Shown: piece after piece, positions 1-64,000 of the stretch
Position numbering within the stretch: the stretch's first letter is position 1
Layout of the letters: each line of letters starts with the position of its first letter
Assembly: GCF_001907695.1 (NCBI RefSeq)
Contig: NZ_KV880640.1
Coordinates: 124,001-188,000 of the forward strand
DNA: 64,000 nt
Direction: 5' to 3'
From: Thalassospira sp. TSL5-1
GTDB lineage: Bacteria; Pseudomonadota; Alphaproteobacteria; Rhodospirillales; Thalassospiraceae
Made by a program: the position numbers and the translations under genes
The notes under the pieces: generated by a model
Databases searched by the model: none
What the model saw: only the letters and a program-made list of their open reading frames with translations
Told to the model about the DNA's origin: nothing

Positions 1-1419
1 TTTACCAAAGAGCTTGAAAATATCGACGGCTATTTCAATTCGGCCCGTGAGGGTGTGATCATGCAGCGTACTGTCTGGGACAGCCTGCTGTATCGCGACC
101 CGGAAACCGGCGAATACAAGGGTAACCTTGCGACCGACTGGAAATGGGTTGACGATGTGACCATTGATTTCACCCTGCGCCAGGGTGTGAAGTTCCATAA
201 CGGTGCCGATTTTACTGCCGATGATGTGGTTTATACCGTGAACTGGGTGGCAGACCCGTCACACGGGGTAAAAACCCAGCGCAATGTGAACTGGATGAAA
301 AGTGCCGAAAAACTTGGCCCTTATAAGGTCCGTCTGCATTTGAAGGCCCCTTTCCCGGCGGCATTTGAATATCTTTCCGGTCCGGTTCCGATTTATCCGC
401 ATGAATATTATGCCAAGGTTGGTCCCAGCGGCATGGGCCAAAACCCGGTGGGGACCGGCCCGTACAAGGTTGTTTCGGTTGATCCGGGCAAGCATTTCGT
501 GCTGGAAAAATTCGATGGCTATTTCAAGGACAGCCCCAAGGGGCAGGCGAAAATCGGCCATCTTGATATTCGCACCATTCCCGACATCAATACCCAGGCG
601 GCCGAACTTTTTAGTGGCGGATTGGACTGGATCTGGCAGGTGCCCGCTGATCAGGCAGAAAGCCTTGAGGCAATGGACCAGTTTACCGTTGCCAATGAAA
701 GCACCATGCGCATCGGTTATCTTGACATGGATGCCGCCGGACGGACCGGTAAAGATAATCCGATGACGAAACTGAAGGTTCGTCAGGCGATTAACTATGC
801 CATTGACCGCGAAGCGCTGGTGAAGGTCATGCTGAAAGGCAAGTCCAAAGTCGTGAATGCCGCCTGCTTCCCGTCGCAGTTTGGCTGCACCGATGATGTC
901 ACCAAATATCCCTATGACCCAGAGAAGGCGAAGGAGTTGTTGGCCGAAGCGGGATATCCTGACGGGTTCAGCGTTGATTTCTATGCCTATCGTGACCGGG
1001 AATATGGCGAAGCCATCATGGGGTATCTGAATGCTGTCGGCATCAATACCAACTTCAAGTTTCTGCAATATTCTGCCTTGCGCGAGATCCGCATGTCGCA
1101 GGGTGTGCCGATGTCGTTCCAGACTTGGGGTTCCTATTCGATTAACGATGTTTCGGCGATCACCAGCGAGTTTTTCAAACTTGGTTCGCTTGATACCGCG
1201 CATGACGAGCAGATCAAGGAATGGCTTGATGTTGCTGACTCGTCGATCGACCCGGAAAAGCGCAAGGAATATTACAAAAAAGCCCTGCAAAAGATTGCCA
1301 ACGAGGCCTATTGGGCGCCGCTGTTTTCTTACAACTCCAACTATGTCTTTACCAAGGATCTCGAATTTACGCCAACCACGGATGCTATTCCGCGGTTCTT
1401 CCAGATGAGCTGGAAATAA
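1..1419 (+). CDS. Peptide-type ABC transporter substrate-binding protein (family 5), 5' end missing
   Basis: Periplasmic binding protein that delivers a peptide or peptide-like ligand to the permease pair encoded directly downstream. The reading frame is open from base 1, so the true start and signal peptide lie before the window; about 472 residues are visible. Family 5 hallmarks are present: the early segment with GNLATDWKW and FTLRQGVKFHNG, the central NPVGTGPYKV motif, and KVRQAINYAIDRE in the second half. It ends 32 bases before a DppB-like permease, and together with two permeases and two ATPases forms a complete Dpp/Opp-like importer. The neighbouring gamma-glutamyltransferase-like and M20 peptidase genes suggest a gamma-glutamyl or other small peptide ligand; that is inference from context only. 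Confidence 0.93.
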   Translation, partial: FTKELENIDGYFNSAREGVIMQRTVWDSLLYRDPETGEYKGNLATDWKWVDDVTIDFTLRQGVKFHNGADFTADDVVYTVNWVADPSHGVKTQRNVNWMKSAEKLGPYKVRLHLKAPFPAAFEYLSGPVPIYPHEYYAKVGPSGMGQNPVGTGPYKVVSVDPGKHFVLEKFDGYFKDSPKGQAKIGHLDIRTIPDINTQAAELFSGGLDWIWQVPADQAESLEAMDQFTVANESTMRIGYLDMDAAGRTGKDNPMTKLKVRQAINYAIDREALVKVMLKGKSKVVNAACFPSQFGCTDDVTKYPYDPEKAKELLAEAGYPDGFSVDFYAYRDREYGEAIMGYLNAVGINTNFKFLQYSALREIRMSQGVPMSFQTWGSYSINDVSAITSEFFKLGSLDTAHDEQIKEWLDVADSSIDPEKRKEYYKKALQKIANEAYWAPLFSYNSNYVFTKDLEFTPTTDAIPRFFQMSWK

Positions 1420-1451
1420 TCTTTCGAGAACCAGAAATGGGGTAACGGACG

Positions 1452-2369
1452 GTGTTGGTTTTTACACTTAAAAGGCTGGGGCTGGCCTTGCTGGTCGCCC
1501 TTGCCGTCTCGATGCTGAGTTTCACCTTGTTGCATCTGTCAGGCGATCCGGCATCCGCGATTGCCGGTGAGGGGGCAACGGATGTAGATATTGCCGCCAT
1601 TCGGGCTTATTACGGCTTTGACCGGCCCCTGATCGTGCAATATGCTGATTGGCTGTTCAAGGCGCTGCGTGGCGATTTTGGCGAGAGCTACTACTTCCAG
1701 TTGCCTGTCGCACAGCTTATCGGGGACCGCTTGTCGATCACGATGACGCTGGGGATTTGCGGCATTTCCTTTGCTTTGCTGACGGCTGTGCCTTTGGGTG
1801 TTGCTGCCGCCGTCCGTCCCAACAGCCTTGTTGACCGGGTGGCTTTGTTCATCTCGGTCATGGGCCAGGCCATGCCAAGTTTCTGGTTTGGCTTGGTTCT
1901 GGTTGTTATTTTCAGCATCAAATTTCAGCTTCTGCCTCCGTCGGGGACCAAAAGCTGGGAAAATTTTATCATGCCTACCGTGGTGCTGGGCTATTACGCC
2001 ATGCCTGCCATTATGCGTCTGACGCGGGCAGGGATGCTCGATGTTCTAAGTGCCGATTATGTGCGTACCGCCCGTGCCAAGGGGGCCGGGGAAATGCGGG
2101 TCATGTTCAAGCATGCCCTGCGCAATGCGATCATCCCGGTGGTCAGCCTTTCGGCCGTGCAAATGGGCTTCATGCTGGGCGGGTCGATTGTTGTTGAGTC
2201 GATTTTCGCCCTGCACGGGGCGGGCTATCTGGCGTGGGAATCCATTGGGCGGAATGACCTGCCGACCGTGCAGGCCCTGATCCTGATTTTTTCGCTGTTT
2301 TATATCGTATTTACCTTCCTTTCCGACTTGTTGAATGCGTGGCTTGATCCGCGCATGAGGGTGGGCTGA
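1452..2369 (+). CDS. ABC transporter permease, DppB/OppB type
   Basis: Inner-membrane permease subunit of the importer. The 305-residue product has the usual DppB layout: an N-terminal helix (VFTLKRLGLALLVALAVS), a periplasmic loop with GDPA, and several further helices. The ATPase-docking EAA-type loop reads near VRTARAKGAGEMRVMFKHA, followed by the conserved LRNAIIPVV. The C-terminus DLLNAWLDPRMRVG is typical of the family. The start is a GTG at 1452 (a TTG follows immediately at 1455); there is no strong ribosome binding site, which fits translation coupled to the binding-protein gene. Three bases separate its stop codon from the next permease gene. Confidence 0.93.
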   Translation: MLVFTLKRLGLALLVALAVSMLSFTLLHLSGDPASAIAGEGATDVDIAAIRAYYGFDRPLIVQYADWLFKALRGDFGESYYFQLPVAQLIGDRLSITMTLGICGISFALLTAVPLGVAAAVRPNSLVDRVALFISVMGQAMPSFWFGLVLVVIFSIKFQLLPPSGTKSWENFIMPTVVLGYYAMPAIMRLTRAGMLDVLSADYVRTARAKGAGEMRVMFKHALRNAIIPVVSLSAVQMGFMLGGSIVVESIFALHGAGYLAWESIGRNDLPTVQALILIFSLFYIVFTFLSDLLNAWLDPRMRVG

Positions 2370-2372
2370 CAC

Positions 2373-3272
2373 ATGGCAAAAACAATTGAAACTGTTGAAG
2401 CTGCACTTAGCGGCCCGACCCCCGGCCAGGTTTTGCGCGGCCGTATTTTCGGCCATCGCGGGCTGATGTTTGGCGGCGTGGTTTTGGTCGCAATCTGCAT
2501 TGTTGCCCTGCTGGCCCCGATGTTGGCACCGCATGATCCCTATGCCCAAAGCCTGATGGCCCGCATGCAGCCGCCTGTTTGGTATGACAAGGGAACCTGG
2601 GATCATCCGCTGGGGACGGACCATCTGGGGCGGGATTACCTTTCGCGTCTGTTATATGGCGCGCGCATTTCGCTGCTGATTGGCGGTTTTGCCGCCCTTA
2701 TTTCGGGGTTGATTGGCACATGTATGGGTGTTGCTGCGGGTTATTTTGGCGGCAAGATTGATAATATTGTTACATTCGTGATCAATGTGCGTTTGGCGAT
2801 GCCAGTCGTTCTGGTGGCGCTGGCGATTGTCGCGGTGTTTGGCGGCTCGCTTGAGGTGGTTATTCTGGTTCTGGGCTTTTTGCTGTGGGACCGTTTTGCC
2901 GTGGTGATGCGATCCTCGACCCAGCAATTGCGGTCGATGGAATATGTCAATGCCGCACGCGCGATTGGCTGTTCCACCCGACGCATCATCTTTAGCGAGA
3001 TCATGCCCAATATTGTGAACAATCTGATTGTGGTTGTGACCCTGGAAATGGCCCACGCCATTTTGCTTGAAGCGGCATTGTCGTTTCTGGGGCTGGGGGT
3101 TCAGCCGCCAACCCCGTCCTGGGGGCTGATGGTTGCCGAAGGGAAAAAGATGCTGCTGTTTGAACCGTGGCTGATCACCATTCCCGGTATTGCCCTGTTT
3201 GTTCTGGTGCTGGCGATCAATTTGCTGGGCGATGGCCTGCGCGATGTGTCGGCACCTGAAAACCGCAATTAG
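2373..3272 (+). CDS. ABC transporter permease, DppC/OppC type
   Basis: Second inner-membrane permease of the importer, 299 residues. It shows the N-terminal OppC-type helix (GLMFGGVVLVAICIVALLAP), the HPLGTDHLGRDYLSRLLYGAR segment that is highly conserved in DppC proteins, and the docking loop EYVNAARAIGCSTRRIIFSE. The C-terminal region LSFLGLGVQPPTPSWG is also diagnostic. It probably pairs with the preceding DppB-like protein as a heterodimeric channel. The gene begins 3 bases after the preceding stop, and a good ribosome binding site (AAGGAGAG) precedes the next gene. Confidence 0.93.
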   Translation: MAKTIETVEAALSGPTPGQVLRGRIFGHRGLMFGGVVLVAICIVALLAPMLAPHDPYAQSLMARMQPPVWYDKGTWDHPLGTDHLGRDYLSRLLYGARISLLIGGFAALISGLIGTCMGVAAGYFGGKIDNIVTFVINVRLAMPVVLVALAIVAVFGGSLEVVILVLGFLLWDRFAVVMRSSTQQLRSMEYVNAARAIGCSTRRIIFSEIMPNIVNNLIVVVTLEMAHAILLEAALSFLGLGVQPPTPSWGLMVAEGKKMLLFEPWLITIPGIALFVLVLAINLLGDGLRDVSAPENRN

Positions 3273-3287
3273 GAAAGGAGAGAAACC

Positions 3288-4295
3288 ATGAGCACTATTC
3301 TCTCTGTACAGGATCTCAAGGTTGATATTCCGCTGGCGGGTGGCGTTTTGCATGCCGTGCGCGGCATTGACTTTGATCTTAAACGTGGTGAAACCCTGTG
3401 TATCGTTGGGGAATCGGGCAGTGGCAAATCCCTGACATCGCTGGCGATTATGGGGCTTTTGCCGAAAATGGCGCAATGCCGGGCACAGAAACTTGAATTT
3501 TCCGGTATTGATCTGTCGAAGGCCAAAAATCGCCAGATGCGCAGTTTGCGCGGTGACCGGATTTCGATGATCTTTCAGGAACCGATGACGTCGCTCAACC
3601 CGGCTTACACCATTGGCGACCAGTTGGCCGAGGCCTTGTTGCTGCATCGCAAGGTTGGCAAAAAGGCAGCGCAAGCCCGTGCGGTGGAGCTGCTTGAAAA
3701 GGTGGGTATCACCGCAGCGGCCAGCCGCCTTGGGCAATATCCGCATCAATTATCGGGCGGCTTGCGCCAGCGTGTGATGATCGCAATGGCCCTGATGTGC
3801 GAACCTGAACTGATCATTGCGGACGAACCGACAACGGCCCTTGATGTGACGATTCAGGCGCAAATTTTACGCCTGCTAGTGGACCTTCAGCGCGAAATGA
3901 ATATGGCGATGATCCTGATAACCCATGATTTGGGCGTTGTGGCCCGCGTGGCGGACAAGGTTGCCATCATGTATGCGGGCGAGGTGGTTGAAGCAGGCAA
4001 ATCCGAGGATGTGTTTAACGCGCCCCAGCATCCTTATACCCGTGGTTTGTTGCGCTGCATTCCCGTGCCGGGCAAAACCAAACCCGGTGAACATTTGGGG
4101 TCCATTCCCGGTATTGTGCCGTCTTTGATTGGCGAAACACAGGGCTGCGCGTTTCGGGGCCGATGTGATGTGGCAATGGATGCCTGCGCACAGGATATTC
4201 CCCGGCGTGTGAGCGAAAGCGGCCATATGTATCGGTGTATTCATGAAGGCGGACAACCGGCAGCGAATACTATTCAACGTGAGGGCCGCCTATGA
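3288..4295 (+). CDS. ABC transporter ATPase, DppD/OppD type
   Basis: Cytoplasmic ATPase that powers the peptide-type importer. The 335 residues contain Walker A at about 41-48 (GESGSGKS), a Q-loop near [11 protein letters not shown], an ABC signature LSGGLRQRV, Walker [12 protein letters not shown] and the H-loop [10 protein letters not shown]. The C-terminal oligopeptide extension has Cys-rich segments ([15 protein letters not shown] and a later YRC), which in DppD/OppD relatives bind an iron-sulfur cluster. The ATG at 3288 follows AAGGAGAG at good spacing. The stop overlaps the next ATPase gene by four bases (ATGA). Confidence 0.95.
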
Positions 4296-5251
4296 CATCG
4301 CCCGTTCTTGAACTGAAAAATGTCTCCAAGGTTTTTTCGATCAAACAGGGGATGTTTGGCAAACGCAAGCCGCTCAAGGCGGTGAATGAAGTGGACCTTA
4401 GCCTGAATAAGGGTGAAGTGCTGGGTCTGGTTGGGGAATCAGGCTGTGGTAAAAGTACGCTGGCGCGTATTTTATTGGGTCTTGAAAAGCCAACTGATGG
4501 CGAGGTTCTGGTTGATGGTAAAAATATCAACACGCAGGATCGGTCCTATCTGGCGCGGCGTATTCAGCCGATTTTTCAGGACCCTTATTCGTCGCTTAAT
4601 CCGCGCAAAACCATTGGCGATATTATTTCGCTGCCTTTGCGGGTTCATAAAATTGGCGATGCGCGGGAATGGGATAAAAAGACAACCGATATTCTGGATT
4701 ATGTCGGTTTGCCCAAGCGCGTTTTGCGCAGCTTTCCCAACCAGCTTTCGGGGGGGCAGCGCCAGCGTGTGGCGATTGCGCGTGCGCTGATCATGAAGCC
4801 GGAAATCGTGATTTGTGACGAACCGACATCGGCTCTGGATGTGTCTGTGCAGTCGCAAATTCTGAATTTGCTGGTCGATTTGCGCGATGAATTGGGCCTG
4901 ACCTATTTGTTTATCAGCCATAATCTTGCGGTGATTGAGCATCTGGCGACGCGGGTTGCGGTGATGTATCTGGGCCGGGTGGTCGAGGAATCGGCGGCAG
5001 CCCCGCTATTTGCCGAACCACGCCATCCCTATACGTCGGCTTTGCTGGAATCCGTTTTAACACCAGATCCATCCCTTGGGGTGCCAGAAACCCATTTGGG
5101 GGCGGTTTACCCGAACCCGATTGATCCGCCGTCTGGCTGCCATTTTCATCCGCGTTGCGCGAAGGTGATGGATATTTGCAAGTCTGTCGCGCCGCCCTGC
5201 AAGCAAGAAGACCATCGCCGTGTTGAATGTCATCTTTATGCCGATGCCTGA
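4292..5251 (+). CDS. ABC transporter ATPase, DppF/OppF type
   Basis: Second ATPase of the importer, 319 residues, expected to form a heterodimer with the product of the preceding gene. Motifs are intact: Walker A near residues 48-56 (GESGCGKST), Q-loop IFQDPYSSLNP, signature LSGGQRQRV, Walker B VICDEPTSALD and H-loop FISHNLAVIEH. The C-terminal GCHFHPRCAKVMDICK segment is the typical Cys-containing oligopeptide extension. Translation is probably coupled to the preceding gene through the ATGA overlap. A strong stem-loop follows at 5257-5295, between this gene and the gamma-glutamyltransferase-like gene. Confidence 0.95.
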   Translation: MTSPVLELKNVSKVFSIKQGMFGKRKPLKAVNEVDLSLNKGEVLGLVGESGCGKSTLARILLGLEKPTDGEVLVDGKNINTQDRSYLARRIQPIFQDPYSSLNPRKTIGDIISLPLRVHKIGDAREWDKKTTDILDYVGLPKRVLRSFPNQLSGGQRQRVAIARALIMKPEIVICDEPTSALDVSVQSQILNLLVDLRDELGLTYLFISHNLAVIEHLATRVAVMYLGRVVEESAAAPLFAEPRHPYTSALLESVLTPDPSLGVPETHLGAVYPNPIDPPSGCHFHPRCAKVMDICKSVAPPCKQEDHRRVECHLYADA

Positions 5252-5256
5252 CAGTG

Positions 5257-5295
5257 CCTGCCACCATCCGGGGTTCTAACCCAGATGGTGGCAGG
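5257..5295 (+). promoter_or_regulatory. Intercistronic stem-loop before the gamma-glutamyltransferase-like gene
   Basis: Bases 5257-5268 (CCTGCCACCATC) pair perfectly with 5284-5295. Inside, 5271-5274 (GGGT) can pair with 5279-5282 (ACCC). There is no T-run after it, so it does not look like a rho-independent terminator. Its 3' arm contains the AGG that starts the AGGTG ribosome binding site for the ATG at 5305, so folding could limit translation of the downstream gene or stabilise the upstream message. Confidence 0.6.
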
Positions 5296-5304
5296 TGATG
5301 TGGC

Positions 5305-6906
5305 ATGACCGGCTTTTGTCAAAGAAGTATTTCTATGGACAGTTTTTCCAATTCCCAGATTATTCGTAAACCTGCCACCAAATCGGCCAATGGCGGCATT
5401 GTTGCTGCCCAGCATAAAAAGGGTGCTGCGGTTGGGGCCGCGATCCTTGCCAATGGGGGCGATGCGGTGGATGCGGCTGTGGCCACCTCTTTTGCGATGG
5501 GGGCGGTTGAACCCTGGATGAGTGGCCCGGCGGGCGGTGGTGCGATGATGATTTATCGTGCTAAGGAAAACCGTGCTTATACCGTTTATTTTGGCATGCG
5601 GTCTCCGTCGGGGTTGAACCCGGCTGATTATCCGCTTTCTGGTAATGGCCGTGCCGGTGATTTATTTCCCTGGCCGCATGTGAAGGATGACCGGAACCAG
5701 ATAGGTGCAACCTCGATTGCCGTTCCGGGAACGGTTGCCGGCATGGAAGCCGCGCATGAGAAATTTGGTAAACTTTCATGGCGCGATTTGCTGTCCCCTG
5801 CGGCACAACTGGCCGACGAAGGCCTGCATGTGGACTGGTATGCCGCATTGATCATTGCGGCGAGCACGCGTGATTTGGCCAAGAATCCGACAGCGGCGAA
5901 AACATTTTTGGAGGACGGGCAGTGGCCGACGATTGCCGGATGGACGGCCCTGTCTGACAAGCGCATTGATCTTTCGATATTGGCGGGGACATTGCGCCGT
6001 TTGGGCGAAAAGGGGGCGCGTGAATTTTATGAAGGCGACCTTGCCCATGAAATGATTGCCGATATCAAAGATGCGGGTGGTTGTTTGAGTATGGATGACC
6101 TGCGCAACTATCGGGCCGAAATTCAATGCCCGCTAAAGGTTGATTACCGACAGGGCAAGGTTTTTATGCCGCCGCAATTTACCGCCGGGGAAAACCTGGC
6201 GGAATGCCTGACGCTTTTGGGTGAAAGTGCCTTTGCCGGGCAGCGCCCGGGGCCGGATGCCTATGTTGCCTATGCCGCAGCACTGCGCAAAACCTATGCC
6301 CGTCGCCTGACCGAGATGGGCGATATCAATGATGACCGCGCCCCAACCTGCACCACGCATTTCAGTGTGGTGGATCGCGAGGGCAACATGGTGGCTGTCA
6401 CCCAGACTTTGTTATCGATTTTTGGATCGAAGGTGGTTTTACCGCAAAGCGGGCTTTTGATGAATAACGGTATTCTCTGGTTTGATCCGGAAAAGGATAA
6501 GCCCAATTCCCTTGCGCCATCCAAGCGATGCCTGATGAATGTTTGTCCGGCCCTGGGCGAGATTGAAGGGCGGCGCTTTGCCATTGGCGCATCGGGCGGA
6601 CGCAAGATTTTGCCTGCGGTTTTGCAGCTAACCTCGTTTATGACGGATTTTGGCATGAGCCTGGAAGAGGCCATGCACCAGCAGCGGATCGATAGCAGCG
6701 GCGGCGATACGGTGATTGCCGATCAGAGTTTGCCCGAAGATGTTTTGGCCGCTTTGCAGAAAGAATATCCAACCAAAACCACGCGTCGTATGCCCTTTCC
6801 CTATGCCTTTGCCTGTCCGGCCGGGGTTGCGCGGGACGGAAATATCAATAGTGGGGCAACGGAAATCATGTCGCCCTGGGGCGATGCGGTTGCGGAAAAA
6901 GCATAA
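5305..6906 (+). CDS. Gamma-glutamyltransferase family protein
   Basis: Member of the Ntn-hydrolase gamma-glutamyltransferase family, which cleaves or transfers gamma-glutamyl groups or acylases related amides. The 533-residue product has the N-terminal GGNAVDAAVA-like signature (GGDAVDAAVATSFAMG), the WMSGPAGGG segment, and the autoprocessing site TTHFSVVD, whose first Thr (about residue 350) would be the nucleophile freed after self-cleavage. No signal peptide is visible, so it is probably cytoplasmic and acts on an imported substrate. The ATG at 5305 has AGGTG upstream; an alternative ATG at 5335 (MDSFSNSQ) is equally compatible with family length. Substrate is unknown; the peptide importer upstream and peptidase downstream point to peptide-like compounds. 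Confidence 0.88.
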   Translation: MTGFCQRSISMDSFSNSQIIRKPATKSANGGIVAAQHKKGAAVGAAILANGGDAVDAAVATSFAMGAVEPWMSGPAGGGAMMIYRAKENRAYTVYFGMRSPSGLNPADYPLSGNGRAGDLFPWPHVKDDRNQIGATSIAVPGTVAGMEAAHEKFGKLSWRDLLSPAAQLADEGLHVDWYAALIIAASTRDLAKNPTAAKTFLEDGQWPTIAGWTALSDKRIDLSILAGTLRRLGEKGAREFYEGDLAHEMIADIKDAGGCLSMDDLRNYRAEIQCPLKVDYRQGKVFMPPQFTAGENLAECLTLLGESAFAGQRPGPDAYVAYAAALRKTYARRLTEMGDINDDRAPTCTTHFSVVDREGNMVAVTQTLLSIFGSKVVLPQSGLLMNNGILWFDPEKDKPNSLAPSKRCLMNVCPALGEIEGRRFAIGASGGRKILPAVLQLTSFMTDFGMSLEEAMHQQRIDSSGGDTVIADQSLPEDVLAALQKEYPTKTTRRMPFPYAFACPAGVARDGNINSGATEIMSPWGDAVAEKA

Positions 6907-6924
6907 AGAAAGGACGTATCTGTA

Positions 6925-8310
6925 ATGTCTAGCCGTGAACAGGTTATTGAGCGCATCACCCGGTATTTCGACGAGGGGGATTTTTTGCGCGAACTGACGG
7001 GACTTGTTGAAATTCCCAGCGAAAGCCAAAATCCCGAGCGGGCAGCAGAACTGCAACGCTATATCGACGAAAAAATGATTCCGATGTTGCGCGACATGGA
7101 ATTTACCACCCGTGTGATGGAAAATCCGTCCACCGGATTTGGCCCGTTTTTGTTTGCCGAACGCCATGAAGGCGACGGTTTGCCAACCATCCTGACCTAT
7201 GGGCATGGCGACGTTATCCTGGCTCAGGAAGGGGAATGGCGCGAAGGCCTGGAGCCTTTCAAGGTTGTTGTGGAAGATGACCGCATTTATGGCCGTGGCA
7301 CAGCCGATAACAAAGGCCAGCATTGCATTAATCTGGCCGCCTTGCGCGCGGTGATCGCCGAACGGGGCAAGCTTGGCTTTAATTGCAAGGTGATTATCGA
7401 AACCGGCGAGGAAACAGGTTCGCCGGGGCTGGCACAGTTGTTTGAGCAAAATCGCGACCTGTTTGCCGCCGATGTGCTGATTGCATCGGATGGCCCGCGC
7501 CTGAGTGCGGAACGCCCGACCCTGTTTATGGGGTCGCGCGGGGCGATCAACTTTTCATTGTCGCTGAATTATCGCGAAGGCGGGCACCATTCCGGCAATT
7601 GGGGCGGGTTGCTGAAGGATCCCGGTGTTGTGCTGGCTCATGCCCTGGCAACGATTACCGATGCAAGGGGGCAGATCCAGGTGCCTGAATGGCGGCCGGA
7701 TAGTTTGACCGCTCCGGTGCGCACGGCCCTGGAAGATTGCGCCATCACGCAAAGTGCTACTGGCCCGAAAATTGATGCGGACTGGGGGGAAGAAAGCCTC
7801 AGCCTGGCGGAAAAGGTTTATGGCTGGAACAGTTTTGCGATTTTGGCAATGAAAAGTGGCAACCCGGAAAAGCCGGTCAATGCGATTGCCCCGGCCGCGA
7901 TTGCGCATTGCCAGTTGCGTTATGTTGTTGGCACGGACCCGGACGATATTTTGCCCGCCTTGCGCCGTCATCTTGATAAGCACGGTTTTACCGATGTCGT
8001 GATCACCCCGGCCGAGAAGGGTTTTTTCCGGGCCACACGGCTTGATCCTGATCATGCCTGGGTGCTGCGCGCACGGGATTCCCTGATGCGGACAACAGGC
8101 AAATCGCCTGCCGTGCTGCCCAATCTTGGCGGGTCGCTGCCCAATGAAACATTCGCCTATATTCTGGGCATGCCAACCGTCTGGATACCGCATTCCTATG
8201 CCGGTTGTTCCCAGCATGCCCCCAATGAGCATGTCTTAAAAAGCCTAAGTCGTGAAGCCTTGCAAATCATGGCGGGTTTGTTTTGGGATATTGGCGAGGG
8301 TGTAGAATAA
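6925..8310 (+). CDS. M20 family metallopeptidase (dipeptidase/deacylase)
   Basis: Zinc-dependent amidohydrolase of the M20 (ArgE/DapE/CPG2) family, 461 residues. Expected metal-site elements appear in order: YGHGDVI (His), [11 protein letters not shown] (bridging Asp), [11 protein letters not shown] (catalytic Glu then metal Glu), LIASDGPR (Asp) and a C-terminal SQHAPNEH (His). The central dimerisation lid begins near [15 protein letters not shown]. It follows the gamma-glutamyltransferase-like gene by 18 bases with an AAAGGAC ribosome binding site, and it ends the transcription unit at the terminator 8327-8356. The likely role is hydrolysis of the peptide or N-acyl product made by the preceding enzyme; this is contextual inference. 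Confidence 0.92.
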
Positions 8311-8326
8311 AACAGTACCAACAAGG

Positions 8327-8356
8327 AAAGGGCGTGCAGTTGGCGCGCCCTTTTTT
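8327..8356 (+). terminator. Rho-independent terminator after the M20 peptidase
   Basis: Arms 8330-8337 (GGGCGTGC) and 8343-8350 (GCGCGCCC) pair with one G-U, loop AGTTG, and six T residues follow. It closes the operon that starts before the window. Confidence 0.9.
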
Positions 8357-8501
8357 GATTCCGAGCGTGATTGCATGATTTTTTGTGCTATGGGATTTGT
8401 ATCTCCGTCGCAAAATGGCAGCAACAGCGTGATCCTGTGCATTGCTTTGTTGTGCCTGTTTCAATTAGGTTCATCCCTGATTGTGTTATGTGGAGAAGAA
8501 A

Positions 8502-9803
8502 ATGCAGGAACAATTGGTGCAATGGTTGTTGGGGCTTTATCCATCCTTGGATGAATTTGCCGATCCGCTTGCCATTTTGATTGTTCTTGTGCTGATTTTT
8601 GGCATTTCAGTGCTTATTCATATCACGCTGCATCGCTGGGTGTTGCCCTCCCTTGAAGGGATTGGCGGCAGTCATCAGCATCACTGGCAAAAGGTGATGG
8701 TGGGGCATGGGCTGTTTGGGCGTGTCGCCCTTGTTGCACAAGGAATTATTGTGCATGTCCAGGCCGGTCTGTGGCTTGCCGATGGGACCGTTCCCATTGA
8801 GCTGCTTTATACCGTATCGGAATTATGGATTATCTTTTTTGCGTTGATGTCGCTGTATTCCCTGCTTGATACGGCTCTGGACGGGCTGCGATTTAACGTT
8901 ACAGCGCGCAATTTGCCCATCCGGGGTATTTTTCAGGGGGTAAAACTTGCGGCTTCGATCCTGGCAGGATTGTTGAGTGTTTCGATTTTGATCGGGCAAT
9001 CTCCGGTGATTCTGTTAAGTGGTCTGGGTGCGATGACGGCAGTTTTAATGCTGGTTTTCAAGGACCCGATTTTGGGGCTTGTCGCTGGTATCCAGCTTTC
9101 GGCAAATACGATGTTGTCGGTGGGGGACTGGCTGGAAATGCCCAAATATGGGGCGGACGGCGATGTGACCGATATTGGCCTGACCACTGTTAAGGTCCGT
9201 AACTGGGACAATACAATTACCACCATTCCGACCTATGCCCTTATTTCCGATTCCTTTAAAAACTGGCGGGGCATGAGTGAATCTGGTGGACGCCGGATCA
9301 AGCGCAGCTTTAACCTTGATGCGACAAGTGTGCGTTTTTTAACGGAAAGCGATTTGAAACGCCTGTATCGCGGCCAACTGCTGGCCCCGTATCTGGACGA
9401 CAAAATCACCGAGATCGAACAATTCAATCATAGCCGCAATGTGGATTTATCCTCGTTGGTGAATGGGCGTCGCCTGACCAATTTGGGTACTTTGCGGGCC
9501 TATTTGACGGCTTATTTGCGCAATCACCATGACATCCGACAGGATATGACATTGATGGTGCGTCAGTTACAAGCTGGCCCCGAGGGTGTGCCAATCGAGA
9601 TTTACGCTTTTACCAATACCGTCAAATGGCTGGAATACGAGGCCATACAGGCTGATATATTTGACCATGTTTTTGCGATTTTGCCGGAATTTGGCCTGCG
9701 CATTCACCAAACCCCCAATGGCTATGACATGCGCATGATGGCGGCCCAGGGTGGCGATACAAGACATCGCATCCCAGAACCGCCCGAGGCGGCAAATGGT
9801 TGA
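8502..9803 (+). CDS. Mechanosensitive ion channel family protein (MscS superfamily, YbdG-like)
   Basis: Inner-membrane channel that opens on membrane tension and protects against hypo-osmotic shock, about 433 residues. Four hydrophobic segments precede a pore-lining helix region ([20 protein letters not shown], then [21 protein letters not shown]). The beta domain follows, with [20 protein letters not shown] and [14 protein letters not shown], the latter characteristic of YbdG/MscM. The ATG at 8502 is chosen because GGAGAAG lies just upstream; the frame is open back to a TTG at 8481 without a better site. It is a single gene after a terminator and unrelated to the catabolic cassettes on either side, although betaine genes nearby also relate to osmotic balance. 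Confidence 0.92.
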
Positions 9804-9932
9804 TGTGTGTTTGCCTGTTTTCGTCAGGTCCGGTTTATTTTGTGGTTTTGGGGCATAAATTTTCGGATCATCAATATATTTTTTGTAGAATGCCTGATGA
9901 AACTGATCTTGCGGAATTAAAGGAGGCCAGGT

Positions 9933-10835
9933 TTGCCGGGTGACGTTCTTCAAAAATCTTTAAGCGACCTACAGGCAGAGCTGGCGAGGAAGGTTCTCCA
10001 TTTGGCCCAAAATGGTCACTGGGAACCGGGTGAACATGTATCGGAAATAAAGCTCGCCAACGAACTGGGGACATCGCGTTCACCAGTAAGAAGCGTTTTG
10101 CAGATACTGGAGCACTTTGGCGTATTTTCAAAAATTCCGAATGTGGGTTTTCGTTTTGCCGGCATCGCATCCGAACAATTTGATATCGACGCCTGGTTGC
10201 CGCGATCAGAGTTGGAGGATTTGTACGAAAAGATCATGATTGCGCGTGCCAGCGGGCATATTGGCGTTGAAGTTTCCGAAGCTGAACTGGCAGAACAATT
10301 TGGTAGATCACGCGGCGTTGTGCGGCGTGTCATGATGCGTTTTGCCAATTCAGGTTTGGCGGAACGCCGAACCGGGCATGGTTGGCGGTTTGCCGAAACC
10401 CTGGATCGTCACGAAGCCATAAACGAGAGCTATGCTTATCGGATTATTATTGAGTGTGGTGCCATTCGTGAGAGCAGCTTTGAGCCTGTGATGTCGCAAT
10501 TGCAAGACTTGCGCAGCGCACAAACTGCGATTTTGCAACGCCCATTGGCGGAAACTTCCGGTAGTGCCTGGTTCGAGGCGAACGCCAATTTCCATTCGAC
10601 AGTTGTATCGTGGGCTAATAACCGTTTTTTGAGCGAAAGTATTGCGCGACAGAATAATTTGCGCCGTATGACGGAGTTTGTTGAATTTACCCGTTTGACC
10701 GAAGAACGGATAAAAAAATCGGCCCGAGATCATCTGGCTATTTTAGATGCCCTTGAGAAGGGCGACAAAGAAGGTGCGGTTGACATCCTCTATCGCCATC
10801 TCAGCCGGACCTCAATTGATGAAAAGTCAGATTAG
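9933..10835 (+). CDS. GntR-type transcriptional regulator with two winged-helix domains
   Basis: Putative regulator of 300 residues. The first winged-helix domain covers about residues 12-72 (GEHVSEIKLANELGTSRSPV is the recognition region). A second one at about 88-150 (VSEAELAEQFGRSRGVVRRV) is followed by a C-terminal FCD-like helical ligand domain (NFHSTVV and DHLAILDALEKGD fit its metal-site pattern). Most FadR-subfamily proteins have a single DNA-binding domain, so the tandem is unusual. The start is TTG at 9933 preceded by AAAGGAGG. The gene converges with the minus-strand hydrolase operon and ends four bases from it, so it is the likely regulator of that operon; the operator would be nearly 10 kb away at its promoter. 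Confidence 0.85.
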   Translation: MPGDVLQKSLSDLQAELARKVLHLAQNGHWEPGEHVSEIKLANELGTSRSPVRSVLQILEHFGVFSKIPNVGFRFAGIASEQFDIDAWLPRSELEDLYEKIMIARASGHIGVEVSEAELAEQFGRSRGVVRRVMMRFANSGLAERRTGHGWRFAETLDRHEAINESYAYRIIIECGAIRESSFEPVMSQLQDLRSAQTAILQRPLAETSGSAWFEANANFHSTVVSWANNRFLSESIARQNNLRRMTEFVEFTRLTEERIKKSARDHLAILDALEKGDKEGAVDILYRHLSRTSIDEKSD

Positions 10836-10839
10836 TGTT

Positions 10840-11655
10840 TTAACCATTGAGAAACCGGGTAAAAAAATCTTTTACTGGCGGCTGGATTTTATCGCCTTCG
10901 TGGCCTGCATTCGGCACAATTTCCGTTTCGACACCAACGCCAATATCAGACAGATTTTGGGCGAGACTTTTAAGGCGTTCCATTCTGGTATGGCCAGAAT
11001 CATTTATGCCTTCCATCCAAAATGTTGATTTTTCACCAACCATTGTACCCTCGGGTGATGTATCATTCGCGCCAATCACAAGCTGCACGGCAATATTTTG
11101 CATAATTTCGGGCCGCAGGGGCGCGCCTAATTGGTGTTCCATATCTGCGGTGCCAACCCACCAGGGGGTATTGTTATCGGCAAGGGTAACGGTGCCTGGT
11201 GCGGCGATTGAAATGGCCGATAAACGCTCGGGGTGACGTAACAAAAAACGATGGGCAAATTGGCCCCCACCAGAAAACCCGTGCATCATAAACTTTTTGC
11301 TGTGAAGGCGAAAAATGCCGGATACTTCGTCGATCATGTCGAGAAGAACAGTGTCATAGGCAACATCGCCATAACGGAGATGCTTGTAATTGTTGAAATC
11401 GTCCAGGCTTTCGATCCCGCAGGGAAAGAGCGGTGCTAGTAATGCGCATTGTTGGGCTTCGGCGAAATCGACAAACTGATCGCGCAATTCATAGGCGTTG
11501 CGCATGCTGCCGTGAATCAGAACGACCAGCGGATATGTTTTCTCGCCTGCCGGATCATAGTTTTTCGGCACATAGGTGCAGTAGGAAAACCGCGGGTCGC
11601 TTTGCAACGAAAACATGGCACTGCGGTCAAGGCGGTAAAAATTCAGTTTTGCCAT
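10840..11655 (-). CDS. Alpha/beta hydrolase (esterase/depolymerase-like)
   Basis: Predicted cytoplasmic serine hydrolase of 271 residues. The nucleophile motif GFSGG places Ser at residue 128, an oxyanion-forming HGSMRN sits at about 48-53, and candidate Asp and His are in GANDTSPEG and NAGHEGDK near the C-terminus. The fold resembles feruloyl-esterase/PHB-depolymerase-type proteins, but there is no signal peptide. It is the last gene of a nine-gene operon and starts with a TGATG overlap with the amidohydrolase gene before it, indicating coupled translation. The substrate is unknown; it may hydrolyse an ester or amide in the compound imported by the operon's ABC transporter. Confidence 0.85.
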   Translation of the reverse strand: MAKLNFYRLDRSAMFSLQSDPRFSYCTYVPKNYDPAGEKTYPLVVLIHGSMRNAYELRDQFVDFAEAQQCALLAPLFPCGIESLDDFNNYKHLRYGDVAYDTVLLDMIDEVSGIFRLHSKKFMMHGFSGGGQFAHRFLLRHPERLSAISIAAPGTVTLADNNTPWWVGTADMEHQLGAPLRPEIMQNIAVQLVIGANDTSPEGTMVGEKSTFWMEGINDSGHTRMERLKSLAQNLSDIGVGVETEIVPNAGHEGDKIQPPVKDFFTRFLNG

Positions 11656-12551
11656 CAGTTTGCTTTGTCCTTTGCATAGGCCGCCAATTTTTCGCTCAGC
11701 CGGGTCATTGCGGCTTTGAATGCCGGGAAGTCAGCCGTTTTTTCGCGGGTGGTTTCGTCCATATACATGCGGCGATTGATTTCGAATTGCACCGCATGGC
11801 GGCCAATTGCCGGGTTGGCATAGGCCTCTGTCAGTTCGGCCCCCCGGAAGGGCTTGTTCATTTCAACGACAAAGCCTTCACCGCGCAGAATCTCGCATAA
11901 CAGGTTGGTAAATTCGGTTCCTGCGGAACGCCCATAAAGATCGCCAATGCAAATATCAGGGCGTGAAGCCCCTTTTCCGTCGGACGACATGGTATGGCCG
12001 ATATTGGTCATGGAATGACAGTTGACATGATAGACGGTGCGAAACTGGCCGTATGCGGCATCCAGTAACCGACGAAGCGCACTGTGATAAGGAAGCCAAT
12101 AGGTAAGGATGCGGTCGCGGGCCTGGGCAATGGTCAGCGGGCGGTCATACATGGCGGTGTCGTCCCATGCCTTGCGCCAAATAAGGCCCATGCCGCGTTT
12201 GGCGGTGTTGCTGGAACGTGTGGGATAGGGCCAGTCCCCGTCAACCATGCTGACATCCATGTCAGACAGGGACCTGTTCACATCAAGGAAGCTGCGCGGG
12301 AACAGGGCACGTAGCAGGGGGGCGCCATAATCAGGTGCGGCGGCAAATAAATCATCAACATGGGTGTCGGCTGAAACGCGCACCGCATCCACGTCGACCG
12401 CAGGATGAAAATCGGCAGGAAGGTCAAGACCGCTATGTGGGCTGTCAAAAACCAGTGGCACCAGCGGGGCTTTGGGCGCGTCAATGCTTAAAACACCGGG
12501 AATATCTTGCGGGACAGGCAGCAAGGGAAGGGTGAATTCGGGGGATGTCAT
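11655..12551 (-). CDS. N-formylglutamate amidohydrolase family protein
   Basis: Zinc hydrolase family best known for N-formyl-L-glutamate to glutamate plus formate (HutG-type). The 298 residues carry the family patterns: FDSPHSGLDLP near the start, ADTHVDDLF, the FLDVNRS motif, VNCHSM in the centre, and a late ICIGDLYG. In this place it is not next to histidine-utilisation genes but between an RraA-family gene and an alpha/beta hydrolase gene, so a different N-acyl amino acid may be the substrate. It overlaps the RraA-family gene by four bases (ATGA) and its stop overlaps the next start (TGATG). Confidence 0.88.
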   Translation of the reverse strand: MTSPEFTLPLLPVPQDIPGVLSIDAPKAPLVPLVFDSPHSGLDLPADFHPAVDVDAVRVSADTHVDDLFAAAPDYGAPLLRALFPRSFLDVNRSLSDMDVSMVDGDWPYPTRSSNTAKRGMGLIWRKAWDDTAMYDRPLTIAQARDRILTYWLPYHSALRRLLDAAYGQFRTVYHVNCHSMTNIGHTMSSDGKGASRPDICIGDLYGRSAGTEFTNLLCEILRGEGFVVEMNKPFRGAELTEAYANPAIGRHAVQFEINRRMYMDETTREKTADFPAFKAAMTRLSEKLAAYAKDKAN

Positions 12552-13249
12552 GATGTTTTTGTCTCTGTATCCGCGTTTGCACCGATGGCGTCATCGATCT
12601 GTTTAACAACGCCGGTAATGTCGCCCAGACGTTCGCCGTTTTGCAGGCGTTCCATGGTGCGGGCGACACGGCCCTGGCGGGCAATGCCGGCATCGGCTTC
12701 GTTTTCTGCTTCATCGGCAGGCAGAAAAACGACGCCGGATGCGTCGGCCAGAACAATATCCCCCGGTAATACAGGCGCATTGCCACATGCGATGGGACGA
12801 TTGAAGGTGCCACCCAAATTCAGTCTTCTTGTTGTTAAAGACGATGCCCCACGGCACCAAACCGGCAAGCCTTCATCGAGAATTTCGTTGATGTCGGTGA
12901 CGGGGCCGTCGATGACAACACCAACAGCACCTGCCTGTTTTGCCGCACGCGCCACCGCCCCGCCAAGGCAGGCGTGGCGGTCGTCGCCCAACCGGTCCAC
13001 GACCAGCATGTCGCCAGGGCGGATTTTGCTAACCGCGTAGTGCATCAGTGTAGAGCACATGGGCGGCAGGGCCAGGGTGACAGCGACACCGACCCGCACC
13101 GTTTGTTTGCTATCAAGCGCCTGAATGGTCCGATTGGCAAATCCGGTTAGTCGTACATGACCAAGGGTAGCTGTTTCAACCTGCTCCAGCTTTGCCCGCA
13201 AAGCCGGATCAAGCGGTGCCGGTAAAGGATCAATACGATAGCGGTTCAT
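12548..13249 (-). CDS. RraA family protein (HMG aldolase-like fold)
   Basis: Protein of 233 residues with the RraA/dimethylmenaquinone-methyltransferase-like fold, which includes class II aldolases for 4-hydroxy-4-methyl-2-oxoglutarate. Recognisable features are GDMLVVDRLGDDRHACLGG, the loop GVVIDGPVTDINEI, LPVWCRG, and the C-terminal GDIVLADASGVVFLP. In characterised aldolases the loop reads GxxRD, with Arg binding substrate and Asp holding the metal; here the Arg position is Thr (GPVTD). The Asp remains. The enzyme may therefore use a different substrate or not be an aldolase. It sits between creatininase-like and N-formylglutamate amidohydrolase-like genes with ATGA overlaps on both sides. 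Confidence 0.85.
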   Translation of the reverse strand: MNRYRIDPLPAPLDPALRAKLEQVETATLGHVRLTGFANRTIQALDSKQTVRVGVAVTLALPPMCSTLMHYAVSKIRPGDMLVVDRLGDDRHACLGGAVARAAKQAGAVGVVIDGPVTDINEILDEGLPVWCRGASSLTTRRLNLGGTFNRPIACGNAPVLPGDIVLADASGVVFLPADEAENEADAGIARQGRVARTMERLQNGERLGDITGVVKQIDDAIGANADTETKTS

Positions 13250-14058
13250 GATACCTCCGGTATAAACGGATTTTTGGGATCAGCACGCAGCAAACAACGG
13301 ATCAGGTCGGCTGTTATGTTCGTGATATGCTGAGCGAGTTTTTCGCCATGCTGCGATGATGCCAAAGCGGCTGAACCGGAAAGCAATCCGTTTTCATCAA
13401 CCTCTTTGGCGTTTAGCGGCAGATTAAGAGAAATGCCGTCAAACGTGACGCCAGACACACCGCGCACAGGGAAACCAAGGGCGGTTTTGCGGCGTGTTTT
13501 TGCTGTTCTAAGGTCGAGACGGCATTGTTCCGGGTATAAATGCAGCGCGACCGAACTTATGGGTTCGCCGCCATGTCCGCGCACGGTTGCATCACCAAAC
13601 AGTGTTGTTAACAGGCTGTCCGGGATGGTTTTCCAAATATCAAGTGATGGCACCATAATGCCTCGATCACGGCGAATATCGCGCACGACTTGCGAGATCA
13701 GCGAGGCGTTAGTGGTATGGCCGTTAAAAATCAGAAGACGATTAAGGTCGTGGTCAAGCAGGCTGTCGAGCATATCGCGCAGGACCGCCTTGAAGGTTTC
13801 GGGACGCAATTGCATGCCACCGGCAACATCGCGGAAAAAATCGGCATACCCAAAGGGGAGGCCCGGCGCAACCAGCGCGCAAGGGCCTGCATCCTGTGCT
13901 GCCATGACGGCAAGGCGTTCCGCCAATTGGTAATCCCCCATCGGGCAATGGGGGCCTTGTACTTCTTGTGACCCAAGTGGCACCAGAATGACCGTCGGTT
14001 CTTTCACCCGCGCTGCAAATTCAGTCGCCGTCATGTCTGCGATGCGGTGCTTTGTCAT
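13246..14058 (-). CDS. Creatininase family protein
   Basis: Putative metal-dependent amidohydrolase of 270 residues; family members open creatinine or related cyclic amides or act as formamide hydrolases. The N-terminal motif reads PLGSQEVQGPHCPMGDYQLAE. Compared with the usual GSxEQHGPHLPxxxD the metal-binding Glu and Asp are kept, but the His right after the Glu is Gln. Later family elements FNGHTTNASLI and RGHGGEPISS are present. This ligand change may alter metal occupancy or specificity. Both ends overlap neighbours by four bases, so it is translated as part of the hydrolase block. The substrate is not determined. Confidence 0.85.
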   Translation of the reverse strand: MTKHRIADMTATEFAARVKEPTVILVPLGSQEVQGPHCPMGDYQLAERLAVMAAQDAGPCALVAPGLPFGYADFFRDVAGGMQLRPETFKAVLRDMLDSLLDHDLNRLLIFNGHTTNASLISQVVRDIRRDRGIMVPSLDIWKTIPDSLLTTLFGDATVRGHGGEPISSVALHLYPEQCRLDLRTAKTRRKTALGFPVRGVSGVTFDGISLNLPLNAKEVDENGLLSGSAALASSQHGEKLAQHITNITADLIRCLLRADPKNPFIPEVS

Positions 14059-15593
14059 GATGCGGTTTCTTTTTGACGGGCGTTTTGGGTCAGGTGCCCT
14101 TTTATTTCGGGCAGCGACAGAATGGACGAATTCACATTCACCTGCCGGAACATCCGCAATTTACCATTTCGCAGTTTGCAGCCTACCGTATCGCGAAATG
14201 CGGTTTCGATGAAGGCCCAGTCAAATGTTAGAATGTGCCAACCTTCGTCATCCATTTCTGACCATGCAGCCCATGCTGCTACGGCAAAGCCTTCATCGGG
14301 TTCATAGGCATGGTGCAGGCGTGCGCCGCTCATGGTTGTGACACTTTCAACCCTGTGTCCCAGTCCTGCCTGAATACGGTGTGCCCCGCGATGGTCTTTC
14401 AGAACAAAGACAATATCGCGACCGGATTGTTCCAGACGAAGGGCAGTGATGCCCTGATCGTTGGGTTCGGCTGTATAGGTTCCAGCCCAGTTTTGTGGTG
14501 CATGCGACCAGCTTTCGCCAGGTGGCGGGCAAAGTTCGAGCATATTGATCCTCCCTGGCAGATCGGGCTTGTCCCAGGTGCCCAGGGCAGGACGCAGTAC
14601 GTCGTGGATAAGGCCGTGAAAGCGGCGGTCATTGTCGTCCATGCCCGCAGTGAAGGCGATGACCGCCCGTTCATTGGGCAGTACAATACAGGCCTGGCCG
14701 AACAGGCCCGTCGCGGCGTAGCTGTCATGGGGCCCACGCCACCATTGATAGCCATATCCTTCGCGCCGTTCCGGGCTTGCGTCACCAACACTTTCATCGG
14801 GACCAAGATAATGCTCGCCGGTTAACACCCCAAGCGAGACATCACGCAGTTGCATGCCGGTTGCGGCTTTGGTCCAGTTTTCAGGCAGAACCTGATCCCC
14901 GTTCCATTTGCCGTGTTGCAAATGCAAGATCCCCAGTTTTAGCAAATCAGACGTCAGGCAGGTCAGGCCGTTGCCACCACTATTAACCCCCTCAGGGCTT
15001 AGGTCCCAGCGAATATCAGGTGACATTTGCAAGGGCGTAAAGACGCGATCCGTAAGGTAGTCATGAACGGTTCGCCCTAAAACACGCTGAACAATGGCCG
15101 AGAGTACATAGCTGCATGCGCTGTCATAAACAAAAATTTCGCCAGGAGCATAGACAATGGGTTGTTTGAGGAAATCTTCGACCCAGCTTGTTTTGAGTTT
15201 TCGCCATGATCCACCGGAAATGCCACAGGCGTGACCGCTGGTCATGGTAAGCACATGACGAATTTGCATGGCCTCGATGCCACTGGCGGCCGACTTTTTA
15301 AATTCCGGGAAAAAATCGATGACCCGGTCTGTCAGGCTTAGTTTGCCATCCTCTATGGCCAGTCCTACAGCCATAGAGGTGAAACTTTTGGTGACCGAAT
15401 GCATCATATGCAAGCGGTCCGGCCCGTAAGGTGCCCAATAGGCCTCGGTGATCAATGCGCCATCATGCCAGACCAGCAGGCTGTGCATTTCAATGCCGGC
15501 GCGTTCAATTTCGTCAAGCACGGTTAAAATGATGGCAGGGTCCGTTTTGTGACTTTCAGGCGTTGCGCGGATCAGTCCGTCTTTATGGCTCAT
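14055..15593 (-). CDS. Serine hydrolase (beta-lactamase/class C esterase family)
   Basis: Predicted serine hydrolase with a penicillin-binding-protein-like fold, about 512 residues from the chosen start. The nucleophile motif SxxK occurs in HSVTKSFTSMAVG, and the Tyr motif YxS in FVYDSACSYVLSAIV. A C-terminal extension of about 150 residues resembles the lipocalin-like tail seen in some family members. No signal peptide is visible. The frame is open back to 15635, but the ATG at 15593 is preferred because it forms an ATGA overlap with the ATPase gene ahead of it. Its position straight after the transporter suggests it acts first on the imported compound, as an esterase, amidase or D-aminopeptidase-like enzyme. 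Confidence 0.85.
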   Translation of the reverse strand: MSHKDGLIRATPESHKTDPAIILTVLDEIERAGIEMHSLLVWHDGALITEAYWAPYGPDRLHMMHSVTKSFTSMAVGLAIEDGKLSLTDRVIDFFPEFKKSAASGIEAMQIRHVLTMTSGHACGISGGSWRKLKTSWVEDFLKQPIVYAPGEIFVYDSACSYVLSAIVQRVLGRTVHDYLTDRVFTPLQMSPDIRWDLSPEGVNSGGNGLTCLTSDLLKLGILHLQHGKWNGDQVLPENWTKAATGMQLRDVSLGVLTGEHYLGPDESVGDASPERREGYGYQWWRGPHDSYAATGLFGQACIVLPNERAVIAFTAGMDDNDRRFHGLIHDVLRPALGTWDKPDLPGRINMLELCPPPGESWSHAPQNWAGTYTAEPNDQGITALRLEQSGRDIVFVLKDHRGAHRIQAGLGHRVESVTTMSGARLHHAYEPDEGFAVAAWAAWSEMDDEGWHILTFDWAFIETAFRDTVGCKLRNGKLRMFRQVNVNSSILSLPEIKGHLTQNARQKETAS

Positions 15594-17260
15594 CCCACAG
15601 CCTCCGTTGTCAGATCGGGTTCGCCAAAGCGCCAACTTAAAACAACGCCGGTTTCCGTGCGGTTCAGCTTGGGAATTGCCGACAGCAGGGCGCGGGTATA
15701 GTCGCTTTTGGGGGTATCAAATATCTGGTTGCGTGCCCCTTCTTCGGCAATTTTGCCATCGCGCATAACAATTACTCGGTCCGCCAGTTGTTCCACCACA
15801 CCCAGGTCGTGGCTTATAAAAAGGCAGGAAAAGCCGTAGCGATGTTGCAGGTTACTTAAAAGCTCCAACACCTGCGCACGCACGGTGACATCAAGGGCCG
15901 AGACGGCTTCATCCGCGATTACGAAATCAGGCCGGCCGATGATGGCCCGTGCAATGGCGACGCGCTGGCGTTGCCCACCCGATAGTTCATGGGGCAAGCG
16001 GTCAAGATGGGCCGTTTTTAACCCGACTTCTTCAATTGCAGTGCAAATGCGCTCCTCCCGTTGGGATCGGGGAAGATTTTTTTCGTGATACAGGGCTTCA
16101 GCCAGGGTGCGCCGAATGGTAAAGCGCGGATCAAGCGATCCAAACGGATCCTGAAAGATCATTTGGCAATTTCGGCGATAATCCATCCATGTGGCATTAC
16201 CTTTTTTAACCACCCGCCCGCGAAATAATACTTCGCCCGCACTGGTTTTGATTTGATGGGCAATGGCCTTTCCAAGGGTAGTTTTGCCAGAGCCTGAAGC
16301 ACCAACAATGGCAACAACTTCGCCGCGCCGCACAGTAAGGTTAATGCCGTGAAGCGCCTTTTTCTTGTCGACCTTACCAAACAAACCCGACCGGGATTTA
16401 TATTCGACTGCCAGATCACGGGTTTCGAGGATCGGTTGGTCGGTATCATTGAAAAGACGAACGGGTCCGCGTTCTGGCATGGAACGCAGCAGGTTGCGGG
16501 TATATTCGTGTTGTGGTGTCGCTAAAATATCGGCTGTTTGGCCGGACTCAACAATCTCTCCCTGGCGCATAACAAGCAGGCGTTCGCAATAATGTGCCAC
16601 CATCGGTAAATCATGGCTGATCAGAATTAATGCTGTGCCTTCTTCTTTGGTCAGTTCCAGCATGAGTTTCAAAACGCTGCGCTGGACAAGGGCATCGAGT
16701 GCGGTTGTGGGTTCATCCGCGATCAGCAGTGCAGGCTTTAGCAACATGGCCGATGCCAGCATAATCCGTTGGCGCATACCGCCGGAAAATTCGTGGGGAT
16801 AATCGTCCAACCGGTCTTGCGGGGCAGGAATGCCCACCCGTTCCATAATTTCAAGAATACGGGTACGGCGTTCTTTTGCGTTTAGGTCGGTATGTTCTTG
16901 CAGCGGTTCATTAAGCTGTCGGCCAATTGTCATTGACGGGTTCAGGGACGTCATGGGTTCTTGAAAAACCATACCGATCTCGGCCCCGCGCAGGCGGCGC
17001 AGGTCCTTGGCTTTCATGTCCAGCACCGAACGCCCCTGAAACAGGATGTCTCCGCCATAGGGAACCACAACACCGGGCTGAAGCCCAAAAAGCGAGCGGC
17101 CAAGCATGGTTTTGCCCGATCCGGATTCCCCGACAAGGCCTAAAACCTCGCCAGGTTTCAGATCGAAGCTGGCGGCCTTTACAATGCGGTTATCAGTGGG
17201 GCTGACCAGCCCAAGGTCGAGCGCGCGAACACTCAACAAGATTTCGGTGTCAGTCATCAC
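15590..17260 (-). CDS. Fused double ABC ATPase of a peptide-type importer (DppD-DppF fusion)
   Basis: Single 556-residue protein with two complete nucleotide-binding domains. The N-terminal half has Walker A GESGSGKT, Q-loop [10 protein letters not shown], signature FSGGMRQRI and Walker [11 protein letters not shown]. The C-terminal half has Walker A GASGSGKTT, FQDPFGSLDP, LSGGQRQRV and an altered but common Walker B IADEAVSALD. It replaces the separate DppD and DppF proteins found in the first cluster. Gene overlaps on both sides (ATGA) tie it to the DppC-like permease ahead and the serine hydrolase behind. Confidence 0.93.
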   Translation of the reverse strand: MMTDTEILLSVRALDLGLVSPTDNRIVKAASFDLKPGEVLGLVGESGSGKTMLGRSLFGLQPGVVVPYGGDILFQGRSVLDMKAKDLRRLRGAEIGMVFQEPMTSLNPSMTIGRQLNEPLQEHTDLNAKERRTRILEIMERVGIPAPQDRLDDYPHEFSGGMRQRIMLASAMLLKPALLIADEPTTALDALVQRSVLKLMLELTKEEGTALILISHDLPMVAHYCERLLVMRQGEIVESGQTADILATPQHEYTRNLLRSMPERGPVRLFNDTDQPILETRDLAVEYKSRSGLFGKVDKKKALHGINLTVRRGEVVAIVGASGSGKTTLGKAIAHQIKTSAGEVLFRGRVVKKGNATWMDYRRNCQMIFQDPFGSLDPRFTIRRTLAEALYHEKNLPRSQREERICTAIEEVGLKTAHLDRLPHELSGGQRQRVAIARAIIGRPDFVIADEAVSALDVTVRAQVLELLSNLQHRYGFSCLFISHDLGVVEQLADRVIVMRDGKIAEEGARNQIFDTPKSDYTRALLSAIPKLNRTETGVVLSWRFGEPDLTTEAVG

Positions 17261-18072
17261 AGGCCCCTCATCCGTGGGTCAAAACGGTCGCGGACATAGT
17301 CGCCAAACAGGTTGATGCCCAGCAAAGTCATCGAAATACACAGCCCCGGGAAGATCCCCAGCCATACGGCCTGTTCCATATAAGGCCGTGCGCCAGCCAG
17401 CATATTGCCCCATGTCGGTGCGGGTGGTGGCACGCCAAGCCCCAGAAAACTCAGCGCACTTTCGGTCAGCAAGACCGATCCAAACATTGATGTCGCGATC
17501 ACGATCACCGGTGCCAGGCAGTTGGGAATAATATGGACAAGCAAGGTATACCCGGCGGGGTGCCCCATCAGACGCGATGCTTCGATATAATCCTGTTCGC
17601 GCAACGACATGACCGAGCCCCGAACAACCCGTGTGACCGTCGGTAAATAGGCCAAGCCCAGGGCGATGATAACGCCGGAAATGTTTGTGCCCATGATGGA
17701 CAGCAAAGCAAGGGCGAGCAGCATGGAAGGAAAAGCAAGAAGCGTGTCGGTGAACAGCATAACGGTGCGGTCCACCCAGCCCCGGCAATATCCCGACAGG
17801 GCGCCAAGGATCAGCCCGAAAAAGACCGAGCATAAAACCGTCAACGTCGAAATCGAAACGCTGGTACCCGCCGCCGCCATCAGGCGCGATAAAACATCTC
17901 GGCCATATTCATCGGTGCCCAGCCAGTGGCCAGGCCCTGGAGGCAGAAGTTTGTCTTGTAAATGAATGGCAAGCGGGTTTTCCGGTGTCCAGAGCAACCC
18001 TGACAAAGCCACAACAAGGAAGAAGGCAACCAGGCTGCTTCCCAGGATTTGGTTTGTTCTACGCAAGCTCAT
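17257..18072 (-). CDS. ABC transporter permease, DppC/OppC type
   Basis: Inner-membrane permease of the second peptide-type importer, about 271 residues. It shows an N-terminal helix (ILGSSLVAFFLVVALSGLL), the conserved HWLGTDEYGRDVLSRLMAAA, the docking loop YIEASRLMGHPAGYTL and the end segment LSFLGLGVPPPAPTWGNML. The ATG at 18072 (MSLRRTNQ) is chosen over an upstream in-frame start at 18108 because it overlaps the DppB-like stop codon by four bases (ATGA). The next gene, the fused ATPase, also overlaps by four bases. Confidence 0.92.
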   Translation of the reverse strand: MSLRRTNQILGSSLVAFFLVVALSGLLWTPENPLAIHLQDKLLPPGPGHWLGTDEYGRDVLSRLMAAAGTSVSISTLTVLCSVFFGLILGALSGYCRGWVDRTVMLFTDTLLAFPSMLLALALLSIMGTNISGVIIALGLAYLPTVTRVVRGSVMSLREQDYIEASRLMGHPAGYTLLVHIIPNCLAPVIVIATSMFGSVLLTESALSFLGLGVPPPAPTWGNMLAGARPYMEQAVWLGIFPGLCISMTLLGINLFGDYVRDRFDPRMRGL

Positions 18073-19013
18073 TGGGCTTTTATCCTTGGATCGAACAGGG
18101 GGTAGCACAGATCAATAATCAGATTGACAACCACATAGGTCACCGCAACAAACAGCAGGCAGCCCTGCAAGACCGGGTAGTCGCGACCGAAAATAGATTC
18201 AACAATCAGGCGCCCAAGGCCCGGGATTGTAAAAACGGTTTCGATAACAGCCACACCGCCTAGCAAATTACCCAGAATAAGACCCAGAAGGGTCCAGGTC
18301 GGGCCAAACGCATTGCGGGCAACGTGCCGGGTCAGGATAGCGGCGTCTGAAAGGCCTTTGGCGCGTGCATGAGTAATGTAATCAAGGCGTAAAACATCCA
18401 GGGTTGATGCGCGTGCCATACGGACCAGAATACCGGTTTCATGCAGCACCAGGGACGCAACCGGCATGATCAGATAGATCAGCCCGCTCCAAAAATTATG
18501 GGCGATGGAGACATATCCGATCACCGGGAGCCAACCGAGTTTAAGACCAAAAAACAACAGCAACATTAAACCACCCCAAAAGGTGGGGATCGACATCAGC
18601 ATTGTTGCCGTAATCACAACGCCCAGGTCAAAGCCGCTGCTTTGGCGCCAGGCAGCAACCATACCCAAAGGGACGGCGATAATTGCCGAGATTGCCACGG
18701 CAATCAGCACAAGTTGTGCGGAAATGAAGAAGCGATGCAGCACAAGTTGCATGACCGGTTCCCCGGTGGTGATGGAATGCCCCAAGTCGCCATGTAACAG
18801 GGCCTGAAACCACAGAAACATCTGGGTGGGAATGGATTGATCCAGCCCGAGATGACGGCGCATGGTTTCGTAAACCTGTTGGTCTGCGTTGTCGCCCAGC
18901 ATGAGTGTGACCGGATCGCCCGGAATCAGTCGGATCAAGGCGAAAACGGTAATTGAAACCAAAATGAGCGTCGGTATGGCTGTAAGCAAACGTGCAACCA
19001 TGAATCTGAGCAT
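18069..19013 (-). CDS. ABC transporter permease, DppB/OppB type
   Basis: Inner-membrane permease of 314 residues, partner of the DppC-like protein encoded next. The N-terminus MLRFMVARLLTAIPTLILVS, the GDPVTLMLG loop, the docking region YITHARAKGLSDAAILTRHV and the C-terminal LCYPLFDPRIKAQ are all typical of DppB. A 105-base gap with a long stem-loop (19042-19083) separates it from the binding-protein gene upstream, so membrane components are probably made at a lower level than the binding protein. Confidence 0.93.
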   Translation of the reverse strand: MLRFMVARLLTAIPTLILVSITVFALIRLIPGDPVTLMLGDNADQQVYETMRRHLGLDQSIPTQMFLWFQALLHGDLGHSITTGEPVMQLVLHRFFISAQLVLIAVAISAIIAVPLGMVAAWRQSSGFDLGVVITATMLMSIPTFWGGLMLLLFFGLKLGWLPVIGYVSIAHNFWSGLIYLIMPVASLVLHETGILVRMARASTLDVLRLDYITHARAKGLSDAAILTRHVARNAFGPTWTLLGLILGNLLGGVAVIETVFTIPGLGRLIVESIFGRDYPVLQGCLLFVAVTYVVVNLIIDLCYPLFDPRIKAQ

Positions 19014-19041
19014 TGTGCGCCCCTGTTTGCGTGTTTTGCGT

Positions 19042-19083
19042 TTTACGCGGGGGCTGGTTTCGAGAAAACCAGTACCGCGTAAA
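19042..19083 (-). promoter_or_regulatory. Bipartite stem-loop between binding-protein and permease genes
   Basis: Outer arms 19042-19050 (TTTACGCGG on +) and 19075-19083 pair over 9 bases; inner arms 19054-19060 (CTGGTTT) and 19066-19072 pair over 7 bases around a five-base loop. No T-run follows on the minus strand, so it is more likely an mRNA-stabilising or partial-attenuation element that raises binding-protein over permease expression. Confidence 0.65.
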
Positions 19084-19118
19084 GCTGTTGTTTTTTCTTG
19101 TGAGGTTTGTATTGCGGA

Positions 19119-20669
19119 TTATTTTTTAACCCCGACACCCCATAGGCGTGTGAAGCCGTTCCAGGTGCGATAGCCCTCGATATTGGCAGCGGTAACAGAA
19201 ACATCGATGCCGTTCGCCAGCATGAGCATCGGCACATCATGCAAGAACAGTTCGTGCAACTGATCAAACAGGGCCTGACGTTCGGGTCCATCGGGGGTTT
19301 GCAGTACGTCGTTTAGTAGGGCGATGGCTTTTGGATCATCCCAAATTGCACTGCCACGATCTTTTTTGGATGCTGTTACGGCGCTATAGGCCAGGGCCGG
19401 ATCGGCCCGGTTGGAATAATTAAAGGCGGAAAGCTGATATTTACCATTGCGAAAACGGTCAAGCTGGGTGGCCCATTCGAGAACTTCAATCCGGGCGTTG
19501 ATGCCGTTCATCTGCAACATTGCCTGCGAGATGATGGCAACATTTTCGTTGATGGGATTGCGCCGGTTGGTTTGAATGACGATTTCCTGACCCTTATATC
19601 CTGCCGCTTTCAAAAGGTCCGGGACATCTTGCGGGGCATAATCGATCCGTTTGTCCTGTATCGCATCATGATAAATGGAACGCGTTGCCACAAGCGACGC
19701 ATTGGGCGTGCCAAGGCCATTTGTTGCCGCATCCACGATTTGCGAAATATCAAGCGATTTGGCAATTGCCAGGCGCATTTCACGCGAAGACAGAACCGGG
19801 TCAGTGGTTTGCATCAACAGTGTGATCATTCCGCCATGCGGTTCGGCCACGACCTTAAAGGCTGGGTCGTCCATAAGGTTCTTGGCTTCGCTGGGCGGCA
19901 AATAGGGCAAAATATCAAGATCACCACTGCGCAGGGCCGCAACGGCGGTGGATTTATCGGGTGTTACGATCAAGTTGACATCATCAACCAAAACTTCTTT
20001 ACGCCCGGCATAGCCATCAACTTTCTCTCCGACCGGGTTATAGTCTTTGAATTTGGTCAGATGAATCCGTTCGCCACGTGTCCATTTGTCAAAAACAAAG
20101 GGGCCGGTGCCGATGGGGTGATCCCATGTGCCGTCTTTTGAGAAACTGTCGGGATGCATGATTGCCATACCGCCGCATTGCGACTGCGCGGTATATTTTA
20201 AAAACATCGCGTCGGGTTGGCTCAGGGAAATGACGACTGTTTGAGTATCCGGTGCATCAATTTTTTCAATCGCCGCCCCGCGCGAACCATCAAAAAATGA
20301 GGCGCAGTTGAAGGCTGGTGTGGTACGCAGCGTATCCAGGCTTTGTTTGACAATGGCGGCCGTAAGAGGTGCGCCATTATGAAAAACAACATCATCACGC
20401 AGGTGAAATGTGTAAGTGGTGCCGTTGTCCGAAACGTCCCAGCTTTTGGCCAGCATTGGTTTGATGTCGCCCCCCTCACCAAATGCAACCAACCCTTCAC
20501 CGACATTCATCATAACAGAATCTGATAGGGAATCACGGTTCACACCTGGTTCAGAACTGCGTAAATCGGCTGAAATCTGAACGTTGAGTGTTTGGGCATT
20601 AAGCGAGGACGCCCCGAACAGGACGGCTCCCGCAAGTGTCGCTTGGAACCAAAACGTAGTTTTTTTCAT
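19119..20669 (-). CDS. Peptide-type ABC transporter substrate-binding protein (family 5)
   Basis: Periplasmic binding protein of the second importer, about 516 residues. The ATG at 20669 gives a clear Sec signal peptide (MKKTTFWFQATLAGAVLFGA, cleavage near SLNAQ-T); the frame extends further upstream but has no reason to start there. Family 5 patterns include KPMLAKSWDVSDNGTTYTF, FHLRDDVVFHNGAPL and HPIGTGPFVFDKW. It is the first gene of the operon and lies behind the only long divergent intergenic region, which carries a perfect 9-base inverted repeat at 20697-20726. Ligand unknown; downstream hydrolases suggest a peptide-, amide- or lactam-like compound. Confidence 0.93.
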   Translation of the reverse strand: MKKTTFWFQATLAGAVLFGASSLNAQTLNVQISADLRSSEPGVNRDSLSDSVMMNVGEGLVAFGEGGDIKPMLAKSWDVSDNGTTYTFHLRDDVVFHNGAPLTAAIVKQSLDTLRTTPAFNCASFFDGSRGAAIEKIDAPDTQTVVISLSQPDAMFLKYTAQSQCGGMAIMHPDSFSKDGTWDHPIGTGPFVFDKWTRGERIHLTKFKDYNPVGEKVDGYAGRKEVLVDDVNLIVTPDKSTAVAALRSGDLDILPYLPPSEAKNLMDDPAFKVVAEPHGGMITLLMQTTDPVLSSREMRLAIAKSLDISQIVDAATNGLGTPNASLVATRSIYHDAIQDKRIDYAPQDVPDLLKAAGYKGQEIVIQTNRRNPINENVAIISQAMLQMNGINARIEVLEWATQLDRFRNGKYQLSAFNYSNRADPALAYSAVTASKKDRGSAIWDDPKAIALLNDVLQTPDGPERQALFDQLHELFLHDVPMLMLANGIDVSVTAANIEGYRTWNGFTRLWGVGVKK

Positions 20670-20696
20670 GAGGCCTCTCCGCTGATATGTTCTGAT

Positions 20697-20726
20697 TATT
20701 GTATTTAGATTGACCATAATACAATA
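20697..20726 (-). promoter_or_regulatory. Inverted repeat, candidate operator of the hydrolase/importer operon
   Basis: TATTGTATT (20697-20705) and AATACAATA (20718-20726) form perfect 9-base arms around 12 bases, centred about 43 bases upstream of the binding-protein start. Its AT-rich ATTGTAT half-sites resemble GntR-family operators, so the tandem-domain regulator encoded at 9933-10835 is the obvious candidate ligand; no binding is shown by sequence alone. Confidence 0.55.
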
Positions 20727-21049
20727 TTAAAACATCATACAGGTCAAACGAAAAATCAGATCGCACGTAATTTTGCCGATATGCGAGGTTAAAATTGCGA
20801 CACAAGACATGCACCTGCCTGGATAGTGGCAGGAAGATTGCGTGCAGACCGCGAGCAGGTGTGGTTTGTTTGATAATTTTTTTTGGATTTTTCATAGACT
20901 TTCCACTGCAGCTTTGTTGTGCCTTAGGCTGGGACAAAGAAACTGTTGTCCTGCGTAAACGTACTACAAAACTGTCGCAAATCTTCAGTTCGCGGATGTT
21001 CGCAGTTGATAAAGTCAATCATCATAAAAATTTCGGGGACTGGCTTCTC

Positions 21050-22303
21050 ATGACCCATTTTTCTGCGTTATCGCTTCTGAAAAATGCGCTGACCGGGCAT
21101 AAAAACTGGGAACCGCAATGGCCCGATAGCCAGCCCAAGGCGGAATACGATGTGATCATCGTTGGTGCCGGCGGGCATGGCCTGGGGGCGGCCTATTATC
21201 TGGCCAAGGAACACGGCATTACCAATGTTGCCGTGATCGACAAGGGCTGGCTGGGCGGCGGTAATACCGGGCGGAATACCACCATCATCCGGTCCAATTA
21301 CCTGTATGATGAAAGCGCGCGTTTATACGACCATGCCGTGGATTTGTGGGGCGGTCTTAGCCAGGAGCTGAACTACAACGTCATGTATTCCAATCGTGGC
21401 GTTTTGATGCTGGCGCATAATGTGCATGATGTTCAAAGTTTCAAACGCCACATCCATGCCAACCGCTTGAACGGGGTGGACAATACCTGGTTAACCCCAC
21501 AGGAGGCCAAGGAATATTGTCCGCCGCTGGATATTTCGGCATCCGCCCGTTTCCCGGTGATGGGGGCTGCCCTGCAACGCCGGGCCGGGACGGCCCGCCA
21601 TGATGCGGTGGCCTGGGGCTATGCCCGTGGGGCATCGATGCGCGGGGTGGATATTATTCAAAACTGCCCGGTCACGGCCATTCGCCGTGGCCCGGATGGC
21701 CGGGTGACGGGTGTTGAAACCGCGCGCGGTTTTATTGGCGCAAAAAAGGTCGCGGTTTCGGCCGCCGGTCATACCTCGGTCGTGATGGACAGCGCCGGGG
21801 TGCGCATGCCGCTGGAAAGCTATCCGTTGCAGGCCCTGGTATCCGAGCCGGTCAAACCGATTTTCCCCTGTGTTGTCATGTCCAACACGGTTCACGCCTA
21901 TATCAGCCAGTCGGACAAGGGCGAGTTGGTAATTGGCTCTGGCACGGACCAGTATACCAGCTATTCGCAACGAGGCGGTTTGCCGCTGATTGAGCATACG
22001 GTGGCGGCGATTTGCGAAATTTTCCCGATTTTCAACCGCATGCGCATGTTGCGCAAATGGGGCGGGATTGTTGATGTGACGCCGGACCGTTCGGCCATTC
22101 TGGGTAAAACCCCGGTGCCGGGCCTGTATGTGAATTGCGGCTGGGGTACGGGCGGTTTCAAGGCAACGCCGGGTGCGGCCCATATGCTGGCCTGGACGGT
22201 GGCAAAGGACGAACCCCATGCCATCAATGCGCCTTTCACCCTTGAGCGTTTCGCCACCGGCCGTCTGATCGACGAAGCCGCAGCTGCCGCCGTTGCCCAT
22301 TAA
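21050..22303 (+). CDS. soxB: Sarcosine oxidase subunit beta
   Basis: Catalytic flavoprotein subunit of heterotetrameric sarcosine oxidase, which oxidises sarcosine to glycine with tetrahydrofolate as one-carbon acceptor. The 417 residues have the dinucleotide-binding motif [18 protein letters not shown], the [16 protein letters not shown] substrate-site segment and the C-terminal [17 protein letters not shown] typical of SoxB. The frame is open back to 20795, but the ATG at 21050 ([16 protein letters not shown]) gives exactly the usual family length and N-terminus. It heads the complete soxBDAG set and supplies the last step of the betaine pathway encoded at 26234-33444. Confidence 0.96.
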
Positions 22304-22314
22304 GGAGAGCGCAG

Positions 22315-22620
22315 ATGTTGCTGATCCACTGCCCCTATTGCCAGCAGACCCTGCCGGAGCTTGAATTTACCTATGCCGGGCAGGCGCATGTTGCGCGGCC
22401 CGATGTGGCCAACAAACAGATAAGCGATGAAGAATGGCGCGATTTCCTGTTTATCCGCAGCAATGTCAAAGGGCCGCATTATGAACGCTGGCGTCATGTA
22501 CATGGCTGCGGGCTGTTTTTCAATGCGGTGCGTGACACCGTAAGCGACCGTTTCCTGATTACCTATAAAGTTGGCGAAACCCGCCCTGAATTATCCGATC
22601 TGCTGGAGAAATCGGAATGA
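22315..22620 (+). CDS. soxD: Sarcosine oxidase subunit delta
   Basis: Small zinc-binding subunit of heterotetrameric sarcosine oxidase, 101 residues. Likely zinc ligands are the Cys pair in IHCPYCQQTLPE and the His/Cys of HVHGCGLFFN; the core RPDVANKQISDEEWRDFLFIR is characteristic of the family. The ribosome binding site AAGGAGAG lies just upstream, 12 bases after soxB. Its stop overlaps the soxA start by four bases (ATGA). Confidence 0.95.
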   Translation: MLLIHCPYCQQTLPELEFTYAGQAHVARPDVANKQISDEEWRDFLFIRSNVKGPHYERWRHVHGCGLFFNAVRDTVSDRFLITYKVGETRPELSDLLEKSE

Positions 22621-25610
22621 GCAGCTTTCGCGTTCCCGGACGAGGCCGGATTGACCACCAAAGCCCGGTTGAATTCAGTTTCGACGGTAAAAGAATTACC
22701 GGTGTTAAGGGCGATACCGTTGCATCGGCCCTGCTGGCGAATGGCATTCATTTGATGGGCCGGTCGTTTAAATATCACCGTCCGCGGGGTCCGGTTTCTG
22801 CCGGGTCGGAAGAACCCAATGCCCTGATGGGCACGCGGCGTGGCCCCGGCCGGTTCGAGCCCAATACCCGTGCGACCGTGCAGGAAATCTGGCACGGGCT
22901 GGAAGCCACCAGCCAGAACCGATATCCCAGCCTTGAATTCGATGTTGGGGCGGTCAATGACCGGGCCTATATGCTGTTTTCGGCCGGGTTTTATTACAAA
23001 ACCTTTATGTGGCCGAAATCCTTCTGGGACAAGGTCTATGAACCTTTCATCCGGGCGGCGGCGGGGCTTGGCGTTTCGCCGACCGAAAATGACCCGGATC
23101 ACTACGCATCGCGCTATCTGCATACCGATGTGCTGGTGATCGGGGCCGGGCCTGCCGGTTTGGCATCCGCCCTGGCATCGGCGCGGGCCGGGTTGCGGGT
23201 AACACTGGTGGATGAAAACACCGAGGCAGGGGGAACGCTGCTAAGCGAACCGCAGGCGGTGCTTGATGGAACCCCGGCCTGGGACTGGGTTGAAAAGGCA
23301 GTGGCAGAGCTGACATCGCTGGGCGCACGGGTGATGACCCGGACAACGGCGATTGGCTATTATCACCAGAATATGGTCGCCCTGTGTGAAAAGCTGACGG
23401 ATCATTTACCGGCACCAGCCGCCAATATGCCGCGCGAACGCCTGTGGCGTGTGCGGGCAGGACAGGTCATTCTGGCACAGGGTGCGCTGGAAAAACCGCT
23501 GGTTTTTGATGGCAATGACCGCCCCGGTGTGATGCTGGCCGGGTCCGCCCAAACATACCTGAACCGCTATGGCGTGCGGGTGGGCGATACGGCCGTTATC
23601 GTGACCAGCCATGACAGTGCCTGGTATGCCGCCTTTGACCTGGCCGATGCGGGAACGAAAATTCAGGCGATTGTCGATACCCGCGCCAACCCGGATGCCG
23701 CCCTGCTGGAAGGGGCGAAATCGCGCTCCATTCGTGTTCTCGCCGGTTATACGGCAACCCGTACCGAAGGCCGCTTGCGGGTCAAATCGGTGCGTGTGAA
23801 CCCGGTTTCCAATGGCAAGGTCGGTGCGCCCGAAACACTGGCATGTGACTGTTTGCTGATGTCGGGGGGCTGGACGCCGTCGCTGCATCTGTTTTCCCAT
23901 ACCAAAGGGTCGCTGGCCTGGGATGACGAAAAACAGACCTTCCTGCCGGATCGCAAAACCGAAGATTGTGAAATTGCCGGGGCAGGGCGCGGGTTGTGGG
24001 GCATTGGTGCCGCCATGAATGATGGTGCGGAAATGGGCGCACTTGTCGCCCGTCATTTGGGCCGGGATGCGGTTGCCGCAACTTATGATGTGGCATCGGA
24101 TCGCCCAGGTACCGGGGTAAGCCACAAGGAATTGCCGACCGACCTTAATCCGGGCAAGGCCCGCGCCTTTGTCGATTATCAGAACGATGTGACGGCCAAG
24201 GATTTGCGCCTGGCGGTTCGAGAAGGCATGCACTCGATCGAGCATGTCAAACGCTATACCACCAACGGTATGGCGACCGACCAAGGCAAAATGTCCAATA
24301 TCAACGGGTTGAACATTGCCGCCGATGCCCTTGGCAAACCGCAACCCAAGGTTGGTTTGACGACCTTCCGCCCGCCTTATACCCCCACAACTTTCGGGGC
24401 GTTTGTCGGCTATCATAAGGGGGATCATTTTGATGTAACCCGCAAAACACCGATTGATAGCTGGGCGGAGGAAAATGGCGCGGTGTTTGAGCCTGTCAGC
24501 ATGTGGAGACGGGCGTGGTATTTCCCCAAGGATGGCGAGGATATGGATGCCGCCGTTTCGCGGGAGTGCCGGGCAACACGGGCCAGCCTTGGCATGTTTG
24601 ATGCCTCCACGCTGGGCAAGATCGAAGTTGTCGGGCCGGATGCAGTGGAATTTATGAACCGCATGTATACCAACCCCTGGACCAAACTGGCACCGGGCCG
24701 CACCCGATATGGTCTGTTGCTGGGGGATGACGGTTTTATTCGCGATGACGGCGTTATTGGCCGCCTGAGCGAGGATCGCTTCCATGTCACCACCACAACG
24801 GGCGGGGCTGCCCGTGTGCTGAACATGATGGAAGATTACTTGCAAACCGAATGGCCGGACCTTGATGTTTGGCTGACCTCGACGACGGAGCAATGGGCGA
24901 CCATCGCCCTGAACGGGCCAAATGCCCGAAAATTGCTGGAACCGCTGGTGGAGGGGCTTGATATTTCCGCTGACGCCTTCCCGCATATGTCGATTGCCGA
25001 ATGCAAGGTCGCTGGCTTACCCGCACGTCTGTTTCGCGTCAGCTTTACCGGCGAGTTGGGATTTGAAGTGAACGTGCCGGCGGCGCATGGGCGTGAATTG
25101 TGGGAGATCCTGTGGGAAGCAGGCCAGCAATACGATATTTGCCCCTATGGCACCGAAACCATGCACGTTTTGCGCGCCGAAAAGGGGTATATCATTGTTG
25201 GCCAGGATACGGACGGCACGGTAACACCCTATGATGCCGGTATTTCCTGGGCGATTGGCAAATCAAAACCCGATTTTGTCGGCAAACGCGGGCTGGAACG
25301 CCCTGACCTGGTGGCAAAAGGGCGCAAACAGCTTGTCGGCCTTTTGAGCCGTGATGGAAAAACCAAACTGGAAGAAGGCGCGCAAATTGTGCTGGATCCC
25401 AATCAGCCCATTCCGATGAAAATGGTCGGTCATGTGACGTCTTCCTATCACAGTGATGCTGCGGGCCGCCCGATTGCCTTTGCCCTGGTTGAAGGCGGGC
25501 ATGACAAGTTGGGCGATACCATTTACATCCCCATGCCCGAAGGCGTGATCGCGGCGGAAGTCACCGGGACCGTGTTTTACGACCCCGAAGGCGCACGGCT
25601 GAAACTTTAA
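22617..25610 (+). CDS. soxA: Sarcosine oxidase subunit alpha
   Basis: Large subunit of heterotetrameric sarcosine oxidase, 997 residues. The N-terminal region resembles a ferredoxin-like fold (VEFSFDGKRITGVKGDTVAS). Then comes an NAD/FAD-binding domain with VLVIGAGPAGLASALASARA. The C-terminal third is a GcvT-like folate-binding domain, ending in the typical GHVTSSYHSDAAGRPIAFAL region, where the methylene group is passed to tetrahydrofolate to give 5,10-methylene-THF instead of free formaldehyde. It is cytoplasmic and assembles with SoxB, SoxD and SoxG encoded on both sides. Confidence 0.96.
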   Translation: MSSFRVPGRGRIDHQSPVEFSFDGKRITGVKGDTVASALLANGIHLMGRSFKYHRPRGPVSAGSEEPNALMGTRRGPGRFEPNTRATVQEIWHGLEATSQNRYPSLEFDVGAVNDRAYMLFSAGFYYKTFMWPKSFWDKVYEPFIRAAAGLGVSPTENDPDHYASRYLHTDVLVIGAGPAGLASALASARAGLRVTLVDENTEAGGTLLSEPQAVLDGTPAWDWVEKAVAELTSLGARVMTRTTAIGYYHQNMVALCEKLTDHLPAPAANMPRERLWRVRAGQVILAQGALEKPLVFDGNDRPGVMLAGSAQTYLNRYGVRVGDTAVIVTSHDSAWYAAFDLADAGTKIQAIVDTRANPDAALLEGAKSRSIRVLAGYTATRTEGRLRVKSVRVNPVSNGKVGAPETLACDCLLMSGGWTPSLHLFSHTKGSLAWDDEKQTFLPDRKTEDCEIAGAGRGLWGIGAAMNDGAEMGALVARHLGRDAVAATYDVASDRPGTGVSHKELPTDLNPGKARAFVDYQNDVTAKDLRLAVREGMHSIEHVKRYTTNGMATDQGKMSNINGLNIAADALGKPQPKVGLTTFRPPYTPTTFGAFVGYHKGDHFDVTRKTPIDSWAEENGAVFEPVSMWRRAWYFPKDGEDMDAAVSRECRATRASLGMFDASTLGKIEVVGPDAVEFMNRMYTNPWTKLAPGRTRYGLLLGDDGFIRDDGVIGRLSEDRFHVTTTTGGAARVLNMMEDYLQTEWPDLDVWLTSTTEQWATIALNGPNARKLLEPLVEGLDISADAFPHMSIAECKVAGLPARLFRVSFTGELGFEVNVPAAHGRELWEILWEAGQQYDICPYGTETMHVLRAEKGYIIVGQDTDGTVTPYDAGISWAIGKSKPDFVGKRGLERPDLVAKGRKQLVGLLSRDGKTKLEEGAQIVLDPNQPIPMKMVGHVTSSYHSDAAGRPIAFALVEGGHDKLGDTIYIPMPEGVIAAEVTGTVFYDPEGARLKL

Positions 25611-25625
25611 CGCGGAGACGACAGG

Positions 25626-26174
25626 ATGACAGTATTGACACATGCCTTCACGCCGGGTCCGCTTGTAACAGGCAAGGCCGTTTCGGTTGGTTTGATGGGC
25701 CCGATGGGCCGGTTTTCGCTACGTTTGCGTCAGGCAGGGCTGGCGGCCATGTCGGTGGCGATTGGGTTGGAAATGCCAACGCGCATTGGTGCGCGTGCGC
25801 AAAATGCAAGTCGCGAAATCATTTGTCTTGGCCCGGATGAATGGTGTTTGCAGGCAAGAGCGGTCGAAGCCACAGATATTATGGATGCTTGTGCCACGAT
25901 TTATGCGACCACACCTCATAGTTTAACCGATATTTCCGCCCGTGAAATAACGGTTTTGATCGAGGGACCAGCGGCGAGCGACCTTCTGACAATCGGTTGC
26001 CCGCGCGACCTGGATAAAATTGCGCCGGGAGAGGGATGCCGAACTGTTTTTGAAGGTATTTCAATTGTGTTGTGGCGGGACGGCGAACATCGTTTTCGGC
26101 TGGATGTGTGGCGGTCTTTTGCCCCGCACTTAATCGGTTTACTGGAAATAGGGGCGCAGGAATTTAACCCGTGA
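25626..26174 (+). CDS. soxG: Sarcosine oxidase subunit gamma
   Basis: Small subunit of the sarcosine oxidase heterotetramer, 182 residues, related to the folate-binding half of GcvT. Recognised by position after soxA and by segments such as CLGPDEWCLQA, PHSLTDISAREITVLIEGP and the C-terminal WRDGEHRFRLDVWRSFAPHL. The frame opens with ATG at 25626, 15 bases after soxA and preceded by GGAGACGACAGG. A terminator-like stem-loop follows before the convergent dimethylglycine dehydrogenase-like gene. Confidence 0.92.
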   Translation: MTVLTHAFTPGPLVTGKAVSVGLMGPMGRFSLRLRQAGLAAMSVAIGLEMPTRIGARAQNASREIICLGPDEWCLQARAVEATDIMDACATIYATTPHSLTDISAREITVLIEGPAASDLLTIGCPRDLDKIAPGEGCRTVFEGISIVLWRDGEHRFRLDVWRSFAPHLIGLLEIGAQEFNP

Positions 26175-26184
26175 AAGAGCAAAT

Positions 26185-26217
26185 GGGGCGGACCGAACAG
26201 GCCGCCCCGTTTGTTTG
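26185..26217 (+). terminator. Terminator between convergent soxG and the dimethylglycine dehydrogenase-like gene
   Basis: Arms 26185-26191 (GGGGCGG) plus CC at 26193-26194 pair with 26200-26208, with one bulged A and loop GAACA; GTTTGTTTGTAT follows. It serves the sox operon. Confidence 0.8.
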
Positions 26218-26233
26218 TATATTGTTGCTGTGG

Positions 26234-28795
26234 CTAACTGCGTGGTTTTGTGTTTTCCGCGTCATAAAGCGGTTTGTAGCCAATACCAGCGACTTCAACC
26301 GGATAGATTTCGTCAAAATACGAAATATTGAGTTTGCGGCCTTCCTGGCAATAGGCGTGTGGCAGATAAGCCAGCGCAATGTTTTTGCCAATGCTGGGGC
26401 CATAGGCAATGGATGTGGTATAGGATCGGCGGCCCAACTCGTCGATCAGGGTTTCACCTGTTTCCGGGTCCATGACCGGAAGCGAGCCCAACGGGTAACG
26501 AGCAACGCCCTGATTATCGACATTATCGGTCATAATAAGGGTGCACAGCATGGCCGGCTGATGGTCGCGTTCGCGATATTCGGCATGCTTGGCCTTGCCA
26601 CGGAAATCCGCTTCCTTGACCTTGGGACGGGCCAGATTGGCTTCATAAAGGTTGTATTGCGTGATCAGATCGGCGTTTTGCAAACGCAGCGATTTTTCCA
26701 GGCGGCGCGAATTGGCATAGGTTTCAACGCCAACCGCAATAACACCGGTTGAACGCAGCGCATCCCAGACATCCAGTCCGTCTTCATAACGCATATGAAG
26801 TTCCCAGCCTTGTTCCCCAACATAGGAAATGCGAAATGCGGTAACGGTTTTACCGGCAATTTTGATTTGGCGAATGGCGGCAAACGGGAAGTTTTCCAGG
26901 CTCAGCGCATCGGGGTTGTCGACCACATTTTGCAGGTTTTCACGTGCATTCGGGCCCCAGATGCCGACAGTCGTGTATTTTTCGGTGACATCGGTGATGG
27001 TCACGTCAAAGCCCTTATCCTCGGCAACGCGGCGCATATAGATCAAATCGCGCGGGCCGGCATCGGCCCCGTTAACCAGGCGGCAGCGGTCTTCCATGCG
27101 GAACACGGTAAAGTCGGCCCGGACATTGCCTTCATCATCGAGCATATGGGTATAAATACCCTTGCCGATATTGTTATCCCCACCAACCTTGGCAACACAC
27201 AGCCATTCCATCAGGGCGACGTGATCGGGGCCTTCAATGTCGGTCATGTGGAAATGCGACAGGTTGATGATGCCGCAATCCGCACTCATTTCCAGCTGTT
27301 CGGCGTTGGATACGCGCCAGAAATGGCGGGTGTCCCATTCGTTTTCACGCACGGGAACCTGATCGGCGTATTTTTCCAGCAGATGTTCGTTGGCGGCGTA
27401 ACCATGCGCACGTTCCCAGCCGCCCAGTTCCATGAAATAGCCACCCAGTTCGACTTCGCGTTCGTAAAACGGCGAACGGCGAATACCGCGTGCATTGGCA
27501 AAGGGTTCGCGCGGGTGGATCGGTGGATTGTAAATTTTTTTTGCGGTTTCCCAGCACCGGTCATAAATATATTGTTCACTCAGCTGGAAATCGTTGAAAC
27601 GGCTGTAGTCAATGGCGTGATGATCAATATGGGTGCGGTCATGTGTCATCCAGTCTGCCAGCAGTTTACCCATACCCGGCCCGTCCTTGATCCAGATGCC
27701 GACCGCATACCACAAACCGCGCAGTTTGCGGCTTTCCCCTATAGATGGACCGCCATCAATCGATGTCTGCAACAGGCCATTAAAGGAATGGCTTTCGTTA
27801 AAGCCCAGTTCAGTCAGGATCGGGGTCAGTTCCATTGCCCGTTCCAGCGGCTCGATCACGTCCTCAAGCTCCAGATCGCGCTGGGAGGGCGAAAGACGCG
27901 CCTGGTGTTTTTCAAGTAGTTCGCGCGGATGCACCAGGCGGGGATTTTCCTCGTAATAATAACCCCATTCGATCTGGCCGCCTTCGGTGCTTTTGGGGTC
28001 GCCGGTATCGCGCATATAGGCCGAATTGCCCTGATCCCGCAAAAGCGGCATGCCGATTTCAACACCCGTACCTTCAAATGCGTTATACGGTCCGAAAAAG
28101 GTTAGCGGATGGTCCACCGGCATAACCGGCAGGTCTTCACCGGCCAGTTCGGCAATCAGACGGCCCCAAAGCCCTGCACAAACAACCACATAATCGGCCA
28201 TGATGGTGCCGCGTTCGGTACGTACACCGGTGATGCGGCCATTCTCGCTGGTTAGTTCCAGCGCCGATGTATTGCCAAATGCCTGCAGCTTGCCTGTGGC
28301 AATCGCCTGATCGACCAGTTTGCCCGCCACGGTTTGCGACCGCGGGGTGACAAGGCCTGCATCGGGGTCCCACATCGCACCCTGGATCATGTCTTCTTCA
28401 AGCAGCGGGAATTTTTCCTTGGCTTCGGCGGCATTGATGATTTTGACATTGGTGCCAAAGGCCTTGCCGGAATCAACCCGGCGTTTGAGTTCCGCCATGC
28501 GTTCATCATCGCCAACGCGGGCCACTTCCAGGCCGCCGATGCGGGCATAATGCCCCATCTTTTCATAGAAATTCATCGAATACATGGTCGTCCAGCAGGA
28601 CAGCAGGTCATGGCTGGTGGCAAAGCAGAAATCCGAGGCATGTGCCGTCGAGCCAATGTCGGTCGGGATGCCGGATTTGTCGATGCCGACAATATCGTCC
28701 CAGCCATTTTCAATCATATGATGCACCACCGAGGCGCCTACGATGCCGCCGAGGCCAACGATGACAACTTTTGCCTTCTCTGGAAATGCGGCCAT
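26234..28795 (-). CDS. Dimethylglycine dehydrogenase-like FAD/folate oxidoreductase
   Basis: Large flavoprotein (853 residues) of the dimethylglycine/sarcosine dehydrogenase family. The N-terminal half binds FAD (VVIVGLGGIVGASVVHHMIE) and carries the STAHASDF motif in which His 52 is the likely covalent FAD attachment site. The C-terminal half is a GcvT-like folate domain with FRISYVGEQGWELHM. The family demethylates N-methyl amines and passes the carbon to tetrahydrofolate. Located between betaine monooxygenase and sarcosine oxidase genes, it most likely converts dimethylglycine to sarcosine, replacing the DgcAB enzyme used in Pseudomonas. Related enzymes act on other N-methylated amino acids, so specificity is inferred from context. 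Confidence 0.88.
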   Translation of the reverse strand: MAAFPEKAKVVIVGLGGIVGASVVHHMIENGWDDIVGIDKSGIPTDIGSTAHASDFCFATSHDLLSCWTTMYSMNFYEKMGHYARIGGLEVARVGDDERMAELKRRVDSGKAFGTNVKIINAAEAKEKFPLLEEDMIQGAMWDPDAGLVTPRSQTVAGKLVDQAIATGKLQAFGNTSALELTSENGRITGVRTERGTIMADYVVVCAGLWGRLIAELAGEDLPVMPVDHPLTFFGPYNAFEGTGVEIGMPLLRDQGNSAYMRDTGDPKSTEGGQIEWGYYYEENPRLVHPRELLEKHQARLSPSQRDLELEDVIEPLERAMELTPILTELGFNESHSFNGLLQTSIDGGPSIGESRKLRGLWYAVGIWIKDGPGMGKLLADWMTHDRTHIDHHAIDYSRFNDFQLSEQYIYDRCWETAKKIYNPPIHPREPFANARGIRRSPFYEREVELGGYFMELGGWERAHGYAANEHLLEKYADQVPVRENEWDTRHFWRVSNAEQLEMSADCGIINLSHFHMTDIEGPDHVALMEWLCVAKVGGDNNIGKGIYTHMLDDEGNVRADFTVFRMEDRCRLVNGADAGPRDLIYMRRVAEDKGFDVTITDVTEKYTTVGIWGPNARENLQNVVDNPDALSLENFPFAAIRQIKIAGKTVTAFRISYVGEQGWELHMRYEDGLDVWDALRSTGVIAVGVETYANSRRLEKSLRLQNADLITQYNLYEANLARPKVKEADFRGKAKHAEYRERDHQPAMLCTLIMTDNVDNQGVARYPLGSLPVMDPETGETLIDELGRRSYTTSIAYGPSIGKNIALAYLPHAYCQEGRKLNISYFDEIYPVEVAGIGYKPLYDAENTKPRS

Positions 28796-28851
28796 GTTTT
28801 CGGGTCCTTTTGATTGTGCTTGTGATCCGTTTTTCGATCTTTTCCGGCGAA

Positions 28852-29709
28852 TTAACAGGTGAAAACGACGGTGCGTGTATTGTTAAGCATGACACGACCT
28901 TCGAGGTGATATTTGATCCCGCGGGCCAGAACACGCGCCTCGATATCCCGGCCGGTTGCGACAAAATCCTCGGCCGACATGGCGTGGCTGACCCGTTCGG
29001 TTTCCTGTTCAATGATCGGCCCCTCATCAAGGTCCGGTGTCACATAATGGGCGGTTGCCCCAATCAGTTTCACACCGCGTTCATGCGCCTGGTGATAGGG
29101 CTTTGCCCCCTTGAAGGATGGCAGGAACGAATGGTGGATATTGATGATCATGCCAAAGAATTTATTGGAAAATTCGTTGGTCAGAACCTGCATGTAGCGG
29201 GCAAGAACCACCAGTTCGGCATTTGTTTCCGTTATCAGGTCGGAAAGGGCAGCTTCCTGTTCAACCTTGTTTTCCCTGTTAACCGGCATGTAATGGAAGG
29301 GAATGCCTTCCTGTTCGGCGATTTTACGGGCCGTTTCATGGTTGGATACGATGGCGGCCACGTCCGCTTCCAGCCAGCCCACCTTGATTTGATACAGAAG
29401 ATGAAGCATCGCATGGTCAAATTTTGAAACCATGATGATGATTCTTGGCCGACGCGACAGGTCCTGGACCTTTAGCTTCATGTTAAAGCGGTCAACTGCC
29501 GGGCTTAACATCAGTTCGACCTGGGATTTATCCAGATCGGCAGGGGTGCTGACGGCAATGCGCAGAAAAAACTGGTTCGTCGGGCGATCCAGAAACTGGT
29601 TGGATTCAATGATATTGGCATTGCGCGATGCCAGGGCCGACGTTACTGCCGCCACAATACCAGGCCGGTCGTCACAGGCGATGCGCAGAATGTATGAAGT
29701 GTCGCTCAC
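28852..29709 (-). CDS. purU: Formyltetrahydrofolate deformylase
   Basis: Hydrolyses 10-formyltetrahydrofolate to formate and tetrahydrofolate, recycling the cofactor loaded during betaine and sarcosine demethylation. From the GTG at 29709 the product is 285 residues, the normal PurU length: an N-terminal ACT domain (YILRIACDDRPGIVAAVTSA) and a C-terminal formyltransferase-like catalytic domain with INIHHSFLPSFKGAKPYHQA and TAHYVTPDLDEGPIIEQE (catalytic Asn/His/Asp set). The frame runs back to 29835 but the extra residues do not match the family. It lies 56 bases ahead of the dimethylglycine dehydrogenase-like gene on the same strand, so the two are likely co-transcribed. Confidence 0.93.
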   Translation of the reverse strand: MSDTSYILRIACDDRPGIVAAVTSALASRNANIIESNQFLDRPTNQFFLRIAVSTPADLDKSQVELMLSPAVDRFNMKLKVQDLSRRPRIIIMVSKFDHAMLHLLYQIKVGWLEADVAAIVSNHETARKIAEQEGIPFHYMPVNRENKVEQEAALSDLITETNAELVVLARYMQVLTNEFSNKFFGMIINIHHSFLPSFKGAKPYHQAHERGVKLIGATAHYVTPDLDEGPIIEQETERVSHAMSAEDFVATGRDIEARVLARGIKYHLEGRVMLNNTRTVVFTC

Positions 29710-29872
29710 TGGATCTGTTCCGTTCCATTTCAAATGTCTGATGGACGTGTCTGGGCGTTTTCTCCGGTCGAAAGCTGTCATCGGCAAAACCCGTAACCAA
29801 AATGCCGGGATATCGCGGGGCAATCCTGCCGGCATCTTCAGGTAAAGAGGGCGCGCGAATGCTGTGAAATAA

Positions 29873-29894
29873 TCTGGCGTTTTTTTGCGCCAGA
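29873..29894. promoter_or_regulatory. Dyad between purU and the GlxA-type regulator
   Basis: TCTGGCG (29873-29879) and CGCCAGA (29888-29894) form perfect 7-base arms around eight bases (TTTTTTTG) in the 257-base divergent region between purU and the regulator gene. It could be an operator of the adjacent regulator; no consensus is known to me for this organism. Confidence 0.35.
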
Positions 29895-29966
29895 AAATAG
29901 AATGTTTGCGTCAATCCGGGATTATCGCTACGACAATTATAGAAACCTTTTAAAGATCGGGGAGAT

Positions 29967-31022
29967 ATGGGCGCGCATAGTGACTTGCCGGTCAAGGATG
30001 TCAGGTCTTCTGATGGTCGGCTGATCAAGCCGAAAACGGAAGCGCCGCGCCTGTCGGTTGGCTTTATTCTGGCAAACCGTTTTACCCTGTGTGCCTTTGC
30101 CAACTTTGTTGATGTTCTGCGCCTTGCCGCAGATGAAGGGGACCGGAGCCGCCCCATATTATGTAAATGGACCGTTCTTTCCGATACAATGGACCCGGTG
30201 ACGTCAAGTAGCGGTATTACCGTGCAGCCCAAAGAACGCCTGGGAAGGCCGGAACGGTTTCATTATATCGTTGTCGTGGGCGGACTGATGGACGAAACAC
30301 CGCATCTTAACCCGGTTTATCATCGCTTTTTGCATGAAGCTGCAGAAGCGGGGGTTCCCCTGGTTGGCATTTGTACCGGTGCGTTTTTGCTGCATCAGGC
30401 CGGTTTGCTCGATGGGTATCGATGCTGTGTCAGTTGGTTTCACCATTCTGATTTTATGGAGCAGTTCGAGGGGCTTGACCCTGTTGCAGATCAGATCTTT
30501 GTGGTTGATCGTGACAGATTGACCTGTTCGGGCGGTGCAAGTTCGGCGCATTTGGCGGCTTATTTGGTCGACAAGCATGTCGGGCGGGCCCAAGCCAACA
30601 AAAGCCTGCATATCATGATTATTGACGATGCTTTGCAGGCGGAAAATCCGCAGCCGGGAATTCCACTCGATTTAAAAACCCGTGACCCTATCGTGCAGCG
30701 TGCGCTTTTGATTATGCAGCAGCATATCGATACACCTTTATCGGTGCAGGAAATTGCCCGGCGCATGGGCAATAGCAAACGGCAGATTGAACGCCATTTC
30801 CGCTTGAGTCTGGATACCTCTCCGCAGGTTGCATTTTTGAATATTCGTCTGGATCTGGCCCGGCATTTGATTGAACGCAGTCAAAAATCGGTGGCGCAGG
30901 TGGCTGTAGATTGCGGGTTTTGTGATTCCTCGCATTTAAGCCGTATGTTTCGCCGTCGCTACGGTTGTACGCCTCAAGCCTTGCGCCGCCCGACGGTGGT
31001 TGAAGAGGCCGAATTAACGTGA
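29967..31022 (+). CDS. GlxA/AraC-family transcriptional regulator (GbdR-like)
   Basis: Two-domain activator of 351 residues. The N-terminal half has the DJ-1/PfpI amidotransferase-like sensor fold, with the nucleophile-elbow Cys in VGICTGAFLLHQAG. The C-terminal half has two AraC helix-turn-helix units (LSVQEIARRMGNSKRQIERH and VAVDCGFCDSSHLSRMFRRR). Proteins of this architecture, such as Pseudomonas GbdR, activate glycine betaine and dimethylglycine catabolic genes. This gene sits between purU/dimethylglycine dehydrogenase-like genes and gbcAB, so regulation of all the betaine genes around it is the natural inference. Confidence 0.9.
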   Translation: MGAHSDLPVKDVRSSDGRLIKPKTEAPRLSVGFILANRFTLCAFANFVDVLRLAADEGDRSRPILCKWTVLSDTMDPVTSSSGITVQPKERLGRPERFHYIVVVGGLMDETPHLNPVYHRFLHEAAEAGVPLVGICTGAFLLHQAGLLDGYRCCVSWFHHSDFMEQFEGLDPVADQIFVVDRDRLTCSGGASSAHLAAYLVDKHVGRAQANKSLHIMIIDDALQAENPQPGIPLDLKTRDPIVQRALLIMQQHIDTPLSVQEIARRMGNSKRQIERHFRLSLDTSPQVAFLNIRLDLARHLIERSQKSVAQVAVDCGFCDSSHLSRMFRRRYGCTPQALRRPTVVEEAELT

Positions 31023-31036
31023 TTTCGTCGATAGGG

Positions 31037-32125
31037 TCAGATTTCGACTTCAATATCAGAAAGAGGGGTTGAACAGCAGATCAGGATCTTGCCCTGGTCA
31101 ATTTCGCGCTGTCGAATGCCACCACCGTGTTGCATATCAACCTGACCGGAAATCAGTTTCGATTTACAGGTTCCGCAGATGCCGCGTTGACAGGAAGATA
31201 CGGGTAAAAGTCCTGCCTCGCGCGCTGCGGACAGAACCGTCATTCCCGGGCCGCATTCCACAACATGGCCGGTTTTGGGGAAACTCACACGGAAAGTCTG
31301 GTCGCTGATTTCAGGGGCGACAGAGGCGTATTCTTCAAGATCACCTGCGGTTTCGGCTCCAAAATCAAAACTTTCTTCGTAATATTTTTCCATATTGAAG
31401 CCCGCCTGCTGCAGCATGTTCCGCACCCCTTCCATAAACAGGGCCGGGCCGCAGCAGAATATTTTGCGTTCCAGAAAGTCCGGCGACATCAGGGACAACA
31501 TCTGGAGACTGAGGCGCCCCGTGTAACCACTCCAGCTATGATTGGCAGAGGCGGTTTCACAGGTAAAGGCGAGTTTAAGCGACGGGTTTTGTGTGGCAAG
31601 CAGGGCAAGTTCGTCGCGGAAAATAATATCGGCAGGCGAACGGGCCGCATGAACAAAATGCAGATCGGAGGGTTCCGATAGATCACAGGCTGTTCGTGTC
31701 ATCGACATCATGGGGGTGATGCCGCTGCCTGCCGACAGGAACAGGAGTTTGTCCTCGCCTGTTGCGTCAGCGGTAAATTCGCCGCCCGGGCCTGATACAT
31801 TTACCTCTTTGCCGGGTACCATGTAATCATGCAGCCAGTTGGACCCGGGGCCGCCGGGGACGCGCTTGACGGTGATTTCAACACGATAGGGTCGGGCGGC
31901 GGAGGCGGAAATGGTATAGCAGCGCGTGACCATGCCTTCGACTGGTAGGTCAAATGTCATATATTGACCGGGATAGAACCGAAAGGCGCGGGGTTCCCGG
32001 CCAGAAAAGACAAATGTCTTTACATCGTGGGTTTCCTGACGCACCTGACGACATACCAGCACGTCATCCTGTTCAGGGTCCCACAAGGGTACGCGGGTTA
32101 CCTCGGTCAGTTTCTCGTCAGCCAT
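31037..32125 (-). CDS. gbcB: Glycine betaine monooxygenase reductase component
   Basis: Electron-transfer partner of the Rieske oxygenase encoded upstream, 362 residues. It has an FAD-binding ferredoxin-reductase domain (FYPGQYMTFDLPVEGMVTRC, then YTISASA), an NAD(P)-binding domain (LFLSAGSGITPMMSM) and a C-terminal plant-type [2Fe-2S] domain with SSCQRGICGTCKSKL and a distant Cys in ILICCSTPL. It passes electrons from NAD(P)H to GbcA. The gene follows gbcA by 44 bases on the same strand and converges with the GbdR-like regulator gene. Confidence 0.92.
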   Translation of the reverse strand: MADEKLTEVTRVPLWDPEQDDVLVCRQVRQETHDVKTFVFSGREPRAFRFYPGQYMTFDLPVEGMVTRCYTISASAARPYRVEITVKRVPGGPGSNWLHDYMVPGKEVNVSGPGGEFTADATGEDKLLFLSAGSGITPMMSMTRTACDLSEPSDLHFVHAARSPADIIFRDELALLATQNPSLKLAFTCETASANHSWSGYTGRLSLQMLSLMSPDFLERKIFCCGPALFMEGVRNMLQQAGFNMEKYYEESFDFGAETAGDLEEYASVAPEISDQTFRVSFPKTGHVVECGPGMTVLSAAREAGLLPVSSCQRGICGTCKSKLISGQVDMQHGGGIRQREIDQGKILICCSTPLSDIEVEI

Positions 32126-32169
32126 TTGGGCATTGTCCCTTTTTTCCGCTATCAGGCGGTGTGGCCCGC

Positions 32170-33444
32170 TTACTCGGCAGCCAGTTCAGCTTTGGTTTCG
32201 GCAAAATGGTTTTGCAACCGCTTGATGTACCAGTCACAGAATGCCTCGACATGCGGTTCGGTGAATGTGGAATAGGGACCAGGCTCATAGGCCGGCTGCT
32301 CACTGCCAAGCTGGGCAAGGCGCACAAGCATTGCATCCTGAAGGTTGGTCATCGTCCAAACCTGAGTCAGGTTATCCAGGGTGTAATCCTGGTTTTCGAT
32401 GGCATCCTTGTGAACCAGCCAGGTTGTGCGCACCAATGTCCGGTTTGGTGCGAGGGGCAGGACAGAGAATGTCACGATGTGATCGCTCATGAAGTGATGC
32501 CAGGAATTGGGATGCGTCCAGAAGCTCAGCCCGCCCAATTTGGCATCGGTAAAGGAGCCCAGCAGTTTTTTTGACGCAACCTTGGTGTCAAGGGTATGTG
32601 ATTCCCCCTCCCAGCTGAGCGGAAGGCGCATGGTGCGAAAACCCGTCACATTGGCAAGGTGGTCTTCCTCTGCCGATGGCAGGCCGCAGCTTTCCCAGCG
32701 TTGATGATCGCGCGCGACGGATTCAAGGTATTTTTTGACGTCGCCGGAACGGCGCTCGTCAAGTTCATCAGGCGAGAAGCCAAACCCGAATTCAGAAAGC
32801 GGAACGGTCAATTGTGGGTGATTGCCCTCGCAATGGTAACATTCCCGGTTATTTTCCATCGTCAGTTTCCAGTTGCCTTCCTCTATCAGTTCGGAGGAAT
32901 GGGCAACCTTGCAATGGGCGATGTCATGCGGCGCAATATAGGGTTCCATCGTGCGCGCAAGGTCTTCGATATCTTCAGGGGCGTCTTTTGCCAGGCAGAT
33001 GAAAATAAGTCCGGCGATTGAGCGGACATGCACCGTTTTCAGGCCATGACAGCTTTTATCGAACCCTGACCCCATATGTTCTGCCAGGATCAGCTCGCCA
33101 TCCTCGTTATAGCTCCAGCCGTGATAACGACAGACGATATTGCCGATGGTGGTCGCACGTTCGTCAATCAACCGGGCACCACGATGGCGGCAGACATTGT
33201 GAAAGGCGCGCAGTTCCATATCGTCGCCACGCAAGATCAGGATCGAAGCATTACCAATTTCAACGGTGACGCAGTCGCCGGGCTCGGGTAGCTCGGGGTC
33301 AACTGCGACGAAAATCCAGTGTTTGCCAAAAATAACGTCGATATCCAGATCAAGAATCTCGGCAGCATTATAAAACGGCGCTTCCAGGCTTTTGTTCTTC
33401 TGGCGGCGATTGACGAGAGATTGAATTTCAGATGTGGAACGCAT
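32170..33444 (-). CDS. gbcA: Glycine betaine monooxygenase, Rieske oxygenase component
   Basis: Rieske non-heme iron oxygenase that demethylates glycine betaine to dimethylglycine and formaldehyde. The 424 residues carry a perfect Rieske motif, Cys85/His87 in FHNVCRHRGARL and Cys105/His108 in IVCRYHGWSYN, and the mononuclear iron site NRECYHCEGNHPQ. The ATG at 33444 is preferred to the in-frame GTG two codons upstream because AGGGTAGG lies immediately before it. It opens the gbcAB unit. Related Rieske oxygenases use carnitine or stachydrine, but the nearby gbcB, dimethylglycine and sarcosine genes favour betaine. Confidence 0.93.
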   Translation of the reverse strand: MRSTSEIQSLVNRRQKNKSLEAPFYNAAEILDLDIDVIFGKHWIFVAVDPELPEPGDCVTVEIGNASILILRGDDMELRAFHNVCRHRGARLIDERATTIGNIVCRYHGWSYNEDGELILAEHMGSGFDKSCHGLKTVHVRSIAGLIFICLAKDAPEDIEDLARTMEPYIAPHDIAHCKVAHSSELIEEGNWKLTMENNRECYHCEGNHPQLTVPLSEFGFGFSPDELDERRSGDVKKYLESVARDHQRWESCGLPSAEEDHLANVTGFRTMRLPLSWEGESHTLDTKVASKKLLGSFTDAKLGGLSFWTHPNSWHHFMSDHIVTFSVLPLAPNRTLVRTTWLVHKDAIENQDYTLDNLTQVWTMTNLQDAMLVRLAQLGSEQPAYEPGPYSTFTEPHVEAFCDWYIKRLQNHFAETKAELAAE

Positions 33445-34349
33445 GTGCACCTACCCTGGCTGTTCGGGGGCCTTATCCAATATGTCCTGAGGGCTCAGTA
33501 TCGGTAATGTGATGCCGATTTGTCTGAACGCGATTGGGGCACGGCGGTGATATACCTGCATAAAGCTGTGGCGGAGGTCCCGTTTTGGCTTTGCATGGCG
33601 CTATCGTTAGCTGTTGGCTGGCATCCTTGCCCGATGCCAGGAAGGCAGATCTCTTTGATATATAGTGGATGCGTTTTCAAACCTGATACAACTGAAAAAG
33701 TCGGGCGGGAAACGCCCCAGCCTTTGTCGCGCTGATCAAAGAGCACGCCTGTATTCGAGGCAAATTTCAAAAACAGCTCATAAACCCTGCTTGCCAGGTT
33801 GACTGTATTACGGGTTGTCAGTTGCACCCAAAGTCTCCCTCTGTATTGCGGCAGGTTTCCTGCTCTTGCTTCGCTACGGATTTTAACAGCGAATAGAAAA
33901 TCTATGGCGGATTGAACTGTGTTTGGCAGAAATCTTAAGTCAAAAGGCCAGTAGAAATGCGACGCTTGTATTGAAAAGTCGAAAAACGGCGCTTCATAAT
34001 GGCTCTAGCCGTAATTTGGAACTCGTATAATGCGGAAATATTACTTCGAAATCCGGACCAAAATGAAATTTCTGTGTTGTTATGGCGAAATATTGCGCAA
34101 TCTTGACGGGTATCCTGGTGTCGTGAAGTGTGTTGTTTTACCCTCCGTGAGGGCTAGTTAGGGGGCGCAGTTCGGGAGTTCGACGGTTCTTTGTATGTTG
34201 AGGGTGGGGGGCGTGATTTCCAGTGCCTGTCCTTAATCATGCCATCTCGATTTATAGTGTCGTGTGTGACACCCTAAGAATACGCAATTCAACATATGTG
34301 GTATTTCAACGTAGTGTCATTGCTGCATGCCTGGTTCGGCAGAATGAAC
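33445..34349. other. Long region without a convincing gene
   Basis: About 900 bases between gbcA and an orphan gene. The right half is more AT-rich than the surroundings. Short open frames on both strands around 33495-33827 lack family resemblance and oppose each other. Near the right end, 34257-34272 carries a GTGTC/GACAC dyad and 34315-34319 another TGTCA. The left part must contain the gbcA promoter, but I cannot place it with confidence. Confidence 0.6.
34257..34272. promoter_or_regulatory. GTGTC-N6-GACAC dyad downstream of the orphan gene
   Basis: GTGTC at 34257-34261 and GACAC at 34268-34272 are inverted arms separated by GTGTGT. A further TGTCA lies at 34315-34319, and a related TGTCA-N4-TGACA dyad lies upstream of the same gene at 35032-35045. 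Confidence 0.4.
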
Positions 34350-34952
34350 TCATAATAGATCAAGCTGAAAAGCAGAATGCTGCTTATCCCTGATTTTGTG
34401 TTTTTCCAACGATTGCCAGATATCGGATTTGTTTTGAGATGCAGTGTCTTGTAATTTCAACAAAGATCCTGATGCAGGGGGTGTCAGCCGATATTCGGCA
34501 ATGCGTCCCTTGGCGGGAACATCGTAATAATTACCCTGAGCATCAATATATTGCGCCGAGATCAAGCCGGCGCGAATGAACTCGTTAATCACGCGCGAGA
34601 CATTCGCCAGTGTTGGGGATCGTACATCTTTCAAAAATGCGTCTATTGCCCGTTCGCGCGCCTGTTTTAGTTCGCCATAGGTAAGGCCACCATTGGCATG
34701 TTTCTTGTCCAGGGTGAGGAGAAATTTATCAAGCTCCTGCTGCTTTTGCCCCAGCCGTTCGGCCCGGGCCTTATTTCGTGCCGGATAGGCATGACTTCGA
34801 TCAACAGCGGCAGCCAATTCCGCGCGGCTGGCATCAACTTTTCCATTCGCCTTGGTATGGGCCAAAATAACCAGAACCAGGGCGCTGGCAAAACGGGGGC
34901 GGGTGCTGCGCTGGGCTGCGGCCTGAAGCCGGTCAAGAAAAGGGTTTTGCAT
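34350..34952 (-). CDS. Unrecognised 200-residue protein with a possible winged-helix end
   Basis: I do not recognise the family. The product is 200 residues, basic, without signal peptide or membrane segment. The N-terminal third is Ala/Arg-rich helix (FLDRLQAAAQRSTRP and ASRAELAAAVDRSHAYPARN). The middle is charged and probably coiled (AERLGQKQQELDKFLLTLDK). A segment around 120-160 (TLANVSRVINEFIRAGLISA, then a strand-rich stretch ending AEYRLT) has the pattern of a winged helix, so DNA binding is possible. GAGGAAC at good spacing precedes the ATG. It is monocistronic, with TGTCA-type dyads on both sides. It could be a regulator or a replication/partition accessory; neither is shown. Confidence 0.75.
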   Translation of the reverse strand: MQNPFLDRLQAAAQRSTRPRFASALVLVILAHTKANGKVDASRAELAAAVDRSHAYPARNKARAERLGQKQQELDKFLLTLDKKHANGGLTYGELKQARERAIDAFLKDVRSPTLANVSRVINEFIRAGLISAQYIDAQGNYYDVPAKGRIAEYRLTPPASGSLLKLQDTASQNKSDIWQSLEKHKIRDKQHSAFQLDLL

Positions 34953-35031
34953 CTGCGTTCCTCTGAAAATCCCTAAAGAATCTTAGAGTCGCGACAGCTA
35001 CAATGCAAGACAAATCGTGAACATTTTGGGG

Positions 35032-35045
35032 TGTCACAAATGACA
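35032..35045. promoter_or_regulatory. TGTCA-N4-TGACA dyad upstream of the orphan gene
   Basis: Perfect 5-base arms at 35032-35036 and 35041-35045, about 80 bases upstream of the 200-residue protein's start. It may be an autoregulatory site, given the related dyad on the other side of the gene. Confidence 0.4.
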
Positions 35046-35139
35046 GGTTTGGTATTTGCGGCCTCTGAAGACGCTAAAGTGAACTTTGCGAATGGATCAG
35101 AATAGCATGCTGACAAACCGCCGCTATTCAGTGCAGGCT

Positions 35140-35898
35140 TTATTCAGTAGCGATAGATAATCCGCTGTTGCTGATCAGTTCGGGGGCACATTTGGGATCG
35201 GTACAGATCATGTCAAACTGGTCCAGCTTGGCAAAAAGCATGGGCTTGATGACATTGAATTTTGTGGAATCAACAACCAGAATTTTGCGGGCGGCCGTTT
35301 CGAGAACCGCCTGTTTGATATCCACTTCATGGGGGTTGGAGCAACTGACCCCCCGGCTGGTATTAACGCCACCCGCCGACATGAAGGCGGTATTGATATT
35401 AAGCTTCAAAATGGCCTGAACACTTTGACTGTCCGCAAAGGAGGCGGACGACGCATGATACATCCCGCCCAGCATGATGACGCGCAAGCCGGGCTTTTTA
35501 CACAGAATTTCCGCCACGTTAATCGAATAACAGATCGCGGTGATGTCCTGATTTTCAGGCAGGGCACTTGCCAGATAGGGGATGGTTGTACCGCAATCCA
35601 GGAAAAGCGTATCGCCCGGTTTTACATGGCGGGCGGCGACCAGACAGGCAGCACGTTTAAGGTCGGTGTGGGCACCGCGTTCACGATCCAGAATATAACC
35701 AAGCCCGCCTGCAGCCGGGGATTTCAGGGTTATATACCCGCCCATATAGCTGAATAGATCATTATGCGCGGCGACATCCCGGCGAACGGTCATTTCAGAC
35801 ACACCAAGCAGATCGGCGGCATCTTTAAGTCGTATGACATTGCTGACCTCAAGGCTTCGGGTCAGCGTTTCAATCCTGTCCTGTGATTTGCTCGACAT
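35140..35898 (-). CDS. DeoR-family transcriptional regulator
   Basis: Predicted repressor of 252 residues. The N-terminal helix-turn-helix reads LKDAADLLGVSEMTVRRDVA, the standard DeoR signature. The C-terminal sugar-phosphate sensor domain contains DTLFLDCGTTIPYLASAL and VIMLGGMYH, as in other DeoR regulators. It is transcribed divergently from deoC and the following sugar importer operon, with a 284-base shared promoter region, so it most likely controls them in response to a sugar phosphate such as deoxyribose 5-phosphate. Confidence 0.92.
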   Translation of the reverse strand: MSSKSQDRIETLTRSLEVSNVIRLKDAADLLGVSEMTVRRDVAAHNDLFSYMGGYITLKSPAAGGLGYILDRERGAHTDLKRAACLVAARHVKPGDTLFLDCGTTIPYLASALPENQDITAICYSINVAEILCKKPGLRVIMLGGMYHASSASFADSQSVQAILKLNINTAFMSAGGVNTSRGVSCSNPHEVDIKQAVLETAARKILVVDSTKFNVIKPMLFAKLDQFDMICTDPKCAPELISNSGLSIATE

Positions 35899-36121
35899 CC
35901 AGACTCCATCATTGGCCGTAATATTGCCGGGCTATTAAATATGCGCCTATATGGCGTGCTGCGACGGCGTGTGAAGTGACATTACCAAGATCCATCGCAA
36001 TTAATCCGTTTGGCGGTCAGGGTCAATTACGACTTTTGCGCGTATAATTTGTTCTGCATCCGCCAAAACCCGATTTTGGCTTGACCAGATGGTAGCGCGA
36101 TGACAGGATCATATCAACAAA

Positions 36122-36137
36122 TGTTATAAACTTAACA
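36122..36137 (+). promoter_or_regulatory. Candidate DeoR operator upstream of deoC
   Basis: TGTTA (36122-36126) and TAACA (36133-36137) form an inverted repeat with a six-base spacer, 46 bases ahead of the deoC start. The position fits repressor binding over the promoter. Confidence 0.4.
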
Positions 36138-36182
36138 AAACGGCGTTATCCAAGTTTTTGCCGTCAAGGGAAATGCTCCATT

Positions 36183-36851
36183 ATGACTGAACAGCGTCCG
36201 CTCGTTGCAAGTGATCTTGCATCTTATATTGACCATACCCTGTTGGCTGCCGATGCCACCCCGGATCAGATTGTTTCACTGTGTGCCGAAGCACGTAAGC
36301 ATTCGTTCATGTCCGTTTGCGTCAACCCGATTTTTATTCCCCTGGCTGTCCGCGAACTAGGTGATTCCGGTGTTCGGGCGTGTTCTGTTGTTTGTTTCCC
36401 GTTCGGTGCAGACCCGGTTGCTGCCAAGGTTGCCGAAACCCGCTGGGTTGTTGAGCAGGGTGCGAACGAAGTTGATATGGTGATTGCGCTGGGCCTTTTG
36501 AAAAGCGGTGATACCGACGCCGTCCGCGCTGATATCGCAGCTGTGAAAGAAGCCTGCGGCGATGCCATTCTGAAGGTGATCATTGAAGCAGCCCTGCTGA
36601 CCGATGAACAGAAGGTGCTGGCCTGTGAACTTTCCAAACAGGCAGGGGCTGATTTTGTTAAAACCTCTACCGGGTTTGCCGGTGGTGGTGCAACCGCCGA
36701 AGATGTTGCCCTGATGCGTAAAACCGTTGGCCCGGATATCGGGGTCAAGGCATCGGGTGGTGTGCGCACGACTGAAGATGCTTTTAAAATGATTGCAGCA
36801 GGGGCTTCGCGTATCGGGGCCAGTGCAAGCATTCGTATCATTGGTCAGTAA
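36183..36851 (+). CDS. deoC: Deoxyribose-phosphate aldolase
   Basis: Class I aldolase that splits 2-deoxyribose 5-phosphate into acetaldehyde and glyceraldehyde 3-phosphate. The 222-residue protein is the usual DeoC length. The Schiff-base Lys is residue 160 in DFVKTSTGF; the partner residues Asp 98 (NEVDMVI) and Lys 189 (IGVKASGG) are also present. It is the first gene of a unit continuing into a ribose-type ABC transporter, an epimerase-like protein and a PfkB kinase, which together make a deoxyribose uptake and degradation set. Confidence 0.96.
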
Positions 36852-36994
36852 GACAGGGGCTGGTTGGGCCAGGTGCCTGCCGGAAAATTATTTTCCTGTC
36901 TTTTGTCAAGGAATGCGTGAAATGCTTCGGCTTTCATGCCAATAAGACGCAGAAAACTGCCAGCCATAAAAATGATTACAACTTGGAGGTAACA

Positions 36995-38041
36995 ATGAAC
37001 AAGCTTTTATCATCGCTTGTTGTCGCTGGGTCCCTGCTTGCAGGTGCCGCTCATGCGGACGAAGCGGTTAAAACGCCGGATATTATCCAGAAATTCACAT
37101 CCGAAGCGACAGGCAAGGAATATTCCATTGCCACCGTGGTCAAGGTTGATGGCATCGCCTGGTTTGACCGCATGCGCGAAGGTGTTAAGCAGTTTGGCGA
37201 AGATACCGGTCATGACACCTGGATGGTCGGGCCGAGTGCTGCAGACGCCGCCGCCCAGGTACAGTTGGTTGAAAACCTGATTGCACAGGGCGTTGATGCG
37301 ATTAACATCGTGCCGTTCTCGGTTGAAGCCGTTGAACCGGTCCTGAAAAAGGCCCGTGACCGTGGGATCGTTGTGATCGCACACGAAGCCTCGAACCTGA
37401 AAAATGCCGATTACATCCTCGAAGCCTTTGATAACAAGGCTTATGGTGCAAATCTGATGCAGGTTCTGGGCAAGGCGATGGGCGGCAAAGGCAAATATGT
37501 TGCCACCGTCGGCAGCCTGACCTCCAAATCCCAGAATGAATGGATTGATGGTGCGATTGCGTACCAGAAAGAGCATTTCCCGGAAATGGAACTGGCGACC
37601 AAACGTCTTGAAACCTATGACGATGCCAACACCGATTACACCAAGCTTAAAGAAACCCTGACCACCTACCCGGATCTTGCGGGTATTGTTGGTGGCCCGA
37701 TGCCGACATCAGCCGGTGCTGGCCGTCTGATCGCGGAACGCGGTTTGCAGGGTAAGCTGCATTTTGCCGGTACCGGTCTGGTGTCGGTTGCAGGTGAGTA
37801 TTTGGCCAAGGGTGACATTGATTACATCCAGTTCTGGGACCCGGCTGTTGCGGGTTATGCCATGAACATGCTGGCTGTGATGGCACTGGACGGCAAGGGT
37901 GATCAGATCAAGGCTGGTCTGGACCTTGGCCTGCCGGGTTATACCGATCTCAGCACCCCGGAAGGCAGCAATGTCAACCTGGTTTATGGCCAGGGCTGGG
38001 TCGGTGTGACCAAGGAAAACATGGACAAGTATAACTTCTGA
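36995..38041 (+). CDS. Sugar ABC transporter substrate-binding protein (ribose/LsrB type)
   Basis: Periplasmic sugar-binding protein of about 348 residues. The ATG at 36995 is set by TTGGAGGT at 36983-36990 and yields a clear Sec signal peptide (MNKLLSSLVVAGSLLAGAAH, cleavage near AHA-DE). The type I periplasmic-binding fold is seen in KVDGIAWFDRMREGVKQFG, the QVQLVENLIAQGVDAINIVP segment and GIVVIAHE. The closest resemblance is to autoinducer-2, rhamnose and ribose binding proteins. With deoC upstream and a PfkB kinase downstream, the ligand is most likely 2-deoxyribose or a nucleoside-derived pentose. A terminator-like hairpin at 38054-38090 separates it from the ATPase gene. Confidence 0.92.
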   Translation: MNKLLSSLVVAGSLLAGAAHADEAVKTPDIIQKFTSEATGKEYSIATVVKVDGIAWFDRMREGVKQFGEDTGHDTWMVGPSAADAAAQVQLVENLIAQGVDAINIVPFSVEAVEPVLKKARDRGIVVIAHEASNLKNADYILEAFDNKAYGANLMQVLGKAMGGKGKYVATVGSLTSKSQNEWIDGAIAYQKEHFPEMELATKRLETYDDANTDYTKLKETLTTYPDLAGIVGGPMPTSAGAGRLIAERGLQGKLHFAGTGLVSVAGEYLAKGDIDYIQFWDPAVAGYAMNMLAVMALDGKGDQIKAGLDLGLPGYTDLSTPEGSNVNLVYGQGWVGVTKENMDKYNF

Positions 38042-38053
38042 TTTCATCAGGTG

Positions 38054-38090
38054 ATGAAGGCGTCCTTTGCGGGCGCCTTCATTTTATTTT
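38054..38090 (+). terminator. Intra-operon terminator or attenuator after the binding-protein gene
   Basis: ATGAAGGCGTCC (38054-38065) pairs with GGGCGCCTTCAT (38071-38082) with one G-U, loop TTTGC, then TTTATTTT. It looks like a true rho-independent terminator inside the operon, so most transcripts probably end after the binding-protein gene and partial read-through serves the ATPase and permeases. Confidence 0.85.
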
Positions 38091-38127
38091 GAAATCGGGC
38101 CCTTTGTTTCACGTTGACGGGCTTGTC

Positions 38128-39630
38128 ATGTCTGAAAATTTTATTGAATTGCGAAACGTCCGCAAGGAATTTGCCGGCGTTGTTGCGCTTAACGATCTAT
38201 CTCTGACGATCCGAAAAGGCGAAATCCACTGCCTGGCCGGCGAAAACGGTTCGGGTAAATCTACCCTGATCAAGGTGATGTCTGGTGTTTATCAGCCAGA
38301 TGCCGGCGAGGTTCATATTGATGGCAACAAGGTTGAGAATCTCTCGCCGATGGCCTCCATCGAGCATGGGGTGCAGGTGATCTATCAGGACTTTTCCCTG
38401 TTTGGAAACCTGACCGTGGCCGAAAATCTTGCCATGAATGTGCAGCTACGCGAACAGCGCCAAATTCTGAATTGGCATAAAGTTCGTGAAATTGCCAAGG
38501 AAGCGGTCAATCGCCTTGGGGTTGATCTGGACCTGGATAAGGATGTTGAAAAGCTTTCGACTGCTGGCAAGCAGCTGGTGGCGATTGCCCGTGCGTTGAT
38601 GTCTGATGCCCGTCTGATCATCATGGACGAGCCGACAACCGCGCTTACCGGCAAGGAAATTGAAACACTTTTTCGCATCGTCAAGGATATCCAGTCGCGC
38701 GGGATTGCCATTTTGTTTGTCAGTCACAAAATGCGCGAAATGCTGGAAATCAGCGAACATATTACCGTGATCCGGAATGGTCAGAAGGTTGCTGATGGCC
38801 CGACCAGCGAATTTGACGAGGCCCTGATTACCCGTCATATGACCGGATCGGATATTGTTTCCGAACCCTATATCTGGAACCGCGAAAAATACGGCGTGAT
38901 GCCGCCGCGCGTTGAAACCAAAGATCTGTCATCGGGCAGTGACCTGGACAAAATTAACCTGTCGATCAAGCCGGGCGAAATTGTGGGTGTGTCGGGGCTT
39001 TTGGGCTCCGGGCGGACGGAACTGGCCCTTGCCTTGTTTGGCATGATGCCGGGCTATGCCGGAAGCATTTCGATCAATGGTCAGGAAACCACGCTCGATA
39101 CGCCGCAGGATGCGATCAGGGCCGGGGTGGCCTATGTCCCGGAAGACCGCCTGAGCGAAGGGCTGTTTTTAACCCAGGGTATTGACCGCAACATGCTGTC
39201 AACCAGCTATGAAAAGCTGGCGCCGGGCCTGTTGATTGATCAGAATAAAGCCGAAGAATGGGTTGAAAACATGATCCGCGATATGCAGATCGCAACCCCG
39301 ACCGGCAAAAAGCTGGTCAAGGAGCTTTCGGGCGGTAACCAGCAGCGTGTTGTGATTGCCCGCTGGCTTCTGACCAATGCCAAATTCCTGATCCTGAACG
39401 GTCCGACTGTCGGGGTGGATGTGGGCTCAAAGGCCGAAATTCACCGTATCATTCGCGAACTGGCCCAAAAGGAAGGGCTGGCCGTGCTGATGATTTCCGA
39501 TGACGTGCCGGAACTGGTCCATAATTGTAACCGTATTGTCCTGATGCACCGTGGGGCCTTTGTCGAGGAAATGGCGTCTGTCGATACCTCCGAAGACCAG
39601 ATCAGTGACAAGCTCAAGAACTTAACGTAA
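38128..39630 (+). CDS. Sugar ABC transporter ATPase (RbsA type, double domain)
   Basis: Cytoplasmic ATPase of 500 residues with two nucleotide-binding domains. The first has Walker A GENGSGKST, a degenerate signature LSTAGKQLVAIARAL and Walker B IIMDEPTTALT. The second is more altered: Walker A reads GLLGSGRTE (no Lys), the signature LSGGNQQRV is intact, and Walker B reads LILNGPTVGVD, with both acidic residues of the usual DEPT lost. Degenerate second sites occur in RbsA-type proteins, but loss of both residues is notable. The ATG at 38128 (MSENFIELRN) fits the family start; the frame extends upstream into the hairpin region. Confidence 0.93.
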   Translation: MSENFIELRNVRKEFAGVVALNDLSLTIRKGEIHCLAGENGSGKSTLIKVMSGVYQPDAGEVHIDGNKVENLSPMASIEHGVQVIYQDFSLFGNLTVAENLAMNVQLREQRQILNWHKVREIAKEAVNRLGVDLDLDKDVEKLSTAGKQLVAIARALMSDARLIIMDEPTTALTGKEIETLFRIVKDIQSRGIAILFVSHKMREMLEISEHITVIRNGQKVADGPTSEFDEALITRHMTGSDIVSEPYIWNREKYGVMPPRVETKDLSSGSDLDKINLSIKPGEIVGVSGLLGSGRTELALALFGMMPGYAGSISINGQETTLDTPQDAIRAGVAYVPEDRLSEGLFLTQGIDRNMLSTSYEKLAPGLLIDQNKAEEWVENMIRDMQIATPTGKKLVKELSGGNQQRVVIARWLLTNAKFLILNGPTVGVDVGSKAEIHRIIRELAQKEGLAVLMISDDVPELVHNCNRIVLMHRGAFVEEMASVDTSEDQISDKLKNLT

Positions 39631-39641
39631 GGAAAAACTCG

Positions 39642-40619
39642 ATGGCCTGGTTTCAAAAATCAGAGGTGGTCATCGCGGGCATTCTTGTGCTTGCCATGAT
39701 CCTGATCGGGCTGGTCAATCCTGCCTTCTGGAGCCTGGACAACATGTTCAGTCTTCTGCGCAGTAACGTGATTATCGGCATCATGGCGCTTGGCGTTCTG
39801 CTGGTGATGATTTCGGGCGGGATTGATGTGTCATTCCCGGCATTTGCCGTTGCCGCGATGTATTTGACCATCAAGGGCATGCTGTATTTCAATTATGACG
39901 GTGTTGTTCTTCCGTTTGTTGCTGCGGCAACAATGGGCGCACTGTTTGGCTGCCTGAATGCGTTTTTTGTTTATAAATTCCGCATGATCCCGCTGATCGT
40001 GACGTTGGGCACGGGCAGCATGGTGCGCGGGTTCCTGCTCGGTGTTGTTGGCACCAGCATGATCAACATTAACAAAATGCCTGATGCCCTGATCGATTTT
40101 GGCAAATCCGACATCATCAATATGGTCAAGCCCGATGGCACGACCTATGGCCTGACGGCGATGATTCTTGTTTATGTCGGGTTGGCGATCGCGCTGCATC
40201 TGGTGTTGCGTTATACCATGATCGGCCGTGGGGTTTATGCCCTGGGCGGGGATCAGGAAGCGGCAAGCCGTGTTGGTTTTAACATTCGCAAAATCACCTT
40301 CTTTATTTATTGCGTTGCCGGGGCATTGGCCGGTTTTGCCGGGCTGTTGCACAGTGGCATGATCTGGCTTGCCAACCCGCGCGATTTTGTCGGGCTGGAG
40401 CTTGACGTGATCGCAGCTGTGGTGCTGGGCGGTGCCTCCATCTTTGGCGGGCGCGGGTCGGTTTTGGGAACCATGCTGGGTGTGTTTATGCTGGTAATGG
40501 TGAAAAACAGCCTGATCATCATGAAAATCGACACGACATGGCAGCGCGTTGTTGTCGGTGTCATTATTGTTATCGCCACCGCCATTACGGCATGGCGCGA
40601 CCGCCGTGCGAATGCGTGA
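39642..40619 (+). CDS. Sugar ABC transporter permease (RbsC type)
   Basis: Inner-membrane permease of 325 residues with eight to ten hydrophobic segments. Family motifs include LRSNVIIGIMALGVLLVMIS followed by GGIDVS, the RVGFNIRKITF loop and the final VLGGASIFGGRGSVLGTMLG. It likely pairs with the second permease encoded next. The start ATG follows GTAAGGAAAAACTCG, 11 bases after the ATPase gene. Confidence 0.93.
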   Translation: MAWFQKSEVVIAGILVLAMILIGLVNPAFWSLDNMFSLLRSNVIIGIMALGVLLVMISGGIDVSFPAFAVAAMYLTIKGMLYFNYDGVVLPFVAAATMGALFGCLNAFFVYKFRMIPLIVTLGTGSMVRGFLLGVVGTSMININKMPDALIDFGKSDIINMVKPDGTTYGLTAMILVYVGLAIALHLVLRYTMIGRGVYALGGDQEAASRVGFNIRKITFFIYCVAGALAGFAGLLHSGMIWLANPRDFVGLELDVIAAVVLGGASIFGGRGSVLGTMLGVFMLVMVKNSLIIMKIDTTWQRVVVGVIIVIATAITAWRDRRANA

Positions 40620-40629
40620 GGAGGCCGAT

Positions 40630-41622
40630 ATGAAACGTGCAATGGACTTCCGCAACCTCCTGAACAAAGACAATAATATCGTTCAGTTGATCATGATGAC
40701 GATCCTGATCTTTGTTGTCATGACCGCCCTTAGCCCGGACAAATTTCTGCGCTATTACAACTTTGAATCCATCACCTATACCTTCCCCGAACTGGGCCTT
40801 CTCTCGATTGCAATGATGATTGCGATGCTGACAGGCGGCATTGACCTGTCGGTGATCGGCATTGCCAACCTGTCGGGCATTTTTGCCGGGGTGATGTTCA
40901 AAAAATTCGCCACCGATGCCGGTGTTGCCGATACCGGCTTTGGCATTGTCCTGATGGGCGGGGTGATCGCCCTTGGCACCGGCCTTGTCGCCGGGGCGCT
41001 AAACGGGCTTTTGATTACCAAACTCAAAATTACGCCCATTCTGGCAACCCTCGGTACCGGACAAATTTTTACCGGTCTCGCCATTGTCATGACGGGTGGC
41101 CCGGCGATTGTCGGTTTCCCCAATGCCTGGGCCTTTATCGGCAATGGTAAAATTCTGGGTCTGGCAACGCCGTTTGTTCTGTTTATCGTGCTGGCCTGCC
41201 TGGTTGCCTTTATGCTGCGCCGGACCACATTTGGCATCAATCTGATGTTGATCGGCACCAACCCGAAGGCTGCTTTGTTTGCCGGTTTGAAACGGGAAAA
41301 AATGGTCCTGATGAGCTATATGCTGACAGGGGTTATGGCGTCGATTGCCGGGATCATCCTGTCGGGGCGGACCAACGCGGCAAAATCGGATTATGGAACA
41401 TCCTATTTGTTGCAGGCGGTGTTGATTGCCGTTCTGGGCGGGACCAATCCGGCGGGTGGTCGTGGAACGGTGCTGGGTGTGTCCATCGCGGTTGCAGCGC
41501 TGATGCTGCTGTCCAGCGGTTTTCAGATCCTGCGTTTTTCCAACCACCTGATCGATTTTATCTGGGGCGTTTTCCTGTTGCTGGTGATTGCGCTTAACGC
41601 CTATAAAAATCGCACACGTTAA
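40630..41622 (+). CDS. Sugar ABC transporter permease (RbsC type), second subunit
   Basis: Second permease of the pentose-type importer, 330 residues, with GGIDLSVIGIANLSG near the start and VLGGTNPAGGRGTVLGV near the end, both typical of this family. The ATG at 40630 is chosen because GAGGAGG lies just ahead; the frame extends upstream into the preceding gene without a comparable site. Having two distinct permeases, as here, resembles Lsr-, rhamnose- and xylose-like systems rather than the RbsC homodimer. Confidence 0.93.
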   Translation: MKRAMDFRNLLNKDNNIVQLIMMTILIFVVMTALSPDKFLRYYNFESITYTFPELGLLSIAMMIAMLTGGIDLSVIGIANLSGIFAGVMFKKFATDAGVADTGFGIVLMGGVIALGTGLVAGALNGLLITKLKITPILATLGTGQIFTGLAIVMTGGPAIVGFPNAWAFIGNGKILGLATPFVLFIVLACLVAFMLRRTTFGINLMLIGTNPKAALFAGLKREKMVLMSYMLTGVMASIAGIILSGRTNAAKSDYGTSYLLQAVLIAVLGGTNPAGGRGTVLGVSIAVAALMLLSSGFQILRFSNHLIDFIWGVFLLLVIALNAYKNRTR

Positions 41623-41635
41623 ACGAGGTGAACTC

Positions 41636-42721
41636 ATGAGTGCGCCGACCAAGGTTAACCTGCGCAAGGCCTATTTTGGCGAAGCCGAACATGTGATCGC
41701 ATCACATGATGGCCTATCGGCCAGCCTGTTTCGCTATGAAAGCGGGATCGAGGCGGTACGCCTGAAAAACGAACGCGGCCATCTGGTGATTCTGCCCTAT
41801 ATGGGGCAGATGATCTGGGATGCAGTGTTTGATGGCGTTGATTTGACCATGCAAAACATGTTCAGCATGCCGCGCCCGGCCGATGTTATTGTTGGCACCT
41901 ATGGCTGTTTTGCCTTCCATTCGGGCTTGCTGACCAATGGGTGCCCCGGCCCGATGGACAGCCACCCGCTGCATGGCGAAATGCCCTGTGCGCCGATGGA
42001 CAGTGCTGCCATTGAATTTGGTAGTGACGAAGAAGGGGCCTTTATGGCCCTTACCGGCACCCGCGAATATGTGATGGGCTTTGGTGCCCATTATATTGCC
42101 CGGCCCCGGGTGGTTTTGCGCCCCAATTCCACGGTTTTTGATATTCAGATGAATGTTGAAAACCTGTCGGGTGCAGCGATGGATTTGATGTATATGTGCC
42201 ACGTCAATTTCGCCTTTTGCGAAGGCGGGCGCATTGTTCAACCGGCGGGTTTCACGCCGGAAGATACCATTGTCCGTACTGAAGTCCCGGCCCATGTGCC
42301 GCGCAACCCGGATTACGATGCGTTCCTGGAAACCCTGGCGGCAAACCCTGCCGCGATGGAAACCATGAGCGAACCGCACCGTTATGACCCCGAACAGGTG
42401 TTTTACATTCGCAACGCCAAAACCGATGCGGATGGCAATACGGCCTATATGATGCGCCGTGTGGAGGGTGATGCCTTCCATATTGCCTATAATACCGGGG
42501 ATTTCCCCAAAACGGTACGCTGGGTGATGGCAAATCAGGACCAGAAGGTGTGTGCCTTTGCCCTGCCATCGACCTGCGAGCCCGAAGGATTTAATGCCGA
42601 AAAAGCCAAAGGTAATGTGATTTCACTTAAATCCGGTGAAAGTCGCGGTTTTTCGGTGCGTTTGGGCTATATGACGCGGGCCGAAAGTGACACGGCCGAA
42701 CAGGCGATCCGTTCGCTGTAA
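41636..42721 (+). CDS. DUF4432/aldose 1-epimerase-like protein
   Basis: Predicted cytoplasmic sugar-binding enzyme of 361 residues with a galactose-mutarotase-like beta-sandwich fold. Segments such as VILPYMGQMIWDAVFDGVDL, HSGLLTNGCPGP, HPLHGEMPC and MYMCHVNFAF are typical of the DUF4432 family; His residues in HPLHGE and CHVNF are plausible active-site residues. The start at 41636 follows ACGAGGTG. Between an importer and a kinase for a pentose, its probable job is anomer interconversion of the incoming sugar before phosphorylation; direct evidence is lacking. Confidence 0.85.
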   Translation: MSAPTKVNLRKAYFGEAEHVIASHDGLSASLFRYESGIEAVRLKNERGHLVILPYMGQMIWDAVFDGVDLTMQNMFSMPRPADVIVGTYGCFAFHSGLLTNGCPGPMDSHPLHGEMPCAPMDSAAIEFGSDEEGAFMALTGTREYVMGFGAHYIARPRVVLRPNSTVFDIQMNVENLSGAAMDLMYMCHVNFAFCEGGRIVQPAGFTPEDTIVRTEVPAHVPRNPDYDAFLETLAANPAAMETMSEPHRYDPEQVFYIRNAKTDADGNTAYMMRRVEGDAFHIAYNTGDFPKTVRWVMANQDQKVCAFALPSTCEPEGFNAEKAKGNVISLKSGESRGFSVRLGYMTRAESDTAEQAIRSL

Positions 42722-42736
42722 ATCAGGAGAATAAAC

Positions 42737-43663
42737 ATGGCAGGCAAAATTGCCATTGTCGGAAGCAACATGGTTGATCTGATTACCTATACGGATCGCA
42801 TGCCGTTGCCCGGCGAAACCATTGAAGCCCCGCGTTTTGAAATGGGCTGCGGCGGCAAGGGGGCCAATCAGGCCATTGCAGCAGCGCGCCTGGGGGCGGA
42901 TGTGATGATGGTGACCAAAGTTGGCGACGATATTTTCGCTGATAATACCATCCGCAATTTTGAAACATCGGGCATTGATACACGGTTTGTCGAACGGGTT
43001 CCGGGCGCATCCAGTGGTGTTGCCCCGATTTTCGTCGAACCGTCAGGCGAAAACTGCATTTTGATCGTCAAGGGTGCAAATGCTCAGCTTTCACCGGCTG
43101 ATGTGGACCGCGCCGCCGATGCCCTTAAGGAATGCGACCTGATTTTGATGCAGCTTGAGGTGCCGCTCGAAACGGTTTACCACACCGTTGCCTTTGGCGC
43201 GGAGCATGGCATTGAAACGCTTGTGAATCCTGCACCGGCACCGGCGGATCTCGATAGCACCAAGATCGAAAAGGCAACTTTCCTGGTTCCGAACCAGACA
43301 GAACTTGCCACCATTTCCGGCATGCCGGTCAATTCGCTTGATGATGCCGAAGCCGCCGCGAGAAGCCTTATCGCGCGTGGTGTTAAAACCGTGATTGTGA
43401 CCCTGGGGGGTGACGGCGCGCTTTTGATTGATGGCGATAACGACGCCGTTCATGTGGATCCGGTTTCGGTCAAACCGGTGGATACGACCGGTGCGGGTGA
43501 TGCCTTTATCGGCAGCTTTGCCCGTTATTATGTTGAAACCCGCAATGTTAAGGTCGCCCTCGACATGGCCGTGCGGTATGCAGCGGACAGCATTACACGT
43601 CCCGGCACCCAAAAATCCTATGCGACTGTCGAAGAATTTGAAAAATTCTGCGGCTCGCTTTGA
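42737..43663 (+). CDS. PfkB-family sugar kinase (ribokinase/deoxyribokinase)
   Basis: ATP-dependent kinase of 308 residues. Both PfkB signatures are present: GCGGKGANQAIAAARLGADV near the N-terminus and VDTTGAGDAFIGSFARYY, whose GAGD Asp is the catalytic base. With deoC in the same operon, phosphorylation of 2-deoxyribose at C5 to feed the aldolase is the most coherent role, making it a candidate deoxyribokinase; ribose is the alternative. The gene ends 24 bases before a terminator hairpin. Confidence 0.92.
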   Translation: MAGKIAIVGSNMVDLITYTDRMPLPGETIEAPRFEMGCGGKGANQAIAAARLGADVMMVTKVGDDIFADNTIRNFETSGIDTRFVERVPGASSGVAPIFVEPSGENCILIVKGANAQLSPADVDRAADALKECDLILMQLEVPLETVYHTVAFGAEHGIETLVNPAPAPADLDSTKIEKATFLVPNQTELATISGMPVNSLDDAEAAARSLIARGVKTVIVTLGGDGALLIDGDNDAVHVDPVSVKPVDTTGAGDAFIGSFARYYVETRNVKVALDMAVRYAADSITRPGTQKSYATVEEFEKFCGSL

Positions 43664-43687
43664 TTTCAACATCCTGATTTAATGGTA

Positions 43688-43714
43688 ACGGGCCTCGACA
43701 GTGTCGGGGCCCGT
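43688..43714 (+). terminator. Terminator hairpin closing the deoxyribose-type operon
   Basis: ACGGGCCTCGAC (43688-43699) pairs with GTCGGGGCCCGT (43703-43714) over 12 bases with one G-U and a three-base loop. The following ACTGTTTGT is only moderately T-rich. Confidence 0.7.
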
Positions 43715-43762
43715 ACTGTTTGTGGTCAATAGAGACCCATCTTCCTGGCGCAAAAGCGAATA

Positions 43763-43957
43763 TCAATGGCAGTGAACGACGCCTGTGCTGTTATCCATGT
43801 GACAGCACTGATTTGGAGGCGAACTTTTTCGGCATCCGCCGCCATGTTCGATCTGCCCTGTTTCAATACCGGGAAGACCTGAATTTTGATCCGAAAGGGC
43901 AATATTTGGACTCATAAACGCAAATATACTGACAATTACGGCGATAGGAACCTGCAT
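43763..43957 (-). CDS. Small secreted Cys/His-rich protein
   Basis: Predicted 64-residue protein. Residues 1-22 (MQVPIAVIVSIFAFMSPNIA) form a plausible Sec signal peptide ending near ALS. The mature C-terminus is rich in Cys and His: GGGCRKSSPPNQCCHMDN followed by VHCH. That spacing (one Cys, a Cys-Cys-His cluster, then His-Cys-His) suggests metal binding or disulfides. GAGGAAAC precedes the ATG at suitable distance. It resembles small uncharacterised alphaproteobacterial exported proteins I have seen, but I cannot name a family. It lies alone between the sugar operon and a GntR regulator. Confidence 0.55.
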   Translation of the reverse strand: MQVPIAVIVSIFAFMSPNIALSDQNSGLPGIETGQIEHGGGCRKSSPPNQCCHMDNSTGVVHCH

Positions 43958-44107
43958 GCTGTTTCCTCATGGCGGCATCATATTAACAGTGATCGTATGT
44001 AATAACGTGGGAACGATCGGGGTTCTTTTGAAGGGCTGATGCCGAATAGAGATGGGGGTTGATGCAATATTGTTGCAGAACAGTATTTTTGCCGGGAATG
44101 AATTGGT

Positions 44108-44785
44108 TTAAACCGGCAGGCGGGAGACGACATCAAGGACCGGCCGTAAATGGCGCGTAATAATGTTGATGGCAGCTGCTTCGTCAAAATTTTCCAGCGC
44201 TATAATCAGGTCTTTGTGTTCCTGATCAATGATTTCAGCCCGTGCAGGTTGAACGCGCATTGCTGCAATGGCGACACGTTGCTGGCGGACTTGCAGGGAC
44301 CCGTACAATTCAACAAGAACCGCATTGTTGATCGTCGCCACGATGTTGCGGTGAAATTCCTGATCATATTCCGCACGCTGGACGAAATCCTGGCTTTTGC
44401 TGGTGACGCACATTTTATCATATAATTCGTGCAAAATACCCGGAATTGGTAGCTTTTCCTGGCAAATTCGCTGCATGGCATGCGCTTCAATCAGGCGTCG
44501 ACTTTCATAAACTTCAATAAGTTCCTGTGCCGTGATTTGCCGTACAACCGCACCACGCCTTGGCGTCAGACTGATATAATGGTCGCCTTGCAGGCGGTGC
44601 AGAGCCTCGCGGACCGGGGTCCGCGATACACCCACAGCTTCGGAAACGATTTTTTCTTCGATAAAATCACCGCCGCGCCATTCGCCATTTAAAATCCTTG
44701 CCCGAACATAGTCATAGACAAGTTCCTTGGCTGGTCTTTTGGGACCATCATCCGTGTTTTTTGTTTTGCGGGCAGCTTGCGTCAT
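44108..44785 (-). CDS. GntR-family transcriptional regulator (FCD domain)
   Basis: Regulator of 225 residues: an N-terminal winged helix (EEKIVSEAVGVSRTPVREAL, then HRLQGDHYISLTPRRGAVVR) and a C-terminal FCD domain with YDQEFHRNIVATINNAVLVE and DQEHKDLIIALENFD, whose His residues would bind a metal and a carboxylate ligand. It is divergent from the nitrilase/aldolase/TRAP operon, with palindromes at 44866-44882 in between, so it probably represses that operon until its organic-acid substrate appears. Confidence 0.92.
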   Translation of the reverse strand: MTQAARKTKNTDDGPKRPAKELVYDYVRARILNGEWRGGDFIEEKIVSEAVGVSRTPVREALHRLQGDHYISLTPRRGAVVRQITAQELIEVYESRRLIEAHAMQRICQEKLPIPGILHELYDKMCVTSKSQDFVQRAEYDQEFHRNIVATINNAVLVELYGSLQVRQQRVAIAAMRVQPARAEIIDQEHKDLIIALENFDEAAAINIITRHLRPVLDVVSRLPV

Positions 44786-44865
44786 TTTTCCTCGTTCGGC
44801 TTCAATTTTGTCCCTCGGCAGGATTACACCACACAGACAGGGTAGACAACGAAATATTTTTTATG

Positions 44866-44882
44866 TACATGTCATGTATACA
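44866..44882. promoter_or_regulatory. Overlapping palindromes, candidate GntR operator
   Basis: TACATG-T-CATGTA (44866-44878) overlaps a perfect TGTATACA (44875-44882) between the divergent regulator and nitrilase-family genes. GntR/FCD operators often contain TGTATACA-type cores, so this is a good operator candidate. Confidence 0.5.
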
Positions 44883-44913
44883 CGGTGAATAAAGTTTGTC
44901 GAAAGGACCTAGA

Positions 44914-45735
44914 ATGCGTGTTGCGATCTGCCAATTGAATTCCCAGGACAATAAAGAACAGAACCTCATGACGGCTGAAAAGCTGGTGCGCGAGGCGGCG
45001 GCAGATAAGGCTGACTTGGTGGCTTTGCCCGAATACACCGATTACCAAGGCCCGAAAGAAGGTGCCCTGGCAGCAGCCGAGCCTGAAAATGGCCCAACCA
45101 CCCAGCGTTTTTCGGCATTGGCGGCCGAATTGGGCATCAATATCCTGCTGGGATCGATCCGTATTCAGACCGAGGATGCTGCTCGCTGTAATAATCGCAG
45201 CTTCCTGTTTGGCCGCGACGGCAAAGTGGTTGCGCAATATAACAAGCTGCATCTTTATGATGTGGACCTGCCTGGGCGCATCACCTATCGCGAGTCAGAT
45301 ACCGTAATGCCGGGCCAGGAAGTGGTGCTGGGTGACATTGATGGTCATAAGGCGGGCTTGTCGGTTTGTTACGATGTTCGCTTCCCGGAACTGTTTCGTT
45401 TGCAGGCCCTGGCGGGCGCAAAAATCCTGTTCGTGCCCGCAGCGTTTGCCCTTTATACCGGGCGCGATCATTGGGATGTGTTGTTGCGCGCCCGTGCCAT
45501 TGAAAACCAGTGTTTTGTCATAGCACCGGGGCAGTTTGGTCCTTATCCGCCGGCAGGGGCGTGCAATGGTCGCAGCATCATTATCGATCCGTGGGGCAAC
45601 GTTCTGACCCGCATGGCCGATAAGGTTGGCTATACCATCGCGGATCTTGATTTCTCGATGCAGACCAAAACCCGCGAGGAATTGCCATCCTTAAGCAACC
45701 GCCGCGCCGACATTTATGATTTGAAAACAGCGTAA
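44914..45735 (+). CDS. Carbon-nitrogen hydrolase (nitrilase superfamily, Nit2-like amidase)
   Basis: Amidase of 273 residues. The Glu-Lys-Cys triad is complete: Glu 40 in VALPEYTD, Lys 111 in YNKLHLYDVDL and Cys 152 in SVCYDVRFPEL. The overall pattern resembles omega-amidase/deaminated-glutathione amidase enzymes that hydrolyse alpha-keto or dicarboxylic acid amides. The ATG at 44914 follows AAAGGAC; upstream in-frame codons lack a site. It is the first gene of an operon continuing into an HpaI-type aldolase and a TRAP transporter, so it probably deamidates an imported or intermediate acid amide before aldol cleavage. Confidence 0.92.
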   Translation: MRVAICQLNSQDNKEQNLMTAEKLVREAAADKADLVALPEYTDYQGPKEGALAAAEPENGPTTQRFSALAAELGINILLGSIRIQTEDAARCNNRSFLFGRDGKVVAQYNKLHLYDVDLPGRITYRESDTVMPGQEVVLGDIDGHKAGLSVCYDVRFPELFRLQALAGAKILFVPAAFALYTGRDHWDVLLRARAIENQCFVIAPGQFGPYPPAGACNGRSIIIDPWGNVLTRMADKVGYTIADLDFSMQTKTREELPSLSNRRADIYDLKTA

Positions 45736-45822
45736 TCCCCACCGGTGCATCCTCATCGGATGTCCGGTTACGTTTTTCAAACCCTCTCACGTCACCACGA
45801 TACGATAGATAAAGGTCCTGTA

Positions 45823-46560
45823 ATGAACGTTTCCAAATACGGTTTCTGGATGTCCTCGCCCAGTTTCGCGGCCGCCGAAATGGCCCGTCTCGCCGGGTAT
45901 GAGTTTGTTATTCTTGATATTGAACATGGTTCGTTCGATTTGCAGGACCTTGAACGTTTGATTCCGTTTTTGAAAGCCATTGGTTTTGAAGTGCTTGCCA
46001 AGGTATTGGGGCCAGAACGCGGGCCGATCCAGCAGGCGCTTGATTTTGGCGCAGATGCCGTTGTTATCCCGCACATTCTCAGCAAGGCCCATGCAGAGGA
46101 AATTTGTGCTTTTGCTAAGTTCCCTCCGCTGGGTGATCGCAGTTTTGCCGGGGGGCGGACGTCCTCTTACACCGGTTTTACCGACGAATGGGTGGCCACG
46201 CAGGATAGTAAAACCCGGTGCTATCCCATGATTGAAGATCATGGTGCGATTGAAGAAATCGAAGGCATTTTGTCCTTGCCTACAGTTGACGGCGTTTTTG
46301 TCGGACCGTCTGACTTGTCACTGCGTCGGGACCGCGGGGCTTATGCACGAAAGCCGGGCGATTTTGAAGATCTCGCAAAAGTTGCCGCTGCGGCAAAGGC
46401 CAGTGGCAAGGTTTGGGCATTGCCTGCATGGAGCCCCGAGGAAAAGGCATTCGCCCATGAAAATGGTGCTGCTTATTCCGTTCTGATCATGGAGCATGGT
46501 GCCCTTTTCCACGGCTTGAAAACGGCAATGAACGATATGAACGAGATAGCGAAAAAATGA
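45823..46560 (+). CDS. HpcH/HpaI-type class II aldolase
   Basis: Metal-dependent aldolase of 245 residues with a TIM-barrel fold. It carries YEFVILDIEHGSFDLQDLE, GADAVVIPHILSKAHAEEIC, the metal-binding MIEDHGAIEEIEGI and DGVFVGPSDLSLRRD motifs. The family cleaves 2-keto-3-deoxy or 4-hydroxy-2-oxo acids to pyruvate plus an aldehyde. The ATG at 45823 is preferred on homology and length. Its stop overlaps the TRAP small-permease start by four bases (ATGA), so the aldolase and transporter are coupled; the substrate is probably an aliphatic hydroxy-oxo acid taken up by that transporter. Confidence 0.92.
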   Translation: MNVSKYGFWMSSPSFAAAEMARLAGYEFVILDIEHGSFDLQDLERLIPFLKAIGFEVLAKVLGPERGPIQQALDFGADAVVIPHILSKAHAEEICAFAKFPPLGDRSFAGGRTSSYTGFTDEWVATQDSKTRCYPMIEDHGAIEEIEGILSLPTVDGVFVGPSDLSLRRDRGAYARKPGDFEDLAKVAAAAKASGKVWALPAWSPEEKAFAHENGAAYSVLIMEHGALFHGLKTAMNDMNEIAKK

Positions 46561-47072
46561 CCGAAAAGCGCACGTCTTTTATGGGGCGTATTGATGGTGC
46601 AATGACCCGGGTCGGGCGTTGGCTGTCCTGGGTTTCCGCAGCACTGATTGTTTATATGTTGGTTCATATAATTGTCGAAATTGTGCTTAGGGCTTTTTTT
46701 GACACCTCGACTTTCGTGTTGGAAGAATTTGTTGGGTATGCGTTGGGGGCGATGATTTTTCTCGCCCTTGCCGCAAGTCACACCGAGGACCGGCTTATTC
46801 GTGTGAACATTCTGAAAAATGTTCTTGGCCCTCGTGGCCGCGAAATCGCTGATGCGTTCGCCAACCTGGCGGCAATGGCCGCGTGTTTGCTGTTGTTTGG
46901 TGCGCTTTATAACATTTTTACCCGGAATTTGCGGTTCGGCATTACCAGTTCCAGTTTTGCCGAAACCCCGCTGTGGATACCGCAATCGCTGATTATTATC
47001 GGCCTTGGCTTTTATATTCTGCGTTTGGCGATCAATGTGCTGCGCCATGCTGAAAAATCACTAAAGGCTTAA
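46557..47072 (+). CDS. TRAP transporter small permease (DctQ type)
   Basis: Inner-membrane subunit of 171 residues with four hydrophobic helices (VSAALIVYMLVHIIVEIVLR, then FVGYALGAMIFLALAAS, NLAAMAACLLLFGALYNIF and LIIIGLGFYILRLAINVL). Small permeases of TRAP systems link the binding protein to the large permease. It overlaps the aldolase gene by four bases and is followed by dctM- and dctP-like genes, giving a complete secondary importer for an organic acid. Confidence 0.9.
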   Translation: MTEKRTSFMGRIDGAMTRVGRWLSWVSAALIVYMLVHIIVEIVLRAFFDTSTFVLEEFVGYALGAMIFLALAASHTEDRLIRVNILKNVLGPRGREIADAFANLAAMAACLLLFGALYNIFTRNLRFGITSSSFAETPLWIPQSLIIIGLGFYILRLAINVLRHAEKSLKA

Positions 47073-47100
47073 AAAAGCCAATGCTTCAGGTGAGGTTAAA

Positions 47101-48441
47101 TTGGACCCGTTAACATCTGCTGCGGTTATACTTGCCGCCATCTTGCTGGTTCTTGCGTCAGGTATCTGGATTTATGTCGGCCTTATTCTGGTTGCGGCAG
47201 GATCGTTGATGTTTTTGGGCGATATGCCGCTTGACCGGGTCATGAATATTTTTGGCTCGATCATTCTGCGCAGTGCTGGTTCGTGGGAATTATCTGCCAT
47301 TCCGTTGTTTATCTGGATTGGGGAACTTATCCTTAAAACCGATATTTCAATGCGCATTTTTCGGGGGCTCGCGCCTATCGTCGGGCGGCTGCCGGGGGGA
47401 TTAATCCACTCAAACGTATTTGGCTGTACGTTGTTTTCGGCCATTTGCGGGTCGAGTGCGGCGACAACCGCGACTGTAGGCCGCATTACCATTACCGAGC
47501 TCGCCAACAAAAATTATCGCGAAAGTCTGGTTTTGGGGTCGCTTGCCGGGTCTGGCAGCCTGGGTCTTTTAATTCCGCCTTCTATTGTCATGATTGTTTA
47601 TGGCGTGTTGGCCGAGGTGCCGATTGACCGTCTGTTTGCCGCGGGGATTTTGCCGGGTGTTTTTATAGCCTTGGTATTTTCGGCTTATGTTGGCATTCGC
47701 TGCCTGATCTCTGGCGATCAAAATGCCCCTGCATCACCGCAATACCGCGAAGTTGTTACCACAGCGCACAGCGATGAACGCTATACGCTATGGAACAGTT
47801 TCCAGGATCTGGCACCGATCATGCTGATTGTCGGTCTGGTGTTGGGTTCGATTTATACCGGGCTTGCAACACCATCAGAAGCGGCCGGTATCGGGATGGT
47901 CTGTGTGCTGGTGCTGACGGCTGTAACCGGTGCTTTGTCCTGGGAGGTTTTTCAATCCTCGCTGATGAGCACTCTTCACACCAGTATCATGATTTTTACG
48001 GTTGTGATTGCGGCATCTCTGATTTCAACGGCGCTGGGTTATCTGCACATCCCGTCCGAACTGGCCAATTTCATTGTTGGATCAGACATGTCGGCAGGTG
48101 AATTTATTCTGCTGACATCTGTCTTCTTTTTATTCCTGGGCATGATTCTGGATGGTGTTTCCATCATTGTCATGACCTTGCCGATCCTGTTCTCGATTGT
48201 TCAGGGGCTTGGCATCGACCCGATCTGGTTTGGTATTTACCTCGTCATCATGGTCGAGGTGGGGCAGATTACGCCGCCAGTTGGCTTTAACCTTATGATT
48301 ATCCACTCAATTTCTGGTGTGCCGATTTCGCGCATGGCGCTTTATGCCCTGCCGTTTTGCATGCTGATGTGTCTGTGTGTGGCTGTTTTCTACTTCGTCC
48401 CGGAAATTGTCATGTACTTGCCAAATACACTCTTCAATTAA
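47101..48441 (+). CDS. TRAP transporter large permease (DctM type)
   Basis: Ion-coupled transport subunit, 446 residues, with about twelve hydrophobic segments. Conserved stretches include GGLIHSNVFGCTLFSAICGS followed by SAATTATVG, SGSLGLLIPPSIVMIVYGVL and the C-terminal VGQITPPVGFNLMIIH. The start is TTG at 47101, supported by AGGTGAGG five bases upstream (47088-47095). A 28-base gap separates it from the small permease. Confidence 0.93.
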   Translation: MDPLTSAAVILAAILLVLASGIWIYVGLILVAAGSLMFLGDMPLDRVMNIFGSIILRSAGSWELSAIPLFIWIGELILKTDISMRIFRGLAPIVGRLPGGLIHSNVFGCTLFSAICGSSAATTATVGRITITELANKNYRESLVLGSLAGSGSLGLLIPPSIVMIVYGVLAEVPIDRLFAAGILPGVFIALVFSAYVGIRCLISGDQNAPASPQYREVVTTAHSDERYTLWNSFQDLAPIMLIVGLVLGSIYTGLATPSEAAGIGMVCVLVLTAVTGALSWEVFQSSLMSTLHTSIMIFTVVIAASLISTALGYLHIPSELANFIVGSDMSAGEFILLTSVFFLFLGMILDGVSIIVMTLPILFSIVQGLGIDPIWFGIYLVIMVEVGQITPPVGFNLMIIHSISGVPISRMALYALPFCMLMCLCVAVFYFVPEIVMYLPNTLFN

Positions 48442-48460
48442 AAAAATGGAGGCTTCTAAA

Positions 48461-49444
48461 ATGTTTAAATCCATGCTGGTTGCGGCAGTTGCCCTTGTAC
48501 CTTTATGCTTCGGAACGGCACAGGCCGCCGAGTATAACTGGGACCAGTCCACTGAATACGGCCCTAATTCGATCAATACCAAAACCGATGTTTTTTTTGC
48601 CGATCGGCTTAAGGAACTCTCGGGGGGTAAAATTGAAATTACCATTCATTCTGGCGCATCTTTGGGGTTCCGTGAAAAAGACCACCTGTTTGCAGTTGCC
48701 GATGGAGCGTTGCCGATTGCGACAACAGTAAGCGGGACGCTTGCCGGTGTTGACCCGATTTTCTTGCTAAGTTCGTTGCCGTTTGTTGCCAAGGATTTCG
48801 ATGATGTTCGGAAGCTCTGGACTATCGCGCGGCCTTATTACGAGCAGGTTTTTGAAAAATATGATCAAAAGCTGATTCATGCAGGCTGGATTGATCCATC
48901 AGGCATTTGGGCGGAAAAGGAGATCAAATCCAAGGCGGACCTGAAAAATCTGCGTATTCGCACCTACGATGCCACGGGGACGCGCGTCCTTGATGCGCTG
49001 GGTGCGTCGCCCTTGCAAATTTCATGGTCGGATGTTGTGCCGCAGTTGGCAACCGGTTCCATTTCGGCGGTTTTGACGGGTGTTGATGGTGGTGCAGCTG
49101 CCAATTTCTGGGATTACACCAGCGTTTTCACCCAGATCAACTATGCCATGCCGCTCACATTCGTTCATATGAACATGGATGCCTATAACTCTCTGCCGCC
49201 CGAGCTGCAAAAGGCCGTTATGCAAGCTGGTGAAGAGGCGACCGAATGGCGTGCAGAGCAGATCCGCAAAAATCAGGCGGCAAAATATGACGAACTGCGC
49301 TCGCACGGTATGACGGTAGTGGAAAAGGTTGATCCTGCTTTTGCCAAAGAGCTGTCTGAAGCTGCCCAGCCGGTAATTGAAGACTGGAAAGCAAGAACAG
49401 GGTCTCGTGCCGACGAAATCATGTCCAAATTTGCTGCTGAATAA
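48461..49444 (+). CDS. TRAP transporter substrate-binding protein (DctP type)
   Basis: Periplasmic binding protein of 327 residues. The ATG at 48461, after TGGAGG, gives a Sec signal peptide (MFKSMLVAAVALVPLCFGTA, cleavage near AQA-A). DctP patterns are present: FFADRLKELSGGKIEITIHS, the ligand-binding Arg region LRIRTYDATGTRVLDALGAS, then WSDVVPQLATGSISAVLTG. Such Arg residues bind a carboxylate, so an organic acid ligand is likely. It is the last gene of the nitrilase/aldolase/TRAP unit; a terminator follows. Confidence 0.93.
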   Translation: MFKSMLVAAVALVPLCFGTAQAAEYNWDQSTEYGPNSINTKTDVFFADRLKELSGGKIEITIHSGASLGFREKDHLFAVADGALPIATTVSGTLAGVDPIFLLSSLPFVAKDFDDVRKLWTIARPYYEQVFEKYDQKLIHAGWIDPSGIWAEKEIKSKADLKNLRIRTYDATGTRVLDALGASPLQISWSDVVPQLATGSISAVLTGVDGGAAANFWDYTSVFTQINYAMPLTFVHMNMDAYNSLPPELQKAVMQAGEEATEWRAEQIRKNQAAKYDELRSHGMTVVEKVDPAFAKELSEAAQPVIEDWKARTGSRADEIMSKFAAE

Positions 49445-49455
49445 AATTTAAAACC

Positions 49456-49496
49456 ATCCCGGCACAGTCAATTTGGGCAGTGTCGGGATTGTTTTA
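49456..49496 (+). terminator. Terminator after the TRAP binding-protein gene
   Basis: ATCCCGGCAC (49456-49465) pairs with GTGTCGGGAT (49480-49489) with one G-U; TGTTTTA follows. It closes the operon that starts at 44914. Confidence 0.75.
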
Positions 49497-49695
49497 TGCG
49501 GTATCTGATTATTTTTTATGCGATTTTTTGAGTTTTCCTAAATTGCTGAAATTTTAACACAAGTGCTTGCACCAGAGAGTTCATTCCGGTGTGCACTAAA
49601 TTGCGCGATCATGTTTGGGATAGTACGTCATTTTTGCGCCTGCGGCATGTAAGGGCATGTCGCCAATCGGTTGAAAGTATCAGGGAGCCGTCATT

Positions 49696-51087
49696 TTGTA
49701 TTCCGCATCCGTTACCGGATTTAGCCGGTTCACATTTCCCGATTTGAAAACGGTCATGGCTAAGGCAAGCCCGCTGCGTTCGGGCGATTTGCTGGCAGGG
49801 CTTGCTGCCGAAACGGACGAGGAACGGGTTGCAGCACGTTACATTTTGGCTGATATACCGCTAAAGCGGTTTCTGTCCGAGGCGCTGGTGCCCTATGAAA
49901 GCGACGAAGTGACACGCCTGATCATGGATAGTCATGATGATATCGCGTTTCGGGCTGTGTCATCGCTGACTGTTGGTGATTTTCGCAATTGGCTGTTATC
50001 GGACGAGGCGACACCAGCGGCATTAAAGGCACTTGCCCCGGGCCTGACACCCGAAATGGTGGCAGCGGTTAGCAAACTCATGCGCAATCAGGATCTGATC
50101 GCCGTTGCCAAAAAATGCAGGGTTGTCACCGGGTTTCGCAATACGTTGGGTCTTGAAGGCCATTTGGGTGTGCGGTTGCAACCCAATCATCCAACTGATG
50201 ATCCCGCGGGCGTTGCGGCATCCATTCTGGATGGTTTGATGCACGGGGCAGGGGATGCCGTTATTGGCATTAATCCCGCCACCGACAGCCCCGATGCCAT
50301 GATCGAGCTTTTGAAGCTGATTGATGATGTGCGTGAACGGCTACAAATCCCAACGCAATCCTGTGTGCTGGCCCATGTGACGACCGCCATTGAAGCCATG
50401 AACCGCAATGCCCCGGTCGATTTGGTATTTCAGTCCATCGCCGGGACCCAGGCGGCCAACGACAGTTTTGGCATCAACCTTGCCCTGCTGGCAGAGGCCG
50501 AACAGGCGGCTTTGTCGCTTAATCGTGGAACGGTTGGTAATGATGTGATGTATTTTGAGACCGGCCAGGGGGCGGCATTATCGGCCGACGCGCATGAAGG
50601 CCTGGATCAGCAAACGGTTGAAACCCGTGCCTATGCTGTGGCGCGCGCGTTTTCGCCGCTTTTGGTCAATACGGTGGTGGGTTTTATTGGCCCGGAATAT
50701 CTGTTTGATGGCAAACAAATCACCCGCGCCGGGCTGGAGGATCATTTCTGTGCCAAGCTTCTTGGGGTGCCGATGGGGGTGGATGTTTGTTACACCAACC
50801 ATGCCGAAGCTGATCAGGACGACATGGATAACCTTTTGACGTTGCTGGGTGTTGCTGGGACCAATTTTGTCATTGGTGTCCCCGGGGCGGATGACATCAT
50901 GTTGAATTATCAAAGCACGAGTTTTCACGATGCCATGTATTTGCGATCCGCACTAAATTTGCAGCCCGCACCGGAATTTGCCGCATGGTTGCGCAAGATG
51001 GAAATTTTCGATCAAAGCGGGCGCACCCGCCCCAAACTGGATAGCAGCCTGACACAGGATTTGCTGGCATGGTCGGGGGCGGCGTAA
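49696..51087 (+). CDS. eutB: Ethanolamine ammonia-lyase large subunit
   Basis: Adenosylcobalamin-dependent enzyme converting ethanolamine to acetaldehyde and ammonia. The 463-residue product has the EutB N-terminus (LKTVMAKASPLRSGDLLAGL) and the central TGFRNTLGLEGHLGVRLQPN, then HPTDDPAG. Later come ETGQGAALSADAHEGLDQQT and VGVPGADDIMLNYQSTSFHD-like sequence near the end. Start is TTG at 49696 with AGGGAG at 49683-49687; family homology begins within a few residues. It overlaps eutC by one base (TAATG). No eutA reactivase, transporter or microcompartment shell gene is nearby, so ethanolamine lyase appears to act as a free cytoplasmic enzyme here. Confidence 0.95.
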   Translation: MYSASVTGFSRFTFPDLKTVMAKASPLRSGDLLAGLAAETDEERVAARYILADIPLKRFLSEALVPYESDEVTRLIMDSHDDIAFRAVSSLTVGDFRNWLLSDEATPAALKALAPGLTPEMVAAVSKLMRNQDLIAVAKKCRVVTGFRNTLGLEGHLGVRLQPNHPTDDPAGVAASILDGLMHGAGDAVIGINPATDSPDAMIELLKLIDDVRERLQIPTQSCVLAHVTTAIEAMNRNAPVDLVFQSIAGTQAANDSFGINLALLAEAEQAALSLNRGTVGNDVMYFETGQGAALSADAHEGLDQQTVETRAYAVARAFSPLLVNTVVGFIGPEYLFDGKQITRAGLEDHFCAKLLGVPMGVDVCYTNHAEADQDDMDNLLTLLGVAGTNFVIGVPGADDIMLNYQSTSFHDAMYLRSALNLQPAPEFAAWLRKMEIFDQSGRTRPKLDSSLTQDLLAWSGAA

Positions 51088-51893
51088 TGAGTATGTCAGA
51101 TAACCCCGATATCCCCCGGTTGGACCCGTGGTCGCGCCTGCGGGTACATACCAGTGCCCGTATTGGTTTGGGCCGGGTCGGCGATGGTTTGCCGACACGC
51201 CAGCTTTTGGAATTTCAAATGGCGCATGCGCGAGCACGGGATTCCGTTCATATGCCGTTTGATGCCGCATTGCTGGCTGATAATATTGGCGATCTGGGCG
51301 TACCGGTGATGACGGTACAATCGCGGGCGGCCAATCGGGCGGAATTCTTACAACGTCCTGATTATGGTCGCAAACTCGCCCCGGATAGTGAAACGGAGCT
51401 TGAGGCGGCGGCAAATACCACGGTACCAAATGCTGCGCCCGATATTGTTTTTATCCTGGCCGATGGTTTGTCAGCGCGGGCCATTCATGAAAATGGCGCG
51501 GATATGTTGCGGCAAACACTGTCGCTGCTCGGGAAGGATTGGTCGGTTGGGCCGGTTGTTTTGGCCCATCAGGCGCGTGTTGCCTTGGGCGATGAAATTG
51601 CCAGCCGGTTGAAAGCAAAAATCAGTGTGGTTCTAATTGGTGAACGCCCCGGCCTTTCGAGTGCGGATTCATTGGGCGCCTATCTGACTTTTGGGCCAAA
51701 GCCTGGTTGCAGTAATGCCCAGCGCAACTGTATTTCAAATATCCGCCCTGCCGGGTTTCCGGTGCGCGATGCGGCGCACAAGCTTGTTTACCTTATGAAT
51801 GCGGCACGTCAAAACAGCATTTCCGGCGTATCACTCAAGGATAATTTTAGTCCGTCTTTGGCCTATTCCGGGCAGATAATCGACGGTTCGTAA
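51087..51893 (+). CDS. eutC: Ethanolamine ammonia-lyase small subunit
   Basis: B12-binding partner of EutB, 268 residues. Recognised by PWSRLRVHTSARIGLGRVGD, LPTRQLLEFQMAHARARDSV, DIVFILADGLSARAIHENGA and LIGERPGLSSADSLGAYLTF, all typical of EutC. The ATG at 51087 shares its first base with the eutB stop codon (TAATG), so expression is coupled; a few in-frame upstream codons inside eutB are not needed. The unit ends at a GC-rich hairpin shared with the convergent lactonase gene. Confidence 0.94.
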   Translation: MSMSDNPDIPRLDPWSRLRVHTSARIGLGRVGDGLPTRQLLEFQMAHARARDSVHMPFDAALLADNIGDLGVPVMTVQSRAANRAEFLQRPDYGRKLAPDSETELEAAANTTVPNAAPDIVFILADGLSARAIHENGADMLRQTLSLLGKDWSVGPVVLAHQARVALGDEIASRLKAKISVVLIGERPGLSSADSLGAYLTFGPKPGCSNAQRNCISNIRPAGFPVRDAAHKLVYLMNAARQNSISGVSLKDNFSPSLAYSGQIIDGS

Positions 51894-51928
51894 CGGTCAA
51901 AGACGGGCAAAGACGGGCAAAGGCATTA

Positions 51929-51953
51929 CCCCGCCCGATGATGTCGGGCGGGG
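51929..51953. terminator. GC-rich hairpin between convergent eutC and lactonase genes
   Basis: CCCCGCCCGA (51929-51938) and TCGGGCGGGG (51944-51953) form a perfect 10-base stem with loop TGATG. There is no T-run on either side, so termination efficiency is uncertain. A 10-base tandem repeat (AAAGACGGGC) lies just before it near 51900-51919. Confidence 0.6.
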
Positions 51954-51964
51954 CAGGGCTAGGA

Positions 51965-52756
51965 TCAATCGTAATATTCGGGGGCGTGTTTAAAGGTCGC
52001 CCAGGCATCCGGGTCGTGTCCGGTGACAACGGTGGCCTTGGTTTTTTCGGCCAGGGCACGCAGTTTTTTAACCGAACGTACTGTATCCACGGTTGATGCC
52101 AAAAAGCCCGGCAGCGATTTTTCTTCCCAGTGATCGGTGGTATAGGCCGCATCAATGGTCAGAATCATGTTGCCGGTATTGGGCAGGTTAACCTTAAACG
52201 ACATATGCCCTGGTGCATGACCCGGGGTGAAAACGGTGGTCAATGTGCCATCGCCGTAAATGTCATAATGGTCATCCGCCGTACCTTCCAGGAATTGCCA
52301 TTTCAGGCCCGGTTTATCAAAATCCTTACGGATGTAGCCGCCGGCGGCAAACCAGTCCGGGGTAAAGGCATATTCATATTCACTGCGCTGGACAATGTGG
52401 GTTGCATTGGGGAAACGGCCGATGGCACCGGTATGGTCCAGATGCAAATGGGACTGCACCACATAGCGTACATCTTCGGCCTTAATGCCCATTTTTTCAA
52501 GCTGGGCAACGCACCCTTCTGACTCTTCCATCACTGGCCAGTAAACCTCGGTCACACCACCCCAGTGGCCGACCGGGTCAATGGCGGCTTCAACAGCATT
52601 GCCACCATCGATAATGGTGTGGCCTTCCGGGTGCGTGATCAGAAAGAACGGCACTGGAATTTCATAATCGGCACCGGCACCTTCATTCATTTTGATGTTG
52701 TGAACCTTGCATTTCAGCGAACCGGTCTGAAACATGTAAAGGCGAATATCTGTCAT
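51965..52756 (-). CDS. blcC: Gamma-butyrolactonase/N-acyl-homoserine lactonase (BlcC/AttM-like)
   Basis: Metallo-beta-lactamase-fold lactonase of 263 residues. The dinuclear zinc motif HxHxDH is at 103-108 (SHLHLDHTG), with further His/Asp in TPGHAPGHMSF and LTIDAAYTTDHWEE, and the terminal VTGHDPDAW. The sequence closely resembles Agrobacterium AttM/BlcC as I remember it, which opens gamma-butyrolactone and also degrades acyl-homoserine lactone signals. It is the third gene of a unit with BlcA- and BlcB-like dehydrogenases, so its main role is probably lactone catabolism to gamma-hydroxybutyrate, with quorum quenching as a possible side activity. Confidence 0.92.
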   Translation of the reverse strand: MTDIRLYMFQTGSLKCKVHNIKMNEGAGADYEIPVPFFLITHPEGHTIIDGGNAVEAAIDPVGHWGGVTEVYWPVMEESEGCVAQLEKMGIKAEDVRYVVQSHLHLDHTGAIGRFPNATHIVQRSEYEYAFTPDWFAAGGYIRKDFDKPGLKWQFLEGTADDHYDIYGDGTLTTVFTPGHAPGHMSFKVNLPNTGNMILTIDAAYTTDHWEEKSLPGFLASTVDTVRSVKKLRALAEKTKATVVTGHDPDAWATFKHAPEYYD

Positions 52757-52827
52757 TGGTTTACCTCCCGTTTGGGGCTTTTCTTCTGGCAGGTGCCAGG
52801 TTTGTTGGCTGGAAAGGGGGCGAAGCC

Positions 52828-53988
52828 TTAATAGGCTTCGCGGTAAAGGGCCAGGGCGTCTTCCTCGGTCACTTCAACCGGGTTGTTGACTAAAAGGCGC
52901 GATTGTTTCATCGCGTCTTTTGCCAGCATCGACAGGCTGTTATCGGTAACATTGACGTCGCGCAAACGGCGCGGCGCACCGCTTTCATCCATCAGGGCCA
53001 GCATGTGGCTCACAAAGGCTTCGGACCGTGTATTGGCATCGCCCGTGCCTTCAACGCCCATCACGTCAGCCAGTTCGGCATAAAGGGGAGCGGCGACCTT
53101 GGCATTGTAACGCAGGACCGGGCCCAGCATCAGGGCGTTGGTCAGGCCGTGCGGCAAATGGTAATGCCCGCCCAGCGGGTAGGCCAGCGCATGAACGGCA
53201 GCCACTGGCGAGTTGGAAAAGGCCTGGCCTGCCAGCATGGCACCCAACAACATATTTTCGCGGGCTTCGCGGTTGGTGCCGTCTTTGCACGCAGCCAGCA
53301 GGTTGCTGCCTAAAAGGCGCAGGGCTTCGCGGGCCAGGGCATCGGAAAGCGGGTTTTTCTTGAATTTGGATGTATAGGCCTCGATGGCATGGACCATCGC
53401 ATCAATGCCGGTGGCGGCGGTATGAATTTGCGGCAGACCAGCGGTTAATTCCGCATCCAGCAAAACAAAATCGGCATAAAGCTGGCGGGAAACAACACCC
53501 ATTTTGGTGGTTTCGCCGGTGGTGATGATGGAAATATTGGTCACTTCCGACCCCGTGCCCGCCGTTGTCGGAATCAGGGCGAGGGGCAGGCGTTTGCCTT
53601 TGACATTGCCAATGCCATACATTTCCGAAAGGGGCTGGTCGCTACCAGTGATAACAGCGGCGAGTTTGGCAATATCCAGCGATGATCCGCCGCCAAGGCC
53701 GACAACAATATCGGCATTTTGGGCGCGTGCAATGTCAACGCTTTTCATCACGATGGCTTCGGGCGGATCGGCAACAACATCGTCAAAGATCGATACCGCA
53801 AAACCAGCCGCTTCGAGTGCGGTTTTAACAGGCGCGATCAAGCCCGCATCAATCAGGCCACGGTCCGTCACCAATAGGGCGTTGCGCTCGGCAAAACGTT
53901 CGGCCAGTAAATCGCCAAGACGGGCAGCGCCGCCCCATTCAACATAAATATCGGCCGCGGTTGTAAAGCCGAAAGGATTGAGGGTCAT
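52828..53988 (-). CDS. blcB: Iron-containing alcohol dehydrogenase (gamma-hydroxybutyrate dehydrogenase-like)
   Basis: NAD-dependent group III dehydrogenase of 386 residues, expected to oxidise 4-hydroxybutyrate to succinic semialdehyde. The dinucleotide motif is VVGLGGGSSLDIAKLAAVI. Metal-binding residues lie in AATGIDAMVHAIEAYTSK (Asp and His) and AVHALAYPLGGHYHLPHGLT (two His). The gene lies between the semialdehyde dehydrogenase and lactonase genes, the same position as Agrobacterium blcB. Gaps of 39 and 71 bases to its neighbours are compatible with one transcript. Confidence 0.92.
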   Translation of the reverse strand: MTLNPFGFTTAADIYVEWGGAARLGDLLAERFAERNALLVTDRGLIDAGLIAPVKTALEAAGFAVSIFDDVVADPPEAIVMKSVDIARAQNADIVVGLGGGSSLDIAKLAAVITGSDQPLSEMYGIGNVKGKRLPLALIPTTAGTGSEVTNISIITTGETTKMGVVSRQLYADFVLLDAELTAGLPQIHTAATGIDAMVHAIEAYTSKFKKNPLSDALAREALRLLGSNLLAACKDGTNREARENMLLGAMLAGQAFSNSPVAAVHALAYPLGGHYHLPHGLTNALMLGPVLRYNAKVAAPLYAELADVMGVEGTGDANTRSEAFVSHMLALMDESGAPRRLRDVNVTDNSLSMLAKDAMKQSRLLVNNPVEVTEEDALALYREAY

Positions 53989-54027
53989 TGTTTCCTCCGT
54001 AAGGGGTCGTTTATTGCGTTGTCAGCG

Positions 54028-55482
54028 TTAGCGAATGGCGGTGCAGAAATATTTGATCTCCAAATATTCCTCGATGCCGTATTTGGAGCCTTCACGGCCC
54101 AAACCGGACTGTTTCACACCACCAAACGGCGCAACTTCATTGGAGATCAGGCCGGTATTGTGCCCGACCATGCCGTAATCAAGGGCTTCGGCGACACGCC
54201 AGCTCCGGCGGGCATTTTCGGTATAGAAATACGCCGCCAGGCCAAATTCGGTGTCGTTGGCCATTGCAACGACTTCTTCTTCGGTCTCGAATTTGAACAG
54301 CGGGGCAACCGGGCCAAAGGTTTCTTCGCGCGCGACCTTCATGGACTGGGTGACGTCGGCCAGAACGGTCGGCTCGTAAAAGGTGCCGCCCTGTGAACCG
54401 CGCGTGCCGCCGGTCACAACCTTTGCCCCCTTGGATAGCGCATCGGCAACATGTTCCTCGACTTTCGCCAGGGCATCTTCGTCAATCAGCGGGCCAATCA
54501 ACACACCCTGTTCGCTGCCGGAACCCACTTTCATGGCTTTAACCCGTTCGGCCAGCTTGGTGGCAAAGGCATCGTAAACACCGGCCTGGATATAAAGGCG
54601 GTTGGCACAGACGCAGGTTTGTCCGGCATTGCGATATTTCGATACCATTGCGCCTTCGATGGCGGCATCAATGTCGGCATCGTCAAAAACAATGAAGGGG
54701 GCATTCCCGCCCAGCTCAAAGCTGAGTTTTTTGATGGTCGGAGCACATTGACCCATCAGAATACGGCCAACTTCGGTTGATCCGGTAAAGGACAATTTGC
54801 GCACTTTGTCCGATGCGGTTAGCACGCCGCCAATTTCGCGTGCCGGGCCGGTGACAACCTGAAACACCCCTTTGGGGATGCCGGCTTGCTCGGCCAGATA
54901 GGCCAGGGCCAGGGCGGTCAGCGGTGTTTGTTCAGCCGGTTTGACAATCATGGTGCAGCCCGCGGCCAATGCCGGGGCCGCCTTGCGCGTGATCATGGCG
55001 GCAGGGAAGTTCCAGGGCGTAATTGCCGCACAAACGCCAATCGGCTGCTTTAATACGATCAGCCGTTTGTCAGTTGTCGGTGACGGGATGGTATCGCCAT
55101 AAACCCGTTTGGCCTCTTCGGCGAACCATTCAACAAAGGATGCCGCATACATGGCTTCACCTTTGGCTTCCGCCAGCGGTTTGCCCTGTTCGGCGGTCAT
55201 CATGGCGCCAAGGTCATCGGCATTTTCAACAATCAGGTTAAACCAGCGCCGCAAAATGGCCGCCCGTTCCTTGGCCGCCAGGGCGGACCAGTCAGCAAAG
55301 GCACGCTCGGCTGCGGTGATGGCGGTTTCGGTTTCGACACTGCCCAATATCGGCACGGTCGCAACAACGCTGCCATCAAATGGATTGGTAACATCCAGCG
55401 TCGCGCCTTTGGGGGATGTGACCCATTTGCCATCAATCAGACAAGCGGTTTTCAAAAGTTCGGGATTTTTCAGCTTGAGCAT
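54028..55482 (-). CDS. blcA: Succinic semialdehyde dehydrogenase
   Basis: NAD(P)-dependent aldehyde dehydrogenase of 484 residues. The catalytic Cys is in YRNAGQTCVCANRLYIQ and the general-base Glu in KLSFELGGNAPFIVFDDAD; AITPWNFPAAMITRKAAPAL is the typical cofactor-site region of GabD-like enzymes. The ATG at 55482 is chosen because AAGGAGG lies just upstream, in preference to an in-frame start at 55503. It completes conversion of gamma-butyrolactone through 4-hydroxybutyrate and succinic semialdehyde to succinate. It heads the operon next to an IclR regulator and a strong inverted repeat. Confidence 0.93.
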   Translation of the reverse strand: MLKLKNPELLKTACLIDGKWVTSPKGATLDVTNPFDGSVVATVPILGSVETETAITAAERAFADWSALAAKERAAILRRWFNLIVENADDLGAMMTAEQGKPLAEAKGEAMYAASFVEWFAEEAKRVYGDTIPSPTTDKRLIVLKQPIGVCAAITPWNFPAAMITRKAAPALAAGCTMIVKPAEQTPLTALALAYLAEQAGIPKGVFQVVTGPAREIGGVLTASDKVRKLSFTGSTEVGRILMGQCAPTIKKLSFELGGNAPFIVFDDADIDAAIEGAMVSKYRNAGQTCVCANRLYIQAGVYDAFATKLAERVKAMKVGSGSEQGVLIGPLIDEDALAKVEEHVADALSKGAKVVTGGTRGSQGGTFYEPTVLADVTQSMKVAREETFGPVAPLFKFETEEEVVAMANDTEFGLAAYFYTENARRSWRVAEALDYGMVGHNTGLISNEVAPFGGVKQSGLGREGSKYGIEEYLEIKYFCTAIR

Positions 55483-55495
55483 TTTTCCTCCTTGA

Positions 55496-55532
55496 AAGTT
55501 CATTATATTGAACTTATATCAATTAGTTGAAC
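55496..55532. promoter_or_regulatory. Candidate BlcR operator
   Basis: AAGTTCA (55496-55502) and TGAACTT (55509-55515) form perfect 7-base arms around TTATAT. Another TTGAAC half-site follows at 55527-55532, 19 bases after the one at 55508-55513. The sites fill the 96-base region between the divergent dehydrogenase and IclR genes, where Agrobacterium BlcR also binds inverted repeats. Confidence 0.6.
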
Positions 55533-55578
55533 CAACGGTGCCGCCAAACACTGTTTAAAGTCAAGAAGGAAAACGGGC

Positions 55579-56358
55579 ATGGCAGAAATTGAAACATCCA
55601 AGGCAGGTGCAACTGCCGTTCCGGCATTGCGCCGTGCAGTTGCGATAATGGATTTTGTCTCAGGGGCATCAAAAGCACCCAATGCCGCTGAAATTGGGCG
55701 GGTTTTGTCTTTACCCAAAAGTACGCTGCACGGTTTGTTGCTTGCGATGGCAGAGCTGGGACTTTTAACCAGAGGTTCAGACGGCACCTTTAGTGCCGGT
55801 CCGCATCCGATGCGTTGGGCCAACGGATTTTTGGCTCAAAATGACCTGGTGGAGGTTTTCAAAACCTACTTTGCGGAGACTCGTGAGTTCGCCGAATATA
55901 CCCTCACAATGACAGTGCGAGACGGTAACAAGGTGGTTTATGTTGCCTGTTCCAATGCCAGTTTGCCGCTTGGCGTAACGTTTCGCATTGGTATGCGTCT
56001 GCCTGCCGCCTTTACGGCAACCGGCAAGGCACTATTGGCCGAACTGGACCCCATTACAGTCCAGGATTTGTTTTCCGGGGAATTTCCCGCTCCTTTAACA
56101 TCGCGTAGTGTGCGGAACCTTGCCGAACTTTGCAGCGATCTTGAAGAATCTCGGCAAAGGGGGTTCTCGATCGATGACGGGCAGGTTCGCGAAGGGATGA
56201 TTTGCCTGGGCACCGCACTTTATAACCATGCCGGCGATGCGGTTGCCGGGCTGGCGATTTCGCTGACCCGAAGCGAGGCTACAGCCAAAGCCATCGCAGA
56301 CTTGGGTGGGAAACTGGTCAATGCAGGCAGGGAAATCTCGCGGCGTCTTGGTGCCTGA
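55579..56358 (+). CDS. blcR: IclR-family transcriptional regulator (BlcR-like)
   Basis: Repressor candidate of 259 residues: an N-terminal winged helix (NAAEIGRVLSLPKSTLHGLL, then LAMAELGLLTRG) and a C-terminal IclR ligand domain with LPAAFTATGKALLAELDP and GFSIDDGQVREGMICLGTAL. It is divergent from the blcABC-like genes with only 96 bases between the chosen starts, exactly the arrangement of Agrobacterium blcR. The expected effector is succinic semialdehyde or gamma-butyrolactone. Its 3' end runs directly into a truncated peroxiredoxin frame. Confidence 0.9.
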   Translation: MAEIETSKAGATAVPALRRAVAIMDFVSGASKAPNAAEIGRVLSLPKSTLHGLLLAMAELGLLTRGSDGTFSAGPHPMRWANGFLAQNDLVEVFKTYFAETREFAEYTLTMTVRDGNKVVYVACSNASLPLGVTFRIGMRLPAAFTATGKALLAELDPITVQDLFSGEFPAPLTSRSVRNLAELCSDLEESRQRGFSIDDGQVREGMICLGTALYNHAGDAVAGLAISLTRSEATAKAIADLGGKLVNAGREISRRLGA

Positions 56359-56425
56359 CACATTTGCTTTGTGTCGTATGCTGCCTGGGATATTTCGACA
56401 ACTTGTGGCACAGGATATGGTCGGA

Positions 56426-56725
56426 GAAACCAATTTATCCGGTGCCCCGGTTTTTGATTATACCCAGGACTGTCTTGTCGCCACAATGGACTATCGGGTG
56501 TTGATCCGCTCCCTCCATTTGCCCTTTTCAGTATTAAGCGATGCGGATCTGGCGCTGGTTACAGCCCTGAAATTGCCTGTTTTTACAGTCGAAGGCATGA
56601 CCCTGATGCGCCGTTTAACCCTGGCCATTCGTGACGGTCTTATTCGCCATGTGTTTTACCCCATCGAAAACCCCGCCGGGTATGTCGAGGATGTTTTGGC
56701 GTGGCTGAAACAGGCCGGGAGATAA
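56426..56725 (+). pseudogene. Peroxiredoxin remnant (C-terminal part only)
   Basis: A frame that continues out of the IclR 3' end matches the C-terminal half of AhpC/TSA-type peroxiredoxins from about 56426: SLHLPFSVLSDADLALVTAL, LPVFTVEGMTLMRRLTLAI, then HVFYPIENPAGYVEDVLAWL. The N-terminal half, including the catalytic peroxidatic Cys and the thioredoxin-fold start, is absent, and the sequence before 56426 in this frame does not match the family. A 102-residue product could start at the ATG at 56417, but without the active site it would be non-functional. It looks like a gene cut when the blc-like locus was inserted or rearranged. Confidence 0.7.
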
Positions 56726-56900
56726 CCGGTTTAAAGCGACTGTTTTGAAAAACCGGTGCGAATGGCACAGGCCCAATCAGGCCGGTGGTTGTGGCCGGCC
56801 ATTTTCAGTACGCTCCAGCAAATAAATCACGTCATCATCCAGTGTGGCATGGCTGGCAAAAATGCCACATACAAGTGGGATGGATTATGGCATGCCACCC
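56726..56900. other. Short non-coding stretch with several dyads
   Basis: Contains ACCGGTTT/AAACCGGT (56725-56732 with 56750-56757), GGCCGG/CCGGCC (56780-56785 with 56795-56800) and TGTGGCAT/ATGCCACA (56843-56850 with 56862-56869). No gene is seen. Some may be remnants of a terminator of the truncated peroxiredoxin gene. Confidence 0.5.
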
Positions 56901-56937
56901 CAAAACAAAAACGGGGATGCACAGAATGCACCCCCGT
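56901..56937 (-). terminator. Rho-independent terminator of the idonate dehydrogenase/TRAP operon
   Basis: On the minus strand the stem is formed by 56937-56927 and 56921-56911 (11 pairs, one mismatch or G-U, loop of five), followed by TTTTGTTTTG. It lies 24 bases beyond the stop of the dehydrogenase gene. Confidence 0.88.
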
Positions 56938-56960
56938 CTGATCGGTCGATCTAACCTTGC

Positions 56961-58004
56961 TTAGCTGGCAAAGGCGAAATGCACCTTTACGGCCTTGCTG
57001 CGGTCGCGCGCCATGTCAAAGGCGGCGACGGCATCATCAAGTTCAAAGCTGGTCGTGATGATCGGTTTGACATTGATCTTGCCACTATTAATAGCATGAA
57101 CTGCCTGGGCGTATTCTTCATGGAAGCGGTGTGTGCCGACAATCATCAGTTCCTTGGCCACAACCGGGTTGAAGGACACCGGAATATCACCAGCTACGCC
57201 AACCTGCACCAGAATGCCCTGCGGGCGCAGCATCTTGATGGCCGACCCAATGGCCGGGGCGGCAGCGGAGCATTCAAAGCATACATCAATCTGGCCTTTG
57301 CCCTCTTCATATTGGGCGAGGTCAGTGGCATGACGGGCGATGTTAACGGCCTTGTCCGCACCCATTTGCAGGGCGATATCCAGGGCATAGTCCTGAAGGT
57401 CTGTAACAATGATTTCCGCTGCACCGGCCTGTTTGGCAGCGGCAACACATAATGCACCAATCGGCCCGGCACCCGTGACCAGCACGCGCTTGCCCGAAAG
57501 ATCGCCCGCACGGTTGACGGCATGCAGGCATACGGCCAGCGGTTCGGCGCAGGCGGCCTGGGCTAGGCTGGTTTGTTCGGAAACCGGCACACATTGCGCG
57601 GCATTAACTGTCATCACATCACGAAACGCGCCCTGAACGTGCGGCAGGCGAATGGCCGAACCAAAGAACCGCATATCCAGGCAATGCTGTTGCAAATTCT
57701 TTTTGCAATATTCGCATTCCCCACACGGGTGGCTGGGATTAAGGGCCACTTTTTGACCGATGCTAACGTTATTAACATCGTCAGAGACGGCAATCACCGT
57801 TCCCGCAACCTCATGCCCCAAAATGATGGGTTCGCGCACGCGGATCTGGCCGATCCCGCCTTCATAAAAATAGTGAATATCCGAACCGCAAATCCCGCCA
57901 GCCCCGATGCGGACAGTGACCTGTCCGGACGAAAGGGGGGCAACATTATCGGTTTCGATACGCACATCCTGTTGTCCGTATAAACGGCAAACACGGGTTT
58001 CCAT
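56961..58004 (-). CDS. Zinc-dependent dehydrogenase, L-idonate 5-dehydrogenase-like
   Basis: Medium-chain zinc dehydrogenase of 347 residues. Catalytic zinc ligands are in GICGSDIHYF and GHEVAG; the structural zinc Cys cluster is CGECEYCKKNLQQHC; the cofactor motif is VLVTGAGPIGALCVAAA. Closest resemblance is to L-idonate 5-dehydrogenase (IdnD), which oxidises L-idonate to 5-ketogluconate. In this operon with a TRAP transporter and next to uxuAB, it may oxidise an aldonate such as idonate or gulonate to a ketoaldonate. It follows the large TRAP permease gene by 7 bases. Confidence 0.9.
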   Translation of the reverse strand: METRVCRLYGQQDVRIETDNVAPLSSGQVTVRIGAGGICGSDIHYFYEGGIGQIRVREPIILGHEVAGTVIAVSDDVNNVSIGQKVALNPSHPCGECEYCKKNLQQHCLDMRFFGSAIRLPHVQGAFRDVMTVNAAQCVPVSEQTSLAQAACAEPLAVCLHAVNRAGDLSGKRVLVTGAGPIGALCVAAAKQAGAAEIIVTDLQDYALDIALQMGADKAVNIARHATDLAQYEEGKGQIDVCFECSAAAPAIGSAIKMLRPQGILVQVGVAGDIPVSFNPVVAKELMIVGTHRFHEEYAQAVHAINSGKINVKPIITTSFELDDAVAAFDMARDRSKAVKVHFAFAS

Positions 58005-58011
58005 CTTTTGA

Positions 58012-59286
58012 TTACTCCATCAGGGACGGCAGCCAGGTCGAGAAGAACGGCACATACGACACCAAAAACAGAATGATGATGTTCGTGATCAGGTAGGGCA
58101 CAAGGGCCTTGATGACCGGGCCGAGCGGCGACTTGGCGATATTGGCGCAAATAAACAGGCAAATGCCGACGGGCGGGGTGGTCAAACCAATCATCAGGTT
58201 CAACACCGCAAAGACTGCAAAATGGATCGGATCAATGCCGACATTTTGCGCCAGCGTCAGCAAGGGCACGAAAAGAATGATCAGGGCTGCGATGGTTTCC
58301 ATGAACATGCCCACCACCAGCAGCACCAGGTTGATCAGCAGGATCACGACATATTTGTTATCCGTCAGCGCCAGCACGGCATCGGAAATCATGGTCGGGA
58401 TGCGTTCGGACACCAGGATCCAGCCAAAGACATTGGCAAAACCAACCAGGGCCAAAATGGCGGCGGCTGTCACCGCGCTATCAATCAGAATACCCGGAAC
58501 GGCGCGAAGCGGCAGATCACGGTAAACAAACGCACCAACGACGAAGGCATACAGGCTGGCAATAACGGCCGTTTCGGTCGGCGTGGCAATCCCGCTTAGC
58601 AAGCCGCCAATGATCAGGGCCGTCATCGCAAGTGCCCAGAAGGCCCCCATAAACGACCTGCCCAGTTCGCCCATACCCTGCCACGGTTGATGGGGGAAGT
58701 CATTTTTGACCGCCAGGATATAGGTCGTCACCATCATGGCAAGCCCCATCATCATGCCCGGAAGGGCACCGGCGATGAACATTTTCCCAACCGAAATGCC
58801 CGACAGTGCGCCAACGATAATCATGGGCATGGACGGCGGAATAATCGGCCCAACCGTTGAAGATGCCGCTGTAACAGCTGCCGCAAACGGGCCGGAATAC
58901 CCCGCACGCTTCATGCCCGGAATCATCATGCCACCAATGGAGGCCGCATCGGCCACAGCCGTGCCGGAAATGCCACCAAACAGCATGGAACCGGCAACGT
59001 TGGTCAGGCCAAGGCCACCGCGCATCCAGCCAACCAGGGCGTTGGCAAAGCGCACGATACGGGGCGTAATACCGCCGCCATTCATCAAATTACCGGCCAG
59101 AATAAAACCGGGAATGCACAGCAGGACAAACACATCCATGCCGGCAAACATTTTTTGCGGAATAATCACCAGCGGCATGCCCTGCATCAACAGGTAAGCC
59201 ATTGATGACAGGCCAAGGGTAACGGCCACGGGCAGGCCAATAATCAGGCCAAGGACAAAAACACCCAGCAGGACAGCAAGGCTCAT
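58012..59286 (-). CDS. TRAP transporter large permease (DctM type)
   Basis: Transport subunit of 424 residues with about twelve hydrophobic segments. Conserved features include VLLCIPGFILAGNLMNGGGI, GSMLFGGISGTAVADAASIG, VGPIIPPSMPMIIVGALSG and LMIGLTTPPVGICLFICANI. It overlaps the small permease gene by four bases (ATGA). The set with DctQ- and DctP-like proteins forms an importer, by context for hexuronates or aldonates. Confidence 0.93.
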   Translation of the reverse strand: MSLAVLLGVFVLGLIIGLPVAVTLGLSSMAYLLMQGMPLVIIPQKMFAGMDVFVLLCIPGFILAGNLMNGGGITPRIVRFANALVGWMRGGLGLTNVAGSMLFGGISGTAVADAASIGGMMIPGMKRAGYSGPFAAAVTAASSTVGPIIPPSMPMIIVGALSGISVGKMFIAGALPGMMMGLAMMVTTYILAVKNDFPHQPWQGMGELGRSFMGAFWALAMTALIIGGLLSGIATPTETAVIASLYAFVVGAFVYRDLPLRAVPGILIDSAVTAAAILALVGFANVFGWILVSERIPTMISDAVLALTDNKYVVILLINLVLLVVGMFMETIAALIILFVPLLTLAQNVGIDPIHFAVFAVLNLMIGLTTPPVGICLFICANIAKSPLGPVIKALVPYLITNIIILFLVSYVPFFSTWLPSLME

Positions 59287-59792
59287 GGTAACTCTCCGGA
59301 CTGGCCTTCGGGTTTGCCGTTAGATGCGCCTGCCAAAACGCGAACAACGCGCAGCAGCGCAAAAAGTGACAGCAAAATCAGCAAAACAAAAACAGAAGCA
59401 TGAACAAAATCCATGCGAACCCCCATCGCAGGGGAGGTTTGCCACCGGCCGATGGAAACAAACTGCCATGCGGGCATAATCAGAAGCCCGGCAAAAACGG
59501 TTGTCAGGATGGCGGAAACAAACAAAAGCGTTTTTTGAATGGGTGCAGGCAGAATGTCTGTCACCAGTTCCACATTGACCAGTTCGCCATTGCGATAGGA
59601 AAGGCCTACGCCAAAGGCTGCCATATAAAGCAGGCATTGGCGGGTAAATTCCTCGGTCCAGACCGGGGAATCAGGCAGGAAGGTGCGCGCAAAGACCTGT
59701 ACCAGAACAGTGGCAAATAACAGGCCAAAGGCAATGCCGGTCAAAATACGGCAAAGCGCGATCAAAAGGGCATAAAGACGGGCGGCAGTCAC
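59283..59792 (-). CDS. TRAP transporter small permease (DctQ type)
   Basis: Small membrane subunit, about 169 residues with four helices (LLIALCRILTGIAFGLLFAT, LLYMAAFGVGLSYRNGELVN, TLLFVSAILTTVFAGLLIM and FVLLILLSLFALLRVVRVL). The conserved WTEEFTRQCLLYMAAFG is typical. Start is taken as GTG at 59792, preceded by GGGGAG at good spacing, instead of the in-frame TTG at 59828 that lies closer to the binding-protein gene. Confidence 0.87.
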   Translation of the reverse strand: MTAARLYALLIALCRILTGIAFGLLFATVLVQVFARTFLPDSPVWTEEFTRQCLLYMAAFGVGLSYRNGELVNVELVTDILPAPIQKTLLFVSAILTTVFAGLLIMPAWQFVSIGRWQTSPAMGVRMDFVHASVFVLLILLSLFALLRVVRVLAGASNGKPEGQSGELP

Positions 59793-59851
59793 GATAACTC
59801 CCCTTTGCCGGGAATGGCCCGGCTGCAATGAACAGCCGGGCTTTCAGAGAC

Positions 59852-60838
59852 TTATTTCTTTTTGGCAAACAGGTCCTGGACAATCGGGCGAATGTCGTCA
59901 GACACGTTTTTCAAAACAGCGGCTTCGGCCTGTTTGGCAAAGGCGGCCTGGTCCACATCAACAAAGGTCATGCCTTTGTCCTGCAGTTCTTTGGTCAGGC
60001 GTTTTTCGTCTTCAAGGAACAGACCACGCTCGAATTTCTGTGCACGGCTGGCGGCTTCCATCACGGCTTTCTTGTCTTCATCCGACAGTTTCTGCCAGGT
60101 GATTTCCGAAATGGTCAGATAGATCCAGGAACGTACATGGTCGGTTTTGTTGACGTATTTCTGCACTTCGTTGAAACTTGCAGAATCAATCAGCGCCAGC
60201 GGGTTTTCCTGGGCATCAATCGTGCCAGCCTGAAGCGATGTAAACACTTCCGAGAATGCCATCGGGGTCGGGCGGGCACCAAGGGTTTTCCAAACGTCAA
60301 CAAACAACGGCACGTTCGGCACGCGCAGTTTCAGGCCGTCCAGGTCGGCCGGGGTTTTGATCGGGCGGTTGGATGTCAGTTCACGCGGGCCACGGGCAAA
60401 ATAGGCAATCGGGCGAATGCGAGCACGTTCAATGATCTGTTCTTCGATCTTTTTGCCAATGTCGCCGCTGGCAACTTCGTCCATTTCCTCAAGCGAGGAA
60501 TAGGCATAAGGCACCGCCAGAAGGGCCGCCATCGGTGCCCAGTTCTGCAGGCTTTCGCCGGTAATGGTCATGTCGACCGAGCCCAGCTGCATGCCGTTGA
60601 TCAGGTCAATTTCCTTGCCCAGCGTTTCGTTGGGGAAAACCTGCACGTCAATGCGGCCCTCGGTCAGCTTGGACAATTCTTCGCCAAACTTCAGGGCGGC
60701 CTTGTTCCAGGCATTCTGTTCGTTGGCCAGGTGCCCCAGTTTCAGGGTCATTTCGGCAGCATTTGCACTGTGCATCATAAACAGCGCAGTTGCCCCGGCC
60801 ATAAGCATGGTTTTTGTTTTCTTGAACGTAAGCATCAT
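59852..60838 (-). CDS. TRAP transporter substrate-binding protein (DctP type)
   Basis: Periplasmic binding protein of about 328 residues. The ATG at 60838 follows GGAGGAAAA and gives a Sec signal peptide (LMAGATALFMMHSANAAE). DctP features: LKLGHLANEQNAWNKAALKF, GRIDVQVFPNETLGKEIDLI, LDGLKLRVPNVPLFVDVWKT and a FTSLQAGTIDAQENPLAL segment. The Arg in LKLRVP is the usual carboxylate-binding residue. It heads the TRAP/dehydrogenase operon, just after the GntR regulator gene. Confidence 0.93.
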   Translation of the reverse strand: MMLTFKKTKTMLMAGATALFMMHSANAAEMTLKLGHLANEQNAWNKAALKFGEELSKLTEGRIDVQVFPNETLGKEIDLINGMQLGSVDMTITGESLQNWAPMAALLAVPYAYSSLEEMDEVASGDIGKKIEEQIIERARIRPIAYFARGPRELTSNRPIKTPADLDGLKLRVPNVPLFVDVWKTLGARPTPMAFSEVFTSLQAGTIDAQENPLALIDSASFNEVQKYVNKTDHVRSWIYLTISEITWQKLSDEDKKAVMEAASRAQKFERGLFLEDEKRLTKELQDKGMTFVDVDQAAFAKQAEAAVLKNVSDDIRPIVQDLFAKKK

Positions 60839-60864
60839 TTTTCCTCCCATAATGTGGTGATGCC

Positions 60865-61575
60865 TCAGGGTGACGAAACCGGTTCGGAATCGTCGAATAG
60901 TTCGGAACGTGATTTGGCAATATCTGGCAGCGTCAGCAGGATCTCTCGGGTGTGGCGGCGCATGGCGGCACCGGCCTTTTGCGGGTCGCCTGCTTCGATG
61001 GCGGCCAGGATCGCTTCGTGCTGGGCGACAATATCTTCCATCGAAAACTGGAAATAACTCAGGAAGCGCACCCGGTCGAGCTGGGCACGCACATCTTCAA
61101 CCACTTTCCAGGCATATGTTTTTCCTGCAGATTCCGCGAGGCAGCGATGAAAATCATGATCGAGGGCAAGGAAAGATTTGGCATCGCCTTGCATGGCGGC
61201 GCGCTGGGCTGAAATCAGGTCGCGCAGACGGTCAATCGCGCCATCAGACGGGTTGCTGGCGACATAACTGGCAATGTCGGCTTCGATGGCTTCGCGCACA
61301 AAGCGCGCATCAAGGACCGATGAAATGGAAATTTTGCGAACATAGGTGCCGCGCTGCGGGCGGATTTCAAGCAAACCTTCGTCGGCCAGTTTGATAAAGG
61401 CCTCGCGCACGGGCTGGCGACTGACATCATAGGACCGTGCCAGTTCCGCTTCGGAAATACGCACGCCGGGCAAAAGATCGGCGCACACGATCCGCTCGCG
61501 AATGATGCGATGGATTTGCGGGCCAACCGCCTGATCGGTTGAAACAGACCAGTTATATTCGCCGGGATCGGTCAT
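60865..61575 (-). CDS. GntR-family transcriptional regulator (FCD domain, UxuR-like)
   Basis: Regulator of 236 residues: winged helix (RISEAELARSYDVSRQPVRE, then AFIKLADEGLLEIRPQRGTY) and an FCD domain with FLALDHDFHRCLAESAGKTY and DIVAQHEAILAAIEAGDPQK providing metal-binding His residues. It sits ahead of the TRAP operon on the same strand and is divergent from uxuA, so it likely controls both units in response to a hexuronate or aldonate, as ExuR/UxuR-like proteins do. Confidence 0.92.
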   Translation of the reverse strand: MTDPGEYNWSVSTDQAVGPQIHRIIRERIVCADLLPGVRISEAELARSYDVSRQPVREAFIKLADEGLLEIRPQRGTYVRKISISSVLDARFVREAIEADIASYVASNPSDGAIDRLRDLISAQRAAMQGDAKSFLALDHDFHRCLAESAGKTYAWKVVEDVRAQLDRVRFLSYFQFSMEDIVAQHEAILAAIEAGDPQKAGAAMRRHTREILLTLPDIAKSRSELFDDSEPVSSP

Positions 61576-61607
61576 ATTTTAACTCCTTGCGTTTTTTGTT
61601 TATGCTG

Positions 61608-61622
61608 CATACTACCATACTA
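61608..61622. promoter_or_regulatory. Tandem CATACTA repeat in the divergent uxu promoter region
   Basis: CATACTA occurs at 61608-61614 and 61616-61622, an 8-base period, between the GntR gene and uxuA. It may be part of the regulator's operator; the pattern is short and the assignment tentative. Confidence 0.35.
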
Positions 61623-61707
61623 GTCAACCATATTCTGGCATGTTATGATGCCGGTTACCAAGTTATAGACTGTGGACATGCAGCCACGCCAACACAGAGA
61701 GAACAGC

Positions 61708-62928
61708 ATGAAACAAACCTGGAGATGGTTCGGCCCCCATGATCTGGTCAGCATTGACGATATTTGTCAGGCTGGCGCAGAAGGGGTGGTTTCCGCCTTG
61801 CATCACATTCCCAGTGGCGCGGTCTGGAGCCCGGCTGAAATCGCCAAACGGCAGGCAGAAATTGCGACCATGAAAGATGGTGCGCCGTCGGGTTTGAAAT
61901 GGGACGTGGTTGAAAGCCTTCCGGTTTCCGAAGACATCAAAAAGCAGGAAGGTCCATGGCGCGAGCATATCGAAGCCTATAAGCAAAGCCTTCGTCATCT
62001 CGCCGCAGCAGGCATCGAGATTGTCTGTTATAATTTCATGCCGGTGCTGGACTGGACACGCACGCATTTGAACTGGCGCCTGCCCAATGGTGCCACCTGC
62101 ATGCGCTTTGATCTGATCGATTTTGTCGCCTTTGACCGTTATATCCTGCAACGTCCAGGGGCAGAGGAGGGCTATGACGCCGCCCTTTTGGCCCAGGCAG
62201 AAGAACGCTTTGCCAATATGGATGAGGAACGGCGCGCGCAATTAACCCGCACGGTGGCGTTTGGCCTGCCAGGTTCGGTCGAGCAACTGACGCTGGATGA
62301 TCTGCGTGCCTTGCTAAAAAGCTATGCCGGAATTGATGCCGAAAAACTGCGCCAGCATTTGATTGATTTTCTGGCCGAAGTGGTGCCGGTTGCGCGTGAA
62401 GTTGGCATTCGCATGTGCTGCCATCCCGATGATCCGCCCTTCGAGCTTTTGGGGCTGCCGCGCATCATGTCCACCGAGGAAGATTATCGCCGTATCATCG
62501 AGGCGGTTGATCTGCCGGAAAACGGCATTACGCTCTGTTCAGGGTCGCTGGGGGTGCGGGCCGAAAATGACCTGCCGGGCATGATGAAACGCCTGGGGCA
62601 CCGTGTGCATTTCATTCATTTGCGCAATACCCTGCGCGAAACCGAAGGCCTGCTCTGTTCGTTCCACGAGGCGGAACATCTTGGCGGGGACACCAACATG
62701 GTAGACCTGATCGAGGCGATTTTGCACGAGGAAGCCAAGCGCAAGGCCGCAGGGCAGAGCGATTGGAACATTCCGTTCCGCCCTGATCATGGCCAGGATA
62801 TTCTTGACGACCTTAACCGTCAGGGTCAACCGGGTTATCCGGCCATTGGCCGCCTGAAGGGGCTGGCGGAACTGCGCGGCGTCATGACCGCCCTGATGAT
62901 GCGGCCCAATAACAAGGCATCGGAGTAA
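61708..62928 (+). CDS. uxuA: Mannonate dehydratase
   Basis: Dehydrates D-mannonate to 2-keto-3-deoxygluconate in glucuronate catabolism. The 406-residue protein has the UxuA signatures MKQTWRWFGPHDLVSIDDIC, the VCYNFMPVLDWTRTHLNW segment, RMCCHPDDPPFELLGLPRIM and ITLCSGSLGVRAENDLPGM, which supply the metal-binding His/Cys/Asp residues. The ATG at 61708 fits the family start; an upstream in-frame ATG at 61672 adds unrelated residues. The next gene, uxuB, begins two bases after its stop, so the two act as one unit. Confidence 0.95.
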   Translation: MKQTWRWFGPHDLVSIDDICQAGAEGVVSALHHIPSGAVWSPAEIAKRQAEIATMKDGAPSGLKWDVVESLPVSEDIKKQEGPWREHIEAYKQSLRHLAAAGIEIVCYNFMPVLDWTRTHLNWRLPNGATCMRFDLIDFVAFDRYILQRPGAEEGYDAALLAQAEERFANMDEERRAQLTRTVAFGLPGSVEQLTLDDLRALLKSYAGIDAEKLRQHLIDFLAEVVPVAREVGIRMCCHPDDPPFELLGLPRIMSTEEDYRRIIEAVDLPENGITLCSGSLGVRAENDLPGMMKRLGHRVHFIHLRNTLRETEGLLCSFHEAEHLGGDTNMVDLIEAILHEEAKRKAAGQSDWNIPFRPDHGQDILDDLNRQGQPGYPAIGRLKGLAELRGVMTALMMRPNNKASE

Positions 62929-62930
62929 CC

Positions 62931-64000
62931 ATGACGGGATCTTCTGAGACTGTTGGCAAAGGCTGGCCGCAAAACCCGCTGGCCAATGCGGGCAATGGCA
63001 TTGTGCATATTGGTGTGGGCGCGTTTCATCGCGCCCATCAGGCGGTTTATACCCAGCAGGCGATGCTGGCCGCTGGCGGTGACTGGCGCATTATTGGCGT
63101 CACCCCGCGCAGCACCGACATCGCCGACCAGTTAAATGCCCAGGATGGTGCCTTTTGTGTCATCGTGCGCAACCCCGCCGGCGATGAATGCCAGACCATT
63201 TACACCATTTCCCATGTACTGGCCGCCGCACGCGAACTTGATGCCGTGCTCGATGCCCTGAGTGATCCCGCCATTCGCATAGTGACCCTGACGGTGACAG
63301 AAAAGGCCTATGGCATTGACCGGCAGGCCATGAAAGTGTTGTCGGATCATCCGGCGATCGCCCATGATCTGGCCCATCCCGGTCAGCCGACAGGTGTGAT
63401 TGGCATTTTAACCGAGGCCTTGCGCCGCCGCCGTGATGCAGGCAATGCGCCTTTCACCTGCCTGTGCTGCGACAATTTGCCGGAAAATGGTGCGGTTTTA
63501 CGCGCCGGGATGGTTGATTTCGCCAGCCGCCTTGATGCCGACCTGGGCGAATGGATTGCACAAAATGTGCATTTCCCAAGTTCGATGGTGGACCGCATCA
63601 CGCCTGCATCCACCGATGCGACTTATGAAACCGTGCGCGCCATGACCGGTCATAATGATGCCTGCGCGGTTGAAACCGAACCGTTTTCGCAATGGGTGAT
63701 CGAGGATGACTTTCCCACTGGTCGCCCGGCATGGGAAAAGGCCGGTGTTTTGATGGTCGATGATGTTCGTCCTTACGAACATATGAAACTTCGCATGCTT
63801 AATGGCACTCATTCCCTGATTGCCTATTTGGGGCAGTTGGCGGGCTACAAATATGTGCGCGATGTGATGGCCGATGAAGATTGCGCAAAATTGGTTCATG
63901 CCCATATGCTGGCGGCGGCACAGACTTTGGTGCCGGTCGCAGCCCTGGATTTTGCCAGCTATGCCGATGACCTGGTGGCACGGTTCCAAAACCCGGCGAT
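62931..64000 (+). CDS. uxuB: Fructuronate reductase/mannitol dehydrogenase family, 3' end beyond window
   Basis: NAD-dependent oxidoreductase; 356 codons are visible and the frame is still open at base 64000. The N-terminal NAD-binding region reads GIVHIGVGAFHRAHQAVYTQ. Catalytic-domain features are LTVTEKAYGID, CCDNLPENG, the FPSSMVDRITPAS motif, and MKLRMLNGTHSLIAYLG, whose Lys is the catalytic residue of the long-chain mannitol dehydrogenase family. Directly after uxuA, it most likely interconverts D-fructuronate and D-mannonate (UxuB). Start is ATG at 62931, two bases after the uxuA stop, with a weak ribosome binding site (CGGAG). Confidence 0.93.
   Translation, partial: MTGSSETVGKGWPQNPLANAGNGIVHIGVGAFHRAHQAVYTQQAMLAAGGDWRIIGVTPRSTDIADQLNAQDGAFCVIVRNPAGDECQTIYTISHVLAAARELDAVLDALSDPAIRIVTLTVTEKAYGIDRQAMKVLSDHPAIAHDLAHPGQPTGVIGILTEALRRRRDAGNAPFTCLCCDNLPENGAVLRAGMVDFASRLDADLGEWIAQNVHFPSSMVDRITPASTDATYETVRAMTGHNDACAVETEPFSQWVIEDDFPTGRPAWEKAGVLMVDDVRPYEHMKLRMLNGTHSLIAYLGQLAGYKYVRDVMADEDCAKLVHAHMLAAAQTLVPVAALDFASYADDLVARFQNPA

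Follow-up and report, generated by a model that had tools for sequence, protein, structure and literature searches.

The window, a stretch of 64,000 nucleotides from Thalassospira sp. TSL5-1, contains nine minus-strand genes between positions 10840 and 20669. According to the open reading frame (ORF) list and Pfam searches, they specify all components of an Opp/Dpp-type importer together with five enzymes. A gene for a GntR/FCD regulator, convergent with the nine, is counted as the tenth gene of the unit. The features referred to in this work are as follows:

9933-10835, plus strand: GntR/FCD regulator (two stretches of PF00392, and the FCD domain PF07729)
10840-11655, minus strand: alpha/beta hydrolase (abH), PahZ1/LpqC-like (phmmer match and catalytic triad)
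11655-12551, minus strand: N-formylglutamate amidohydrolase-family protein (NFG; PF05013, 9.4e-64)
12548-13249, minus strand: RraA-family protein (PF03737, 6.1e-29)
13246-14058, minus strand: creatininase-family protein (Crt; PF02633, 8.8e-44)
14055-15593, minus strand: serine hydrolase (SerH; PF00144, 7e-36; ORF open to 15635)
15590-17260, minus strand: fused double ATPase (two PF00005 and two PF08352 stretches)
17257-18072, minus strand: importer permease C (PermC; PF00528; ORF open to 18108)
18069-19013, minus strand: importer permease B (PermB; PF00528 and PF19300)
19119-20669, minus strand: periplasmic substrate-binding protein (SBP) of the SBP_bac_5 family (PF00496, 1.3e-77; ATG at 20669, ORF open to 20717)
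20697-20726, minus strand: operator-like inverted repeat with arms of 9 bp and a spacer of 12 bp, preceding the SBP gene
44896-45735, plus strand: carbon-nitrogen hydrolase, a possible accessory outside the cassette (PF00795)
45745-46560, plus strand: HpcH/HpaI aldolase, a possible accessory outside the cassette (PF03328)

Eight of the genes are joined by seven junctions, six of which are 4-base overlaps and one a 1-base overlap. Both the coordinates and the Pfam results agree with the initial annotation, which had described nine minus-strand genes for an importer and five enzymes, eight of them chained by overlaps. The regulator gene and the inverted repeat are additions to that description. 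The SerH start was placed at 15593, where an ATGA overlap with the upstream ATPase gene occurs. For PermC, the internal ATG at 18072 creates a 4-base overlap with PermB and is the start annotated in three relatives. The family assignments were backed by Pfam with the exception of abH, which scored slightly below the PF00756 cut-off (19.8 vs 22 bits). The GC content is 0.533 in the unit vs 0.537 around it, and base composition thus shows no signal of acquisition.

The recurrence of the unit was assessed in 41 loci, comprising 35 from a Crt similarity scan and six plasmid stretches chosen by hand. All ten genes were found in the same order and orientation in 13 of these, an arrangement that we call type A; the hosts are Thalassospira, Rhizobiaceae, Rhodobacterales and a Nitratireductor MAG. 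The Shinella hosts are reportedly known from a paper on acesulfame, to which no connection is made here. In four gene trees, type A occupies one side of a branch (SH-aLRT 96 for PermB, 99 for RraA, 97 for Crt and 99 for NFG). The co-occurrence in other genomes that the initial annotation had proposed as a check was hence observed, and its proposal of a single unit, apparently of a catabolic type, is upheld by the shared gene order and by the split in the trees, which mark the genes as a co-inherited set. Among 29 Thalassospira genomes, the type A RraA gene is present in two. A 39.6-kb contig of a second Thalassospira genome (G019) is 87.7% identical to positions 9914-20756 of the window over 10,864 bp. 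The flanks of the block on this contig are unrelated to those in the window, the sole further nucleotide match being 123 bp, and the alignment stops at the ribosome-binding site of the regulator on one side and just past the operator on the other. We consider it fairly probable that the ten genes constitute a self-contained, horizontally moving cassette, a judgment that applies to this explanation as a whole, with its catabolic role included. The neighbours of the G019 block have an opine-like character (an octopine-dehydrogenase domain and two DAO oxidases), which is suggestive when placed beside the sarcosine oxidase of the window, albeit in two cases only.

Relatives of the carbon-nitrogen hydrolase/HpcH pair flank the type A operon in three of the 13 loci (L027, L040 and L041), HpcH alone was found in L005 and L039, and neither was found in the other eight. 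Sequence identity is 63% between the window HpcH and its counterpart next to the type A operon on plasmid pAspH13-3a. It is possible that the pair belongs with the cassette, the tie being one of neighbourhood only.

In 13 of 13 type A loci, the regulator gene follows abH and points in the opposite direction. Its product has the winged helix and FCD domain of the GntR/FCD family, together with an additional N-terminal winged helix; the AlphaFold2 model displayed a wHTH-wHTH-FCD architecture (mean pLDDT 83.7), and Foldseek searches with it returned ordinary GntR-type structures. The length of the tandem wHTH was spanned by 27 of the 28 GntR matches in 46 related loci. The regulator probably represses the cassette. 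All nine arm positions of the repeat at 20697-20726 match, a result reached by none of 300 shuffles, and a perfect match to the repeat occurs once in the genome of the window and once in G019, each time at this operon. The operator is clear in four of 14 upstream regions (the window, L004, L005 and L041); for the remaining ten regions, the top-scoring 9-12-9 repeat was no better than in shuffled sequences or was located elsewhere (L006), and when the 14 regions were taken together, spacer lengths of 8 and 6 outscored 12. The idea of an operator common to all type A loci was consequently dropped. A wider regulon was likewise discarded, the eight two-mismatch sites in the genome of the window being fewer than those of a control pattern (20 per strand). 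A consensus promoter scan yielded no passing candidate on the strand of the operon.

The importer belongs to the Opp/Dpp/Nik type of ABC transporters, as it possesses an SBP_bac_5 binding protein, two BPD_transp_1 permeases and two ATPase domains with oligo_HPY. The best NCBIfam models were Opp2B for PermB, Opp2C for PermC and NikA for SBP, all below cut-off; for the ATPase, YejF ranked best (below cut-off), followed by the PRK11308 dipeptide ATPase subfamily (over cut-off). The best solved relatives of SBP were AgaA (6hlx, E 2.9e-45), whose ligand we take to be an opine, and AapF (7kz8, E 1.2e-33). Agrobacterium plasmid matches fell on plasmids of 386-602 kb for six of seven Crt and five of five SerH sequences among the matches listed.

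Two of the five enzymes, SerH and abH, are serine hydrolases with intact catalytic residues. The fold of SerH is that of class C beta-lactamases and family VIII esterases; besides the PF00144 match, the SxxK motif and Tyr are present in 15 of 15 sequences, and no signal peptide was seen on reading by eye. Its Foldseek matches were 8dc1, an esterase-active penicillin-binding protein, PIB-1 (8rlj) and, among amide hydrolases, structures such as 4gb7; it also has a C-terminal beta-rich part, which we left unnamed because the confidence of the SerH model was low (mean pLDDT only 67). A SerH relative from Variovorax (38.5%) lies in an unrelated gene setting. The best phmmer match of abH was poly(aspartic acid) hydrolase-1 (9o7u, E 2e-10), which together with a Ser/Asp/His triad kept in 14 of 14 sequences places it among the PahZ1/LpqC-like alpha/beta hydrolases.

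The Crt proteins retain E34, D45, H120, W154 and H178 in 42 of 42 sequences; relative to creatininase, H36 is replaced by Gln and E122 by Thr, Ser, Ala or Gly in all 42. In creatininase, E34, H36, D45, H120, E122 and H178 are presumably the metal and catalytic residues. The score of the window Crt against the creatininase equivalog TIGR04448 was 75.4 bits, compared with a cut-off of 235. In the RraA-family proteins, R123 is replaced by Thr and E199 is lost in 39 of 39 sequences, D124 is kept in 39 of 39 and R195 in 38 of 39. For the HMG/CHA aldolase, passages of PMC5065237 describe Arg-123 as essential and Glu-199 as a metal ligand, with R123A activity below detection and kcat of R123K reduced 181-fold. 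An HMG/CHA-type pyruvate aldolase was ruled out for the cassette protein, in which Arg-123 and Glu-199 are missing and only Asp-124 of the three is kept. NFG is a member of the FGase superfamily (PF05013, 216 bits over a cut-off of 28.9), and 26 polar positions are invariant across 35 aligned rows including 2q7s, the only solved relative found (E 2.7e-58). Membership among the HutG N-formylglutamate deformylases was rejected on its TIGR02017 score (99.7 of 278.75 bits).

These results bear on the series of reactions that had been read from the gene order, namely ester or amide cleavage, ring or amide opening, a C-C or other lyase step and N-acyl removal. The hydrolytic part survives in the two serine hydrolases; ring opening and C-C cleavage are not implied, because Crt and RraA are devoid of key residues of the respective families. 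Nor is there support for gene order as the order of reactions: in 25 further importer operons, which we call type B, the Crt/RraA/NFG trio is arranged differently and mostly has another front-end hydrolase. The type B order is PermB-PermC-SBP-Crt-ATP-RraA-GGT-NFG, where GGT is a gamma-glutamyltransferase-type hydrolase, usually with a LysR gene upstream. The importer was found in 25 of the 25 loci, RraA in 24, NFG in 20 and GGT in 21, the hosts being Rhizobium, Neorhizobium, Agrobacterium, Inquilinus and Rhodobacterales.

A third group consists of abH loci other than type A, of which 38 were fetched. PermB lies within 8 kb of abH in 33 of these; the partner hydrolase is of the C45 type in 25, GGT in six and neither in seven, and none of the 38 contained Crt, RraA or NFG. 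Their hosts include Rhizobiaceae, Pseudoroseomonas, Tistrella, Phyllobacterium, a Klebsiella plasmid and Thalassospira marina. The operons are annotated in the records, and no description of them was found. The mean identity of the type A importer to this set was 56% for PermB, 56% for the ATPase and 40% for SBP, the type B values being 37, 42 and 26%. The type A unit hence looks composite: the importer, abH and the tandem-wHTH regulator belong to a wider operon family usually partnered by a C45-type hydrolase, and the Crt/RraA/NFG trio recurs in the 25 type B operons. An AU test of PermB, with type A and the abH set held together, returned p 0.066, long branches being involved, and the composite origin is therefore something that we infer.

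No described pathway using this gene set was found in the openly licensed PMC literature, in keeping with the initial annotation. The reading that we favour, and regard as reasonably probable, is that of a repressor-controlled mobile cassette that imports a small molecule with amide or ester bonds and takes it apart by hydrolysis; the catabolic theme is suggested by family names and linkage. The regulator would repress the operon from the inverted repeat until the substrate or an intermediate causes its release. The importer would take in the amide- or ester-linked compound; this may be an amino acid derivative that is N-substituted or beta/gamma-linked, resembling an opine, a pyroglutamyl or an isoaspartyl compound, and SerH and abH would cleave it inside the cell; in related operons, a C45 or gamma-glutamyltransferase-type hydrolase would act in the place of SerH. 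Crt, RraA and NFG would then process one of the released halves, with NFG removing the last N-acyl or formyl group to yield an ordinary amino acid. If this reading holds, the automatic names of the creatininase and RraA subfamilies of the cassette would mislead.

A loose convenience operon of peptidases and amidases, with which a generalist scavenges di- and tripeptides or gamma-glutamyl and isoaspartyl peptides from decaying biomass, would fit the Opp/Dpp/Nik class of the importer and the broad amidohydrolases (C45, GGT, amidase) of the related operons; moreover, the PipR-linked aap transporter, to which the second nearest solved SBP belongs, is called a peptide transporter in the portion of PMC4981722 that describes it. 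However, the dedicated regulator, the single perfect operator in the genome and the ten-gene set, constant across distant taxa, favour one specific compound, the altered residues of Crt and RraA are fixed, and we judge scavenging unlikely. No PipR-type gene was found within the cassette. Even less probable is the import of a (xeno)siderophore or its fragments, from which SerH and abH would free metal and carbon by hydrolysis. This idea draws on genome G042, where an importer with abH (41% identical) and SerH (46%, on the opposite strand) adjoins a siderophore receptor of the TonB-dependent type (TIGR01783 score 260.4, cut-off 223.5), with genes for a PepSY_TM protein and for a regulator of the AraC family alongside, and on the top rank of NikA, below cut-off, among SBP models. 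Yet a TonB-receptor match within 8 kb occurred in only one of 38 other abH loci, no receptor is annotated beside L039-L041, and none of the ten receptor-barrel (PF00593) matches of the window's genome falls in the window, which does not qualify as such an uptake system. The regulator is of the GntR/FCD family, and in G042 too the importer genes are directly preceded by a GntR relative (34% over 295 residues).

The SerH, C45 and GGT folds all include beta-lactam acylases or hydrolases, and their interchange in otherwise similar operons could hint at the breakdown of a beta-lactam-like natural product. The argument operates at the level of folds only, SerH scored 18-27 bits against beta-lactamase models with cut-offs of 415-900, and its best structural matches (8dc1, 8rlj and 4gb7) are those named above; we hold this to be very improbable. 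Least credible of all is the breakdown of creatinine or methylhydantoin to feed the adjacent sarcosine oxidase (soxB, soxA and soxG, 20795-26174), whose genes pass the beta and alpha subunit models and lie about 7 kb from the Crt gene. Window SoxB and SoxA have no match on the G019 contig (E 1e-20), which carries DAO-type oxidases of weak soxB similarity, and no sarcosine oxidase is present in the annotated stretches of three relatives. This absence from the G019 block, the altered Crt residues and the low equivalog score led us to reject the route.

Returning to the hydrolytic cassette, a more specific version is offered tentatively and seems to us somewhat doubtful. The cassette may be a mobile composite for an unrecognised class of natural amides, such as opine-like or beta/gamma-linked amino acid conjugates, in which reshaped creatininase-fold and RraA-fold enzymes carry out reactions so far assigned to neither family under a tandem-winged-helix FCD repressor; it would be part of a modular operon family that pairs the same abH and importer with an interchangeable SerH, C45 or GGT. 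Were this true, the ligand of the binding protein would open a pathway of plant-associated and marine bacteria, functions could be assigned to one creatininase subfamily and one RraA subfamily, and an importer-operon family in which unrelated amide-hydrolase folds swap would be explained.

Compared with known systems, Crt resembles the P. putida creatininase (1j2t) in fold family and in the five retained residues, but differs at H36 and E122 and falls below the equivalog cut-off. The cassette RraA protein similarly shares its fold family, D124 and R195 with the HMG/CHA aldolase (3noj) and RraA, but has Thr for Arg-123 and is without Glu-199. The likeness to agropinic acid import resides in AgaA, the solved protein to which the binding protein is closest, a matter of homology only; between the Aga catabolic enzymes and those of the cassette there was no sign of kinship in a comparison that covered the listed Agrobacterium plasmid matches of Crt and SerH. 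Type B operons share an importer and the Crt, RraA and NFG subfamilies with type A, including identical altered residues in Crt and RraA. In contrast, their GGT-type gene replaces SerH and abH, the gene order differs, a LysR regulator (a cluster in 22 loci, with one member checked by Pfam) takes the place of GntR, and their importer is only 26-42% identical to that of type A. The same abH family (about 35-52% identity) occurs in the abH-C45 and abH-GGT operons, usually together with an importer of the Opp type; their partner hydrolase, C45 or GGT, is in part accompanied by an omega-aminotransferase and a dehydrogenase. C45-type loci are mostly nearer to type A in their importer (permeases about 49-67%) and often encode a tandem-wHTH regulator.

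The nine minus-strand genes reported in the initial annotation are present as claimed, namely those for a binding protein (SBP), two permeases (PermB and PermC), a fused double ATPase and five enzymes, abbreviated here as SerH (serine hydrolase), Crt (creatininase family), RraA (RraA family), NFG (N-formylglutamate amidohydrolase family) and abH (alpha/beta hydrolase). The chaining of eight of these genes was likewise confirmed; of the seven junctions, six overlap by 4 bases and one by a single base. The regulator gene was counted in the unit because it lies, in reverse orientation, 3' of abH in all 13 loci that carry the complete cassette. The unit therefore comprises:

10840–20669, minus strand: nine-gene operon
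19119–20669, minus strand, within the operon: binding-protein gene
9933–10835, converging on the operon: GntR/FCD regulator gene, with 4 bases between the gene end and the operon

Conservation was assessed in 41 loci, 35 from a contig scan with Crt and six annotated plasmid stretches picked from plasmid matches; since the loci were picked by Crt similarity, the sample is informative only on Crt-bearing operons. Synteny held in 13 of them, in which all ten genes keep their order and orientation (type A: L004–L009, L011, L012, L018, L027, L039, L040 and L041). The hosts are Thalassospira, a Nitratireductor MAG, Ectorhizobium, Agrobacterium, Allorhizobium, Rhizobium, Salipiger, Shinella and Qingshengfaniella, and three of the 13 are plasmid records. 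Six Rhizobiaceae loci (L007, L008, L009, L011, L039 and L040) have a sucrase/ferredoxin-like gene between abH and the regulator. A further 25 loci (type B), some of which run into contig borders (e.g., L033), contain the importer (25), Crt (25), RraA (24) and NFG (20), with SerH and abH in none and a GGT-type (gamma-glutamyltransferase-type) gene in 21. Crt has other neighbours in L035, L043 and L044, which belong to neither type. Few genomes carry the type A layout: of 385 genomes sampled from the class, two have SerH at E ≤1e-60, the window's own and G042, which is not type A, and 2/29 Thalassospira genomes have an RraA gene of type A identity.

Comparison with a second Thalassospira genome (G019, probably the same strain as locus L004) delimited the cassette as a block. 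Window positions 9914–20756 align with a 39.6-kb G019 contig at 87.7% identity over 10,864 bp; the remaining similarity on that contig is one 123-bp nucleotide match, plus weak matches at the protein level to other ABC genes. The aligned block extends from the regulator gene's ribosome-binding site to a point shortly past an operator-like repeat. The flanks are unlike: the window has genes for sarcosine oxidase and MscS, and G019 has genes for an octopine-dehydrogenase-domain protein, for DAO-type oxidases and for a further importer. In quick trees with SH-aLRT support and without bootstrap, type A forms one side of a branch (PermB 96, RraA 99, Crt 97, NFG 99). We infer that the cassette was assembled once and later moved as a block. 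As to the neighbours themselves, the sarcosine oxidase genes directly adjoin the cassette at 20795–26174 (soxB and soxA above cut-offs, soxG slightly below), and the octopine-dehydrogenase-domain protein and two DAO-type oxidases give the cassette in G019 an opine-like neighbourhood (L183 1429–6803; L182 18640–19770).

The abH gene is common outside type A. In one family, 33/297 genomes have it at E ≤1e-30 (44 matches), and in another 29/298 (35 matches); 40 stretches were fetched around these 79 matches, and 38 were kept after two (L142 and L143) proved to be type A loci L009 and L006 again. Within 8 kb of abH, and at identities of at least 40% for C45 and at least 30% for the others, the partner hydrolase is of the C45 family in 25 loci, GGT without C45 in six and neither in seven (27, 6 and 5 without the distance and identity limits). 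The same distance takes in permease B in 33 of the 38 and the GntR regulator in 20; omega-aminotransferase-like genes lie there in 14 and a TonB receptor in one. None of these non-type-A loci has Crt, RraA or NFG within that distance. The same partner arrangements recur in seven annotated plasmid stretches, and an eighth, from Variovorax, carries a SerH relative (38.5%) in an unrelated context. The type A importer is closer to the abH set, represented by 30 to 41 rows, than to type B, with mean identities of 56 vs 37% for PermB, 55 vs 34% for PermC, 56 vs 42% for the ATPase and 40 vs 26% for the binding protein. The abH set is itself mixed, its GGT-type loci having a more distant importer (permeases 34–37%), and an AU test of PermB with type A and the abH set as one clade yielded, in the presence of long branches, p 0.066. 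G042 holds the importer, abH and SerH with a GntR relative just upstream, and the Crt-RraA-NFG trio was not found in the three neighbouring stretches searched. In our reading of these comparisons, type A would be a chassis of the abH family (importer, abH and regulator) joined to the type B trio, with SerH as the partner hydrolase. Far outside the alphaproteobacteria, a large conjugative plasmid of Klebsiella pneumoniae (L078) carries an operon of abH, C45 and importer genes together with a short GntR gene. In the window, 55–8310 holds another Opp-type importer followed by a GGT-type gene, 33% identical to the type B one, and an M20 peptidase.

Catalytic residues are retained in SerH (SxxK and the subsequent Tyr, 15/15 rows) and abH (Ser, Asp and His, 14/14 rows). 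In NFG, 26 polar positions are invariant across 35 rows that include 2q7s and exclude the distant L035 row. Against the creatininase of P. putida, Crt keeps E34, D45, H120, W154 and H178 in 42/42 sequences; in the same 42, two metal or catalytic residues of creatininase are changed, His36 to Gln and Glu122 to Thr, Ser, Ala or Gly. RraA keeps Asp-124 (39/39), has Thr in place of Arg-123 (39/39) and never has Glu at 199 (0/39). In a study of aldolase Arg-123 mutants, R123A activity was reported as below detection and R123K as having a 181-fold lower kcat (PMC5065237). Because the Crt and RraA changes are fixed in both type A and type B, they are marks of subfamilies and not of decay in one genome, and they remove the basis on which ring opening and a C-C lyase step had been deduced from family names. 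The window's genome has a second cluster with a Thr-type RraA of 44% identity (L045, C2:1171000–1190999). This cluster also holds a PahZ-like hydrolase of about 30% identity that has no Pfam match, a carbon-nitrogen hydrolase, another alpha/beta hydrolase, an HpcH aldolase, a different type of ABC importer, a GntR/FCD regulator and a LuxR protein carrying an autoinducer-binding domain.

The regulator consists of two winged helices followed by FCD, as seen in two PF00392 stretches, PDB matches to both halves and a structure model with the same order (mean pLDDT 83.7). It was matched in 28 of 46 related loci, with the full tandem length spanned in 27 of the 28; such tandem-winged-helix FCD-family GntR regulators are thus common in this operon family, and we know of no description of the architecture. 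Located 5' of the binding-protein gene is the inverted repeat TATTGTATT-N12-AATACAATA, whose arms match at 9/9 positions in the window, L005 and L041 (equalled by 0, 0 and 0 of 300 shuffles) and at 8/9 in L004 (5/300). For the ten other type A upstream regions the best 9-12-9 repeat did no better than shuffles, save in L006 (9/300), where it is placed elsewhere, and across all 14 upstream regions spacers of 8 and 6 outscore 12. The perfect pattern has one copy in the window's genome and one in G019, both at the cassette operon. The regulator would presumably act as a repressor.

The solved proteins nearest to the binding protein are AgaA (6hlx, E 2.9e-45), whose ligand we take to be agropinic acid, an opine, and then AapF. 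The nearest relative of abH is poly(aspartic acid) hydrolase-1, partners in sister operons come from amide-cleaving families (C45, GGT and amidase), and one sister operon has an aminotransferase above the cut-off of the AptA omega-aminotransferase model. Together, these kinships point to an amide-linked, amino-acid-derived small molecule as the likely substrate; more exact guesses are given little weight. A siderophore is an alternative, and in G042 (L056 and L061, C1:475000–510500) the importer, abH and SerH relatives do adjoin a TonB-dependent siderophore receptor, a PepSY_TM protein and an AraC regulator. Elsewhere in the window, 44108–51893 holds in a row genes for a GntR protein, a carbon-nitrogen hydrolase (deaminated-glutathione-amidase-like, below cut-off), an HpcH aldolase, a TRAP transporter and ethanolamine ammonia-lyase.

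As the initial annotation had supposed, no described pathway with the cassette gene set was found in the openly licensed PMC literature. Every protein family is already known, as is the kind of system, a regulated importer with catabolic enzymes; the combination of genes, two altered enzyme subfamilies included, is undescribed in the literature searched.
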